Assembly (NCBI GenBank): GCA_025602905.1
Contig: JAHLKI010000012.1
Span: forward strand, 682,001-746,000
Direction: 5' to 3'
From: Phlyctochytrium arcticum
Lineage: Eukaryota; Chytridiomycota; Chytridiomycetes; Chytridiales; Chytridiaceae
Length of the DNA stretch: 64,000 nucleotides
Shown piece after piece: positions 1-64,000 of the stretch. Numbering within the stretch: position 1 is the first letter of the stretch; every line of letters begins with the position of its first letter. A model generated the notes under the pieces. That model did no database searches. It saw only the letters and a program-made list of their open reading frames with translations, and had not been told where the DNA came from. The position numbers and the translations under genes were made by a program.

Positions 1-2640
1 ATCATATGAAGGGAAAAATGCAAGACCACATATGAGCAGCAAACGAAACCAAAAGGTATATAAGTGGAGAGCCGTCCAGCAAAACTTTGATACAGATTAC
101 ATTTGGGGAATGACCCCATCCACAGGAGGGCCAAAGCAAAATTTTAAGCCAGTAGAGGAAGTAGTGTATGGACAGATCCGGCGGAATTTACAGATGAATT
201 GATAGGTTGTCTTCGCGGGTGTCGACACATTAGCGAAAATAAAAGGAAAATGAAAAAGGTAGGGCGGAATTGTAAGCCATCAGCGGGCAGCCAAATGGGT
301 TGGCAGACAAAAAAAATTTACTGTCATCTGGGAAATGCATTCGAGGACAACTTCCGATCAACAGTCAGAATCAAGGGAGAGCCCGAATACAGTAAGAACT
401 GAAAGGATCAGAAGGAAGCAGGTCAACAGACCGATGTGACAGACTTTCCACACGAAATGAAGTATTCATCCCGAGCGCGGATCCTCAAAAGGATAGGGAC
501 AGAGGGACAGGAAGAGTGGAAACAAAGTAATAAGTGGCATCCCAAAAGAGAAAGATGTGCAATCTGCCAGACACAAATTAAATGGTAAAGATTGGTAAGA
601 CTGGATGGCTGCAGGAAACGCATCATGCAGCATTGCAGCAGAATAGGATACCCCAAAACAGATAACCGTGGCACTTTGGCGCCTGCAACAGAGCTTGAGA
701 AAAATTCGCATTTGAACTTCAGAACCTGGACAGATTTCGCCAAATTCTCCTGATGGAGAGAAGAAAGTACGATTAATCAATGAGGTCAAGGGGGTTGAGG
801 ACAGATCACGCAGAAAGACAGGAGAGCCCAGGACAGGAGACCAAATTGTACATAAGTCAGCAGAGTAAGTATGAACAGACCCGCCAAACTTTTTGTAAAA
901 CTGAAGTTGAGTGTCTGGACACATAATGGAAAAGGAAAGCAAGGGTGGAATGAAGTGATCTGCGGACAACCAAATGGGTTAAATCCTGTATGAAAGAGGC
1001 TGATAACTGATCTGCCAGACTTTTTCCATACGTCGAATCAAGTGGCCGACGGCCAACATGGGTAAAAGGCTGGGATGGCAACGTTTATAGAGAAAATATA
1101 TCATTTTGTACAGCACTGGCAGGCCCCGCTGGCGATGAATTTGCTATAATTCGTAAGATAGTGCAATTTGCAAGGACCACAACATGCGTCCAATTGGTGC
1201 ATTGGTCAGCCAGAATCACAGTAGTTCCCGAAACGGAAGGAAAGCATAAGAAGAAGGAAGCCAACAGACAGTACGGACAGATCAGTCAAACTCTCCAGAC
1301 AAAATGAAACTATTGTCGTCCGGACTCGTCCCGAATAAAGCACAAAGGTACTGTAGAGAGTATGGACAGAAAACGCCAAAGAACAGCCCAGGCAACTCTA
1401 ATAATTGAGAAGAATAGTAAACCAAATGAATTAACTGAGAGATCACGTAGAAACGGGGACCACTGAATTCAAATCAAGCTTTTCAAACAAAGTATGGACA
1501 GATCTGCCGGACTTAACAGACCAAGGCAAGTATTGTCATCCTGTGTGCAGCAAGAACGGAACATCCATACCAATCAAGTAAGAGCATGAAAATATCAGCA
1601 GAAAGAACATGGCGAGGCAGAACATATCGGCATAGAAGAGGAAAAAAGGAAGAGTAAGGCAAAGTCAGAGAAGCAATAGATCAAGCCTAGCGTACTATTG
1701 AAAACCAGCGGAACAGGATGATTTGCAGACAGAACGGTATTGTAAGTTTGTTCAGAATTGCCAGACCTTGCAAGCAAAAGAATTTGCCACAATCTGCAAG
1801 ATAGTCGTCAGCTGAACAAAGTAAACAGGTAGAGAGCCCGGGCATCCCAAATAAAGAAAATATGTAGAGCCCATAGTCATAAAACCCAAAAGCACGGCTC
1901 CGGAAAAGAAGGGCTTGGTGGGAATAAAGCGACAATAGCCATTCTCTATAATCTGTCAATGAGGTCACTGGCAGATCTAGCAGAAATAGGGACCATTGGA
2001 TCAGAATGAAGCTATATACTGAGCTAATAGACGAAGTATGGACACGTCTGCCTGACCTAACAGACCAATCCAATGGTAGTATTGTTGTCCCGAGTGCAGC
2101 AAGAGCGGAACTGAACATCTACACAGATGAAGGTGAGGACCTGAAATCATCAGCAGTAAGATCATGGCAAGACAGGACATATCAGAACGGAACAGGAAAC
2201 AACGGGAAGCGTTCAAGCGTGGGAGTAAAGCAAGGTCGGAAAGAAAGGCAGATCCAACCCTAGCCTACCTCGAAAACTGGCAGGACATGGATGTAGTAAT
2301 TTGTAGACAGAAGGATGGGAAAAATCTGGGAATAGGCTCGTTGGAAAGACAGGAAGCAAGAGTACCTGCGGAAAAATCTGCATCAAATTTGAAAGGAAGG
2401 GAAAGGACAGACAGAGTTTGAAAGACAGACCCAAGAGGGGCCGGACTAAGAAGACAGGACAGGTCACGTGGACCGACCGGCCCCAGACCCGGAACTGAAC
2501 TACTCTTTTCTGAATTAGAAATTTGAGAGGCAACGGCAGAATCCAACCGATAGAGATAGAGAGATAGAAAGAGGTGTAGAGACCGATTAGTTCGAGAGCA
2601 TTTGATAGCCTGATCTTTGGATTGAGTCAGCTGGAGACGG
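1..2640. repeat. Purine-rich degenerate repeat region
   Basis: No convincing gene is visible; open frames on both strands are short and low in complexity. The plus strand is strongly purine-biased, with recurring words such as GACAGA, GGACAG and GGAAAGG. Phrases around 2,290-2,430 recur as reverse complement near 33,950-34,010, so this looks like an old, heavily mutated member of a dispersed repeat family. Its class cannot be told from what remains. Confidence 0.5.
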
Positions 2641-2715
2641 AGATAAAGAGAGAAATTTAAGAATAAGAAAAGTTGACATGTATAATAGCTAGAAGAAAGA
2701 AAATCACATATATAA

Positions 2716-3081
2716 TAGCTAGAAGAAAGACAATCACAGCCAGACTTTTCGGGTGAGAAAAAGATAGAGAGGTAGAAGTTGAGGTAACGTGAGTCGTGGT
2801 CAACCGCGCACAAAGGTCCAGAAGACGGAAATGGGTGTAGCTAGAAGAAAGACAATCACAGCCAGACTTTTCGGGTGAGAAAAAGATAGAGAGGTAGAAG
2901 TTGAGGTAACGTGAGTCGTGGTCAACCGCGCACAAAGGTCCAGAAGACGGAAATGGGTGTAGCTAGAAGAAAGACAATCACAGCCAGACTTTTCGGGTGA
3001 GAAAAAGATAGAGAGGTAGAAGTTGAGGTAACGTGAGTCGTGGTCAACCGCGCACAAAGGTCCAGAAGACGGAAATGGGTG
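2716..3081. repeat. 122-bp tandem repeat, three copies
   Basis: Three near-identical units start at 2716, 2838 and 2960, each beginning TAGCTAGAAGAAAGACAATC and ending near GAAATGGGTG. The constant 122-bp spacing and near-identity point to recent duplication. A short related piece (about 2688-2715) precedes the first copy. The open frames here are products of the repeat. Confidence 0.95.
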
Positions 3082-3099
3082 CAAAGCTGTGAGGAAGAC

Positions 3100-3240
3100 A
3101 TTGAAGTAGAGGTATTGGGGTAGAGGTAAAGGTAAAGGTAAAGGTAGAGGCAGAGGCAGAGGCAGAGGCAGAGGCAGAGGCAGAGGCAGAGGTAGAGGTA
3201 GAGGTAGAGAGAGGTATTGGGGTAGAGGTAAAGGTATTGG
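3100..3240. repeat. GGTAGA/GGCAGA hexanucleotide microsatellite
   Basis: This tract consists of GGTAGA, GGTAAA and GGCAGA units with some GGTATTGG interruptions. It abuts the left end of the DIRS element. A short stretch of the same repeat (AAGGTAGAGGTAGA, about 8776-8790) lies just past the right end, which suggests the element landed inside the microsatellite. Confidence 0.9.
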
Positions 3241-3383
3241 ACTGATGGTGAAGTAATGTAACCATTAAGTAATAATCCCAAGGAGGAAAGTGCTGGATAA
3301 GCTGTCTTCATTTCTTTACTCGAGCACGTGACAACGTCATATATACATGATTTTTCTGCTACTGCCTACTCTTTACTCTTTTG
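3239..3383. repeat. DIRS left terminal repeat
   Basis: Bases 3286-3383 match the reverse complement of 8662-8764 almost perfectly, sharing the word ACTCGAGCACGTGACA. The outer 58 bases (3239-3296) match the reverse complement of 3491-3548 with about one mismatch. Confidence 0.9.
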
Positions 3384-3490
3384 TCTGTGAGAGCGATAGC
3401 CATATATAGTACTAGTCTAGTCCATTATCCACGGTCGGCATAAGGAAAGTGCTGGTCTTGAAAACGCGTTGGGTTGGGTGGGAGGCCTAT

Positions 3491-3575
3491 CCAGCACTTT
3501 CCTCCTCGGGATTATTACTTAATGGTTACATTACTTCACCATCAGTCCAAAATCCCTACGTTCGGAAAGTGCTGT
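3491..3575. repeat. DIRS internal complementary region
   Basis: The first half (3491-3548) is complementary to the outer left end at 3239-3296. The second half (about 3552-3575, containing ACGTTCGGAAAGTGCTG) resembles the complement of the outer right end near 8752-8772. In DIRS elements such a region joins the two extremities during circle formation. Confidence 0.8.
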
Positions 3576-3580
3576 CTTTG

Positions 3581-4650
3581 TCAACCGGCCGTGGATCCTT
3601 GATCTGATGTGTTTGCCGTGTCCTCCCCACTTGAATCCTTTGATGATGCAGACTTGTTCGCGTCCGAGATGTTGTAGAATTTCTGGGCCGTCTTGTCATT
3701 CAGCCATCGGCCGTCCGTAATGACCTTCCAGTTCATGCCTGCCTTTCGTTGTGACTGCATGGGCAATTGAGTGCGGCTTGTAAACTTTGGTGTCAATTCC
3801 CGCTTGTTCCATGACGTAAGCGACCCATTTGGAAATTGTGGCGGCGGCAGGATTAACTGACTTGGCCGTGGTCAAAAGCAAATACTGTATGTTTTGTCCG
3901 GGGTTCTCCTTGCATCTTGCTTGGCCCGAATCAGTTCCAAGACATAACCTATGTCCAAGTCTTGATCCTGAATCAATCGAGGAATCTTAATCTCCCTGTA
4001 ATCGCCGTCCACAAAGGCGGTAGCCTTGCCCTTGCCCCATTCCTTTGGTCGGTAGACCGAGAGTATGACCATGTCCTTTTCGATCTTTGTGTGCGGGCGT
4101 ACACTGCCTTTTCGAGGTGATTCAATCTACACTTCTTTGTCAGCATTGCTAATGTACTGAACTTTCGCAACAGGTTCAATTCATCCAGGTCTGCTGACTT
4201 TGTTGTTTGCAGATATCTCCATAGTATGGCTGGGTTCCAAATCTGGTCATATCTCTTCTTCTTTCCCGGTCGTTCGCGTTGTACACCACGTATGAGCTTT
4301 TGAGCCAAATGATTTTCCGTGAAGTCAGGTCGGACCGTTTGAGTAATGGCGGAGCGGTACTGGGCAATGATCGCTGGGCTAGCTCCTTCGTCAGCAACGT
4401 CTGCCAAGAAATTCATGATGTCTGAATCGGTCGGTCGAACGGGATCGGTCTCCCGAGTAGTACACCAGCGTTCAAATTTCCTCCACCTTGTGGCAATAGC
4501 CCGTTCTGTCGATGGTGCATTTGCTTCTCGGATAAGTCGCTTAGCGTTGTCCTGAAGCTTTCCGTTTGTGGTCGCTTGCCACCTGTATTCCAAGCGACTG
4601 CTAATTGCCAATGAGGTCCGTGGCCCGTTGTGCGTACTCCGCTTTGGTAG
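3581..4650 (-). pseudogene. DIRS tyrosine recombinase, frameshifted
   Basis: The N-terminal SAM-like part (around TERAIATRWRKFERWC) lies in the frame ending at 3973. The catalytic part is split over at least three other frames (4072-3872, 3881-3696 and 3796-3581). A candidate catalytic tyrosine remains in QKFYNIS near 3670. The HxxR box reads PHSIAHAV near 3770, so the conserved arginine is missing. In the intact family this enzyme integrates the circular DNA copy. This copy should not be functional. Confidence 0.78.
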
Positions 4651-6859
4651 AGGAATGTGTTCTTCTGGTTCGGAATTGGAATTGGACTGCGTTTGGACAT
4701 TGCCAACAACATTGGAAACGCCACCATTGACGGCCAGAAGGGAGTTATCAGAACACACTCTTCCGTCCTGTCTACCTGAATCTTTGCCAACACCCGCGGT
4801 TTTAATATCCAGGGTGGGTTTGCATACACGATCCCCTCCCACCGGATTGTGAATGCATCGACTGCATACGCTTCGGGATCCTTTGCGTCCAGGGTGCAGT
4901 ACTTCGGAATTTGTTTGCTCCGGTTTGTCCCTGTTGCAAACAATTCGATCTCAATGTTCAAATTCCACCGTCTCAAGATTTCTGCCAATATCATTGGATT
5001 GAGTTGCCAATCGGTTCTGTCCACCGTTTGCCTGGAGTCTAGATCCGCTAAAACGTTCTCCTCCCCTGGTATGTGCTCTGCATGCCATTTCACGCCCATC
5101 CGTTGATACTTCTTCAGCAGGTTCTCGATGACCCGGGAGAGTTTCTCCGACTTGCCTCCCCCTTTGTTCAAATAATACATTGTTGGTGTATTGTCCGTCC
5201 GATGTAACACAGTTTTCCCGGTAAAGTTGAAGTTGCGGTTTTCCAATAACTGTACTGTTCGAACTTGTGCTATTGCTTCTAGCACATTGTTAGAGACGAT
5301 CTTCCCCAACTGTCTGTGCCTTATTGCCGTTGCTATCTTTTTCGTTGGGATTTCTGGTAGGAACATCTGGATCAGTTCTGGCAACCATTGCTCCTGGACT
5401 CGAATCGTTCGATCTTGTACTGGACAGAACGCGTTTCCTCCCCAACCAAAATTGGGTGACGCGTCCGCAAGAACGACCAAATCGGCTCGTGGTGGCGTTA
5501 GAGCTGTTCCTGTCCACTGGTTCAAGTTTTGAGCCAAGGTCATCATCGCATTCCTCGTCTCCGCTGGTAAGAAGCAAATGCTTGTTCCCCATTGGAACGT
5601 CGGCTTTTGCACGGCTGTTCTCAGTTCCTGAACCAATGGTTGTGCATACGTGTTGGCGATGCGCACCCCTGGTACTATCGCTTCTATCACCCCCGCAACA
5701 TGCGCGCGCGACCACCTTTGCTGGGGCACTCTGCCTGCGTGCTAAGGCCTTGATTGTGCGAGCTACCCGCTGCTGTCTGTCCTTCGGCAATCTCATCTCC
5801 TGGCGGGCCAGATCCCAAATCCAACCCACATAACGGATCTCCTGTCTTGGTACCCCGTTTATCACATCGTCGATCCACGAGGTGGTTGGGTGGCCATTGT
5901 ACCTTGCTATCTTCAAGGGCTCCTTCACGACCATCGTGTATAGGCCCGGTGCCGGTGACTGCCCAAACATTACCGTCTTCACCCGCGTACGCGTGGAGAA
6001 TAAATTGGTTGTGTTCCCTCCGGTGTAGACCAATCAGAATGAACGCGTCCGCCATGTCGGTTCCCGAGGCATAGCGGTTGGTCGCCATAAAGGCCTTCGT
6101 CGATTCTAGGTTCTCCATCTTGAAGTGCACCTTGTGCATTTGTGCATTCACCCCTCGGTAATCGCCTATTTGGCGCCACTTGTCGCGACTCTCTTGATAA
6201 TCCATAAACGTCGGCGACACAATACAATGGTACGGTGGACAACCATTCACGAACTCGTGCGTGCAATCCTCCATCGCCCCCTTGTTGACGAATTCTTGCA
6301 TCTTTTCCAACAAGATTGCTTTTTCCTTTTCCAACTGAACGATCGGGCGCAACCCTTTTGGATCTTGTTGGGGCGACGCGGTCCATTGGCATCTGAACCC
6401 GTCCCGCACAATCTCCACCACTGTTTTGTTTACTCCCATTGTTTGCCAATTGTCTGCAAATTGCATCAGCCGGCCCCCCGGCTTGATGTGTTTTTGCGGA
6501 TGTGGAAACAGCGTTTCGTACCAATACTCTCGCTCCGCAGTTTCCTTCGACTTGATCTCTTGGAGTACTCCCTTCCACCATTCCAATTCGCCGGCCTCCT
6601 TCCACCACTCGTGCCTTGGTGGGCTTGACGGGGTGTGGGGCTCTTCCAGTTTCTGTGAGGGGGGTAGACTGCACCATCCTTGGTCCAGGTGCGGTTTGGC
6701 TACCCAATTTGCCCACGTCTCCGACCATTTGGCAATCTTGTCCGGAGAGCTCAGAAGGCTGCCCCCGCGACTTACTGGTGGTTGTTCTGGGGTCTGGGTT
6801 TGTACTGGCCGCGACCCCTGCCCCGGCTGTTGAAGCTCTGTTGACCTCTTCCTTGCCAC
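4413..6859 (-). pseudogene. DIRS reverse transcriptase-RNase H-methyltransferase-like region, frameshifted
   Basis: The RT begins in the frame open from 6859 (around TDMADAFILIGLH). The catalytic WIDD box (after TTS, near 5870) sits in another frame, open from 6033. RNase H residues (DASPNFGWGG, HRTDNTP, DLDSR) and the methyltransferase-like IELFATGTNR...YANPPW region are in a third frame, open from 5729. Two frameshifts, near 5975 and 5715, therefore separate the parts. The 5' end overlaps the gag-like ORF by about 90 bases in another frame, as is common in DIRS elements. Confidence 0.82.
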
Positions 6860-8091
6860 GGTGCATTGAATGGTGGGCGGGGTGAGTAGTTCGGGTTGTA
6901 TGGCCTGCTCCGGCCACCTCGAAAGTGGTGTCCGTTCCCCCGGCTGGCGCAGCCTCGGCCAGCCGGGCTGTGAGTAACCCGTCGCTCATCTCGGGCTGTG
7001 TTTGATTTGCGATACGGGTTTACGATAGTAAAGGCCAGCTCCATGTTTTCACCGAAGACGGTGTTCTCAGCATGGGCACCTAAGACGTACTCTTTCTCAA
7101 AGTTGGCAATCACTCCCTTGGAGGCTCCAGCAACCTTTAGCATCTCCTTCTGAATTTCGCGGTTCGTTGTGGCTAGGTTATGTGCTGCTAACAAAAACGT
7201 ATTTTGCAGCGTCTCATGGAGTTGTCTCAACCAAATTTCACGCTCCTGAGCCGTCTTCGCGTCAATCGCATTTGCACACAGCGTTTTGGCTGTTGCCAAA
7301 CGTTTCAAATCGCCTACGTTTTGCTTCATTTCCTCATGTCTGGCGGCACGTATTTTTCGGGCATCGTGTATCTCCGACGGTGTTGCTTGGACTGCCCCCA
7401 AGATATAATTCTCGGTTGTGTCAGCTTTCTGGCCCGAGAAACCCACAGACTTGATCATTTCCGGTACTAGGATAGACTGTCGCAGATTCTTTTCGCGTTC
7501 AGCGGTCAGCTTGACGTCGAATATGCCTTGTTTTGCCAGTTCAATCAGCCAATTGCTGGGGATCAACTTTGTGTTTCGCGATAGTTTGGGGATGACATCG
7601 TCTTGATTGTCACTGCCCGCACCACTTGCTATTTCGTCCTCCTGCTTGTCACCAGCGTGACTGGTCCCTCTGTTGTTTCTCTCGTCAACACGAGGCTTTT
7701 TGGCAGGTCGTTCATAATTCGGCAGAGGTTCCCCCAATTTGTACCTCACACGAGTCGTATTGTTCTTCAGCCAATCATCCTTCCCAGCGCGGATATTGAC
7801 TTTCTCATGTCTCAGATCCGAGACCGGCACGATAACCGCGGCTCGTTTGCCTGATAATAACTTGACCCTTTCAACAGGGTTCAAAGCATCTGGGTCACCG
7901 CTTGCAGATTTCAACAATGAAGTCAACTGTTGCAATTGTGATCTGCCCTCATCAATGTTCATTTGTAGCGCCTGGAGCTGCTGTTGCTTCATTCGCACAC
8001 GCTCCCGGTGCATACGTTCTTGTTCTTGTTCGGCCAGTTGGATTTGATCATCGAGGTCCTCTTCCTGTTGCACATCACTTCCCTCATACAT
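6772..8091 (-). CDS. DIRS gag-like protein (439 aa)
   Basis: An intact frame from ATG at 8091. Residues 10-60 form a glutamine- and glutamate-rich coiled coil (QLAEQEQERMHRERVR). The C-terminal 70 residues are rich in arginine, glycine and proline (GRGQQSFNSRGRGRG), as expected for a nucleic-acid-binding capsid-like protein. No CCHC knuckle is visible. Its place upstream of RT, overlapping it in another frame, supports the gag role. It is the only DIRS gene here without a frameshift. Confidence 0.72.
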   Translation of the reverse strand: MYEGSDVQQEEDLDDQIQLAEQEQERMHRERVRMKQQQLQALQMNIDEGRSQLQQLTSLLKSASGDPDALNPVERVKLLSGKRAAVIVPVSDLRHEKVNIRAGKDDWLKNNTTRVRYKLGEPLPNYERPAKKPRVDERNNRGTSHAGDKQEDEIASGAGSDNQDDVIPKLSRNTKLIPSNWLIELAKQGIFDVKLTAEREKNLRQSILVPEMIKSVGFSGQKADTTENYILGAVQATPSEIHDARKIRAARHEEMKQNVGDLKRLATAKTLCANAIDAKTAQEREIWLRQLHETLQNTFLLAAHNLATTNREIQKEMLKVAGASKGVIANFEKEYVLGAHAENTVFGENMELAFTIVNPYRKSNTARDERRVTHSPAGRGCASRGNGHHFRGGRSRPYNPNYSPRPPFNAPWQGRGQQSFNSRGRGRGQYKPRPQNNHQ

Positions 8092-8661
8092 TTCTGAATG
8101 TTAAATCATGGTGAGTGAACTTGTGTTTGACAACAGTTTGCTTCACCCCCTACCAGTATATTTTTAAATTATTATCATCTTCGGGCTCCACAGTGACAGT
8201 GCACTCGTCGACGACCCGTTCTAATATACTACTATCTATAAACTATTCTCTACTGTCCTCGGTTTCCTCCACCGCCAAGGCCCGAAGAAACTCGAGGTAC
8301 ATATATTCTACTCTATTTCCGCAACCAACCAAGCGGGTCCAAAGAAATAGAGCATTCGGCACCTTTCCCCTTCTTGCACCCCGGTGGATCGCGATAAGGG
8401 TTCAGGAAGACGAGGGCCCGCATCTGCGGTGATTGGGTAGTACTCTGCTTCCCGCACCTCTCCTCTTGTTTATGGTTTGTGGGTGAATACCCATTGCCGT
8501 AGATAACCATTAAGGGGTGACGATCAGTAGTGTCTGTCCTAGCTATCTGGTCGTTTCTCACCTTGTTCTTTGTCCGGGTACTGTTCGGTGTTCCCGTTCT
8601 CTCCATCGTCTGAAGCCATTGTTGTTCACTGACTTGCTTTGATGATTCGCTGAGCTCGAGC

Positions 8662-8775
8662 AAAAAAAGAGTAAAGAGTAGGCAGTAGCAGAAAAATCAT
8701 GTATATATGACGCTGTCACGTGCTCGAGTAAAGAAATGAAGACAGCTTATCCAGAACTTTCCGAACGTACGGATT
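8662..8775. repeat. DIRS right terminal repeat
   Basis: This is the inverted partner of the left end. The match runs from the A-rich start at 8662 to about 8764. The outermost bases (CCGAACGTACGG) are echoed in the internal complementary region. Confidence 0.88.
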
Positions 8776-8980
8776 AAGGTAGAGGTAGATCTATCCTACT
8801 ACTAAACAATGTTGGTCGCGACATGACTCATCAGGTGGGTTGGCTGGCTGCCGTAATGAATTAATGTCCGGACAGGGCCAGCCTTCGGACACGCAGTATA
8901 TAAGGCAGAGCTCCCTGCGCTCCCCTACTCTTTATCACAAAATTATCACAAAACAATACACACACACAAAGACCTTTACT

Positions 8981-9397
8981 ATGGCTGTTGCGATTTGCTC
9001 TATTGAGCAGTTTCGGGACAGTGCAACTCTGTTTGATGCGGGCGATATGAATTGCGAGTGCAGAAGCTGCGGCGCATTCAGGTGGAAGGCCGAGAAGGCT
9101 TCAATCTGCTGCCATAACGGCAAAACCAAAGGTGATGATGTAGGCCATGTTTCTCCACATGCAGCTTTACAGCCGTTGTTTTCAGGAGCCACGAACGACT
9201 CTAAAGAGTTCCTCGCGCACATCCGAAAATACAACCAAGCCTTTGCGTTTACCAGCATGTCCAGCAATCTTGACTTGAACTTGGCGAGCGACCGGGATGG
9301 CATCTACACTTTCCGGGTCAATGGTGAGCTGTATGGCTCAATGACGAGCACGTTACAAACCAGGACATCGTACTTTGCAAGCGTGGTGGTGGCTTGA
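8981..9397 (+). pseudogene. Helitron polyprotein, N-terminal fragment
   Basis: The 138-residue frame from ATG 8981 has a CxxCGAxxWxxE...CC box (CRSCGAFRWKAE, then SICCHNGK), an RKYNQAFAFTS segment and a YTFRVNGELYGS segment. These match the conserved region at the start of Helitron Rep-helicase polyproteins. The frame stops at 9395, just before a Ty3 LTR at 9412. No Rep HUH motif or helicase follows, so this is a truncated remnant. A TATA-like TATATAAGG lies upstream at about 8898. Confidence 0.65.
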
Positions 9398-9411
9398 AGC
9401 GGATCAATGAA

Positions 9412-9706
9412 TGTGACAGCTTGGCGCTGTCAGGTGTAGTTCGGCCATCTGGAACTGCCCGAACCCCGCTAATCCTCAGCCTCACTGCGGACTTGAGTTA
9501 GGATACGTAGAACCGAAAGCGCACTCTTAGTAATAGTCATCTGTAATCAATAATTAGCCGAGACCGCATTGCGGAGTTTTGTACTAAGTTTAGCCAGTAG
9601 ATCTCTGTTTATTTTGTTATAAAAAGGGCCCCTATCCTCGCCCCAGTGTGGGAGGATAACCCGGACTTCAATACAGTTGTTCTCTCTGTCCCTGTTGCCT
9701 GTCAAA
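9412..9706 (+). repeat. 5' LTR of the Ty3 element
   Basis: It begins TGTGACAG and ends CTGTCAAA. A TATA-like TTATAAAAAGG sits near 9617. It differs from the 3' LTR by a few substitutions and lacks a duplication of about 19 bp (GAATACTGTCTGTCCCTG) present there. Confidence 0.93.
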
Positions 9707-9742
9707 TGGTAGCACCACCCAACTGATCCATCACCAACGTCC

Positions 9743-10159
9743 ATGCCCGCAACACCTCGCAACAAAGGCAAACAACCCGATCTCAGAGACATTTACCTCC
9801 GAAAACCCGCCCAGGCCTCTGCCACCAGCCCGGCTCCGGCTATCACCTAGGCCTCTGCCACCAGCCCGACTCCGGCTATCACCCAGGCCTCTGCCACCAC
9901 CCAGGCCTCTGTCACTGAAGAAGCCGTTCTGACCCAAGAACAACACTCCCAGACTGCACCCAACCTCCACAAAGACCACAGCTTTCAAGGCATCACCAGT
10001 ATCCGCATTCCAAACGAGCTCAAGCAGACCTTTGAAGATCACCTTGGCAAGCTCCAACGGCTTTACGAACTAGGCAGCGGCGGCGCTTCAATCACGCACT
10101 ACGACCTTCACGACCTCAAGATTACCGTTAAGGAATTTTACGCTCGCATACGTCTTTAA
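9743..10159 (+). pseudogene. Leader ORF of the Ty3 element with one stop
   Basis: A 138-codon frame from ATG 9743 to TAA 10157-10159, interrupted only by TAG at 9848-9850. The interruption falls in a 39-bp internal tandem repeat (about 9808-9920, encoding QASATSPAPAIT-like units). The next repeat unit has CAG where this one has TAG, which directly suggests a C-to-T change. I do not recognise the product; it may be an N-terminal part of gag. Confidence 0.55.
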
Positions 10160-10327
10160 CGATCTTCAATATTAACGACCGCGTTTGTGAACCCGATACG
10201 TGGTACCACCGGCTAGCTGCTGTCATCGTTTACGTACGATCCAGTTGTCGAAACCCGCCTCCGCCCCATTCTTATCCCTGTCACTCGACAAATAACCCAT
10301 AGTCAACTATCAAGCAAGTGAAACAGT

Positions 10328-11280
10328 ATGAACGTCCCACCTGAACAACAGCAATTGTTTGCCAACATCGCCGCATTAGAGCTTGCTGATGCCCAACGTG
10401 AATTATTTCAATTGCGAGTTGCCCAACTTGAAGCCCCAGTACTACCTAGACCCCAGACAGAACTATCCAAAGTAGTAGGCGCAAGACTAAAAACCTTTGC
10501 TGGAAACCATAACGTGCGCGATCTTTGTACTTATATCAAACGTATGGATGACTACTTCTTGGCGGCCCCTCAATTCAACCAGGTGGAACAGCTGCAAGTA
10601 GCGGTATTGTACTTAGAATCGTTCGCGGAAGATTGGTGGACGGCTCATACCTTGAACAACCCTTCAGGATCCGCCGACCGAATCACGACCTGGCAAGAAC
10701 TCCAAGTCGCCCTAGCGGAAGCGTTTGCCCCTGTCAACGCCAGCCGCGTTGCCAGAGATCGATTGGTAGCCGTACGTCAAACCGGTTCAGTACAGGACTA
10801 CGTCCATGTGTTCAACAATCTCTGTCTGGAAGTCCCCAATCTGAGCAAAGCGGAAAACATGTATACATTTACCTGAGGTCTCAAGTCACGAGTACAAGAA
10901 CAGCTTGCGTTGAACCCCGCCAGTACCCCGGATCTCAAATCGCTCATAGCCGTCGCTGACCACGTCGACCAGATCCAGTTCAAATATTGTAGTGCTGACA
11001 AACGTGGCGGGGACAAAAACTCCAACAAAGCCAACCGTCCCGCTCCGCACTTCCAGTTCAATGGCCCTACACCTATGGAGGTGGACAACATTACCAGCTG
11101 GCAGCCACGACTGCAACGTTTGACTGAAGAGGAATGAAAGGAGTTGCGTGCTCAAGGCGCATGCTTCAAATGTCGACGACCCGGCCACCTGGCGTTCAAC
11201 TGTCCCTCATGTCGACCCCAAGAAGGACCCCCACCAGGACCCCAACAGGGAAACGGCAGACAAACTTATTAGGACCCATG
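10328..11280 (+). pseudogene. Ty3 gag (capsid and nucleocapsid) with stops
   Basis: The capsid-like part starts at ATG 10328 and includes the typical FAEDWWTAH and VRQTGSVQDYVHVFNNL segments. A TGA at 10874-10876 falls where an arginine is expected before GLKSRVQEQL. A second TGA at 11135-11137 precedes KELRAQGACFKC. One CCHC zinc knuckle (CFKCRRPGHLAFNC, near 11161-11202) marks the nucleocapsid. Both stops are one transition from CGA. Confidence 0.85.
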
Positions 11281-14200
11281 GGACCTGATAAGGACGACCC
11301 GCAAACCCATTCTCTCTACAAAAATTTGGTCACTACTTCCGTTATAACTCAACTGATACCCACGGCCGCACGACGACACCCCCCGCCCCATGGAGAGATC
11401 CATGGTTTGACGATTGCTTCGTCAACCCCTTTTCCACCACCCACAAGTATCGGTAATGCAGCAACCATTACCATGGGACAAGCTCAAGACCAAGGACAAG
11501 ACCAAGGACACGACCAAGGACAAGAACCAGGACACGACCCAAGACCAGGACCAGAAACCCCAGAACCAGAGGTCGCCCCCAACACACTACACAACTTGCG
11601 ACACCCAAGCACTCGACCTCAAGGTAGCCGACTATTAGTAGTTAAAGGCAGTGTAAATGGTGTACCTGTAGATATTTTGCTAGATACAGGCGCAGACCAG
11701 TTTTTTATTAGCTCCAATTTAGTACGCCGTGCCAATCTAAAAACCGCCCCCCTCCCTGATGTAGAAATTTCCATGGCAGACTCAACTAAACAACGCGGTT
11801 GCACTTATGTACCAGATTTATGTTATGCCGTGGGCACTTACAAGGAGAAGGCCAACTTTATCTTCGCAAACTTGAAATACAATATTATCCTTGGAATGCC
11901 GTGGTTTACATGGCGTAACCCCCAGATGAACTACCAAAACGGCATTGTACAATTTACCACGACCTCGCACCCCCGTGTTCGTTGGTTCTGCCAATGCAAC
12001 AAAGAAGAAGCCTGGGCAAACCCGCACCCAGAATTAAACCTAATCTCCGCAAAAAGTTTCGTCAGACGTATGAAGCAAAAAGTACAAATCTTTGTGGTCC
12101 AAATGAAACCCAACCATTCCCAGGAGGACAAACTGCCTCCGGGACTCCCACCTGAAAGAACAATAGACCACTGAGTGGAAATGACTGACCCGACGCAAAC
12201 CCTTGGCGACCCATATGTCAGCATTAGAACTACAAGAACTTAGGAAACAACTCACGGCACTGCTAGAGAGTGGGCTTATACAACCCTCCAAGAGTCCCTT
12301 CGGGGCACCAATTCTATTTGTGAAAAAGAAAGAAGGCTCATTGAGAATGTGCATCGATTACAGGGCACTAAACAAGTTAACCGTGAAGAACCGCTACCCC
12401 CTGCCCCGGATTGATGAACTCATGGATAGACTGAATGGCGCCACGGTCTTCACCAAACTAGATCTAAAATCAGGATACCACCAAATCCGGATTCACCCTG
12501 ACGACGTACCCAAAACCGCGTTCCGGACTTGATATGGACATTTTGAGTTTCTCGTGATGACTTTTGGGATTACGAACTCACCTGCCACATTCATGACCCT
12601 GATGAATACAGTATTACGACCCCTCCTCGACAAATCGGTGATTGTGTACCTGGACGACATTTTGATATACTCTCGGAATTTGGAGGAGCACCGACAACAT
12701 GTTCGGGAAGTTCTAGAACTATTGCGCAAACACAAGTTGTACGCAAACAAGTCCAAGTGCGCGTTTGTACAGCAAGAAGTGGAATTCTTGGGACATGTAG
12801 TGTCAGATAAAGGGATTAAACTTGACCCGAAGAAAGTTAACTCAGTACGCAAGTGGCCTATCCCAAAGAGTGTAACGGAAGTACGGCAGTTCATGGGCCT
12901 AGTCAATTATTTTCATACATTCTTAAAAGATCTGGCCAAGACCGCTGCCCCGTTGACCGACCTTTTGAAAAACGAGACGACCTGGACATGGGGAGCCGCG
13001 CATTCGATCATTTAATAAAGTTTGTTACTTCAGCACCGGTCCTCCGACACTTCGACCCTGATTTGCCTACCGTGGTTAGCCCAGACGCGTCTGCGTTTGC
13101 CGTGGGAGCATGGCTCGGCCAAGATGACGGCACGGGGATGCGTCCAGTAGCATACCATTCTCGAAAACTTACCCCGGCAGAAACTAGATATGATACAAGG
13201 GAACAAGAGTCACTCGCAATTCATGACGCACTAAGAGTATGGCGGCCATATTTAGAGGGCCGGAAGTTCCAAGTCCTGTCAGACCACGAGTCCTTGAAAT
13301 GGTTGCAAAATCAGAACTTCCTAACTCGACGCCAAGCACAATGGGTGATGAATTTCCAGTCCTATGATTTTGAAATTGGATATGGTCCTGGAAAGTTCAA
13401 TACCGTCGCAGATGTGCTATCTCGACGCCCAGACTTAGCACCGCGGTGTGTGAAATGTAAAGCTCTTGTTGACACTCCTGAAGACCAGTTGGCCATCAAT
13501 GCAATTCAACTCAGTCTTGCCAACGACACGAAATTCCGCGAAGCCATTGTGGAAGCCTCAAAACATGACGACGAACTAGTCCAGATACGCAAGTTCTTGA
13601 AAAAACCGAATATAGTTGTACCCAAGGAATTTGCCCCAAGAATGAGTGACTTGAGCTTAAACAATAACCTTGTCTATTTCCAAGATCGCCTATACGTTCC
13701 AGATAGTCCTGAGTTACGTCTCCAGCTATTAAAAGGACACCATGACAGGCATTACGTGGGACATTTTGGGGTAACAAAAACTTATGCAGCATTAGCCACG
13801 CACTACTACTGGCCCCAAATGTACCGTGATGTAAAGAAGTTCGTAGTGAGTTGTGACGCATGTCAACGGAATAAACCAAGCCAACGACTCCCCGCCGGCC
13901 TTCTTCAACCCCACCAAGTTCCGGTAAAGAGGTGGAGTGACATTGGAATGGATTTCATGGTCAGATTACCCCCATCAGGACATGAAAACTTTGATGCCAT
14001 CCAAGTAGTCACTGACCGCCTGTCCAAACAATGCCACTTCATCCCGTGTAAATCTACGGCCACTGCAAAGGACATTGCCAACCTATTCTTATGCGAAGTC
14101 TTCAAACACCATGGCCTACCAGAGCGAATTGTATCGGACCGAGACAGCAAGTTTACCAGCGAATTTTGGACGGAGTTGATGAAGCTACTCCACTGCAATC

Positions 14201-15033
14201 TGACCATGGCCCCAGCCCGGCATCAGCAAACAAATGGCCAGGCGGAAATTACCGTGAAAACTGTCAAGACTTTCCTATGCGCATTTGTCAATTATTGCAT
14301 GAACAATTGGGCAGATTTGTTAATGTTTGCAGAGTTTGCATACAATAACAGCAAATCCGCGTCAACGACCTTCACACCATTCTACTTGGAGACTGGCCAA
14401 CACCCACGTACCCCGAACACCCCGCCCGCGGATATACTGGATGCAGCACACCCACCCGCCGCCGAGTTTTACCAATACATGCAAGATTTACTCACAGTGG
14501 CCCGCGACCAGATCAAACATGCCCAGCAGGAATAAGCACGGAAAGCCAATGCGCACTTACGCCCAGCCCCTCAGTACGCCATTGGAGACCGAGTACTTCT
14601 TTCAAAGGATGGCATCAAGGTTGCCGAAGAGATTCAGCAACCAGCAGACAGGCTTTTGTCACAGTGGTTAGGACCAAATGAAATCACCAAGAAAGACGAC
14701 TTCAACAACTATACCCTGCAACTACCCCACACCATGAAAGTACACCTGGTCTTCCACGCTCGACTATTGAAATGGTACCAAGAACCTGCACAGGACTTCC
14801 CAACGCGCCCGGTACCCCCGAAACCACCCCCTGACATCGTTGATGGTGAACGTTACTACCTGGTCGAAGAACTCTTAGATATTTGCCAACGCCGTCGACA
14901 AAAGCAGTATCTTGTCAAATGGCAAGGATGGCCACATTCCGACAATACCTGGGAGCCAACGAAGAATCTCCCCGCCATAGTCATCAAAGAGTTCGAAGAA
15001 CGACGCCGTCGCGAACTAAGTGGGGGAGTGTGA
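11280..15033 (+). pseudogene. Ty3 pol: protease-RT-RNase H-integrase-chromodomain, broken
   Basis: In order: protease ILLDTGADQFFIS near 11675; RT with [14 protein letters not shown] near 12455 and YLDDILIYS near 12645; RNase H starting PDASAFAVGAW near 13082; integrase zinc region (H-H-C-C, 13740-13870); integrase core with a GMDFMVR aspartate near 13945 and SDRDSKF near 14133; chromodomain YLVKWQGWP...TWEPTKNL (14865-14985). Stops at 12172, 12530 and 14533 and a frameshift near 13000 break it. The chromodomain places it among chromoviruses, which often target heterochromatin. Confidence 0.92.
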
Positions 15034-15342
15034 CAGCTTGGCGCTGTCAGGTGTAGTTCGGCCATCTGGAACTGCCCAAACCCCGCTAATCCTCAGCCTC
15101 ACTGCGGACTTGAGTTAGGATACGTAGAACCGAAACCGCACTCTTAGTAATAGTCATCTGTAATCCATAATTAGCCGAGACCGCATTGCGGAGTTTTGTA
15201 CTTAGTTTAGCCAGTAGATCTCTGTTTATTTTGTTATAAAAAGGGCCCCTATCCTCGCCCCAGTGTGGGAGGATAACCCGGACTTCAATACAGTTGTTCT
15301 CTCTGTCCCTGTGAATACTGTCTGTCCCTGTTGCCTGTCAAA
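15029..15342 (+). repeat. 3' LTR of the Ty3 element
   Basis: Same ends as the 5' LTR (TGTGACAG...CTGTCAAA), followed by the target duplication ATGAA. It carries a duplication near its 3' end that is absent from the 5' copy. Confidence 0.93.
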
Positions 15343-15800
15343 ATGAATGTCATCCCATGTACAATGCCTTATCATATCCATTGTTCTTCCAGCAAGGTAT
15401 GATTTAGATTTGCTTTCATGTTGCTGAGCTTGAAAAGTGCGGATTTTCTGATACGGCGTTCTTGGCACGGTTGTAGGTAACCAGGGTTGGTGCATCCCAT
15501 TCAAAGAGGCTACCGGTGTAACTTTGAAAGCATTTGGCTGTTTCAGCAATACATTGTTGATCAGTACCTGCGAGTTGAAGCCCAAAACTTGCAGTTCATT
15601 TGTCACAACCAGAAGCAACTTTGAGCCAAATGTTACCAAGGGATTAGGGTTAGGGTTTATGGTTTGTTTAATTCAAGAGTATGTGTACAAGTACAAGAAG
15701 TAGAGACACAAGCTATCTATCTAGAGACTAAACTAACTTGAGAGAGAAATAGAAAAACTAGAGTACAAAATGTCTGGGAGGAGAGTAGGCGACTAGAAAA
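15343..15800. other. Intergenic sequence with short telomere-like tract
   Basis: No supported gene. GGGATTAGGGTTAGGGTTT at about 15640-15658 holds two perfect TTAGGG units and partial flanks. This is too short to be a telomere. It could be an interstitial telomeric tract or chance. Confidence 0.4.
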
Positions 15801-18420
15801 AATAGGAGGGTACGCCGGAAAGTACGCTCTATGATGTCTGTAGGTATCCAGAAGTAGTCCATAGTGATCTTGGGTGGTTTGGAGCCAAAAAACATGGGAA
15901 AGTTGACAAAAAGAAGTGTGTGGTGAAAACCTGATGAGGTATGTTGCCATTCGGGTTTAGCAAATCTTGTAGAGGGAGCCGAGTTGAATTGAAATGATTA
16001 GGGCCATATCGAGCCAGCAAGGCTGTATGAGGTTGTGGCGAGAGAAAGGCGGCGAGTGTGTTGATGGTGGCAAAAGTGATGAGGTATGTTGACTCTCGGC
16101 TGTAGTGAATCTTGTAGAGGGCGCCGACTTGAATGGAAATGATCAGGAGCATATCATTCCAGCGACGTTGTATGAGGTAGTGGCGAGAGGATGGCGAAAA
16201 AGACCGAAAATGCTATCAAAAACATGAAGCCAGGCGGCTAGGACGTTGATAATGCATAGAAAAGGTGTTGAGGGTGGTGCCGGAGAGCGTGGGTGTCGAA
16301 TGAGGTCAGTTGTACTATGCCAGGACTTGAACAGCGTGTACAGTGCTGCGCATCGGCCTGCGCAGTACAGAGGCATGTTGAGCGCAATTCCGAGACCAAA
16401 GACGATGCAGGGCACTAGGACGAGTGCAGCGCCGTTGGAAGGACCTTGTAGATGGCAAAGAAAGGGCATGAGGTGTCGAAAGTGTCGAAAAAGCGAAATT
16501 CTTGACCAGGGTACAATTTCGCGCCGAGGGGTTGAATACGATGACCAAAAAAACATTGATAGAGTCCTGGCGTGAGGGCAATTGGTGGCGAGAGTGTTGA
16601 CGAAGGTGTGGTCCAAGTTTCAGCCGGATCCGACACGAATCACTTAATTGAAGTGGTCAACGGACAGAGTGGGAAAAAATCGCGATATACAATTCCTCCC
16701 AGAATGTCGAAGACATTCTGAACCCAAGACAAAAAGGAACATGGGACCGCATACGGACTAGCACAAAGTCAAAGTTGCCCAGACCATGACATAGGGGCGT
16801 GTGAAGAGGTACTTTGGTGCGGGGAGTGTGGCAGTAGATGAGGTATGATTTTGGAGCTGATCGGGAGGATTTTCCTTAAGTCGAGTGGTCAAGGAGGACA
16901 GGACCAGAAAAATCGCGGAAAAACCGTGGCAGCATTCCAAAAGCATTTCGAACTTGAAACCAGAGGTGGGGCGCACCGCGGCACGGGGGAAGCTTCAGGG
17001 AGCACTGGAGAGCACGAGCGAGAAGCAGGCCGCGACCGGGTGGTCAAAAGGAGGAAATTTGCGGAGGGGTATGAGGGCATGGCCGATGGTGTGGTGAAAA
17101 CAACCAAAGAGACGTGCCAGAGGCCTGTATGTCGGGGAGTTGATGCGGGGGGTGTTGCTGGTGGTGTGGTATCAACGGCAGCTAAATCGGTACATTTTTC
17201 CCTAATTCGAGTGGTCCAAGTGCGTGTGGGAAAAAATGTCGCGACAAAAACCGAAACAGCATGTCGCCAGCATTTCCAAATTGAAACTTGCAGCGGGGCT
17301 CGCCACGGTGCATAGGTAGTTTCAAAGAGTGTTGGGGATGACGAGAGAAATGTAGGCCACGGTCGGGGAGCTGAAAATGAGGGATTTGCGCCATGGTATG
17401 AGGGCATGTCCGAGGGTGTGGTGAAAACAGCCAGGTTGAAGGGACAGAGGCCTGGGTGATGGATATTTGGTGGGGGAGATGTAGCTGAATGGGTGGGTGA
17501 AATTGCAGGTCTTTCGGAACGGAAACACTTAGGACAAGTGGTCCATTTTCGTGGGAAAAACAACGCCGCGGCCAGATTGGCACCAGACATGTCGTTGGAG
17601 ATGGCGCAACCCAGATTGGACGACAGCGACCGAGTTCTTCATAAATGGGATGGTGAAAGGAACCAAGACAATGAACGTCGAGACCGTAGACCCAAAAATG
17701 CGGAATTGGTGAAATTCATCGGCACGTCGGCCAATGTTGTCGCAAAAATGTCGAAAAAGGTAACGCGTCCAAAAGCAGCAGACCGAAGACAAAGGTTTCA
17801 GAGAGATACGCCCGGAGATCCGTTCTGCCAAGTTGCAGACCGCTCGGACCCACTTTATCTAGTAATTGTTGTCCAGGAGCAGAATACCAGAAATTGACCG
17901 GACCAAGGCACTTAATCAAAAATGCCCCAAACACCAGGAGGGACCGCGCGATTTGAATATGTTGCAGTAGGGAGTGTCAAAGAAGATGTCTGAAGAGGAG
18001 TACGAGGCCCAGTGTGCCGTCCGTGACCGTTTTCCCGCACTTCACCACCGTTACGGCCAATGTGAAAGTGAACTTGGCGAAATCAGCAGATACAAAGCTG
18101 GATACATTGTCGTTGGTGGAGAGTGTGTGGGAGATGGTGCGGTGCAAATCTAGGCGCAAATGAAGACCCCACGATTAAGCGAAGTGTCCCAGATTGGTTG
18201 AGCCCAAAATTGCCGCGATACCGTCCCTTCAATACAACTTGCTCGCCGCACCGTCTTTCACTGCAGCAAATGACCAGTAGGCAGTAGAGAAAGTAAAAGA
18301 GTGGGAGCGTGGAGCAGAAACCGAAGTTTCAGTGGTAGGAACGGTGTTTGGTGAAGGGTGTAGGGGGGGTGGCGAGAGATGTGCGACAATTGATGGAAAC
18401 ATGAGCTTGCTTACTCGGAC
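15800..18420. repeat. Long degenerate tandem repeat region
   Basis: No gene is supported; open frames occur on both strands and change frame between repeats. Related blocks recur with a phrase like GAGTGGTCAAGG...GGGAAAAAATCGCG at about 16650, 16881, 17210 and 17536, giving spacings of about 230, 329 and 326 bp. A shorter-period pair (TGAGGTATGTTG...TCTTGTAGAGGG) lies near 15935 and 16080. The region is G-rich on the plus strand. Confidence 0.6.
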
Positions 18421-18610
18421 TTTCACCAGGGACGCCCGGCACGCGGCCGAACGTATGGTGCACCTTTCGGCCCTGCACAGAGGTTGGGGAGGGATGGGAT
18501 AGATGTTGTAGGGGGGGTGGCGGGTGATGTGCGGAAGTTGGCGTAGGCATAAGCGTTCTTGCTGAGACTTCTACCAGTGACGCCCGGCACTAGGCCGAAC
18601 GTATGGTGCA
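18357..18610. repeat. Tandem duplication, about 147-bp period
   Basis: Blocks 18357-18462 and about 18504-18609 both run from GTAGGGGGGGTGGCG to GGCCGAACGTATGGTGCAC with moderate divergence between. They appear to be part of the same repeat-rich landscape as the upstream region. Confidence 0.75.
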
Positions 18611-18619
18611 CGTGGGATG

Positions 18620-19405
18620 TTGCTGTGGGGGAGATTGTGGCAATGGTGTCGAATTTTCAAAACGGAAAAAATATCGCGCGACCCGACCTCATATCAAAAA
18701 ATCCAGAGAGTAGCTCCAATGCTGCACCAAAGAGACCAGAAGGTGTAGGTACATGTACTCGAAGGTATACTGGAGGAGAAGACGAGGGATGAGATGTGGG
18801 ATGATGAAAAATACGTTGCTGACGGTCGAATTCGCCCAAAATTTCGAACTTCGCCAAAAGAGCCTCAATAAGTAAGTAGTTTCGTGGGTTGATAGAAAAC
18901 ATCGTGCCATTTGATAAACTGCAGGTTGGGGACCGGTCGGGACAATGTCAATTAAGAGAATATTAGGAATGCGGTAGGATACTTATCCGAAACACCGAAA
19001 TTGACAAAGAAACCCGTCCAGAGCACCAACGGCCGGCGGACTTGCACCGCTCGGCCCGCAAAGGGTATCTCGAGAGTTGAGAGGAGGAGTGGGAGTGGTA
19101 TGGGGATGATGGAGGGTGATCGACTCGTCAATGCCGGCGGCGTGCCCAAAGCACCCGCGCGATGTGGTTGTGAGGCACGGGTAATTGACGAGGAGGGACC
19201 TGCTTTCGCAGGGTGGAGGTTGAAAGGGTTGTGGTGGGGTGTGTTGAGGAGTAGGGTACGATAGATGTCGAAAAGGTGATGATCCGTTGATTAATGTTGA
19301 TTTGGGAAGGCTCGCTTGTCTGTTGAATGTTGAGATTTGGTGCTGACATAATCACGGTTTGGAGCGGAATCTTGAGGAATGGCGAAATGCTGAAAGACAA
19401 AGACC
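18620..19405. other. Intergenic, no gene seen
   Basis: Continuation of the G-rich repeat landscape. Open frames are short and unconvincing on both strands, and I see no domain motif. Confidence 0.4.
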
Positions 19406-20701
19406 TCACGAGGAACCAGACGAGATGGGGGATGGGAGCAGCTCGGCCACTGACGGTTGGGGAAGAGCAGGTGGTGGTCTCGTCAGTGCTTTCTGCTCCT
19501 CGGCATCACCCCACTCTTCTTCAAAGAGATCGGTATAAACAGACTTGAGAAGGCGCGCAAACAAATATCCGTCGCCGTGATTCAACGCGGCGTCCACAGC
19601 CGAATACAGTTCACCGTCCAGGTTTGCCAAATGAAGCCGCTTCTTGTCGAATGTAATCCAAGTATCCAACTGAGACCATTCCGCGAGCGCTTCAAAACCA
19701 GGCATCGCACATGTGATCATACACCGGCGGTTGGCAGCTCTCTTGCACACACCGCACATCTTTCGACCCATCATCGTGTTCTCCCGCCAATGCAAAGCCC
19801 ATGAACGGAGCGCGACAGGCTGAATCCAGAAAGCACGATCGATGTATGTGGCAGGCCGACGGTTGAGAATGTAAGCCGGTAGTTGTGCTCCAGGACCAGT
19901 TTGATTGACTCGACGTTGAACAATATCTTCAACGCCCTTCTTTCTGATCCAAGACTTCCAACCAATCCGGGGACGTTCCCCTTCATTAAGATCCGCGACA
20001 CCGACGGCAGTCATCCAAGCTTCTATCTCCACAGGTTTCCGCAAACACCGTGGCAAGATGGCATTAATAGATAACTCAGAGACTCCAGGGTTGACATCAG
20101 CGTACATATCAATAATCTTGGCGAGAATGACACCATCTGCAAGTTTTTGGGTGGCCCTTCTTGCTGCAGGCAGACTGGCAAGCTCTGCGGTGTTCCTCTT
20201 TGGATGGTTGATGTGCTGGTCGTGCCCGTCGCCAAATTTCACAATCCTCCAAACTTCTCCAAGCAAGCTTAAACGGACTCTGTAGGTGCAACCGACCTTC
20301 TTACTCTCCCGCTTTCTCTTCGAGTTTGGAATGTTTGCTGGAGGCGACCCACCCTGACAACAATGAAAGATCACCATACGAACAATTTTCGGATTGCCCC
20401 AGTGTTCCTTTTTCTTCTCAGAAACAGCAAATCCCTCGGAAAGCGCGTACTGATGAACACCGTCAATCCCCTTTTCCATCGTGGCAAATTCAACATCCGG
20501 CGCAGCTTGAGGAAACCATGGAGCGTGGCGGGATGCGGCTTGCGCGATGATAGCATTTGCCAAAGCAGCTTGAGGGGCGGCCAGGCTACTGGGAAGAACG
20601 ATTGCCTGTTCGGGGGTCAACCCGACCACAGTGGCAACCTCTGTTGGCGGTCTTGCGCTGGGGCGTGCGATAGCTGTGTCTGCAGAATTGGCGGCTTCCA
20701 T
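19406..20701 (-). CDS. FAR1/MULE-type DNA-binding domain protein (431 aa)
   Basis: A single frame from ATG 20701. Residues 70-170 resemble the FAR1/WRKY-GCM1 zinc-binding fold found at the N-terminus of Mutator-like transposases and derived regulators: YALSEGFAVSEKKK, then CCQGG, a KKVGCTYRVRL box and an HINHP ending. No DDE transposase domain follows. Residues 290-345 carry further cysteines (MCGVCKRAANRRC) that may bind another zinc. It could be a domesticated transposase piece, a regulator, or part of a non-autonomous MULE. Assignment is by motif only. Confidence 0.5.
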   Translation of the reverse strand: MEAANSADTAIARPSARPPTEVATVVGLTPEQAIVLPSSLAAPQAALANAIIAQAASRHAPWFPQAAPDVEFATMEKGIDGVHQYALSEGFAVSEKKKEHWGNPKIVRMVIFHCCQGGSPPANIPNSKRKRESKKVGCTYRVRLSLLGEVWRIVKFGDGHDQHINHPKRNTAELASLPAARRATQKLADGVILAKIIDMYADVNPGVSELSINAILPRCLRKPVEIEAWMTAVGVADLNEGERPRIGWKSWIRKKGVEDIVQRRVNQTGPGAQLPAYILNRRPATYIDRAFWIQPVALRSWALHWRENTMMGRKMCGVCKRAANRRCMITCAMPGFEALAEWSQLDTWITFDKKRLHLANLDGELYSAVDAALNHGDGYLFARLLKSVYTDLFEEEWGDAEEQKALTRPPPALPQPSVAELLPSPISSGSS

Positions 20702-21535
20702 TTCGGGTGTTGTGTTGTGTTGGTGTTGGACAGGTTCTTCGATTCAGAAGAATGGGGCGAACCTGAGTGGCAATCGGACGGCAGGAGCGGAGTTTTGGTT
20801 GCCAAACAGCGCTGAGCCACATCTCGGACAAGGATTCGGACGTGGTATGATTTGGCAGATGCCTTTACTATTAACCTTTCATTTTCAGAACAGCAAGCGT
20901 CGACATGTACCACTAGGCTAGTTCTTTGTTTACATTTCAACGGTTTTGCGTCACTATCTAGTTCGCCTTTTTTAATACACTGCAATTCAGTTACTACAAT
21001 GATTTCTTTTCGTTTTACAATGCGAGTGTTCACATTTGGTTCAGTCAGTACTCTGTTCACATGTGGTTTATATGGGAAAGTGTGATCCGGATGCATAGCA
21101 CACATTTGAGAGCGATTGCTAATGGAGTATAAACAAAAGTTGTTAAACGAAAAAGTTGCGATGGCCAAGGACAGTGCCGAAGCCGTGGTTCATCCGCACA
21201 TGGGAGCACAAAAGGTCGCAATGCGAACACCAACGAAAAAGTTGTCCTAAAAAGGATATAGCGCGTCCCCCAGTGGGAGAACCCCGCATTTTAGCGATCG
21301 GCACCGTGCATTCGAGGCGCTCCCTGATGAGCATTGACCGCACGACTGCGCTAAGGCGCATCGTCACGTGTATATTTCTTGTTTTCTTCTGTATATCATT
21401 CCCTTGCACTGTACATTTTACTCTTCACGCTTTTTCTCTTCCTCTGCGCTAAAGCTAATAACACCACCCCGACTCTCGCACCCTGGGAAGGTGCATTACC
21501 GTCCATACCAACTCTTAACCGAAAACGCTACAATT
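20702..21535. other. Intergenic, no gene seen
   Basis: Several short open frames exist on both strands but none has recognisable motifs or splice structure. Confidence 0.4.
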
Positions 21536-21536
21536 T

Positions 21537-21776
21537 GGGCAAATCCTCGAGGCCGTAGGCCGAGTCCCAAAGCCCAGTTTGCTAATCATGAGCGTGGGAA
21601 AACACATTGCATCTTGGCATGGCAGTTGGTAAGTGATGGAGGGCCTTGAGTTGAAATCTCTAGGCAAATTCTTGAGGACGTAGGCCGACTCCCAATGCCA
21701 GATTACATCTTGGCATGGCCTGAGCGTGGGAAAACAGATGGCATCTTGGCATGGCCGTTTGGGAGTGATGGAGGGA
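21537..21776. repeat. Two-copy degenerate tandem repeat, about 120 bp
   Basis: Both copies (about 21537-21655 and 21661-21776) share GGCAAAT.CT.GAGG.CGTAGGCCGA.TCCCAA and later CATCTTGGCATGG and GTGATGGAGGG. No coding evidence. Confidence 0.7.
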
Positions 21777-21779
21777 ACA

Positions 21780-23590
21780 AGTATTCATGGTGGGATGGCG
21801 TCGCCTGGGCGGGTATTGCACACAGCCTTGATTTCCAAAGCCAACCCGAGATGTTTTAGAGGAGGGGCATTCTGTATATGGAACCTCTGCCATTTTTTTG
21901 CAGACTTCCTCTGTGTTTGGTTTACATTCATCTCTGTATTGGGCTTAGCCCCATACCTGGCATATCCTCGTGCCTTTGAAACTTGAAAAGGTTGAAAACT
22001 GGGTATCTCGTGACTTGGAATGGGCCGGTTGAATGACCCGAGTAAGGAGAGTATAAGGTACATCATCATAACTACAATGACCAAGGTTCCTGTTTGTTAT
22101 CATTTATTCGAGCGCAATTCTATCATTCTGATCACCCAGACATTCTACTTACTTTGTGATTCATATCTGTGCAAAGTGATTCTTCGTCCTGTCAGGTCTA
22201 CCCTTATCTCATGTAAATATCCCGTATCATCATTCACCTCAACAAATTTTTTAGATATCTTCAATCAAATACTCCACTCGGCATACATTCGACCGACATT
22301 TCGTTTAGAAATTTTAGATGCGCTCCGATCCATACCGGCCGAACATTTTTTCAATTGTACGATAAGTGCATTGGTGGAGAAACTAATAAGAGGAGCGTCT
22401 GATGAGGACGGAAAGGCCCATAGCGTAAGGAGCCAATAAAGTATCAGTTCTTGGGGGGACAAGCGAAATGTCAATAACAAGAAAATGCGGTACTTTCTGG
22501 ACGAATAAATGTAACCCGTAATGCGGGAGACTTTGGATTTTTTAAGGAAGAGGAGAAAGGAGCAAAGATAAATCATCATAGCAGGCTCAGTAGCTGAAAA
22601 ACATACGCAACTTCCGAAAAGACATATATAATATCGACACTGTATTTGGAGGTCAGGCCTAAGTTCCCTCGCGCATAAAGAGCAAAGACCGATGCAGGCT
22701 GCGGAAAAGGAGGGGACAGATAAGGTAATTTTGGGACAATATGAGGAAAGCGAATGAAGTTTGGTACATATGACTAGTACGGGGTAATTCAACGTAAGAG
22801 GAGAAGCAGGGGCAAAGAGTCGAGAAAATAAGGCCGTTCGGTAGGTAGGAATGGGCGGGACATATGAGCAAGAGTTTGTAAGGACAGCTGGAGCGGGGAA
22901 ACAGAGAAAAGTAACAGTCAATACATATGGAAGGGCAAGAAAGAACGTATTCAGTACCGAAGAATAGGTCTAGGAAGGAAAAACACAAGGAGGAGCGTCG
23001 TTTCGTGCACAGAATCGGAAACATTATAACGAATACAAAGATATGGGCAAGTACGGGAGCTCAGGGTGGTGCAATAGAAGAGTTGAGAATCGTAGATGCA
23101 GCCATCCCCAATCTTGACGGGCGAAGACCGCTGGTCGCTCTGGTCAGTGACCGCTGATCTGAAAGTTATTCTAGCAAATTATGATCGCGATAAAATCATC
23201 ATTAATAAAATGTCCCCCTTAAGCGACGATACCCGCTGCGCAAGTGCCCGAAAGCGAATGGACGAAGCAGCTGCTCACAAATCGCTTTAGGCAAAAATGC
23301 TTTGGAGACCCAACTCCATTAGCTAGAGGCCGAGATTCCGTTGGACTCAGAGAGTAGCGATTAGTAGCGGTTGCTAAACGGCAATTTGAATTGTCGGTGG
23401 TATTTTGGAACAAAGATAGTAAGCGTAAGTTAGATATACATCCTGGATAATTCTGGCAAACAATACGGATTGCGGTGAATCAGCTTGCCCTCTTTCAACG
23501 TTTATTTGATTATTTATAAATACAACGCACACTATGTAACTGACCACAATAACAGAGATTGCAGACTCTGGGGATGAACTATGTATGAAA
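21780..23590. other. Gene-poor region with a purine-skewed repeat (22.44-23.05 kb)
   Basis: No supported gene. The stretch 22,440-23,050 has the same purine-rich texture as 1-2.6 kb, with words such as GGAGAAAGGAGCAAAG and GGGACATATGAGC. It is probably another degenerate copy of that dispersed repeat. Confidence 0.4.
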
Positions 23591-23593
23591 CGA

Positions 23594-25999
23594 CTACCGT
23601 AATACGCAATCGGAGGTAACAGAATCAGCAGATACATGGGTTTCAGACCATTGTGACAATCTCGACGCAACATGTTTAGCCTTCTTCTGACTAAAAGCCA
23701 AATGAACCCGGACAAATCCGGAATCTGACCCAAAAAACATATAGCCCGGACACACAGCGACCCCACATTGCAGAGCAAGATCGAACGCTTCGTCATCGGA
23801 TGCCATCCCATGTTTCACCAGCATGTACATGGCTCCTTCTGCGGGCAGCGCTTTCCAACCGAGTGTTTCAGACAGCGCCTTGCCAATAACAGCTTGATTT
23901 TCTTGCAAGAGATTTCTCCATTCGCAAATGTGGTGCAAGTAGTCGTCGTACGAGTCCAGGATATACCGCGCAACGGCTTGCTGCGTCCAGTTGCACGAAA
24001 TGCAAGAGACATCGTGTGCACGAGTTACGGTTGCCAGTGTTTCGGGATCGCTTGAAAGGACATACCCCAGTCGCCAAGACCCAATGCACAGAGACTTGGA
24101 AAATCCTCGGACCACAAAAACATTTTTGGGAAATGGATAGGTGAAAGAGCAGAATTTGCCGGTGTCAAGGGTAAGGTCTGCGTACACCTCGTCGCTGATG
24201 ATGCGGCAATCGGGATATTCCTTTGCCAGTCCGGTCCACTTCTTCACCTCCCAGTTCCGCATAAGTCGACCAGATGGATTTCCTGGGTTGGTGAAAATGA
24301 CGGCATCCAATTCGGGCAGTGTCTGGAAATTCATTCGTTAGTTCTGCAGTGAAATGAGAATTGCCAGCCGATTCCTGTCTTTCCTCACCTTCTCAATCAA
24401 GTCAAAGTCAAAACAAAAGTCGCTCGTCATCTTCATATACTCAATTGTCACATTCCCCCCAAAAACACTACGGATCTGCTCCACATGATATGTATAGTAA
24501 GGAACAAAGACCCCAACGGTCCAAACGCGTTGGGTTTGCTTGGCTTGGCACGAGTCACGAAGAGCAAACAGTATTGAGCTAACACCAGCCGATACCCCAT
24601 TGACTGCCAACACGCAATCTGTTGGAAAGGCACCCAGCGCCAAAAAGTCGCGGTGCAATTTCTGCGCAGCCAAGCGATAGGAATGATCACCATTTCGCTC
24701 TCGGTACATGTGTAGGTTGGGCTGACCTGAATGTATCTGGGTCTCCAGTGCCAGCTCTGATGCATACTGTCGCAAGCGCAAGGGGGGATCCAGTTCCACC
24801 ATACCGGCCGCAAGGTTGACCACACCAGTACCCCGGCAGCACTCGTCGTAAATATCGCGCATGGTGCGAACACTGGAGGGAACAACTGTGGCCGATCTCA
24901 CAGACGCATGACGTGCGGCCGAAAGTTTTGTGCTTGTAAAAGCGTTCTTGCCCAGCGCTACGGGCGTGCTGTCACCGCCAAGTTCTTCACCAAGCTTGCC
25001 GAAGAATTCTGAAAGTTTTTCTACGATAGCAGATGCTGCTCTCTCTTCGGACTCACGGGCCTTTCCCGCGATGTGAGGTGAAACAATAATGCGGGGATGA
25101 TTCCGCAACGGTGAGTCCGAAAGTAACGGTTCGCTTTCAAAGACGTCCAAAGCTGCTCCTGCACAAGTGCCATCGTGTAAAACTTCCAGGAGAGCAGACT
25201 CGCACAAGACTCCACCACGGGCGGCGTTCACGAGTAAGAATCCATTCTTCAGTTTCCGGAGGGCAGCTATATCTAGGAGGCCGCGGGTTGAGGAGGTCAG
25301 CGGAATGCAAACAGCTAAATGGTCTGCAGTCTCCAGCAGTCCATCAAGAGTCTTGGTACTCTCCAGTCCATCGAATGTCTTGACGTATGAGTCGTAGAAC
25401 GCGACCTTCATACCCACACCACGAGCATTTCGCAAAAGTTGCTGACCTATTGCACCACATCCCACAATGCCCAGCACCTTGTTCCGCAAAACCACTTTTC
25501 GATCAGCAAGGTTTCGGGCCCATTCTCCGTTTTCCATGGAATTTGAAACTTCCTTTACGTTTAGGGCAAGTGATCCCAAAGCAAACAGCAGGTACTCGGC
25601 AACCTCGGAGGCACACCAGCCGGCGTTGTCGATTACTACCGCTCCAGCCGCTTCGCAGGCCGCTGCATCAATGTGGTTCCTGCCTGTTCCCTGAGCGACA
25701 ATCACCTTTGGCGGATGGGGTAGTCGGGACAGTACATCCCTGGTAATTGGTGTGAAGCTGCTTGCGATTACATCAAAACCCGTGCTGTTCTTTTCCTAAT
25801 TCAGAAGCGTATAAATAAACAAAGCATACTTTGTGAGATCTGCATAAATAATCCCTACCAGACGCCCACAGAGATCCCGCTCGGACGTGCACTCCCAAAT
25901 CTCAAGTTGCAGTGTGGATGCTCCTTGAGCCTTCCGTTGGGCAATCGACCGTTCATACACCCACTGACCCAGAATCTCATCGACAAACAGGATACGCAT
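23594..25999 (-). CDS. D-2-hydroxyacid dehydrogenase-aminotransferase fusion (758 aa)
   Basis: Exons 25999-25859, 25795-24389 and 24322-23594 join in frame; introns are 63 and 66 nt, the second with a CTAAC branch site. Residues 1-310 are a D-isomer 2-hydroxyacid dehydrogenase with NAD site GCGAIG, an Asp at the end of beta-2 (FYDSY, suggesting NAD over NADP), catalytic Arg in AARGG, Glu in DVFESEP and His in SPHIAG. Residues 340-750 are a fold-type I class I/II aminotransferase with NPGNPSGR, SDEVYADL, PLP lysine in GFSKSLC and substrate arginine in FVRVHL. All catalytic residues of both halves are present. Inference: it oxidises an aryl 2-hydroxy acid to the 2-oxo acid and transaminates it. 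The reverse direction, making an aryl-lactate, is an alternative. Confidence 0.85.
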
Positions 26000-26649
26000 C
26001 CTGACTTGATTGGACGGTTTTCTTGAGTGAGACCGCAAAAGTAAAGATACCGATCGTGAAGCAACAGGTTCCTGGAGTGGATGTTGGAGCTATGGGGCAG
26101 GATTTGGGTGTGGAGCTTGTTCAACGGAGTTCTTGAGCCAAGCCAGAAAAGGCGCGCGGGGAAAGTGGCCCCACCACGCGCATGCTGGATCCCTCTTGCT
26201 TCCGCATAGAATCGGTATATTGCTCTGGATCTGCCGTAAGTGCCAAAGTACGCCGTCTTGATTGCCTTTCTGCGGACACTCCGCGACATTCCGCGGACTT
26301 TCCGCGAAACTGGAAACACCCGCCAACCCCGTCAGCAATGCACGTGACTGACGCGTCGAATATGGGGAATATGGGAATATCCAACGAGCCAAATCAGCAT
26401 TTCCCTTCACACACATACCGACTGTATTCAACTTGAGGATGATGTCCAGTCCTTCCGCAAACGGCTCAAACCGGCCAGAGGAGATTCAGCCCGGCAATTC
26501 CGCAATCTCCGCATTCAGCGCGTTGAAGAACCAGGTACATCAGTCTGAGTCAGCTTCAAATGGACCGTTAAAAGCTTTCGCACGCCGAGCCGTTCGCCCC
26601 ATTTCCTTCCAGCGGCTGTGCACTTCACAACCCTCCTTGCCTGTTCACT
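26000..26649. promoter_or_regulatory. Divergent promoter with TCCGCGGA motifs
   Basis: This segment separates the dehydrogenase-aminotransferase gene (minus) from the PF10014-type dioxygenase gene (plus). Bases 26270-26310 hold a cluster of GCGGAC, CCGCGA, the palindrome TCCGCGGA (26290-26297) and TTTCCGCG. CGG-type half sites are typical of Zn2Cys6 regulators, two of which are in the cluster. Regulation is inferred. Confidence 0.5.
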
Positions 26650-27725
26650 ATGAGCCCCATCCCCGTCAAATCCGCCAATCAAGGCCTCACCGAAGAGACC
26701 CAGATCAATACGCTCCTCCGCGACTGTCCTGCCCAAGAGAACGACACATATACGTTGCCAAAGACCGTGGAAGAGAACCTGCTCTCTCACATTACGCATC
26801 TTCGGACAACAAGTCATATCCGCTTCAATCCTAGACAAAATCTCGGACTGTCCGAGGATCAGGTTGAGCAAGACTTGCAACAGTTGCGATGGGAATTCGC
26901 CAACTTGTCAACAGATATATGGGTACCTTCCGATTGGAGCCGCTTCCGAGGTTATTCGAGAGCCGTTGTTTTGCCGTGGGAAAGCCCCTTGCGAGTCCGC
27001 TACCTTCCACCCTATCTCGATTCAAACGGCAACGAGCAAGTACCGTATAACCAGGGTAAGTTGAGCGTACGTTCGTTCGTTTACCATCTGGCTTTAACTA
27101 AATCATTGTTTGTTCTCATCACTTGCTTGGTCTGCCCACATAGGCCCTTTCAACCAAGACTGCAATAATGTCCGACGCTGGTACGACCCAATAACAGCTG
27201 AGACTCGCCAGCTCGCCCTGCTCAATCGTATGATCCTGGCCGATGTCGCGCTCTGTGATTGGAGTGAAGACGAGTTGCGGCACCCCATCCTGGTTGGCAT
27301 CCACTTTGTCAAGACTGCACCCAACCCCGACTGGCCAGTTGGCATCAACACTCCTAATGCACTGCATCAAGACGGTCACAAGTTTTCCTTTGTTCACATG
27401 GTTCAACGGGTAAACGCAGCTGGCGGGGACAACATTGTCGCAGCTGTGCAGCACGGCAGCAAACACCCAGACGACATTCCACAAGAGGATATTCTCGCCA
27501 ACTTTCTCTTGGAGGAACCCCTCGATTCGTTTGCTGTCTATGACGAACGATGCACTCATTTCGCAGGTATGCTCTTGTCATCTCTTTACCATTCCCAGCG
27601 TTCCAACTTTTGTTCCTTGCGTAGGAGCTGTTCTTCAAGCTCAACCAGGACATGACAAGCCAAGTGAGCGTAGCGTGTTCATTTTAGACGTAGAGCCGAT
27701 GGTAGCAGCCGTTTGTCCCATCTGA
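26650..27725 (+). CDS. 2OG-Fe(II) dioxygenase, PF10014-type amino-acid hydroxylase (309 aa)
   Basis: Exons 26650-27055, 27144-27566 and 27625-27725 join in frame (930 nt). The fold resembles the 2OG-Fe_Oxy_2 family, which includes free L-isoleucine 4-hydroxylase. Iron ligands fit H and D in ALHQDGH and a distal H in RCTHFAG. A family-typical NxxGGDNIVA stretch lies between, and the protein ends with the usual SVFILDV strand. The role is probably hydroxylation of an amino acid precursor for the NRPS, which is inference. The start at 26650 is the first ATG of this frame; an upstream exon cannot be excluded. Confidence 0.75.
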
Positions 27726-28600
27726 CCTCCACCCACTAGCTTTTAGACATATTTAGACCCCCATTCGTATAACATTCCCCTGATACATATTTTTCCTCTT
27801 TGCAATACATACCTCCCATCTGCTGTTCTGTCCGGCATCCAGCGTCTTCCCGGAACCTAATTAAGGATTACTGTCGCCGCAAAGTTTCCAAGATACATTG
27901 AACATGAGTTAGTGGTTGCAGACACAACCTTAGCTTTGGAAGCACCATGGAAAGGAAGTGACCATGCGCTTTATAATAGGCCTTTGCTTCGATTGGATAG
28001 TCATTAGACGGTCAAGCTTTCTTGAGCCACGAATAAGGCCGGCGAGGCCAGAAGCCTTTGGAGAAATATACGATGGCCTTTGTGCTGACTGATTGTTGGT
28101 CTGAGTTTGGCCTTTGACCTCTGCCAAACCGTAGTTGTTGTTCGCACTTTAATCCTCACCCGGACGATCTACGGACTTTACAGCCGTAAGATCCTGCGTA
28201 AGATCGGTATCTTTCACAGCACACCAAAGTGCTCCGTCTGGTGTTTCTTGCGCAAACTTCCGCCGCATGGCTCTTTCGGCGGACAGTGTAGCTTACATTG
28301 GACAGGACAGCGGAACATTGCATTTATGGTTGGGGAGTTTCCCAGCATTAGCGAAGGACTTCCGCTGGATCTAGCGGAAAACACCTGCGACAACTGGGCG
28401 GAGATGCTGACTGTGTGGCGCGGTGTGGCGTGGGTCAGCCAGCGGAATCTCCGCTCCCATCTTGAGCTGATTGTGAGAAGTGTTCAATGTCCTCGCGGTA
28501 GCTTCAATATGGCCACGTCCGTCTTAACTTATACAAGTCTCGCGCCGATGTTTCTCACCATTCCTACGCACTTCCAGACTGTATCGGTTACGCGACTGAA
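27726..28600. promoter_or_regulatory. Intergenic promoter with inverted GCGGA pairs
   Basis: TTCCGCTGGATCTAGCGGAA (28360-28379) is a perfect 7-bp inverted pair, and AGCGGAATCTCCGCT (28441-28455) is another. Single TCCGC or GCGGA copies occur near 28260-28310 and 28400. The plus-strand open frame 28107-28610 across this region lacks motifs and is probably not a gene. Confidence 0.5.
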
Positions 28601-30246
28601 ATGGCATTGAACAAACCTTTGTTGCAAAATGGAGATATCGACTTTGGCGGCCTGGACCTTCACTCCGGAACCGCAAATTTGAAAGTGAGTATTTGTTAAG
28701 TCTTTCCAATTATTGATAAGTCAAGCTGATTTGCCGACTTTTGTATCAGAGTTTCTTGCATGAGCTCGGGGCGAGGACCCTGCCAGAAAGATGCGATGGT
28801 CTAGAGACAGAATGCATCTTTGGGCTGAACGACGGCGCCTTCATTAGGCTTCTTTCTTCAACGCCAATTGCCGGGGTGTGGATTCCGCGAGTCTTTTTCC
28901 GTTCACGATGTTCCATTGAGTCTGCGTTCCCCAAATCGCAGCATTCCATTTTCGATGACGGCAAAGCAAGTTTTATCTATGTCCGCTACGTCCCGGATTG
29001 GACCGAGCAACGGCTGGAAATCTTTGTAATGGACTCTTCCTCAGATGGCTATTTGTATGACGCTCGCTTAAGTACGTTCCGGGCCGCTGGGCGAGATACC
29101 GGTACCAACAAGCAATATCGGAATAGTTTGATTGATCGAGTAGATCATCTCGCATTTGCCGTCCCCAACGGGCAGCTGGACAATGTCACTTTATGGTTCC
29201 AACAACAACTGGGTTTTGTGCGATTTGTTATGGATGGAGAATCACAACGCGGTGTCGAGGTTCGTCAAGCCGGCAATGGGATGAGAATGATTACCCTGCA
29301 GCATGGGACATTTTTTCTGGTGGTCTGTGAGCCCCTGGATGACCTTGTCGGACAAGTGACAGATTTCGTTAATCTTCATCGCGTTGGAGTGCAACACATT
29401 GCGTTCAGTCCTTCGGATATCATTCAAGTTGTATCATCTGCCAAGGCTTCAAAGTACCTGGAATTTGCACAACCTAGTAAAGCGGCGTGGGAGGAGCCCT
29501 TGTTGATAGCGTCAAAAGAAACTTCTGTCGAGATCATGGACAAAGTTGTTTCCCGCAAGGAGTTGGGAATCTTGACTCAAGTGCGAGGTAGCAGCTCATC
29601 ATATGAATCGCGAAAGGATGGCAAGACCGGAGGAATTCTATCGCAAATCTTTACCAAGCCATTTGCTTCTGACTGCTGCATATTCTTCGAGCTGATCGAA
29701 CGGTTCAACTTTGATGGCTTTGCCCCGAAAAGCATTGCGGCTCTCTTTGATTCGATGCAAGTTGATTTTTCCATTCTTGTTGCGGATAGTGTCGCTGGCA
29801 GTGGACGGCGAAGTCGGGACGATGATGCTGTAACAAATCTGACGATGGAGCTGGAGAAGTGGGTTGCTAAAATCAAGAACGTGGCAGGGTTGAACGTGTC
29901 TTGTCGCACCGGAAACTTCAATTCACCTGCGCAGCTTGACATATTCTTGCGGCATTCTGCGGAGCGTTACCATGTTGTGTTCTTACACAATCTTTCCGCG
30001 ACGGACGAACTTGCAAGAGCAGCTGGCGAACAGCTGCAGCTAATTCATTCAATTGTACGTGCTCCTCATTTCCTTTTCCCAATGAATCACTACTGAACAC
30101 TTTTTATCCAGCCGCCTGCACCTTCTTCTGCAACCATGAAAGCTGGACAGTTCACAGGGATCCCTGCATTCGTGTCATCCGGTATTCAAAAAGCCATTAC
30201 TCCTTATCTTCGCGCCAAATTTGAGAAAATATCAGGTACAGCTTAA
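28601..30246 (+). CDS. HPPD/4-hydroxymandelate synthase-like dioxygenase with C-terminal extension (507 aa)
   Basis: Exons 28601-28684, 28750-30054 and 30112-30246 join in frame (1524 nt). Two VOC (glyoxalase-like) halves are present. The iron triad is intact: His in DHLAFAV, His in GVQHIAF and Glu in FFELIERF. This family converts 4-hydroxyphenylpyruvate to homogentisate (HPPD) or 4-hydroxymandelate (HMS). The HPPD substrate motif PLNEP is absent; the segment reads MRMITLQHG...CEPL. The GNF of the C-terminal helix is replaced by KSI (GFAPKSIAALF). About 120 extra residues follow the usual end and I do not recognise them. QIFTKP near the Glu ligand is retained, so product specificity cannot be assigned from sequence alone. 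Confidence 0.8.
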
Positions 30247-30384
30247 GTATAGCAATGATAGCTTTTGTAGTGATCTGTAACATAGGTGGCCTTAGACTAC
30301 ACCTATAACTGTAAATAGAACGTTTCTTTTATTTCGCAAACAGGGCATTTTCCGTCGTTGCCCAACGCAATACGCGTCCTATAT
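30247..30384. other. Short intergenic gap between converging genes
   Basis: The region separates the HPPD-like gene (plus) from the regulator gene (minus). AT-rich sequence here probably holds both transcript ends. Confidence 0.3.
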
Positions 30385-31682
30385 CTACGCCAGGTTTCCG
30401 GTAAATTGGGGCACATCAGTTTTTTGACTGGGGTCTGAGTCTGCAGTAAACAGGTTGTAAGGATTCATTCCTATTGCGCATGAGCGGCAGTAGCCAAACT
30501 GTATCGTGAGAGAGTTGGAGATCTTTTGCGTAGGGTACTGGTGTGTTGCTGACTGCGGTTGTATGATCTCTTGGCGTCGTGCAGGGATTGGCGTCCTCCA
30601 TTCGCGGTGATGGGTAGGGGTTTGATAGTTGCTGACTGTATTAGTGAGGATTTTTGTCAAGGTAGGAGGCACCTTCAGCGTTACGAAGGTAGTACTCAGT
30701 AGGCCCCTCATGATTGGCGGTCGAAGGTGGGACGGCTTTTGTAAAAGATGAACCGAAATAATCAAGACCAGCATCATTGGTATACGTCCTTCGAGCAGTA
30801 GTATGAGATTGAATTGATTCTGGAAACATAAATGGCGGGACATCTTGATTTTTGTACTGTTCAATCACTGAGTTGGTATCAGCCAATGTTTGTGTCGACT
30901 TTGGAGTATTGAGATCTTGAAGATGCCGCCAGACCAGAGCCACCAGCGACCTCGCAAGTTTTGGAGGAGGAGACGAGGATGACATCGGTGTAGGGACTGG
31001 GCTCGACTGAACATGATTAGTTCTTGGGTTGCTTGCCACATGATTACTTGCGAATGGTCTGAGTGCAGAGTCACGGGCAAGGTTCGGGTATAGTTCGGCA
31101 CTATTCAACGGCATCGGCGGCATTTATTGTCGGTATTTGGTTATAGATTCGTCACTCCAGGTATTGACCGACAGGTCATTACGTCTTAAGGAAGGGCAAA
31201 TGGTGAATTGTAGACACATTCTCATTATATGGTGAACTTGCAAGTGACTGATGTGCCTGTTCACCTTGACCGATACAATCGAGAAGATTGCTCCTTGCAG
31301 CATACGCTGGAGCCCGAGCAGCAGCAACTCTATGCCCCATCAAAGCTGCCACATCTTGAGACGACGAAGTTCGCGAGTCGGATCGCTCCCCTTGGGAGCC
31401 AATCACTGTATACGGTGATGATGCAGTATACTTTCGACGCCTAATAATGCGATTGCTGCTGGGTGACAAGAATAAATGTCATAAAATATATCTTTTCTGA
31501 AGCACCGGAAAACACTCTACCTTTGGTACACGGTATGCCCGTGGCAACACATCCCGAGCAAGGTTCTCGGGAACAATTTCGATGATTTTGACAACAGCTG
31601 ATGAACAAATTCAGTGAATACAAAATGGATGATCAATTGGATAGATAAACACTTACTGGTCGCAGAATAGAACACGATTCAT
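30385..31682 (-). CDS. Zn(II)2Cys6 transcription factor, paralogue B (354 aa)
   Basis: Five exons (31682-31657, 31597-31514, 31458-31183, 31100-30673, 30635-30385) join in frame (1065 nt). The first intron splits the zinc cluster directly after CDH, as in the paralogue at 40.8 kb. The cluster is C-x2-C-x6-C-x4-C-x2-C-x6-C, starting CDHC and ending CVATGIPC. Shared with the paralogue are a basic stretch after the cluster (RIIRRRK), an ALVWRHLQ helix and a C-terminal GYCRSCA motif. No fungal-specific TF middle domain is seen. The second donor (GTTTTC) is weak and the fourth intron is only 37 nt, so the splice model needs transcript support. Confidence 0.68.
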
Positions 31683-32440
31683 ACTAATATGCATTTGCTG
31701 CCGTGGGCTGCCCGTTCACCCCCAACACGTACTGCGATGACATTGATGCTGTCTTACTTAAACGCGTCGCGTTTGGGACTCCCTACTCAAAAGCCTTCGT
31801 TGGACAACTCAAAAATCCAAAAATAAATTTCTTGCATTGGGACAACACACGACGCAATTGAAAAGGTCCTAATGAGCGACTGGCCTATGGGAGTCGGGAC
31901 TGACACCTGGACCAACACTGCCAGTCTGACAGAGACTTGAATGGGTCCTTTGGGTGTATATGGGCAGCCCCGCAACCTTTTGATCGCTCGCAGCATGTTC
32001 GGTGGATGTCTGACCAACAATTTCGATGCTCTTTGGGAGCGCTTTGAGGGTAATCTTGGGCATTTTTGCACCGTTAGATTCCAGAGGTTCCCACCACCCT
32101 AAATTCCCCACAATTTCATGATTTCCTTCCTCTTTATGTATGCATATCTCTCCTAGGAAAGAATTGCCTCGTGACCGAGAGTGTTGGCCTATCCTGCGTT
32201 CTTTGCTTTTCTTGCTTGCCGTTGGCTTGCTCCTGCCCAGCAACAAACGTTAAAAAGCTCGCAAGAAAGGCAATAACAGAATTAAAGCAAGCAAGATCAA
32301 ACAACAAAGATACCTGGATTGCATGCATTGCATTGCCTGCATTGCCTGCATTGCATGCTTTCTTTTCCTTTTTGCCTGCGCGTTATCGCTGCTTTCGTAT
32401 ACAGCTTCGCTGCTTCAGTTGATGTGTGCCACGACTTGTT
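31683..32440. other. Intergenic, no gene seen
   Basis: No convincing open frame. A run of overlapping GCATTGCCT units occurs at about 32320-32360. Confidence 0.4.
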
Positions 32441-33080
32441 CTTTGCTTTCGCTTTATTGACTGTACCTACTTTTGCTTGCATCTTTTCTCTCTCTTACCC
32501 TTCAAAGCAACACTTACGACGGTCCATATATGCAACGTCTGAAGATTAAAAAAAAAGTTGCCTATGATTACTTTTGCTTGCTGGCTGTTCCCATCTTCTT
32601 TTTTTCGTACCCCTGTAAACAACACTTGCGACATGACATTTGGTACAAACCATATAAGCACCGTTTCGTCCAGAGTAAAGAGATTTACAGAAAAACTCTG
32701 CCTATGAATGCTAAATTGGCATGCTGGATTTTCCCATCTTCCTTCTTTCTTAGCTTTCTGGGCAATACTTACGACATGGCATCCGTGATGGGATTGTATC
32801 CAACATCTCAGCCAGAGTACAAAGAATTTTGTTAAAAAGTTGCCTATAAATACTGTTAACTTTCCGTATTATTTTACTTTTGCATGCCGGCTTTTCCCAT
32901 CTCTCTCCCTCTTAACCAATCCAGGAAACGCTTGGACATGACATCCGTTACGGACCATGCATAATAGCCTATGGATGCTGTTTACTTTTGCATGATGGCT
33001 ATTCTTATTTTCTACCTTTCTTAATCGACGGGAAACACCGAGAACATGAAATCCGGTCACCGAACATGATTGCATGGATG
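32440..33080. repeat. Degenerate tandem repeat, about 105-140 bp, five copies
   Basis: Units share TTGCCTATG...TTTTGCTTGCTGGCT, then TTCCCATCTTC, and ACxxTTxCGACATGxCATxxG. Copies begin near 32455, 32560, 32695, 32835 and 32965. Open frames here follow the repeat and show no protein motif. Confidence 0.65.
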
Positions 33081-35368
33081 CAACGCAAAGCTCCAGCCAA
33101 AGGAATTTGAAGACATCTGCGAAAACCGAGCCGTTTCCTTCAGTTTCACTCTATCATTTCTTTTCGATTCGTTGGTGAGGTGATCCATTTGTTTCTTTTA
33201 CCATTGCCTCATCATAGAGCGACCCCCGCAGGGATCTAGTAATCTAAAAGCGCATAGGATACATAGGAATGACTGATAAGCTAGACCACAGGTAGTTCTC
33301 TTTATTAAGAGGATGAAAGCTCAGATAGGAGTGTAAGTACTGTGTTCTTGCAACTGCTGGATGAGCATCTCAAACTCACCTCCATCGCCGGACCAGCGAC
33401 ATTTCCACGTTCATTGCGAGACAAGCCAATAGTAACGTTTCAGGTACTGTTCGTGTTCTAATTATTCCCAACAACATATATTCATCGGGAGCGTCATGAA
33501 GGCTGGTCATGTCATGATATTTATCTGGGTGGATTATCGAGTGAAAAACTTTCATCACTCGATAGTTGGATAAATTCCCGAACATGATGTTGGACAAATT
33601 GTGCGGCCCCCAGAAAAATCCGGGCCAGTACCTCGACGACGTTGACGTTCATCCGCCTCTAAAGCTCTGGAGGCCCATTGTTGGTACATCTTTCGGACAT
33701 CTTCAGTCTTCCGATCCAGTTTCCATCGTTCAGCACCACTCGGTGATAACTCTTACTTATACGCGGTGCAATGAATGTTGGTCTTGCTGCGAACTGGCAG
33801 GGGGCGCCTTGCCGGCCCCAGATTCTTTGGCTATCTTTCACGGATTAATTTACGCTTTCTCTCGATTTTTTTGGTGGATTCTCAAAAGATCAAAAGAGTA
33901 CTTTACACGTCCTTTTTCCATGGTCTCTTTTCCGAGCTGTCCGGTTTTCGGTCTGTCTTTCAACCGCTGCCTGTCCTTTCCCTCCGTTCCAACTTTCTGT
34001 CTACAAATTAGTACGCCGATCGGTTCTCCAAAGTCGGCTAGGGCTTTGTCATGACCCTTCTGTCATTTTGCATGCTATTCTTTCTTTCTTATCTTCACAT
34101 CGCTTCCTAGTGTGTCCCGCCTTGTCCTGTCCTGTTCTTTCGATTATATGTCCAAGATGCTTCCTCCCTGTTTTATCCCGTAAGACGTATTTCGTCGTAT
34201 TGTCATTCTTTCGGCCTTTTGTTTGACCTTGAAGACTTCCTGATCCTCTCATGACTGTTGCTTTACTTATTCAGTACGCTCATCTAACTACTTCCCTACT
34301 TCCAATTTTCTTTGCCTATCTCCTGTCTACGCCCGGTTTGATCATTTGGCTCTTCCGCTATAGTGTGCGCCAAGACATTAACCTCGTTCTGTTCTGGGCT
34401 ATCCTGTCTTTCTGCATAATCTGCCCGTAGACTGTGCTACTGACTCCTTTTTTTTTGGAGAGTCTGACTTTCCTGGAACCATTTTTTTTTCCTAATATTG
34501 ACCATCGGGGAGATCCAACAGACTTCGGTCGCGTCTTATTTTGTTCCCACCCTTCCTTTGCCGTCCTTTGTGCCTATTCCTCGCCGTATGCGTCTGGATA
34601 CTCCATCCTTGCTGTAATCAGGATGAAAGTAATTTCATTTCGTATGTGGGGTCAGGCAATCTGTCCGTACTTCGCCTAAGCGCTTGCTTCCTTCTTATCC
34701 TTTCATCCCCGTTTGAAACTGTCCTTTCACGATACTTTTACTACTTCTTTTAATCCAAGTTATCTTTCTCGGAGTTTTTTCCCAACTTCTGTTTCTCTCC
34801 CTCTGGGGGAAACAACGGCTGTGGGTACTTGAAGATGTCACTCCGGGGCTAATTTTTTTTTGAGTACTGTGTACTGTAAATTGGTACTCGAGGATCGTAA
34901 GGTAACTCAGAACGAGAATGACTTTTCTCTGCTCAGTTAAGTTGAACATTACAGCCCGAAAATGACGACAGCGTCCGCTCAGGTATAAGTATGGGTCCGT
35001 GCATCACTGATACCGGCATCAAGCAGGCCCGTTGAAGCGGCTTGGTATTTTACTTTGAATTATCGGAAAAGTCTTCTTTTCTGGGGAACTTGTACCGTGC
35101 TGAGATCGCAAATGCAAAAACTGGAAAGGGTAATAATTCAAAGATCAACTTGACGACGCCGAGGGCCTCTCCCCAGGCGGGTCTAAAATAATCGATGCTC
35201 TGATAGATGTAGGTGCTGGCTTATATTGGTCCTGTCAGGACTATGCGAAATATCTATAGCCGACAGCCAGTTCCAGCGAAAATAACACACCTTTGAGTAT
35301 AAGATAAATGTATTCAGAAATATGTTATGATTGAAAGATGTAAATATAGTCGGTGCATTCAAGTGGAT
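33081..35368. repeat. Pyrimidine-rich degenerate repeat region
   Basis: No gene is supported. From about 33,850 to 34,800 the plus strand is rich in CCTTTCC, TGTCC and TTCTTTC. The phrase GTCTGTCTTTCAACCGCTGC, then TGTCCTTTCCCTCC (about 33950-33985), mirrors the complement of 2385-2440. This seems to be an inverted relative of the 1-2.6 kb repeat. Confidence 0.45.
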
Positions 35369-35830
35369 TCATATCAGACTTGTAGATTTACTGAATGCAT
35401 TCGTGCGAGACGTTTTCGTTTCTTGACGGACTAATTGCGCCCGAATCTCCAGCAGCGGTTGGCCGAAATTCTCATCGACTGACAGCCTTTTCAAAATTGA
35501 GGTGACGCTCATCGCAAGCAGCTTCTCCCGTAAAGACTTGTGCTGGGTAAACTTCGCCGTTAATGCTTTCCGTATGACTTTATTCCGGACCATTTCCCAG
35601 TCTTGTCGGCAATAGAAAGACTGCTCTTGTCCAATCTTGATAGCCATGCTCGGCGTATCAGCATTCCGAATGCGAGCTTGTGTGAGTGCGTCCAGAGGAA
35701 ACTTTTGTGCTTGAATATAGTGCTCAACCGTCTGGTATGAAAGGGACTTGATCACAATAGGGGCGACATGGCGATTTGACAAGAAGCAGTCAGTTGGGTG
35801 CGCCTTGGTGAAAAATCGTTCTCGAGACAT
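35369..35830 (-). CDS. NADAR-family protein (153 aa)
   Basis: A single-exon frame from ATG 35830. The NADAR/YbiA-like pattern is clear: CFLSNRH near residue 15, SLSYQTVEHYIQAQKF at 30-45, ADTPSMAIKIGQ at 57-68, RQDWEMVRNKVI at 75-86 and AKFTQHKSLREKLLA at 91-105. The family includes N-glycosidases acting on riboflavin intermediates, and some members remove ADP-ribose from nucleic acid. The terminal WG motif of many members reads FGQ here. Its role in a peptide cluster is unknown. GCGGA motifs upstream suggest co-regulation. Confidence 0.8.
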   Translation of the reverse strand: MSRERFFTKAHPTDCFLSNRHVAPIVIKSLSYQTVEHYIQAQKFPLDALTQARIRNADTPSMAIKIGQEQSFYCRQDWEMVRNKVIRKALTAKFTQHKSLREKLLAMSVTSILKRLSVDENFGQPLLEIRAQLVRQETKTSRTNAFSKSTSLI

Positions 35831-36281
35831 CCTGAGAGTGGGCTACGTTGTTGTTTCACATTGCTCAAATAGTCTTGGATGGTGGGCTCATCCAGTTGGC
35901 CCGCAAAGGCACATGCGGACTTGGTGCGGAACTGAAGTCAATTCATTCAAGCATCATCAAAGAATGGCGGAGCCCGCGGAGTCCGCGGAAAGCAGTGCGG
36001 ACTTTCGGTGTTGATATTTCCCTCTAATTTTCCGCAGAAGCAGGAGGGGTTTCAACTTACGGGAGATGCATAGCGATGTATCTCCGGGGCTCCTTCCTTT
36101 CCGTCGGACTTGAAAAGCAACCCTGTGAAGAAGAGTACAAAAACAAGATTGAATGAGGTAGATGATGTATTTAGCCCATATCAATTTTTTGATTCCCTGA
36201 CAAGCCGTTTCAGCCATCTACAGTGTAAAACTATGAAAATATGCAGACAACTATGTAAGCTAATGTGAAAGAAATCTGCAT
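35831..36281. promoter_or_regulatory. NADAR promoter region with TCCGCGGA palindrome
   Basis: Bases 35966-36005 contain GGCGGAG, CCCGCGGAG, TCCGCGGA (35982-35989) and TGCGGAC. The same 8-bp palindrome occurs in the divergent promoter at 26290. Confidence 0.5.
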
Positions 36282-38039
36282 CTACACAGACGCTGCGGCG
36301 GCTGCCAAAAATGACCTAAATGTATAGGCGGCTCCTAAATCAAAGTACAATTTCGTTAAGCTCTCGTCAATGTCCTCAATTGCTGGATCTGATGTGTTGG
36401 GGTCTATAGCTATTTGACGGATAGACGTGACAGGCATCCAAAGTTCGGGAAATTCCTCTCGCGCAAGTCTCGGACGGACCGCGGAGCGTATCTCTTTGAT
36501 CTTGGAGAATGCAATATGCGGTGGTATAAGTGGAATGGTAAGTGGGGCACTGTCGGTTGTGCCTAGTGCCGTGCCTTCCAGACTGACGAATGCTACCAGA
36601 GTAAAGTCGTTTGAATCCAATGCTACCGGCAATCTTAAAACCCGAGCTTCCCGGCACTCTCCATAATGACAGATTGTCTCCTCCACCAAAGCCAAATCCA
36701 TTGGACTCGTTCCTCCTAGGAGATTATGAGAGGGGGTTGTATTTTCAGGCTTGCGTGTGAAGCGAGCACCAAAATACTGCCCATATATTTGTCGGGCAAG
36801 GGCTGGTACCCGCTCTTCCAAGCACGGCTTGGAAATGAGAAGAGCAGAACACATTGCAGAACTCAAGCTCAGTTGCTTTGGATCCTCAGACTGACTGGTC
36901 ATTGGCTGAAAATACACAGCATGGACGGCCGAAGCGCTCGAAATGACATTTTGAAATTGCTGCATGTTCCACTGGTACTGGCGAAGCGGATGTGATTTCA
37001 GGTCGTCGTTGATCTGACAGATGGTGTCTGCGTGGCGGTTCTGTTTGTGAACCTCGACAGAGACGAGAAGGTCATCAACCACTCGTGAGTTTAGTATATT
37101 TGTAACCAGAACAACTTCGTGTCGCTTGATTGTTGAAAATAGTTCTTCCTCGGACAATGCGGGGTGTAGCATCACTTGAGTAATAGCGGGGAGCTCCATC
37201 ATGGCCAGCTTCTCCTCAAAGGTAAGCACAGCGTCATATCGAAAGGAGTTCATTTCGCTTTGCAGGGAACCTGCTTTTAGCTCGCAAACTGCAGAGTGGA
37301 AAAGTCCTCTTTCCATCAGAGAAACAAAATATCGCGGGTGTATGATGAGCTCATTGTCTTCGGTCCACTTTTCGTTGCGGGATTCAATAATCTCGGTTGC
37401 TGTAACTGTCGCATGAGCAGGATGTTGAATCACCGATCGAGCAATGGCTACAGTGGTATGAAGCACGTCCCTAAACTGACGATCCAGGACGTCACCCACA
37501 AAAATAACCCCATCTTTGGCCGTGTACTCCCTGGTACGAAGTAGGATATCTTCAAGGTGCTGGAGGTTTGGAAAATATTGGACCACAGAGTTTAGGATAA
37601 CAACATCGAAAAGGGTTTCCTCGGCCAAGCCTGCGAGGAGATCTGCTGTTTCGTGCCCGGCACCTGTGTAGAATTTGCAATCCCGCTCCGTTAAGCCGCG
37701 CTGGCGGGCATCATCTTCAATGTTCTGGATGACGGCAGGAGAAGGGTCAACTCCCACAAAGAAAGAGCAAGATGACGCGATGGGAAAGTAAATCAAGCCG
37801 GTTCCACATCCAATTTCCAGTACTCTTGGCTTTTTCGTCTTGAATGGTGGAAGATTCTTGATTTTGTTGCAAGTGTTTTCGATCCAGTCCGACATTACTG
37901 CTTTCGGCATAGGCTTTGTCGTGTAGCTGCTGTCCCAGCACGCTAGATTTTCCGAACCTGAAGCTTTGAAGAGGGAATATCGAGCATCATAAATCTGAGT
38001 CCATTCGTTGACATATGCTGCGTCAGAGTCGGTCGGCAT
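36282..38039 (-). CDS. Stand-alone NRPS-derived methyltransferase with A-domain remnant (about 585 aa)
   Basis: Start chosen at ATG 38039 (MPTDSDAAYVNEW); the frame is open about 60 bases further with no other ATG. Residues 10-270 closely follow the N-methyltransferases embedded in NRPS adenylation domains: WDSSYTTKPMP, SAM site VLEIGCGTGLIYF, acidic VGVDPSP, and VVILNSVVQYFP. The last 150 residues look like the small C-terminal subdomain of an A domain (ETICHYGECREARVLRLP...FTLVAFVSLEG), ending in a degraded A10 (DPNTSD instead of PxxGK). It therefore looks like the MT and A-tail of an NRPS module split off as its own gene. It probably methylates the peptide or a loaded residue in trans; a relic is possible, though the frame is intact. 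Confidence 0.75.
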   Translation of the reverse strand: MPTDSDAAYVNEWTQIYDARYSLFKASGSENLACWDSSYTTKPMPKAVMSDWIENTCNKIKNLPPFKTKKPRVLEIGCGTGLIYFPIASSCSFFVGVDPSPAVIQNIEDDARQRGLTERDCKFYTGAGHETADLLAGLAEETLFDVVILNSVVQYFPNLQHLEDILLRTREYTAKDGVIFVGDVLDRQFRDVLHTTVAIARSVIQHPAHATVTATEIIESRNEKWTEDNELIIHPRYFVSLMERGLFHSAVCELKAGSLQSEMNSFRYDAVLTFEEKLAMMELPAITQVMLHPALSEEELFSTIKRHEVVLVTNILNSRVVDDLLVSVEVHKQNRHADTICQINDDLKSHPLRQYQWNMQQFQNVISSASAVHAVYFQPMTSQSEDPKQLSLSSAMCSALLISKPCLEERVPALARQIYGQYFGARFTRKPENTTPSHNLLGGTSPMDLALVEETICHYGECREARVLRLPVALDSNDFTLVAFVSLEGTALGTTDSAPLTIPLIPPHIAFSKIKEIRSAVRPRLAREEFPELWMPVTSIRQIAIDPNTSDPAIEDIDESLTKLYFDLGAAYTFRSFLAAAAASV

Positions 38040-38099
38040 CTTTCGAAAGTCGTTGGTCAGTTGAAATTGGGAAAGAGGTTGGTCGAAAATACCTTGCAC

Positions 38100-38290
38100 A
38101 CAGTTTCAAAGCAACACGAATTACTCTACTCCGAAGCAGAGCCATCATATTGAAATATGATCTGCCTGCCCGCCTTTGACTGGCGTTTGATCGTCGCATT
38201 TGCGAGGAACGCGCGGAGCGGAGTTTGCGGGCGTGGCGCAGGTCCTCAATGCCTCTGCAATGCCTCATTGACTCCCAGTTGACTCGTGAC
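38100..38290. promoter_or_regulatory. Methyltransferase promoter with GCGGAG repeats
   Basis: Bases 38195-38235 contain CGCATTTGCGAGGAACGCGCGGAGCGGAGTTTGCGGG-type sequence, with two GCGGAG copies in direct order, matching the cluster-wide motif. Confidence 0.4.
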
Positions 38291-38951
38291 TCGTCAACTT
38301 CCCATGGGTCCCATCAATCAAACAAGGACAGAGGACCTCAAGTTCCTCGACGCACCTCAAGACCTCAACGCGTCCCGGCGGCCTGACCCCCGTCAGTGTT
38401 GCCAGAGCGTCGCCTGCGTATCACCGCACTCTACAGATTATTATCATACTTTCCACCACCACCGGACGACTCTCGGTCTGGATCGGGCCCGTCCGTTGCA
38501 GCAAGATGGCGAGCCGCGCTATATATATATTAGCTACGGGAAAGCATTTACTCGAGCGCCCATCCAGGCCAGAAGCGCTGTATTAAAATTCTGCCAATCT
38601 TGCATGCATCCCCAGATATACAACAATACAACAAAGGGCAGAGACGCGATGTGAGATGCATAGTGGCTGATGGGTCTGATGCTGATGGCTGAAGCGTCGT
38701 AGGCGTTGTGTACTGTGTACGTGTGTAGTCGATAACCCGCCCATTTCATGGTCATACGAAGACATTCCAAAATCCGCCAGTACCAGCAAGTTGTGCGAAG
38801 TGTCTTCCACCGCATGCTCTGATCGTGCGTCCGTCAGAGCGGCCCACCGAGAGACTCAGAGACATCTGCTGCGTTCCAACTTCCATATACCAAAATCGCA
38901 TGGAAAGGACTTTACAAAGAAATAAATACAAATTCAAAAAGCTGTATTACA
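38290..38951. other. Intergenic, no gene seen
   Basis: No convincing gene. A dinucleotide TA run lies at about 38520-38531. Confidence 0.4.
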
Positions 38952-40081
38952 TCAAGACCAACAGATTAATTTTGGTCGTGGGCGGCCAGCGGCAGGATTG
39001 GCGGGCAGCAGTCCAACAAAAGAGGAGAATGTCAGACGTGAGATAGGCTCGCGATCTGCAGGATGCTCGATGCTTTTGACTTCATGCATGTTGCGCGAAT
39101 TGAAGAGCGTTAAATCTCCAGTGCGAGCGGGGATCACTCCTACTTGCGTGCCAATGATGCATTGCGGATCATACGCGTAGTGATCCTCGTTCTTGAACTT
39201 GGCTTCCAGATCTGGAGACCATTGGCGACTGTATACTACCGTGCTGCCACCCCGCCATATTGGAGTTAAGATCTACGTGAAAGGGGAAATCAACTTAGAT
39301 AACGCATGTATTTAGCAGTATTGTGAAACTTACCACGTTCCAAGTGATTTGACCACTGATGTGTCCAATGAGCCATTCCGGTCCAGCTTCATGCGGTGCC
39401 CAGTCAGTGTGAATCTGGGTACCCATGTTGATGGTTCGAAAAATTCCTGAGTAATACTTCCGGTCGGCAGTTTCACTTGCTACTTCTACGTCCATGTACC
39501 GGCCGGCGGCCACTTGCAATTGAGACATGATACGCTTTTGCAGATCAAAACCTAGCACATTGTTGATGGTATCGTTGTATCGCGTGCTCGCAGCCTTCTC
39601 AAAATACAAATCTTTCTCTGCGGTAAAACAGGAGGGCAGTAGAGAGTTAGTATGTAGCGTTCCATCATTTTTGGTCAATGTAATATCTACCATTTTGGTG
39701 GGCAAATTGGGCAACCCCAAGTTTACCAATAGGTGGAGTGACATTTTTCCCATAAAGCGTAAAGTCTGGATGATTGATGGCATGCTTTGCTATCAACTCG
39801 CATTCTTCAGGAGTGCACAGCTGGGGAACTCTGATGGATGGGATCTTGTTTGCAAAGAGCTGAGACAGGGATGTTCCGGTAAGCGATTGTTCTTTGGAGA
39901 TGATCCAGGACTCGGCCGGTGCCCAGGAGGGAGCAATGTGATTGAAGGAATAGTGGGGACCGGTTGTTTGATCTATCTGATGACTTGAAGCGAGACTAGC
40001 ATGATGTCTACAAGGACGACGCAATGTCGGGTAGCAGGCGCGGCGAATATGGAAAACTTTCTGTCCTGTTTGTTTGATCAT
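38952..40081 (-). CDS. Fe(II)/2-oxoglutarate dioxygenase, second family (331 aa)
   Basis: Exons 40081-39691, 39617-39334 and 39272-38952 join in frame (996 nt); introns of 73 and 61 nt have canonical GT-AG ends. The HxD motif is HTDW (after MGTQI), the distal histidine is in NMHEV, and the co-substrate arginine fits SRLTFSSF. An ITWNVILTPIWRGG strand lies between, as in prolyl-hydroxylase-like enzymes. The first 40 residues are arginine-rich with few acids, so a mitochondrial signal is possible. It probably hydroxylates or desaturates the peptide or a precursor. It is unrelated in detail to the dioxygenase at 26.7 kb. Confidence 0.75.
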
Positions 40082-40800
40082 TCTGTGGAAAAGAAATGCC
40101 AAACAGTAACAACTAAAGATGAAGCATTCTTATTCAACGGGTTTGAATTTTATGATCCGAAGAAGAACTGCCTCCGCTCCGCAAGTATAGAGGCCAACCG
40201 CATATGAGTAGATACGCAATGGGCGCACATCAGCGGACTTTTGTTCAACATTCCGCATTTTCCGCTCCTATATCCGCTCACTTTTGAAATTTCGACCAGA
40301 AGTTCGCTCGACCCCAGGCTCCGCATCCCAAAGCGCAAAAGAACCGTCAAGATGCCTGGTCATGGCGTTTGTCTGGATGATAATGTCCTAACCATATCAG
40401 CGTTGGACAGTGTAGTTGGGAGCTTGGGCTCGGAGCTATGACCTCCGGTGAACTCCTGTGAATTCCCATAACTTGACAACCAATCAAAAGCCCATACAGC
40501 CAGGCCGCTGCAGGCCGCTGAACCCTGCCCAGCCCGCCATGCCATGCGCCACGCCCAGCGACTCGGAAACTCCGCTACCAGATCTACGATGGGAGGCTGT
40601 GGATGGGAGGGCTTCGAGCAGTACGTATATACAGTAGAGTACTTTTAATGGACCGTTTGTACTTCACAATGCCGCCATATCCCCGCTCCTCCGCAGTGGT
40701 AGCACCACCAATGTGTGGGCAAGATCATCTTTAACGGACTTCTTATTAGAGGTGGAGGGCATCGGGGATGGATGGCCCGCACACCAATAGCAGCAAGAGA
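40082..40800. promoter_or_regulatory. Divergent promoter between dioxygenase and regulator A
   Basis: Bases 40171-40281 carry CTCCGCTCCGC, AGCGGAC, TTCCGC, TTCCGCTCC and ATCCGCT. More CTCCGC copies lie near 40567 and 40685. This is one of the densest clusters of the shared motif. Confidence 0.5.
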
Positions 40801-42204
40801 ATGCCGAAAGACGCTTCCCGCAGCATGAGCCGGGTTTTGTCCTGCGACCAGTAAGTATCGAATTTGTCCAGTGGCAAGGCCACCCAGTTCCATTAATGTA
40901 TTTGTCTTTAACATTTCCTCACGGAACGTATCTAGCTGTCGGCTCAATCACCGAAGCTGTACGCGAGAAGAGCCATGTTCCGTTTGCGCTGCAAAGGGAA
41001 TTGATTGTACTTACACCCGGCAAAGGTATGGTCTAGGTTTACTTCGACCAGTTTGGTATGGAAAAAAAATGGATCTTTATTTACACCAAGTGATTCGATT
41101 AGCAAGAATAACGTGCGTCGGAGGGTAACTTCCCCAGCTCGTCCAGCGGACAAAGCATTCCCAATAATTAATGCTCCAGACCAACCCCCGGACCCATGGT
41201 TCATGCACTCGAAAGAAGCCGGTCAAAATCAGACGCACACCATACCACAGGAGCAAGCTCTTATTGACGCAGCAGTCGAAGACTTTCTCAAGTCGATGGA
41301 GAATGGGCAACAAATCGGACCAATATGTCCTTCTGATTCAAGACCAACCTGTTACCCAACCCCCGCCGTAATGGGAGGTCGCAGTGGATCACTGTCGTCG
41401 GATCTCCACTTTGCCCTTCCGCCGTCCACCGATGGGGTACCCATTGATTCACTACATTTACAAAGCGGTCCACCGGAATATGATGTGTGGACAGGACTCA
41501 CAGGAGGTCCTCCAGTTGAGGTGGCTACGACACAAAATCATAATTCAACACTCCACCTGACCGATGCATCCAAAGTGAACGGTACTCCAGCAAAACGGTT
41601 GCCTACATCTCGCGCTACGACAGAGGAACTTAATATTCATTCTCCGACTGCGAACTTTCCACCGCCTGGATCACCAATCTCTCCGCCGTTGGTGCAATCA
41701 CTAGCACTCCTTCTGTGGAGGCATCTTCAAACGAATTTGAAACCTTTAGCCAATACGTTGCCGTCACCATCGAAGGAATCGAGTTCGGTCAAACACTTAA
41801 TGTCGATGACTCAATACTCCGGAAGCCCTAAGCCATTGGCAGATGATGATATGTTTGGTGCAAGAACCTCCGCAGAGAGTTTACCACTACCCCCGCTTCC
41901 GCCTCGCCCGACTACAATGACTGAAACAGTGGATTTTGAGCGACCTCCATTCTCTGACGAACCTGTGAACAATCAGTATCTCCAAGGTTATGAGCAGACC
42001 CCATTGCCCATCACATATGCAAGGCGACAAATGTCACAAAACAACACACAAATTAAAGATGACTTGAGCGGCGAATCAAGATTTGCTGCCCGTGCGAGGC
42101 AATCATCACTCCCGCCGCGCCCTACTACTCTTACTGTGGAGCTTGGCTATTGTCTTTCCTGCGCCAAGAGAATGACATACTCCGACGTACTTCCGGTGTC
42201 GTGA
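40801..42204 (+). CDS. Zn(II)2Cys6 transcription factor, paralogue A (413 aa)
   Basis: Exons 40801-40850, 40936-41025 and 41103-42204 join in frame (1242 nt). The zinc cluster C-x2-C-x6-C-x5-C-x2-C-x6-C starts at CDHC (split by intron 1) and ends GIDCTY. A basic region (KNNVRRRV) follows. The rest is rich in Pro, Ser and Thr with PPLPPRP stretches, a LLLWRHLQ helix and a terminal GYCLSCA motif, as in paralogue B. It lacks the large fungal TF middle domain. It is probably a pathway-specific regulator. Confidence 0.8.
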
Positions 42205-42942
42205 CCTTCACTTATTGTTGGTCTCTGAGCCTAGGCGCTGTCCTGAACACTCCGAGCACAGCGTAGGTAAACTTAATATAATGCACACGTCTATTTGACG
42301 TGGTCCAAAAGCAACAGATACACTCTCGATAGATTACATAGACTATACTAGATTCATCTTCAACTTTTCACAGAATCAGATATGCCGAGATACCTGCTGA
42401 CACCACAAAATATGCATCGAGTTGTCATTGAAATCGAAAGACCTACAGGTTCTTCCAGTCTGTGTTCAGGAGCGGGGCGCTCGCATTGGCATGCCGTTGC
42501 CTTTAAAAATCAGTGACGGTTTTATTCGTGTGATTCAACCTGCCCATCAATCCTCTGCGTGTGATAAGCCAACGCCTATACCGATTATCTCACCATCACC
42601 TCAGGCGGCGGAAATCCAAGCTGCGGAAATGTAATGCCCATGGCGGGTAGGTATCCTCGAAGTTTGACTGGTTAGGGAACCCCTATGACTTGCATCTTCA
42701 TAACACCAACCCAGTAGCACCAGCAATTATGAGTTGTTTATAAGGACTTTGCATTATCTTGACTTCAATAGCGTAGGAGAGGTGGGACGATGAATTTGCA
42801 TCGAGGGCAGCAGGTCATTTCTCGGCGAACAATGTTATGTATTTTATGGGTTTTAAGCAGAATCCGGACTTAAAGTGTATGAGGCGTGTCTATCTAAACT
42901 ATATAAATATGCAATATGAGGGAACTACGAGCTATGAGGGGT
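42205..42942. other. Intergenic between converging genes, no gene seen
   Basis: AT-rich sequence between the ends of regulator A (plus) and the NRPS (minus). A 70-residue open frame at 42422-42634 has no motif and is not supported. Confidence 0.4.
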
Positions 42943-43880
42943 TTATACTACGAGGGTTTTAATCGCTTCGGCAATCTTTTGGCAGGAAGTTGAGTCTTTT
43001 GGAATGTCGTGCCCAGAGTCATGAAGTATCTTGCTGTGTGCTGCGTAGCGTCGTTCCATTGCTGAGCATGTTGCCAGTTCAATGGCGGGATCAAATATGT
43101 GCAATGACGGATAATCTAGTAACGCTTCGGATTTGTAAGAATGAGCATCAGTGGTGGTCACGAGCTCCGCCTTGGACGGTGAGACAGAATTTGGTTTCTT
43201 GTTGGTCGACTTGAAAAATCGTTGCATGGCCTTCTTTTTGCGTTGCAGAAAACTGGCGATTGCGAGCCTCATGCTTTCTCGCTTCAGAGGAACATTCTTG
43301 TCTGTTTCTGCTTCAACGATCTGGTCGGGATCAGTCGTACCTCCCGGGTTCAAAAATTCTGTCATTGGTGACCCGGAAAACAAGATGCTTGAGCCCCAAT
43401 ATCTTTCAATAATGCCTTGATGGCTAAGATTATCCATAAGTTCAATCATAGCAGCGCCTGGAAGCAGAGAATACATACGTCAGTGCTCCAGACCAGATGA
43501 TCCTACTGAAAATCTCTTACCTTGCGAGAACCCAAGTATTCCATCAATTCCACCCAAATTCTGGATTGTTTTCTGGATCAAATCAACTGATTTTTGAAGA
43601 TGTAATGATGGAGGTGATTTGTCGGTCGAGAACCACTCGTACCAATCCATATCATAGAACTTTGTTAGATCTACAAGATGCGTTAGCAAAATTACAGAAG
43701 CGGAACCATGCACCGAGAGTTACATACCAGGGTTGTCCTTGGGAAATGAGGCCTGTGTGAATACAAAATCCACATCGTTCTGTAGAAGATGAATGATTTC
43801 CCTTAGCTGCTGCCTCAAGTGAAGCTTGTTTGAGCCTTGTCCGTGAAGACAAAGTACTTTCTTCTTTTCCTTCTTTAGGG
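42943..43880 (-). other. NRPS C-terminal FSH-type serine hydrolase domain
   Basis: It starts KKVLCLHGQGSN directly after T5. It has the nucleophile motif GFSQG, a candidate Asp in SLHIFDPA and a His in DSGHDIP, matching the FSH1 alpha/beta-hydrolase family. An insertion rich in Lys and Ser (about residues 160-200 of the domain) is unusual. It probably releases the peptide by hydrolysis or cyclisation. Confidence 0.78.
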
Positions 43881-46800
43881 CGTGGAAAGAAGGGGATGGG
43901 TTTTCGTGCTTCACTACCACATCTGAGCCGTTTCGAATCACAAGGGACATTGCCTCCAAGCTCGTATGCTTAAATATAACTTCCATCTTCAGCTTGACTC
44001 CGAAAAGACGTTGAATGGAAGCCATTAGCTTGGTGGCATTCATCGAGTTGCCGCCGAGTTCAAAAAATGTGCTTTGGGGATGAATCTGCGCTGACTCGAT
44101 TCGAAGGATCGCAGACCAGAGTTGAGCCAGCTTTTGCTGAGTTTCATCGACAGGTGCCATGGGGTTGGCCTCTAGGTTTGCTGGCTCTTTACATTCCCGA
44201 CTAGTCAGTTCTGCTTCCAAGCTGCGAGTATCGGTTTTTCCGTTTGGAGTCATTGGAATAGTGTCAATGGTAATAACTCGTGCAGGGATCATGTAATGTG
44301 GGAGGGTCCGAGCCATCGCCTTCTGCAATAAACTTGTGGCAACACTTGACGGGCTTACGAACGTCACCAACTTGTTGTCATAAACAATCGTAGCCGCCGA
44401 ACGAACTTGTGGGAATGAGAGGGCCACCCCAGTGATCTCATTGAGATCAACCCGGTAGCCACCAACTTTTCGTTGTTCATCTATTCTTCGAACAAACTGC
44501 AAGTCCCCAGAAGGCAACAACCGAACAATGTCTCCAGATGCATACATTGTCTGCGGTATGGAAGCGAAGGGATTTTGGACAAACTTTTTTGCAGTAAGTA
44601 CCGGATCATTCAAATATCCAGCGGATACGCCAAGACCAGTCGTGTACAGCTGTCCTTCCATGCCCTCAGTGACCGGCTTCAGATGCTCGTCCAGAACATA
44701 GTAGCAAGTGTTTGGAAACACCGTGCCCAAGGTAATCTGCATCCCTGATTTTAGCGGTAAAGTGCACGAAGATGTCACCGAGGTTTCGGTCTTGCAAAGA
44801 GGTTTTAATTAGATGAAACAGATGTGACAAACGAACGATGCAAACTCACCGCTCCATAGTCAACATAGAAAGTACTGGACTGGCCCCATTTGTCGACTAG
44901 AGACTCGGGACAAGTCTCACCGACAGCCAAAATGACTTTAAGGTTCGGGAACTCTGAAGGTTCCAACTCAAGCAGACCCGTTGGTGTAATATTGATGCAG
45001 TCTACAGCCTTTAGCATTTCAAAAACAGAATCTTCGTGGAAGATCAATGTTGCGCCCGTAAACCAGGTGCCGTAAATTTCTTGCAACGCTCCGTCGAAAG
45101 AGATGGCGAGAAACTGTCCAACACGTACTCCCGGTCGGCAATGAGTCGTAAACGGATGTCCGAGAATGTTGTTGACAATGCCCTTTTGACGCAGAAGGAC
45201 GCCCTTGGGCTGACCGGTGCTACCAGATCTATCATCATAATGTTAATTTTGACAACTTTCTGTGGTCATCCCAACAAAAAGCTCTTACGTGAAAATACAA
45301 TACGCAACCGAGTCTGCTGTGCTGAGCGTTTCCAAATTCGCGCTGCAGGTTCCCGATTCGTTCTCTAAGATGTCCTCTATCCGCTGCATACACGGAATAT
45401 ACCCATTCAAAGAAGCAATTACCAGCTCGCTCCGCTTGGTGTACAACAGGACCTTTGGCTGAGCTTTCGCAAGCATGTAATCAATCCGTTGAGCAGGAAG
45501 ATTACTCGCAATGGGCACGCATATGCCACCTGCTATTTGAATCGCCAACAAAGCAACATAGTATTCAAACGAACGACCCGCCACAACGCCTACGAATACC
45601 CCAGGAACGACGTCCAACTTTCGCAATCGATGGGCCAGAATGTTGGCTTTCTCATACATGACCGCGTAGGTCATCTTTCGTGTACCACATTGAATGGCAA
45701 TGGCTTCCGGAGCGCGCGCCACAGCCGCCAGAAAGCCGAGATGGATCTGATCGAAGGGTAAATCCAATGTGATGCCATTTGCTATCGGCCTCGCGGATAC
45801 GATCTGGTCCATTGGGCCGATACTGAGAAGATGGATTGATGAAAGTGCGCGACCAGGTTCCGCTGCCATCATCTTTAGAACCATTTGAAAGTTGTCCAAG
45901 AATAGGTCGACGAACTCCATGTCAAATTTGTTAGAGTCATATTGAATGCAAATGCCAGATTGCTCGTCCGCGTTGTGATCAACTTTCAATGTGAACGCGA
46001 AATGAGGGGAGTTGTTCTCTTCCAGTTCAATTTCCGCAGCATCAGCAAACAAGTCTTGTGTATCGGACGACAAAGTGTTGCTAATGAAATCAAAGTAGAC
46101 TTGTAGAGATGCAACGGCAATATCACTGGAGGTTAAAACCTCTTCGAAAGGAATGTCGATGTGTCGGAGAACCTTTTCAATATTTTGCGCGGTATTCCGC
46201 AGGATATCAAACATTTCATCATCCTCCCCACTCTGCACTCGCACGAGTACGGTGTTCAAAAAGCATCCCAACGTTTGGAAGCCGTCCGCGACACGTCCTC
46301 TGAGAGTGACCGGAGTTAGAATTCCAAAATCCTTGGAGCCTGTATATCTGAAAGTAATAGCAGATTAGAAATCTTGTAGCATCAGAGAAATGTAACACAA
46401 AGACATACCTGGCAAGTGTAACTTGGTAAACCGCAAAGAATCCCATAAAAGGTGTAATTCCAATTTTGGAGCATAGCGCCAGGAAAGTCTTCTGAACCTC
46501 AGGTTCCAGAAGCACCTGCCGACTCCATGTTGCATGTGCTTGTCCGGTTGATGCAGCTAGCTCCGGGAGCTTGATTTCTGGCAAGTCTTCTAAATATCGG
46601 CCCCAAAACCGGCGTTGTTCATTCCAGAGTTTCTTTTCCGAAGCTTCCAACATTGTGCGATGCATCCTCGATGCTGCAATGTACTGTGGCGGAGAAGTTC
46701 TTGGCAGAGTTCGGACTCCCTTCAAGGCATCTAGGTAGCGTGAGGAAAGCTCACTCCACAGCAACGCAGTAGAGATTTCATCGACCGAAATATGGTGAAT

Positions 46801-49800
46801 GTTTAGGTAAATTCCAGTGTGAGCTGGCAACTTGAAAACTTTGAATCGAATTGGAATCTCCTGGGATAAGTCGAACACGCGCTCGTTATCCTCTGTACAC
46901 ATGCGACGCATTGTTGTTTCAGCTTGGCTGTCGCTAGAGAGATCCATACATTCAAAATCAATGCCAGCGGGACTCTGCACCTCTTGTAATAATGTCGAAC
47001 AGTCAGAGTTCAATTTGTAGGTAGTTCGAAGAATTTGATGGTCTTCGCAAATATGTTGCATTGTCTTGATGAGTATGCTACAATCCAGTGGCTTCGTTAA
47101 CCGTAAGAATGTAACATGATAAGCGCTCGAATCGTGCAGACAATGCGCTGCCCACATCCGCTCCTGCGCGTATGAAGCTGGATAATTCTGTAAGTCCGCA
47201 GTGGAAGGGACCGCGCTAGACTCAGGTGTCTGCGGCGGCTGCGGTTTGCAAAGTAAGGCACATATATCCCCGATGGAATCACAGTGATGGATGTCACGGT
47301 CTAGGATTTCCATTTCAGATTTGAACCCGTTTTTCAAAGCTTGAACAAGTCTATTGACAGCCTTCATAGTGAGGCGGCTTGCAAAATCATCCTTTAGCGT
47401 CCATATGATGTCCGGAAAGTTGCTGCGGAAGAGTCCTAGAACAGTTGCTTCGACAGCTGCCTTATCACTCCCCACAACGTCTGAAGCTCCGTGGGTCTCA
47501 TGGGGGCCAATAGACTTCAAGATGGCGCTGGTTGACCGAGCATTGGATAAATCATCGTATGAGATATTCGCATGGTGGGCTTTGCGTAAGTAGGCAATAA
47601 GACGCATAGCTTTGTAGGAATCCAGTCCATGAAAGAACAAGTCATCGTCCATCGCAAGAACTGGCTGCCCCAATATTTTGCGGATTTCTCGTAGGATAGG
47701 AGATGCCATGAGCTCAATCGGGTGCTTACTTGTAGGGGAGTCGGGCAATGAGGTTGGAGTAGTAACTTTTTTGAGAAGCAGAGTCCGGTCAACCTTTCCA
47801 CTCACAGTCACTGGAAGCTTAGTCATTGGAATAACCATCTTTGGCAGCATGTAGCCAGGGAGCCTTTTGGAAAGCGCAGATGTGATATCAGAGGGAGTTT
47901 TCACAATCTTTGACGAGGTAGTATCATCCCGGAAAGTAATCCATGCAACGAGGCCTACACTGGAATGTAACGCCACACATACGTTGTGTACACCAGGAAG
48001 CTGCAGAATGGCATGCTCGATCTCTCCCAACTCCGTGCGTCGGCCATTCAGCTTGACCTGACAGTCTGCCCGTCCAAAGTATTCAAATAAACCGTCCCGA
48101 CGACGCCGGATAAGGTCACCTAAATTAGACGCAATCAGACACATGCAACGTATATTAAGAAGAAACCCCAGTAATTAACGCACCAGTCAAGTACATTCGC
48201 GTGCCAGGAATGAACGGGTTGTCCACAAATTTTTCAGAGGTGAGGAGGCTGTTATTCAAGTAGCCCCTAGCCAACTGTCCACCAGATACGGCTAACTGTC
48301 CCACCACACCATATGGTACAGGCTGCATTCTCTCGTCAAGAATGTAGCATCTGTTGGTGCTACCCTCTCTGCCCAGGATTGCGGGGCTCGAGGAAAGGGA
48401 CTCTTTATGCGAAATCGGGCAGTGTACCTCAGTTGGACCTATTGTTGCATGACGCGTCAGGCTCAATATCATCAATGTAGAAAGTATGATCTCATACCAT
48501 AACTATTGAACAGAGTAATTCCAGCCCAAGTTTTGATCAACGTTTGGGATATCGGCTCACCTCCTGAGACCAATTTGATGACACTTGGTACCTCTTCGGG
48601 CGACAGAAGGGCGATAACCGATGGCGTCAGTTTCAAAAAATTGACGGAGAGTGCCCGTACAACGTCAGCCAGTTGGCTCCGCATAATGTCCGTGGACGCA
48701 ACGCAAACAGTGCCTCCCGCGAACAATGTGTGGAAAATGTCCGTCAATGTGATGTCAAATGTGTAGCTGGCAAAGTTCAGCGAGCGAATTTTGTGGTCCA
48801 ATCCGTACATTTCGGACAGGAAGCGGTAGTGATTGACAGCCATCTTGTGCTCACATAAAATTCCTTTCGGTGTCCCCGTGGTGCCCGAGGTCGTGAAGAT
48901 ATACGCAAGAGCATCTATGCCAACCTCTACATTCGTATAGTTTCCATCCAAGAGAGCAAGGGTTTCTTCCATGCTTTCAACCTCCAGTGTGCGGAACCCT
49001 TTGTTCGTAAAGCGGCTACTGAGCGCCCTATTCGTTACAACGAATGGTGCGTCCAAAGCTGCCATCGTAGCGTTGTTTCGTTCCGACAGTTCAGGAGCTG
49101 GGTCCAGAGGAATCCAACAACAACCGGCCTTCATGATGCCTATCATCCACCACACTGCATCAAACGATTTTTCAAGACAAAATGGGATTCTCGTTTCCGG
49201 AGGGTAGTTTTCTTGCCGAAGGAATTTAGCAACTTGGTTTGCCTGAGCAACATGATTTAGAAACCTTTGCCAGGAGCGAGCAAAAAATAACAACAACAAC
49301 AACATACCCGTTGATTGAGTTCTGAGTACGAGATACGACTTCCATCTAGATGTTCCAACGCTATTTTATTCGGTGACTTCTGGCACTGTTCTTCAAAAAG
49401 TCCATGATACGTGTCAGAGGTATTCTCCCAAGGCCGGCTGCAAGATAGGACTGCACGCTCCTCATCGGACAGAATATTCAAGGCACCCACGCTGCTGTCA
49501 GAGTCTTCGCAAACTGCTATTACAAGCTGCTCAAAGTTCTTGACGACCTGTGCGATGAACTCGCTACTATATGCTTGACTTTGGTAACTGACTTGCAATG
49601 TCATGTCGCCTATACTCGCTCCTTGGGTCATTCTGAACGACATTTGAAAGTGACCGCTGCCAGGTGGAGCTATCTGTATAGATTCGCTTGTTTTGAAGAT
49701 GCTGTTCTCTGTTTCAGTGTCGTATTCCTGGCTGGCATATGAGAAACACATCTGCAGTTCCTCCAAGCGGGTCGCGGCGGATCCCTTGAAAACGCCCCTC

Positions 49801-52800
49801 ACAATGTTTTCGAACGGCACCGATTGATTCAGCATATTATTCACCTCGTGGTAATTGCGGTGGACAAAAGACTCGAACTTTTCCTGGGCGTCAATTCGAC
49901 ATGTCAAGGGCAGCGTGTTCGTGCAGCAGCCCAGGACGTCTTCGAGTGATGTCATTAGCCCCCTATCTGTAACAGGGCAGAGAACAGCAAATTCAGCCGC
50001 ATTTGCGTAGCGGAAGAGCAGGATTTGGAACAAAGACAACCATCCGACAAAATACGAAACATTTTCTTTATCGCAGAGAGAGTGGAATGCCGCAACCGCC
50101 GGGGTGGATAAAGTGAAAGTCTTCTCAACCGTCGAATGAGCTCCAGTGGCCATTTCATGCGCAGACAGTGGAAATTTCGCTTCTTGGATATTCTTCAGCT
50201 TGTCGTCCCAAAACGAGAGCATTTCCGCTTCGTGCGTCTGCAAGTAGCTATTGTGTTGCAACGCAAAATCCACGTAGTCAGAGTCAATTGGTTCCAAGGT
50301 CAACGGTTCATCCCCGACAATGTTCAAATAAATATTCGAAAGTTCGTAAAGGACAGCATTTAGTGTCCATGCATCAGCGACGGAGTGATGCATATTGAGA
50401 AAAATCGCAAAGTCGTTAGTGCCCAATTTGAAGACAGTAAGGCGTACTGGCATTTCTTTTTCCAAATCAAAGACGTGAGCTGCATCCTGGGTACACGTTT
50501 TTTGCAATGTCAACATCGGGTCGGGACTACTAGATAGATCCGCATAGGCAAATGTGGAAGTAAGGCGAGCATGTACCACTTGGTACAATTGATCCCCAGC
50601 CTCAAATGTTGTCCGAAATACTGCATGCCTCTCACATATAATTTGCATTGCCTTGAGCAGTGCGTCCGGGTCCAAGAGTGAGCGAACCCTTTTGAGCTCA
50701 AAGACATTGTAAGTCCCATCCATATGCTTCTGCTGAGCCATCCACATGCGCTTTTGCGCGGAAGACGCCGGAAATCGTCCAACACGAGGCTGTCGTGTCA
50801 GTTGCTCGGAACCGCAGGCTGCTGGGCCAGGCTCATGTAAATCTGTAGAATGTGCCATGGTGATGCTCTGCTCCAGATATTGTGCCAGTTGGCACACATT
50901 CACACAGCTTCTTAAAGTTGATATCTTGACCTCGCTTTCGAACTTTTGTCTCAGCAGACCGACGAACCGAATTGTGGAAAGGGAGTTAAGTCCCATCTTC
51001 AGCCACGAATCTTCAACGGTGAAAATCCTGCCTTGTCCGATAATGGAGCCCAGTAGCGTCATTAGAACTTTTTCTGTTTGGCTGAACTCGGTACGCAAAA
51101 TTGTCGGGGTCTCAAGTTGGCGATGAATTTGCATCTGCTTCAAAGCTTTCCGGTCGATCTTTCCACTCGGATTGAGTGGCATACGCGGGCGGTAGATCCA
51201 AACCGATGGAACCATGTAGAAAGGCAGCGATGTCTCAGCGAGTGACAACAACTCTGCGTCGATTGCATCTCTGGCATGCGCGTTATCCTGTTCCTGATTC
51301 TTCCATCCATAGAAGCAAACCAAGGAAGGTTCACGTTCTCCTTGTAATGTCAGCGGCATGACGCACAAAGATCCAACGCGAGAATCATGTGATAATACCG
51401 ATTCAATCTCCCCGCATTCGATGCGCTGTCCATGGATTTTGATCTGATTGTCCCGTCGCCCCAAGATCATAACCTTGCCGTCATGCCAAAATTTGGCTGA
51501 GTCCCCAGTACGATAAATCAGTCCATACTTGGGGTGATCCACCCAAGCTTTAGCTGTGAGCTCAGGGTTGTCCAGATATCCTAGTCCAAGCTGGCTGCCA
51601 CCCAGACACAATTCGCCCACGACTCCCACAGGCACCAAGCTGAGTTCATCATCCAAAATAAACTGCAACACGTGGCTGAACGGAAAGCCAATAAGATTGA
51701 TATTGCGTTCCTTGCTATGCACTATATGTGAGTGTGAGAGGCAACAGGTTTCGGATCTGAAAAGCCGGGGTCAGGTTTACTTGCATGCAGGAGGAAAATA
51801 GAATTGGAACGTACGGTCCGTAACCATTTTGCATATGAGCGACATCCCCCCAGCGTTCTACGACAGTTCTTGAGATGGGTTCACCACCGCAGTCCATTTT
51901 CCGTACCGACGGAACCTTCTCGGGGCGCACAAGAGCAAGAACAGATGGTGTCAATGCCAAGAAAGTCACTTGCATTCGAGCGATAACACCTTCCAAGTCA
52001 CTCGAAAGATCATCTTTGGTTGCCATACACAATGTCGCACCTACAAACAGCCGACGCGATTAGCCAATGCAAGATACTTGAAACGGAAGAACCTGCCTGT
52101 AGTGAGAGTTGAAAAGATATCCATTATACAGGTATCGAATGTGAAAGTAGCAAAGTTGAGATGCCGGTCCGTGTCGTCATGTAAAGTCCGCTCGCAGAAG
52201 CTCGTCCGCGCACATACTAAAGCTCTATGAGGGATAAGGCAACCCTTTGGTTCTCCAGTTGATCCAGAAGTAAAAATGGCGTAGGCCAAGTTGTCGCCAC
52301 TACCCTTGTTTTTATTTGGCTTGCCAAATACCGCATTCAACTTTGACTCGTCGGCCATGAATTTGTCTGTATCAAGCACTACTAAAGGAACTTCCAACTG
52401 ACCCGACAAAGAACCTGCCCACTCCGACACGGTCAGAACAAAGTTGCTCCTGGTTTGCCTTAGCACCGCATTGATCCGTGCTCTAGGCCAGGAAGGATCC
52501 ACTGGCACAAATGCACCTCCTGCTTTTAAAACGCCGAGCACCAGCGGTACCATATCCATGGTCTTCCCGATACATATTGGGACAAGAACATCATGCGTAA
52601 CGCCGTGGTCAGCTTGGAGATGACAGGCAACTTTGTTGCTGAGTTTATCCAGTTCCACATATGTCCACTTTTGTCCATTAAGATGCTCCACAGCAATCTT
52701 GCTCGGAGTTCTCTGCACTTGGCTCTCGAACATATGATGAATGCATAATAGAGGGTCAACAGAAGGAATATCCCGCTTCCACTGAGATTCTAACGAAGCA

Positions 52801-55800
52801 ATTTCTTGCGGATTTGCCAGCCGGTTGAGGTTAAGTTTGGAGCTATGCTCCTCAATCATATAGAGGACACCAGACTGAAAGTGCTGAGCAATCCACTCTA
52901 CTTCACCTTCATCTAGCACGTTTGCATCGTACTGATAGATAGTCTGCAGACCTGAGCCGGTGGGCACAATTTCTAGGCATAACGCCATGTCCATAGTTTG
53001 TTGATCTCTCACACCTATGAACTCAGATGTAATGCTATGCCACGCATTGCTTTTTGACCCTTGAATAACGAGAGTGGTCGCAAACAGTCCATAGGCATTA
53101 GTGACTTGAGGGGCGCATCTGAGAATGTCTGCTACACTGCAGTGCTCGTGTTCCATCAACTCTACGCTTTGCTTGTGAACCGAATGAATGAATTGAGCTG
53201 CCGTTTGGTTTTGATCGATTGTGATGCGGAAGGGCGCTTTGGTGATACATGGACCGTTCATAGATTCAATACCATCAACTGATACACCGCGTCCAGCACT
53301 CAAACATCCAAACGCGATATCGTCCACATTTGCATGAGCAGCAAGCACTAGCGCCCATGCAGCTTTGTATATGGCTGACTCTGTTACTTCGAGCCGCTGG
53401 GCTGCTCCTGCAATTCTTGACTCAAGTCCTAGAGGCTTCACTAGCTTCCCGGTGCATGTCGGCTTGTAGGCTGCGGAGGGCAAGATTGGGTACTGCATGC
53501 CAGCAAAGTCTCTCAATTGCGATTTCCAAAAGTCCGACGTGCGTGACTGACTTTCCGCCGAGATATGCTTGACAAACCCAGCAAATGACGGGCGAGAAGG
53601 CGGTTCAATATCCCGATAGGCAGACTCTAGATCCTGGAGGATCATGTTCAAAGAAACACCATCAAACAGGGCATGATGAATCGTAAACAAGAACCGCGCT
53701 CTGCGGCCCTCGGATTTGATCAAGGTCATCCGCACACAAGGTTTGCCAAGCTCTATTCCTTGCTGCATATCCTTTTGCAGCAGGGTTTCGAATTCTGCGT
53801 CGCCTTTCACTTCCAAAATTTTGCATTTGAGGTCGGCGGTGCTACGGTAACGCATGACAACTTGCAAGCAGGCTAGCCGCTCTGATTGATTTTTCGAGAT
53901 GAGAAAGCGAGTTCGAAGGATGGGTGATTTCCGCACAACAACCTCCCATGCTTTTTGAAACAATGGGAGATCTGGTTCTCTGGCAAACTCGTAAACCATC
54001 TGAGATAAATAACTGGTTGCAGCGTTCTCATCGCCAAAGGTGGCCGCGACCAAATTGCGCTGCATTGGCGTTGCGGGATATATATCTTCCACTTGCGCCA
54101 ATGAAATCTGCGCGGAACGCAGATCTAAGGCAGAAATTTCTAGCAGCTCCCGCAAATTTAAGAGTTCGAATGCCAGTGGGTTCACGGTTCCTTCACATGC
54201 ATTTGTCTTCTCCGATTCATCGTTTCGTTGCAGTAGGTCAATATATCGCGCGAAAGAGGATACAGTACCGTATGCGAAAACGTCGATGACTCGTACACGG
54301 CGCTTTATGCGCTTATTCAAACAAGAAACAAGCTGTGCCGCCAGCAAAGAATTGACTCCAAGTCGGAAAACGCTAACGTGAATGTCAAAATCCTCAACGT
54401 CCAGGATCTTTTTCCAAATTTCACAAACAAGCTTTTCAGTCTCGGACACAGGAGCGGCGATTGCGGCCAAGTCTGGTTTACGCCGTGCTGCACTGACTGA
54501 TACAGCGCCGAGCTTGATTTTGTCGACCTTTCCATTTGGCGTGAGCGGAAGCGCATCGATCTCGATGATAACGTTGGGCGCCATGTAAGAAAGAAGTGAC
54601 TGTGCGCCAAACTGTTGTAATTCCTCCAAAAATGCCTCGGAAGCGGAACAACCGGGTGAAAGCACAACAAATGCAACCAGTTGGGCATCTTTGGAAGTTG
54701 CTGCACGAAGTTGTACGGCCGCTATATAGAAAGATTGGAATGAGAACTACTTTAGACCAGTCGGGTAAAAAATGGTTTACTTACCAGATACAACCATCGG
54801 ATGCGACGAAAGAATGGCTTCGATTTCACCCTGAACAGACACAAAAACTCAGTATGAGACCGCAAGTAGCCATGCGGGATCAACTTACCAGCTCAATACG
54901 GTATCCTCGTAACTTTACTTGGCCATCAACCCTGCTCAAGTGCTCAATGTCGCAATTTGCATGACGTCGTACAAGATCGCCCGTGCGATACATCCTTTCG
55001 AACCCATCACGTCCATTGCTGAAGGGATTTGGCAGTATTGTCGCATTTGTAAGTTCCTCCCGGTTCAAATAACCGCGGCCCACCTGTACTCCCGCGATAT
55101 AGAGCTCTCCTGGTACACCAATGGGAACCGGATTGAGTTGGTCATCCAGGACGTAATAGGCAACATTCCTGAAAGGAATGCCAATATTGTTTGTGAAAGT
55201 GTCGAGTTGGAGTAGGGTGGCACTTGAATCAATTGCGCATTCGGTGGGACCTGATCGAACATTTAATATGCAATCTGGACGGCTGACTAGAATAAGCAGT
55301 TTCTCCTACTCACCGTATGCGTTGACTATCTTGATGCCCTGTTCTAAAAATGGGCGGACGATTGATCGCACATATCCTTCACCGCTCATATGAACTCGCT
55401 GAAGGCACCTAGCAACTCTGCTTGCATCCAGGAGTGATAGCGCACTTGGTGTTATGGCCATGGTATCAATTCGGTTGCGTACGATATACTCGTTTACATC
55501 AAGTAATAAGTCATCCTTGCTTAAGACATGAAGCGTGCCCCCGAACGAGAATGGAATTAGCAGGTCAGCTATGCTGACATCTGTGAGTGCTGTTAGCGTT
55601 AATGTGGAAGGGATCATATAAAATGCACTCACCAAAGGTGTATTGAAAGAATCCGAGATAATTGCAGACCTCGGAAAAGTACATTGGCAACAGCGTTTTC
55701 GCAAAGTTCCACGTTGACCGATGTTCCAGCAAAGTTGCTTTCGGAAGCCCAGTGGTGCCACTTGTAAACAAGCAGTAGGCAAGACTTGTTTCATTAAGGC

Positions 55801-58800
55801 GGGGTGTTTCCTCACTCATGATATTGTGGCCATTCTGGCAAAGAAGATGATCCTGGAATTCACGCTCATCCCAATTGAGAAGCACCAAATTTGGGTCCTC
55901 AGATTCAAAGTGATAAATCTCCGAATCCTGCGTGATGATGAACTTGATGGCCGTGTCTTTCAGCATATGCCTCAGTCTCTCTTGTGGAGCAGTGGTATCA
56001 AATGGGACATATGCACATCCAGCTTTCCATATAGCCAAGATTGATATTGCCACCAAATGACTTCGGGAGAGACTCAAACCAATTAGATCCTCCGTGTCTA
56101 AGCCCAAAGACTTGATATACCGTGCCAATCGGTTTGCTTGGTCGTTGACTTCGCCGTATGTCAAAGTGACGTTCTTATATACGATGGCCGGAAGCTCGGG
56201 ATTCTCAGCGGCGGTACGCTCGAAAATATGGTGAAGGAGTCGATTGTCTCCCGAGTCCTCTATTGAGGGCAAGTTTATGACTGATTGGGTAGTCGGGGAT
56301 TCGGTGACTGACCCAGCTGATGGATCTGTGGATTTCAAAACATCACCCACTTGGTCCAAAAGTGCAATAACCGTCTCGCGCAAATACAACTGTGAATCAT
56401 ACTTGACTTGCCACAAAATCTGTCCAGTCTCGCGATCTTTGGTGTACTCAAAGATTATTTCGAAGGGCTGAAGCGTTGCGTCAATCCCAAAACATGAGTC
56501 CGAGCCTAGCGAGCCTTTGTCAGCTGCCAGCTGGCTGCTGCTGTTCGTGTGACTTTGATCGATCAGCAGAATTTGAAACATGGGATGCCGTCCAGGGCTT
56601 CTTTCGGGTTCCACAGCTTTTACGACTCTTGCGAATGGAACCAATTGGTTGTCATATGCTTCCAAACAGGTGTTTCGTGTTGCGCGAACAATATCTTCAA
56701 AATCCTTGCCGTCCTCAATCTGAGTGCGTAAAGCTAACGAATTCACGAAAAACCCAGTGGTGAATTCAAACTCGGGCGAGGACCTGTTGGCGGCCAAAGA
56801 TCCCAAGCAAACATCCTCTCGTCCAGTCCAGCGGCTCACAGTCAGATTAAGAGCACCGAGAATAATCATAAAGGTGGAGGCATCCATGTTCTTGGCGAAG
56901 TGAGCAAGCAGTTGACTAGTTTCAGCCGAGAATTGGTGTGTCACGGTTGCCTTGACCGGTTTGTGGACATGGCCACCATGAGCAAAATCCGAGGGGAGGG
57001 GCGCCGCACGAACATCGACCAGTTTGTTTGACCAGTACTTTTGCTGATTCTGGTATTCACCGTTTGTACGATCCAGAAGGGTTTCCCAGTTGGCAAAAAC
57101 AGAAAATGGTGTCGCTTGGGGCACAGTCGATTGGCGAATTTGGCTACCATCAAGAAATGACCGTAAATCTTTCTCAATGACCCGAAGAGACCATCCATCG
57201 GCGCAAATGTGATGGACAATCATAATCAAGACAATTCCATTCAGAGTCTACAGACAAAAATTTTAGAGATCGCGCATGCAACACAACAAAGTTGCGATAA
57301 TGCAACGACACGAGTAAATGTACCTTGACAGTCGCGAATTTGACACATGGTCCATTTACAAGATCCATTGTCTCTAACCGCATCTTCTCCACATAGTCTT
57401 CGACGGATAGAATGACTTCAGGAATGGATTCCGCCGAGAAGCTGGCATGGCGAATGGACACATGAGTCTCGTCAAATGCATGGACCGTCGCATATGGAGT
57501 TCCGTCCACGTCACTATAAGTAGTCCGCAGGCTTTCGTGTCTTTGCACAAGTTTGGAAATGGCACTGGAGAGCATTGTTTGGTCTGTGGTCGGTGGAAAA
57601 GTGTACCATTCCGCCAAATTGAGGCTATCATCCGTGGGCATGTCGTTCCACATATTCCAGAGCTGCAAGCCGCGTTGAGCAAAGTGAGTAATGTATCCTT
57701 GCACAATGGGGTATCCTACACTTACAGTCTCTTCGGCAAAAGCCAAACGTCGCTTAATCTTTGGCAGCGTCTCAGGCGAAGGGATGGGCACTGGTGGTAA
57801 ATTCTGTTGATGACCATCACCGGAAGCGTCAGCCAAGCGTATAGCGAGTTGTCGAATGGTAGGAAAATTGAAGATGGTACAAACAGCGATCTTCGAGCCT
57901 GGATACTTGCTATTGAGCTGTCCCACCATATGGGCCGCTTTGAGAGAATCACCAGCAAGCTCAAAGAAAGTATCGTCAATCCCAAATCCGTCGGCAGGGA
58001 TACCAAGAATCTTGCTCCAAAGTTGCAGCAGGGAATCTTCCGTCTCATTAGAAGGGAGCATAATATCTTTACAATCTGCCACTGCTACACGGGGAGGTGG
58101 TAGCGCTCGCTGATCCGTTTTGCCGCTAGAAGTCAGGGGAATTTTCGACATGGGTACGAAAGCGGCCGGGATCATGTAAGGGCTAAGGCTCCCGGCGCAA
58201 TGCGCACGCAGAGTGTCCCAATCCCAGGAGCTTGTTATTGTCACAATGTAAGCCACCAACATCTGATTTCCCGGTTGGTCTTCCCTCAACACTACTACAG
58301 CTTCCTTGACAGCTGGGTAAGACAAGAGCACGGCCTCTACTTCTTTCCCCTCAATGCGAAGACCGCGTAGCTTGAATTGTTGATCGGCTCGACCGCGATA
58401 CTCAATAGATCCACAAGCGCGAAACCTGGCAAGATCTCCAGTGCGATATAGTCTGCCTTCTGCCTCTGATGCGTCCAGCTCGAAAGGATTGCGCAGGAAA
58501 GTTTTCTCATTTAAGTCAGGGCGATTGAGATAGCCACGCCCAACTTGAATGCCACCTAGGAATACCACAGTCAGGAACGGATTTTTACGAGAAGCAACGG
58601 TATCGCTTACCAATGTATAGTTCGCCGGTTACCCCTACAGGCAAAGATTGGAGAAATTCATCAAGTATATAATATTTCACGTGCGCGCCGGGGCGACCGA
58701 TGTTGTTGTGGAACGTGTCTTCATGGAGATTAACCGTAGAAGTCAAAATAGCAGTTTCGGTGGGGCCATATGCGTTAATGACGACAACTCCTGCATCTAG

Positions 58801-60562
58801 CCATTTCTGAACAAGGGGAGGTGAATACGATTCACCAATAATCCAAATGGTTTTCAGAGTTTTAGCAGCGGCAATGGGATCCATGAGACTCAAAGCTCGG
58901 GGTGTCAATCCAATAGCATCAATCGCGTGTTTCGTCACAAGTGCCCCTAAATTTGAGAGAATATCTTCTTTTCTAGCCATCACAAGGGTAGCTCCGTGCA
59001 CAAAGGGAACAAACAGATCTGCAATAGAAACATCGAAGGTGTATTGCGCGAAAGCCAAATAGCGATGGAAATCACCCAAAGCGGGTAAAAGAATATTGCA
59101 AATGGCATTGCTAGCTCCGCGATGTTCCAGTCGCGCTGCCTTGGGTTTCCCACTGGTTCCGCTAGTGAAAAGAATGTAGGCTTCATGAGACGTGGTCAAG
59201 CCAATGGATGCGGGCGAAATGTCGTTGGTATTTTGACTGGCTATCCTAGTTTCGAGTGATGCTTCTTGGACTTGCCAGGCGACGACCAGAACGTGGGAAC
59301 CCAAGTCATGTACGAGAGGCGCGTCGCTGATGATAATCTTTATATTTGCATCTGCCACCATATGCTTTAATCTGTCCAGTGGAGCATCTACATCAAGAGG
59401 AACGAAAACGGCTCCGGCTTTCAAAATAGCCAAGATAGAAATCGGGATACGCGTGGATCTGTGGAGGAAGAGGCCAATGGTATCTCCAAGTTGTACAGAT
59501 GCTTCCTTGCGCAGATAGTGTGCGAGCTGGTTACTTTGCACGTTTGCATCTTGATACGTTAAAGTGTCGTTTCCAAAAACTAAGGCAGCTCGGGTTGGAT
59601 ATCTTTCGACGGCATTTTCAAATATTTGATGCAGTAGAATGGGATCCGCAGTAGACACAGAACTCATATTATTGTACTCCGTCAGAAACGCCTTCTCGCT
59701 GGCGTCACAAAGCGTACGCACGCTGCTGGCGGGGATGCCTTTTCCAGACCGACTCCAAATCAGTTTTTCGGCCAGCAAGCAGAATTGACGACAGTAGATG
59801 TTGGCGGTCTCGGGCTTAAATAGGACGGGATTCAAAAGAACAGTGATCTGGCTGGGGTAACGGTCTGCAGGTGTGGTCAGAACCAATCCCACATCACAAC
59901 TTTCTGTATTCATCCTGGTAGGTGGTAGAAAGCAATCAATAACAGAGCTTTATATAAAACAAGATTGGCGAACCTAAAACTGTACCTTCTTAACACTTGA
60001 TCAATGCTCCCTGCATTTGACACCAAAATCTGCATCTGTGTTGAGGGAACTTCATTGTCGGGAAGTAACTGCAGGCTCGAAAGGGTTGATTCCACAGAGA
60101 TCCAAATGTCCGCGAGAGATGCATCGGGATCGACGTGCATATGAGCAACAGAGGTACTGATGCCACCGTCCTTCAAAAGTCGTTCGGCATTCGCCTGTTC
60201 GATTTCGTCGATTGTCGTGACGGCGATGTCCAGGTCGGATGCATCCGAAATCTGACGTGCGAGGAACAAAGTCATACCAGCGAGCGCAAGTTGGGCAGTT
60301 CCCGCAACGGTGTCGTCCGTCAAACGTCCAAAGTTCAATGCGCAGGAAGCCGAATGGAAGTTAGTCGGGGAGGGGGTTGTCGGATCTTTTGGCACAACTT
60401 GCGAGAAATCATAAGGAAGATTGATTCGGCTGCAAGATAAACAAATTAACATTAAAATCCTTCAAGACAACCACGATTTCCAACGTACTGAGATAGAGTC
60501 GTCTTTGACGATTGCGATGCCATTGCCATTGTAGGCGTGTCAGAGTGGTTCACACTCGTCAT
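42943..60562 (-). CDS. Five-module nonribosomal peptide synthetase with FSH-type release domain (about 5,506 aa)
   Basis: The model has 19 exons from ATG 60562. Introns: 60430-60488, 59915-59985, 58556-58610, 57248-57323, 55581-55632, 55251-55313, 54831-54888, 54722-54784, 52041-52096 (GC-AG), 51757-51814, 49243-49307, 48439-48497, 48120-48183, 46348-46408, 45229-45288, 44791-44849, 43671-43727 and 43458-43520. Removing them leaves 16,521 nt, exactly 5,507 codons, with A, T and C motifs continuous across every junction. Domain order is C-remnant, A1-T1, C2-A2-T2, C3-A3-T3, C4-A4-T4-dead T, C5-A5-T5, FSH hydrolase. All five A domains keep the Asp that binds the amino group, so amino acid substrates are expected. 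No epimerisation domain is present. It should make a pentapeptide-like product in the cytosol. Confidence 0.9.
43960..47200 (-). other. NRPS module 5: C5-A5-T5
   Basis: C5 has HHISVDE, with Glu for the usual Gly. A5 has FTSGSTGQPKG across an intron, VDYGATET and TPNGKTDTRSLE; my pocket code is DGQNIADVTK. T5 is a normal FFELGGNSMNATK. Confidence 0.78.
47280..50790 (-). other. NRPS module 4: C4-A4-T4 plus degenerate second T
   Basis: C4 has HHSVADA, with Ala for the usual final Gly. A4 has TTSGTTGTPKG, NSYGPTEV and SGKVDRTLL; my pocket code is DITKLSSCPK. T4 is FHGLDSYKAM. A second carrier-like stretch follows (VLGLFRSNFPDI...DDFASRLTMKAVNRL), where the pantetheine serine is replaced by Thr. 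Confidence 0.72.
50890..54170 (-). other. NRPS module 3: C3-A3-T3
   Basis: C3 has an intact HHALFDG near 53675 and a DIYPATPMQ start. A3 has FTSGSTGEPKG, NGYGPSET and NPSGKIDRKAL; my pocket code is DTMAMCGCLK. T3 is LKMGLNSLSTIRF. The intron at 52041-52096 inside A3 uses a GC donor. Confidence 0.78.
54250..57830 (-). other. NRPS module 2: C2-A2-T2
   Basis: C2 has an intact HHICADG near 57205. A2 has FTSGTTGLPKAT, NAYGPTEC and TPNGKVDK; my pocket code is DVAAHSAIDK, similar to A1 in several positions. T2 reads VFRLGVNSLLAAQ, keeping the serine but with GVNS in place of GGHS. Confidence 0.8.
57840..59690 (-). other. NRPS module 1: A1-T1
   Basis: A3 core ILFTSGTSGKPKAA, A5 INAYGPTE, A7-A8 YRTGDLARF and A10 SSGKTDQRAL are intact. 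My alignment to GrsA-Phe gives the pocket code DVAGWIAILK; I cannot assign a substrate. T1 has FFELAGDSLKAA with the pantetheine serine. Confidence 0.8.
59700..60562 (-). other. NRPS N-terminal condensation-domain remnant
   Basis: The first about 260 residues include RINLPYDFSQVVP and a lobe-like region but no HHxxxDG motif. The layout, a shortened catalytic-dead C-like domain before the first A domain, recalls the N-terminus of alpha-aminoadipate reductase (Lys2) and many starter modules. It is not expected to condense. Confidence 0.6.
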
Positions 60563-61511
60563 CGGTTAGGTAAAGAAAGCAACTTGAGTCTCAAGTGGAT
60601 TGATGGAAAAACAATGTAATGAAGCAAGGGCAGGAGGAATTCAACATGGAAACAGAGCCAATGTCCGCCAATGCCTTCATTGGCGACTTTTTTTTCCGTC
60701 TGCATAATGGGTGCTTGTTTGAAGTTTGAGGGCGGCCTTCAGTTTGTGCCAATGATGCGGAGGATATCTGCAAATCTAGTGAGAAACTTGCGTGTTGTTG
60801 CGGAGTTTGCGGAGTTTGCGGCGCTGGGGCCTGGCTGGAGCTTACTTCTGGCTCGCCAACTTGGTGCGACCGAAAAGGTGTCAATTTCAAGTCCCCAAAA
60901 ACGGTTGGCAAAAAACATTGCATGGTACCAACCCAAACATGAATCATGGTTGAGCAACGGGGAAATTACCTGCAGCCTTCCTTGCTAGCCAACCGATCAT
61001 ACACCATTGATATTGGCAATGATACTTGCTTGGCTAGGTTACGTTGGACAAGTATGCTTGGAAAAGATACGTTTTTACATCCAAATCCTGAACTCTGAAT
61101 TTTGTCCATAGGCTGATCCACCTTTGGCACAAGGGTTCCGATATACGCACCCCGCAGAGTGCCCGCACAAGTCCGCGCTGTAGCCCGCTGTATCTTTTGC
61201 AGCGGCTGGTCTGGCGGCTGGTTCTTCTGCGGACGGTTCACAACTTCACAAGTGTAAAAAGCTCCGCTTGTTCACAGCTCCGCTAATATAACAAAAGGAA
61301 CGATGCGGACGTTGCGCGGTTGCATCAGACTAAAGAAAGGCAACTGCACTCTTTCCCTCGACGGTTTTGCTACTGCTGCTGCATTCACCAAGTCCATTGT
61401 CCCTGCCTCCTCCTAATCACGGCCGGCCGGCTAGCAAGCTCATCACCCCCCGGTCTACCGCCTCCCGCACGGGCCGCACTGCCTTTTCCTTCCAGCCGTA
61501 GCATCAACAAT
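60563..61511. promoter_or_regulatory. Divergent NRPS/ABC promoter region with GCGGA motifs
   Basis: Bases 60799-60830 have TTGCGGAGTTTGCGGAGTTT in direct repeat. Bases 61142-61320 hold CCGCAGAG, GTCCGCG, TGCGGACGG, two CTCCGCT copies and TGCGGACG. A bidirectional promoter for the synthetase and its exporter is likely. Confidence 0.5.
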
Positions 61512-64000
61512 ATGTCCACTGACTTTGGCTTCTGCCGCAATGTCGAGTCGTCGTTGTCGGTCAGCTCACTGCGAGTTTCGGATCTCACTGTTTGTTTTCA
61601 AGATGTGTAAGTGTTTTCACAGCCACTCCAACTTACCAGCCCTAATCTCCATTGCGCAGCGTCTTGGGCATCATTCCATTCACTTTGTTCCTGGTAGTCT
61701 TTGCTGTCCAAGGCCTTTCCCGTCGTCGTGCACGCATTCCTTTCAAAGTCTCCACCCCAAAACCAACATGGATCTTCCTGAGCTTATGCGCGTTGGCATC
61801 AATCGCCTTTTCGGCGGTGCGCATCGCCTTCTACGCGACCTCAAACTCCCGAGGTCCAATCCCGGCCCCAATCATCATTACTCTTGCTCAATGTCTTGCT
61901 TTTGCTTTGCACTTTTTGGACCATCGTGCTACATCTTCTGCTGGCAAGATACGTGGATCCATTGTATGTTTGTGGATCTGGACTGCGATTTCCTCCGCGA
62001 TCAAGCTGCGCACACTCGTCATCTCTGAAGGAGAACGCGACAACAGTTACTTGGCCATCACTATCGGGTCGCTTTGCGTGGCAGTGCTTTGGGTGCTCAT
62101 ACAGGAGATTGCAGGCCTACAGGCTCTACCAGGAAGCGATGCATGTCGCCGTGACACTGCTGGTTTTCTGAACTATATCACCTTCTCCTACATCTGGCCT
62201 ACCATTCGTCTGGCCCGTCAGCGACAACTCCAGAAAGAAGACATCTGGCCGCTTCCTAAGGATGCCACCACGGATGATTGTTATTTGCTGCTGCGCGATC
62301 AACTTCCTGAGGCAGAAATCCCGAAACCGTCATCAGTCAGGCTTGGTCAATTCTGCTCTGCTCTTTTACGCTCCCAGTACGTCTACTTTGCTGGATCATT
62401 GGTCTTTAGCGTAGGCCGCGTCTTGCTGCTGCTCTTGCAACCGCTTCTTCTGGACTTGCTGATCAACTTTGTAAAGTCACACCAAAAAGACGCTGCTGGC
62501 AACTACATTGTTACCCCTCAGCCTCTATCAAACGGATACCTCATTGCCGCTGGAATGCTTATTGCAGGTCTATTGGCCTCGCTGTGCAGTGTTTGGAGCA
62601 CCCAAATGTCCTGGGCCCTCTATTACCGCTGGAAGTATGCTACATCGAACCTCGTCTTCCGGAAATCTCTTCGGCTGTCAGCTTCCAGTCGTGCCAAGAA
62701 CCCAACCGGAACGGTCTCAAATCTCATATCAAACGATTGTATGGAAGTTGGCTTTTTGGCTGTCAACTTGCCGGTCATTGCATACGTCGTTCAACTCATT
62801 CTTGGACTGGTCCTTATTTGGCAACAACTGTCATATGCCACTTTAGCGGGTATTGCCGTAGCGGTTCTTCTGGTTCCGGGTCATATCTACAATGCCAAAT
62901 TCATTGGTCGCTGGTGCGATCAGAAATTTTCCACCATGGACAAGAGAATGTCGCTTACGGTACGCGTCAGTTCGTTGTGATTCTTTTCTGCTACCCATCG
63001 CTGACGTACTTAAAATTATTTTCCCATAGACCGAAGTCATGTCTGGCATCAAAGTTATCAAAATGTACGCTTGGGAGTCATTCTTCCTCAAGCAGGTATG
63101 CATATACTTGAACCTGCTCCACAATATTCCACGTTGTTCTTATCATGATTTTCCTTCCAGATTGACAACATCCGTAAAAAGGAGCTTCGCTTCCTACTTG
63201 GTCAGCGGGTTGGCGACGTCTTTGGGGGTATTATCGGTAACCTTCCGCCCGTCATTATGTTTGCCGTCACCATTGCTGTCTATGCCGCTGCTGTTGCAAA
63301 GGGAACAGCTCTTGATGTCAACAAGGTCTTTGTTTCGTTCGCGCTCTTCAACATGCTCAAAGCTCCTCTTTACGAACTCTGTAAGTGTGCAAAACTGTTA
63401 CTTTTAATCCTGCACACTTTATTAACTTTGCCTCGCAATTTACAGCTTTCATGTTGCCTTCAGTGGCTGTTTCTTGGTCTTGCATCACCCGGGTCGTTGA
63501 ATTCCTGAATGAGGAAGAGCGGCAGGACTACCGAAGTCACGCTATTGCAGCTGGTTCCATTGAAATCACCGGCGGGCAGTTTGCCTGGGGCTCTGCGGGA
63601 GCGGGACAAGAGGACAAGGAACGCACTCAAGAATATCCCAAGGATGATGCCAAGCCGGTATTGACCGACATCAATCTTTCTGTCAAGCCTGGAAGCTTTA
63701 TTGCGCTGGTTGGAAATGTCGGCAGTGGTAAATCATCGCTGCTGTCTGCCATTATGGCTCAAATTGTGCGACAAGAGGGCAAAATTTCAGTTGGAGGAGA
63801 AGTCGCTTACGTCTCACAAAAAGCTTGGATCTTCCGGGGCACTGTCCGCGACAATATCTTGATTTGCCGACACTTTGACGCAGAACGGTACCAAATGGTT
63901 TTGCGTGCATGCGCTTTGACTCGTGATCTCGAACTTTGGAAAGATGGAGATATGACCGAAATTGGAGAGAAGGGTGTCAATTTATCGGGCGGCCAACGGC
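61512..64000 (+). CDS. ABCC (MRP-type) multidrug exporter, 3' end outside window
   Basis: Exons 61512-61606, 61660-62959, 63030-63095, 63161-63380 and 63446 to beyond 64000. The N-terminus has a TMD0-like set of hydrophobic helices, then TFSYIWPTIRLARQ and the first six-helix domain with SGIKVIKMYAWE, a hallmark of ABCC proteins. NBD1 has Walker A GNVGSGKSS, Q-loop YVSQKAW and signature LSGGQ at the window edge. ABCC pumps are full transporters of about 1,300-1,500 residues, so roughly half is seen. Divergence from the NRPS start suggests product export or self-protection. Confidence 0.92.

Follow-up and report, generated by a model that had tools for sequence, protein, structure and literature searches.

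The NRPS locus and its second copy

The window analysed, 64,000 nucleotides of the genome of Phlyctochytrium arcticum, contains an NRPS cluster, one end of which is formed by a gene for a dioxygenase resembling both HPPD and hydroxymandelate synthase (HMS) and a gene for a dehydrogenase-aminotransferase fusion (Table 1). The cluster also includes a five-module NRPS, an ABC transporter, a Zn2Cys6 regulator, a methyltransferase and two 2OG oxygenases. One of the oxygenase genes, which was absent from an earlier sequence-only reading of this DNA, sits between the dioxygenase and fusion genes; its exon-2 ORF matches PF10014 in Pfam (E = 1.5e-19), a family that includes amino-acid hydroxylases, and its product is HilB-like at 31 of 350 bits. 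The other, a member of the WelO5 family, carries an HTD motif, which in that family denotes the hydroxylase rather than the halogenase type. The Asp of the 'FD' motif, expected in A domains for amino acids and not in those for hydroxy acids, was found by eye in all five A domains of the NRPS, in one domain by reading across an intron. The five A-domain codes were also read by eye, two of them incompletely, and none is like the bacterial 4-hydroxyphenylglycine (Hpg) code, DIFHLGLLCK.

Table 1. Features of the NRPS cluster, in window positions
Feature	Position	Strand	Remark
HPPD/HMS-like VOC dioxygenase, 507 aa, 3 exons	28601-28684, 28750-30054, 30112-30246	+	
Dehydrogenase-aminotransferase fusion, 758 aa	exons 25999-25859, 25795-24389, 24322-23594	-	
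PF10014 2OG-Fe(II) dioxygenase, 309 aa	exons 26650-27055, 27144-27566, 27625-27725	+	start codon uncertain
SAM methyltransferase domain, then a stretch resembling the C-terminal part of an NRPS AMP-binding domain (by eye)	36282..38099	-	stand-alone ORF
WelO5-family (PF22814) 2OG-Fe(II) oxygenase	38955..39800	-	2.2e-9, above cut-off; approximate borders, exon joins set by eye
Zn(II)2Cys6 transcription-factor gene (Zn_clus)	40829..42201	+	1e-6, above cut-off; limits approximate
Five-module NRPS, read as A-T-(C-A-T)x4 with FSH1-type hydrolase end	43500..60461	-	exons unspliced, far end untraced
ABC transporter, membrane region traced	61652..62980	+	

A second copy of the gene block lies on contig C57. 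Base changes between the copies number 2 synonymous and 3 nonsynonymous in the HMS-like gene, 4 and 4 in the fusion gene, and 2 and 2 in the 2OG gene (in a model that is one base too long at its 3' end); the three genes show no insertions or deletions. The changes are too few to prove constraint.

A divergent dioxygenase of the HPPD/HMS superfamily

The description of this protein as a VOC dioxygenase with a full iron triad and without the HPPD motif is borne out: the iron ligands H161, H244 and E342 are all present in the 507-aa product, and 'VVCEP' replaces 'PxNEP'. The second copy of the locus is represented by the public protein P0001, which follows an identical 507-aa model apart from two residue differences. 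We compared the dioxygenase with 57 aligned rows, 25 of them HPPD and 32 of the HMS type. A Pro present in 25/25 HPPD rows and an Asn present in 24/25 are both missing; the C-terminal Phe of HPPD is replaced by Ile357; and the TIGR01263 model, whose cut-off is 277 bits, reaches 77.2. In this alignment the dioxygenase is of the HMS type at two positions by which the families are told apart. Ile357 stands where every HPPD row has Phe and where the 32 HMS-type rows have Ile in 29 cases and Val in the other three, and the motif DHxA is shared with 32/32 HMS-type rows where 25/25 HPPD rows read DHxV. The equivalent of the Ile357 substitution, F337I, is reported to cost an HPPD about 98% of its activity and to yield hydroxymandelate besides homogentisate (PMC3739788). 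Elsewhere in the pocket, Phe361 is HPPD-like, while Met208, Val219, Cys221 and Ser356 match neither family.

Judged by its sequence as a whole, the dioxygenase is no nearer to HMS than to HPPD: the HMS profile scores 66.1 bits and the HPPD profile 67.3, and identity to 15 aligned relatives is 20-24%. A phylogeny with HPPD and HMS references, which the sequence-only reading had proposed, was built from 53 of 58 rows after five HMS-type rows had been dropped as repeats, and the protein sits on so long an end branch (9.66, about 9.7) that its placement is unsupported. In the predicted structure (mean pLDDT 56), residues 161-270 and 321-370 reach 71-88, and all 50 matches listed by Foldseek are HPPD or HMS structures; the HPPD/HMS fold is thereby supported for the catalytic half only, because the model is poor over the N-terminal half (1-150). 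A C-terminal extension of about 140 aa has no known match, its weak Pfam hit to DUF6213 (0.041) lying below the cut-off. Our search for HMS relatives returned no close relative besides the window's own. An ordinary, separate HPPD is encoded elsewhere in the genome (C6:1066394-1067779). This rejects the idea that the dioxygenase is the genome's sole HPPD, a situation that the sequence-only reading had named as refuting an arylglycine pathway.

The pocket Ser known as S201 in AoHmaS is kept in 57/57 rows, including all 32 of the HMS type, and is missing here. It has probably been lost to Met206, in a region whose register is uncertain: Met206 is the equivalent residue in three MAFFT alignments, which share rows, and in two profile alignments; phmmer, in the five pairwise alignments listed, places Gly205 there four times and Met208 once; hhalign opens a gap. 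No alignment of any kind keeps a Ser. In SyHMAS the S204V exchange is reported to invert the product to (R)-mandelate (PMC12822336), and AcmP1, an (R)-4-hydroxymandelate synthase according to its PDB title (7YVV), has Thr at this position. A review states that S201V in AoHmaS blocks binding of 4-HPP and redirects the enzyme to phenylpyruvate, but it gives the product as (S)-mandelate, contrary to the inversion in SyHMAS (PMC12388565). It had been cautioned that a D-type dehydrogenase would need a mandelate opposite to the (S) product of bacterial HMS. A D-specific dehydrogenase suits (R)-mandelate, and the loss of the Ser therefore eases this caveat; the AoHmaS result and the uncertain register keep it from being settled.

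A dehydrogenase fused to an aminotransferase

In the fusion, roughly residues 1-325 form an NAD-type D-2-hydroxyacid dehydrogenase and roughly residues 351-758 a class I/II aminotransferase; its existence as one protein with the catalytic residues of both enzymes, as had been proposed, is confirmed. Exon 2 is free of stops and spans the dehydrogenase into the aminotransferase. Two metagenome proteins, P0128 and P0129, on contigs of 18-19 kb, have the same domain order with apparently incomplete N-termini, and their aminotransferase halves are 43-45% identical to that of the fusion. P0128 is colinear with the locus over both domains in both block copies, and it has no match among viral contigs. 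The joining exon, the shared domain order and this colinearity rule out a misannotation. With no close HMS relative found, these metagenome fusions are without a demonstrated HMS partner. A public model of the gene, P0008 (430 aa), splices out a piece of the aminotransferase half and truncates it; we think that model wrong, because the removed stretch contains residues invariant in five aligned family members and because P0128 is colinear with the locus in both domains.

The dehydrogenase half matches PF02826 (E = 2.9e-46) and contains GCGAIG, D182, R240, E267 and H288, of which we take D182 to be the NAD-type Asp and the last three to be the catalytic set. Its nearest relatives are phosphoglycerate dehydrogenases and McyI. 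McyI (PDB 9JNQ), a PGDH-like dehydrogenase and the second-best PDB match of this half, is presumably a stand-alone enzyme of the microcystin NRPS cluster with a different substrate. The dehydrogenase half nevertheless appears to differ from SerA itself: TIGR01327 gives 185.7 bits against a cut-off of 454, and Ala81 replaces an Arg of 1WWK that we assume to bind phosphate in phosphoglycerate dehydrogenase. Natively oxidising members are described for just three 2HADH subfamilies, one of which is the SERA (PGDH) group (PMC6303947). A genome-wide search for PF01070, the FMN oxidase family, returned four matches, on C36, C17 and C14, and none in the window.

The exon-3 ORF alone identifies the aminotransferase half (PF00155, E = 2.2e-25), which has N528, D560, K592, R600 and R721, presumably its PLP residues. 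At E 1e-3 it was matched by no ORF of at least 200 codons in 36 bacterial HMS loci, any of which may lack hpgT.

A possible route to an arylglycine

Arylglycines are rare building blocks, best known from bacteria. Streptogramin antibiotics contain phenylglycines, and D-phenylglycine serves as a precursor for semisynthetic beta-lactams (PMC7089894); the phenylglycine-making enzymes described in the literature consulted are bacterial. We tentatively favour, with somewhat less than even confidence, a reading in which the products of the two genes provide the adjacent NRPS with an arylglycine, phenylglycine being the most likely one. The HMS-like iron enzyme would decarboxylate phenylpyruvate (or 4-hydroxyphenylpyruvate) and hydroxylate the benzylic carbon, giving (R)-mandelate; the dehydrogenase half, with NAD+, would oxidise this to phenylglyoxylate, and the aminotransferase half would convert the latter to phenylglycine. 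The amino donor would probably be Phe or Tyr, so that the starting keto acid is regenerated, as happens in the bacterial cycle. The arylglycine pathway put forward in the sequence-only reading gains from the separate HPPD, from the HMS-type residues, from a dehydrogenase like PGDH and McyI and from a window devoid of PF01070 matches. It loses from the tie between the HMS and HPPD profiles, from the predominance of reductases among 2HADH subfamilies and from A-domain codes of which none, as read by eye, is Hpg-like.

The same domains could serve other chemistry. The fusion might run in reverse and separately, deaminating Phe or Tyr and then reducing the keto acid, so that a D-aryllactate becomes available to a depsipeptide, with the HMS-like enzyme making another unit. 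Aryllactates are common in fungal depsipeptides. The majority of 2HADH subfamilies are reductases according to PMC6303947, which fits such a role, but the dehydrogenase half is nearest to the oxidising SERA group and McyI and has the NAD-type Asp, the amino-acid Asp is kept (by eye) in five A domains, and the clustering of an HMS-like enzyme is given no explanation; we regard this reading as unlikely, if still the strongest of the rivals. A little less probable is that the three reactions proceed as proposed on a non-benzylic or aliphatic keto acid and produce another chain-shortened amino acid. The very divergent dioxygenase has a pocket unlike those of HMS and HPPD at several positions, and the two genes flank the PF10014 gene, whose family includes amino-acid hydroxylases; against this, the dioxygenase retains Phe340, Phe361, Gln230, Gln243 and Gln327, and the Hms of S. 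coelicolor is reported to turn over aliphatic keto acids from 1000-fold to more than 100,000-fold more slowly (PMC3720870).

It is improbable that the PLP half is not a transaminase but a GntC-like cyclase or lyase whose substrate would be an amino acid first hydroxylated by the adjoining 2OG oxygenase. With 122 bits, GntC, a PLP cyclodehydratase, heads the NCBIfam PLP models for this half, as it does for the PLP parts of the three relatives scanned (P0128, P0130 and P0131), but all these scores are far below the cut-off of 415; a PDB profile search ranks aspartate, aromatic and tyrosine aminotransferases first and has no GntC-named chain among the best 60 of 80 matches, some of which are named only 'aminotransferase'; and a keto-acid substrate would suit an enzyme fused to a hydroxyacid dehydrogenase. 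We give still less credence to a diverged second HPPD that forms homogentisate. Membership of the same superfamily and a profile score on a par with that of HMS speak for it, whereas the missing Phe, Pro and Asn, the normal HPPD elsewhere in the genome and the clustering with an NRPS speak against it.

Returning to the arylglycine reading, the proposed pathway resembles the bacterial route to 4-hydroxyphenylglycine (HmaS, Hmo and HpgT) in combining an iron enzyme of the HPPD superfamily with a subsequent oxidation and an aminotransferase, next to an NRPS. It differs in its fungal host, in the predicted (R) rather than (S) mandelate, in the lack of a PF01070 match in the window, and in the proposed use of a D2HADH-type NAD dehydrogenase, fused to the aminotransferase, in place of the FMN oxidase. 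It is possible, though we hold it slightly less firmly than the supply of an arylglycine as such, that this is a distinct, eukaryotic type of arylglycine pathway, in which a natural (R)-selective fungal mandelate synthase and an NAD dehydrogenase-aminotransferase fusion, instead of an FMN oxidase and a separate aminotransferase, feed a chytrid NRPS. If so, this fungal route would be a convergent solution that passes through the other mandelate enantiomer, requires no cofactors beyond NAD and PLP once the iron enzyme has acted and places two steps on one polypeptide; it might serve in the biocatalytic production of (R)-mandelate and phenylglycine, and it would offer a concrete starting point for work on chytrid natural products.

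Partial parallels exist for the individual enzymes. AcmP1 and the engineered SyHMAS S204V share with the dioxygenase the fold of the catalytic domain and the replacement of the usual Ser, but identity is very low and the replacing residue is Thr or Val in those enzymes and probably Met here. The D-mandelate dehydrogenase of Rhodotorula graminis is likewise a fungal, NAD-dependent member of the 2HADH family, with (R)-mandelate as substrate, as is proposed here; it is placed in the GHRB cluster (PMC6303947), whereas the dehydrogenase half of the fusion is nearest to PGDH and McyI and is joined to an aminotransferase.

The fusion and its neighbourhood

The window is C12:682001-746000 of the P. 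arcticum genome (phylum Chytridiomycota; 31.5 Mb, 91 contigs). Part of it, with an NRPS, methyltransferase, regulator, transporter and oxygenases, has the appearance of an NRPS gene cluster. The sequence-only reading had seen here an enzyme resembling hydroxyphenylpyruvate dioxygenase (HPPD) and hydroxymandelate synthase (HMS) together with a dehydrogenase-aminotransferase fusion, an observation that we confirmed, the iron triad and the catalytic and PLP residues being retained. It did not include the PF10014 gene between the two, whose PDB matches include, weakly, L-isoleucine-4-hydroxylase. The region also holds a NADAR-domain ORF (35369-35830).

Features of the cluster region, in window positions
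Feature	Position	Strand	Remark
HPPD/HMS-like dioxygenase, 507 aa	exons 28601-28684, 28750-30054, 30112-30246	+	
Dehydrogenase-aminotransferase fusion, 758 aa	exons 25999-25859, 25795-24389, 24322-23594	-	
PF10014 2OG-Fe(II) dioxygenase	26650-27725		between HMS-like gene and fusion gene
SAM methyltransferase ORF	36282-38099		
WelO5-family oxygenase	about 38955-39800		HTD motif
Zn2Cys6 regulator	about 40829-42201		
NRPS	60461 to beyond 43500	-	A-T-(C-A-T)x4 + FSH1-type hydrolase
ABC transporter	from 61652 on		

Judged by its sequence the fusion is real, because exon 2 (1407 bases) is free of stops and covers the junction of dehydrogenase and aminotransferase, the domain order recurs in two proteins from JGI metagenomes (P0128, P0129), and P0128 is colinear with both halves in both copies of the locus. 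The public model of the gene (P0008, 430 aa) removes a piece of the aminotransferase half bearing residues invariant in all five members aligned and stops early; it apparently treats coding sequence as intron, losing the aminotransferase, although the model itself may have other support.

The dehydrogenase half contains GCGAIG, D182 as NAD-type Asp and the catalytic set R240, E267 and H288. Its best NCBIfam model is phosphoglycerate dehydrogenase (PGDH; 185.7 bits against a cut-off of 454), the PDB search ranks a chain of that enzyme and McyI highest, and its Ala81 aligns with a phosphate-binding Arg of the PGDH structure 1WWK. Because its best matches place it near SERA, the PGDH subfamily, oxidation of a D-2-hydroxy acid is the likelier direction.

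The aminotransferase half retains the PLP residues N528, D560, K592, R600 and R721, and the leading PDB matches of a five-relative profile are aspartate, aromatic and tyrosine aminotransferases. Less probably, this half is a PLP cyclodehydratase of the GntC kind: GntC is its best NCBIfam model, with a score far under the cut-off (122 of 415 bits). It had no match at E 1e-3 among ORFs of at least 200 codons in 36 bacterial HMS loci, so we do not name it HpgT.

The dioxygenase and its predicted product

The dioxygenase retains the iron ligands H161, H244 and E342; its TIGR01263 score of 77.2 bits is below the cut-off of 277. Its structure model has a mean pLDDT of 56, with values of 71-88 in the catalytic half (161-270, 321-370) and a poor N-terminal half; the 50 Foldseek matches listed for this model are all HPPDs or HMSs, including 2R5V, 7YVV (titled as AcmP1, R-4-hydroxymandelate synthase) and 3ZGJ, a triple mutant. 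A poorly modelled C-terminal extension of about 140 residues (370-507) follows the HPPD-like part, with no Pfam match above cut-off.

We compared residues over 57 rows: 25 HPPD-type (the organism's own HPPD, six database matches and the best match from each of 18 genomes) and 32 taken as HMS-type (20 picked from loci retrieved with an HMS query and 12 from the search that gave the 18 genome matches, with some repeats), of which one Chloroflexota row (L057/L076) is intermediate. Ile357 occupies a position that is Ile or Val in 32/32 HMS-type rows and Phe in 25/25 HPPD rows, and the DHxA motif is likewise HMS-type (A in 32/32; DHxV in 25/25 HPPD rows). At the Ile357 position, the F337I exchange in an HPPD is reported to cost about 98% of activity and to yield hydroxymandelate and an oxepinone besides homogentisate (PMC3739788). 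PLNEP is absent, as first noticed, Cys221 replacing the PxNEP Asn (Asn in 24/25 HPPD rows). Phe361 is HPPD-like, and Met208, Val219 and Ser356 fit both groups poorly. Overall, the protein is equally distant from HMS and HPPD: its profile scores are 66.1 bits (two stretches summed) and 67.3 bits respectively, and its end branch in a 53-row tree is 9.7, with no resolved place; this counts against the arylglycine reading.

The pocket Ser, found in 57/57 rows at the Met206 column, is retained in none of the MAFFT, profile, phmmer and hhalign alignments of the dioxygenase. The residue standing there is probably Met206, though not certainly: three MAFFT alignments (with shared rows) and two profile alignments place it so, five printed phmmer pairs give Gly205 (four) or Met208 (one), and hhalign leaves a gap. 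At this position in printed alignments AcmP1 has Thr and 3ZGJ, reportedly an (R)-inverted enzyme, has Met. Wild-type SyHMAS is described as strongly (S)-selective, a preference inverted by S204V (PMC12822336). We take S204 to be equivalent to S201 of AoHmaS, since the paired I219V would match AoHmaS Ile216. According to a review, AoHmaS S201V was built to block binding of 4-hydroxyphenylpyruvate and redirect the enzyme to phenylpyruvate, and its product is (S)-mandelate (PMC12388565), which conflicts with a general inversion by Ser loss. The stereochemistry is plastic, since S. coelicolor Hms gives 99.6% (S) with phenylpyruvate and a near-racemate with the p-methoxy analogue (PMC3720870). With moderate confidence we predict that the substrate is phenylpyruvate, not 4-hydroxyphenylpyruvate, and the product (R)-mandelate, which would suit a D-specific dehydrogenase. 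The earlier caveat, that bacterial HMS makes the (S) product and D-type dehydrogenases usually use (R), is thus eased by the Ser loss and the S204V inversion, but the (S) product of AoHmaS S201V and the uncertain register leave part of it in force.

The arylglycine reading

The proposed supply of an arylglycine to the NRPS has the same logic as the bacterial Hpg pathway, but in the chytrid a single polypeptide carries both dehydrogenase and aminotransferase, and (R)-mandelate would be the intermediate. A further difference is that a genome profile search gave no PF01070 (FMN oxidase family) match within the window. The HMS-type Ile357 and DHxA favour this reading; the similar HMS and HPPD scores and the A-domain codes weigh against it. 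None of the five codes, read by eye (DVAGWIAIL, DVAAHSAID, DTMADGG.., DITKVGSCP, DGQNLVD..), resembles the bacterial Hpg code. The 'FD' Asp of an A domain marks an amino acid rather than a hydroxy acid substrate, and its retention in 5/5 domains (across an intron in the second module) argues for amino acids. It also counts against the reading that the HMS search gave no close relative apart from the window's own protein, and so yielded no HMS partner for P0128 and P0129. In open-licence PMC titles and abstract openings we found no fungal arylglycine or hydroxymandelate synthase pathway; an excerpt on mandelic acid among endophytic-fungus metabolites cites heterologous synthases alone (PMC6978743). 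The separate housekeeping HPPD that the sequence-only reading had proposed to seek does exist, at C6:1066394-1067779 with VNEP and GNF, so tyrosine breakdown does not need the HMS-like gene. On these sequence comparisons the earlier interpretation is partly supported, and we hold the arylglycine reading tentatively, at somewhat under an even chance; phenylglycine is the likelier arylglycine product.

The second copy of the block

The cluster block (about 45 kb) is present twice, at C12:704218-749078, starting about 22.2 kb into the window, and on another contig within C57:1-72564, with 97-99% identity. The left flank on C57 has no match to the window and its ORFs include long repeated ones; the right flank matches many genome places weakly. 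The second copy may be an allele (haplotig) or a segmental duplication. Between copies, base changes in the HMS-like, fusion and PF10014 genes total 8 synonymous and 9 nonsynonymous, and there are no indels.

Elsewhere in the window are retrotransposon pieces (10328-14535: gag, aspartyl protease, RT-RNaseH and integrase) and an ORF (19406-20701) with a FAR1 DNA-binding match slightly under the Pfam cut-off, possibly transposon-derived. A second NRPS locus, C53:41428-55957, has condensation domains in an uninterrupted 3356-aa reading frame, whereas the window NRPS is broken by introns.
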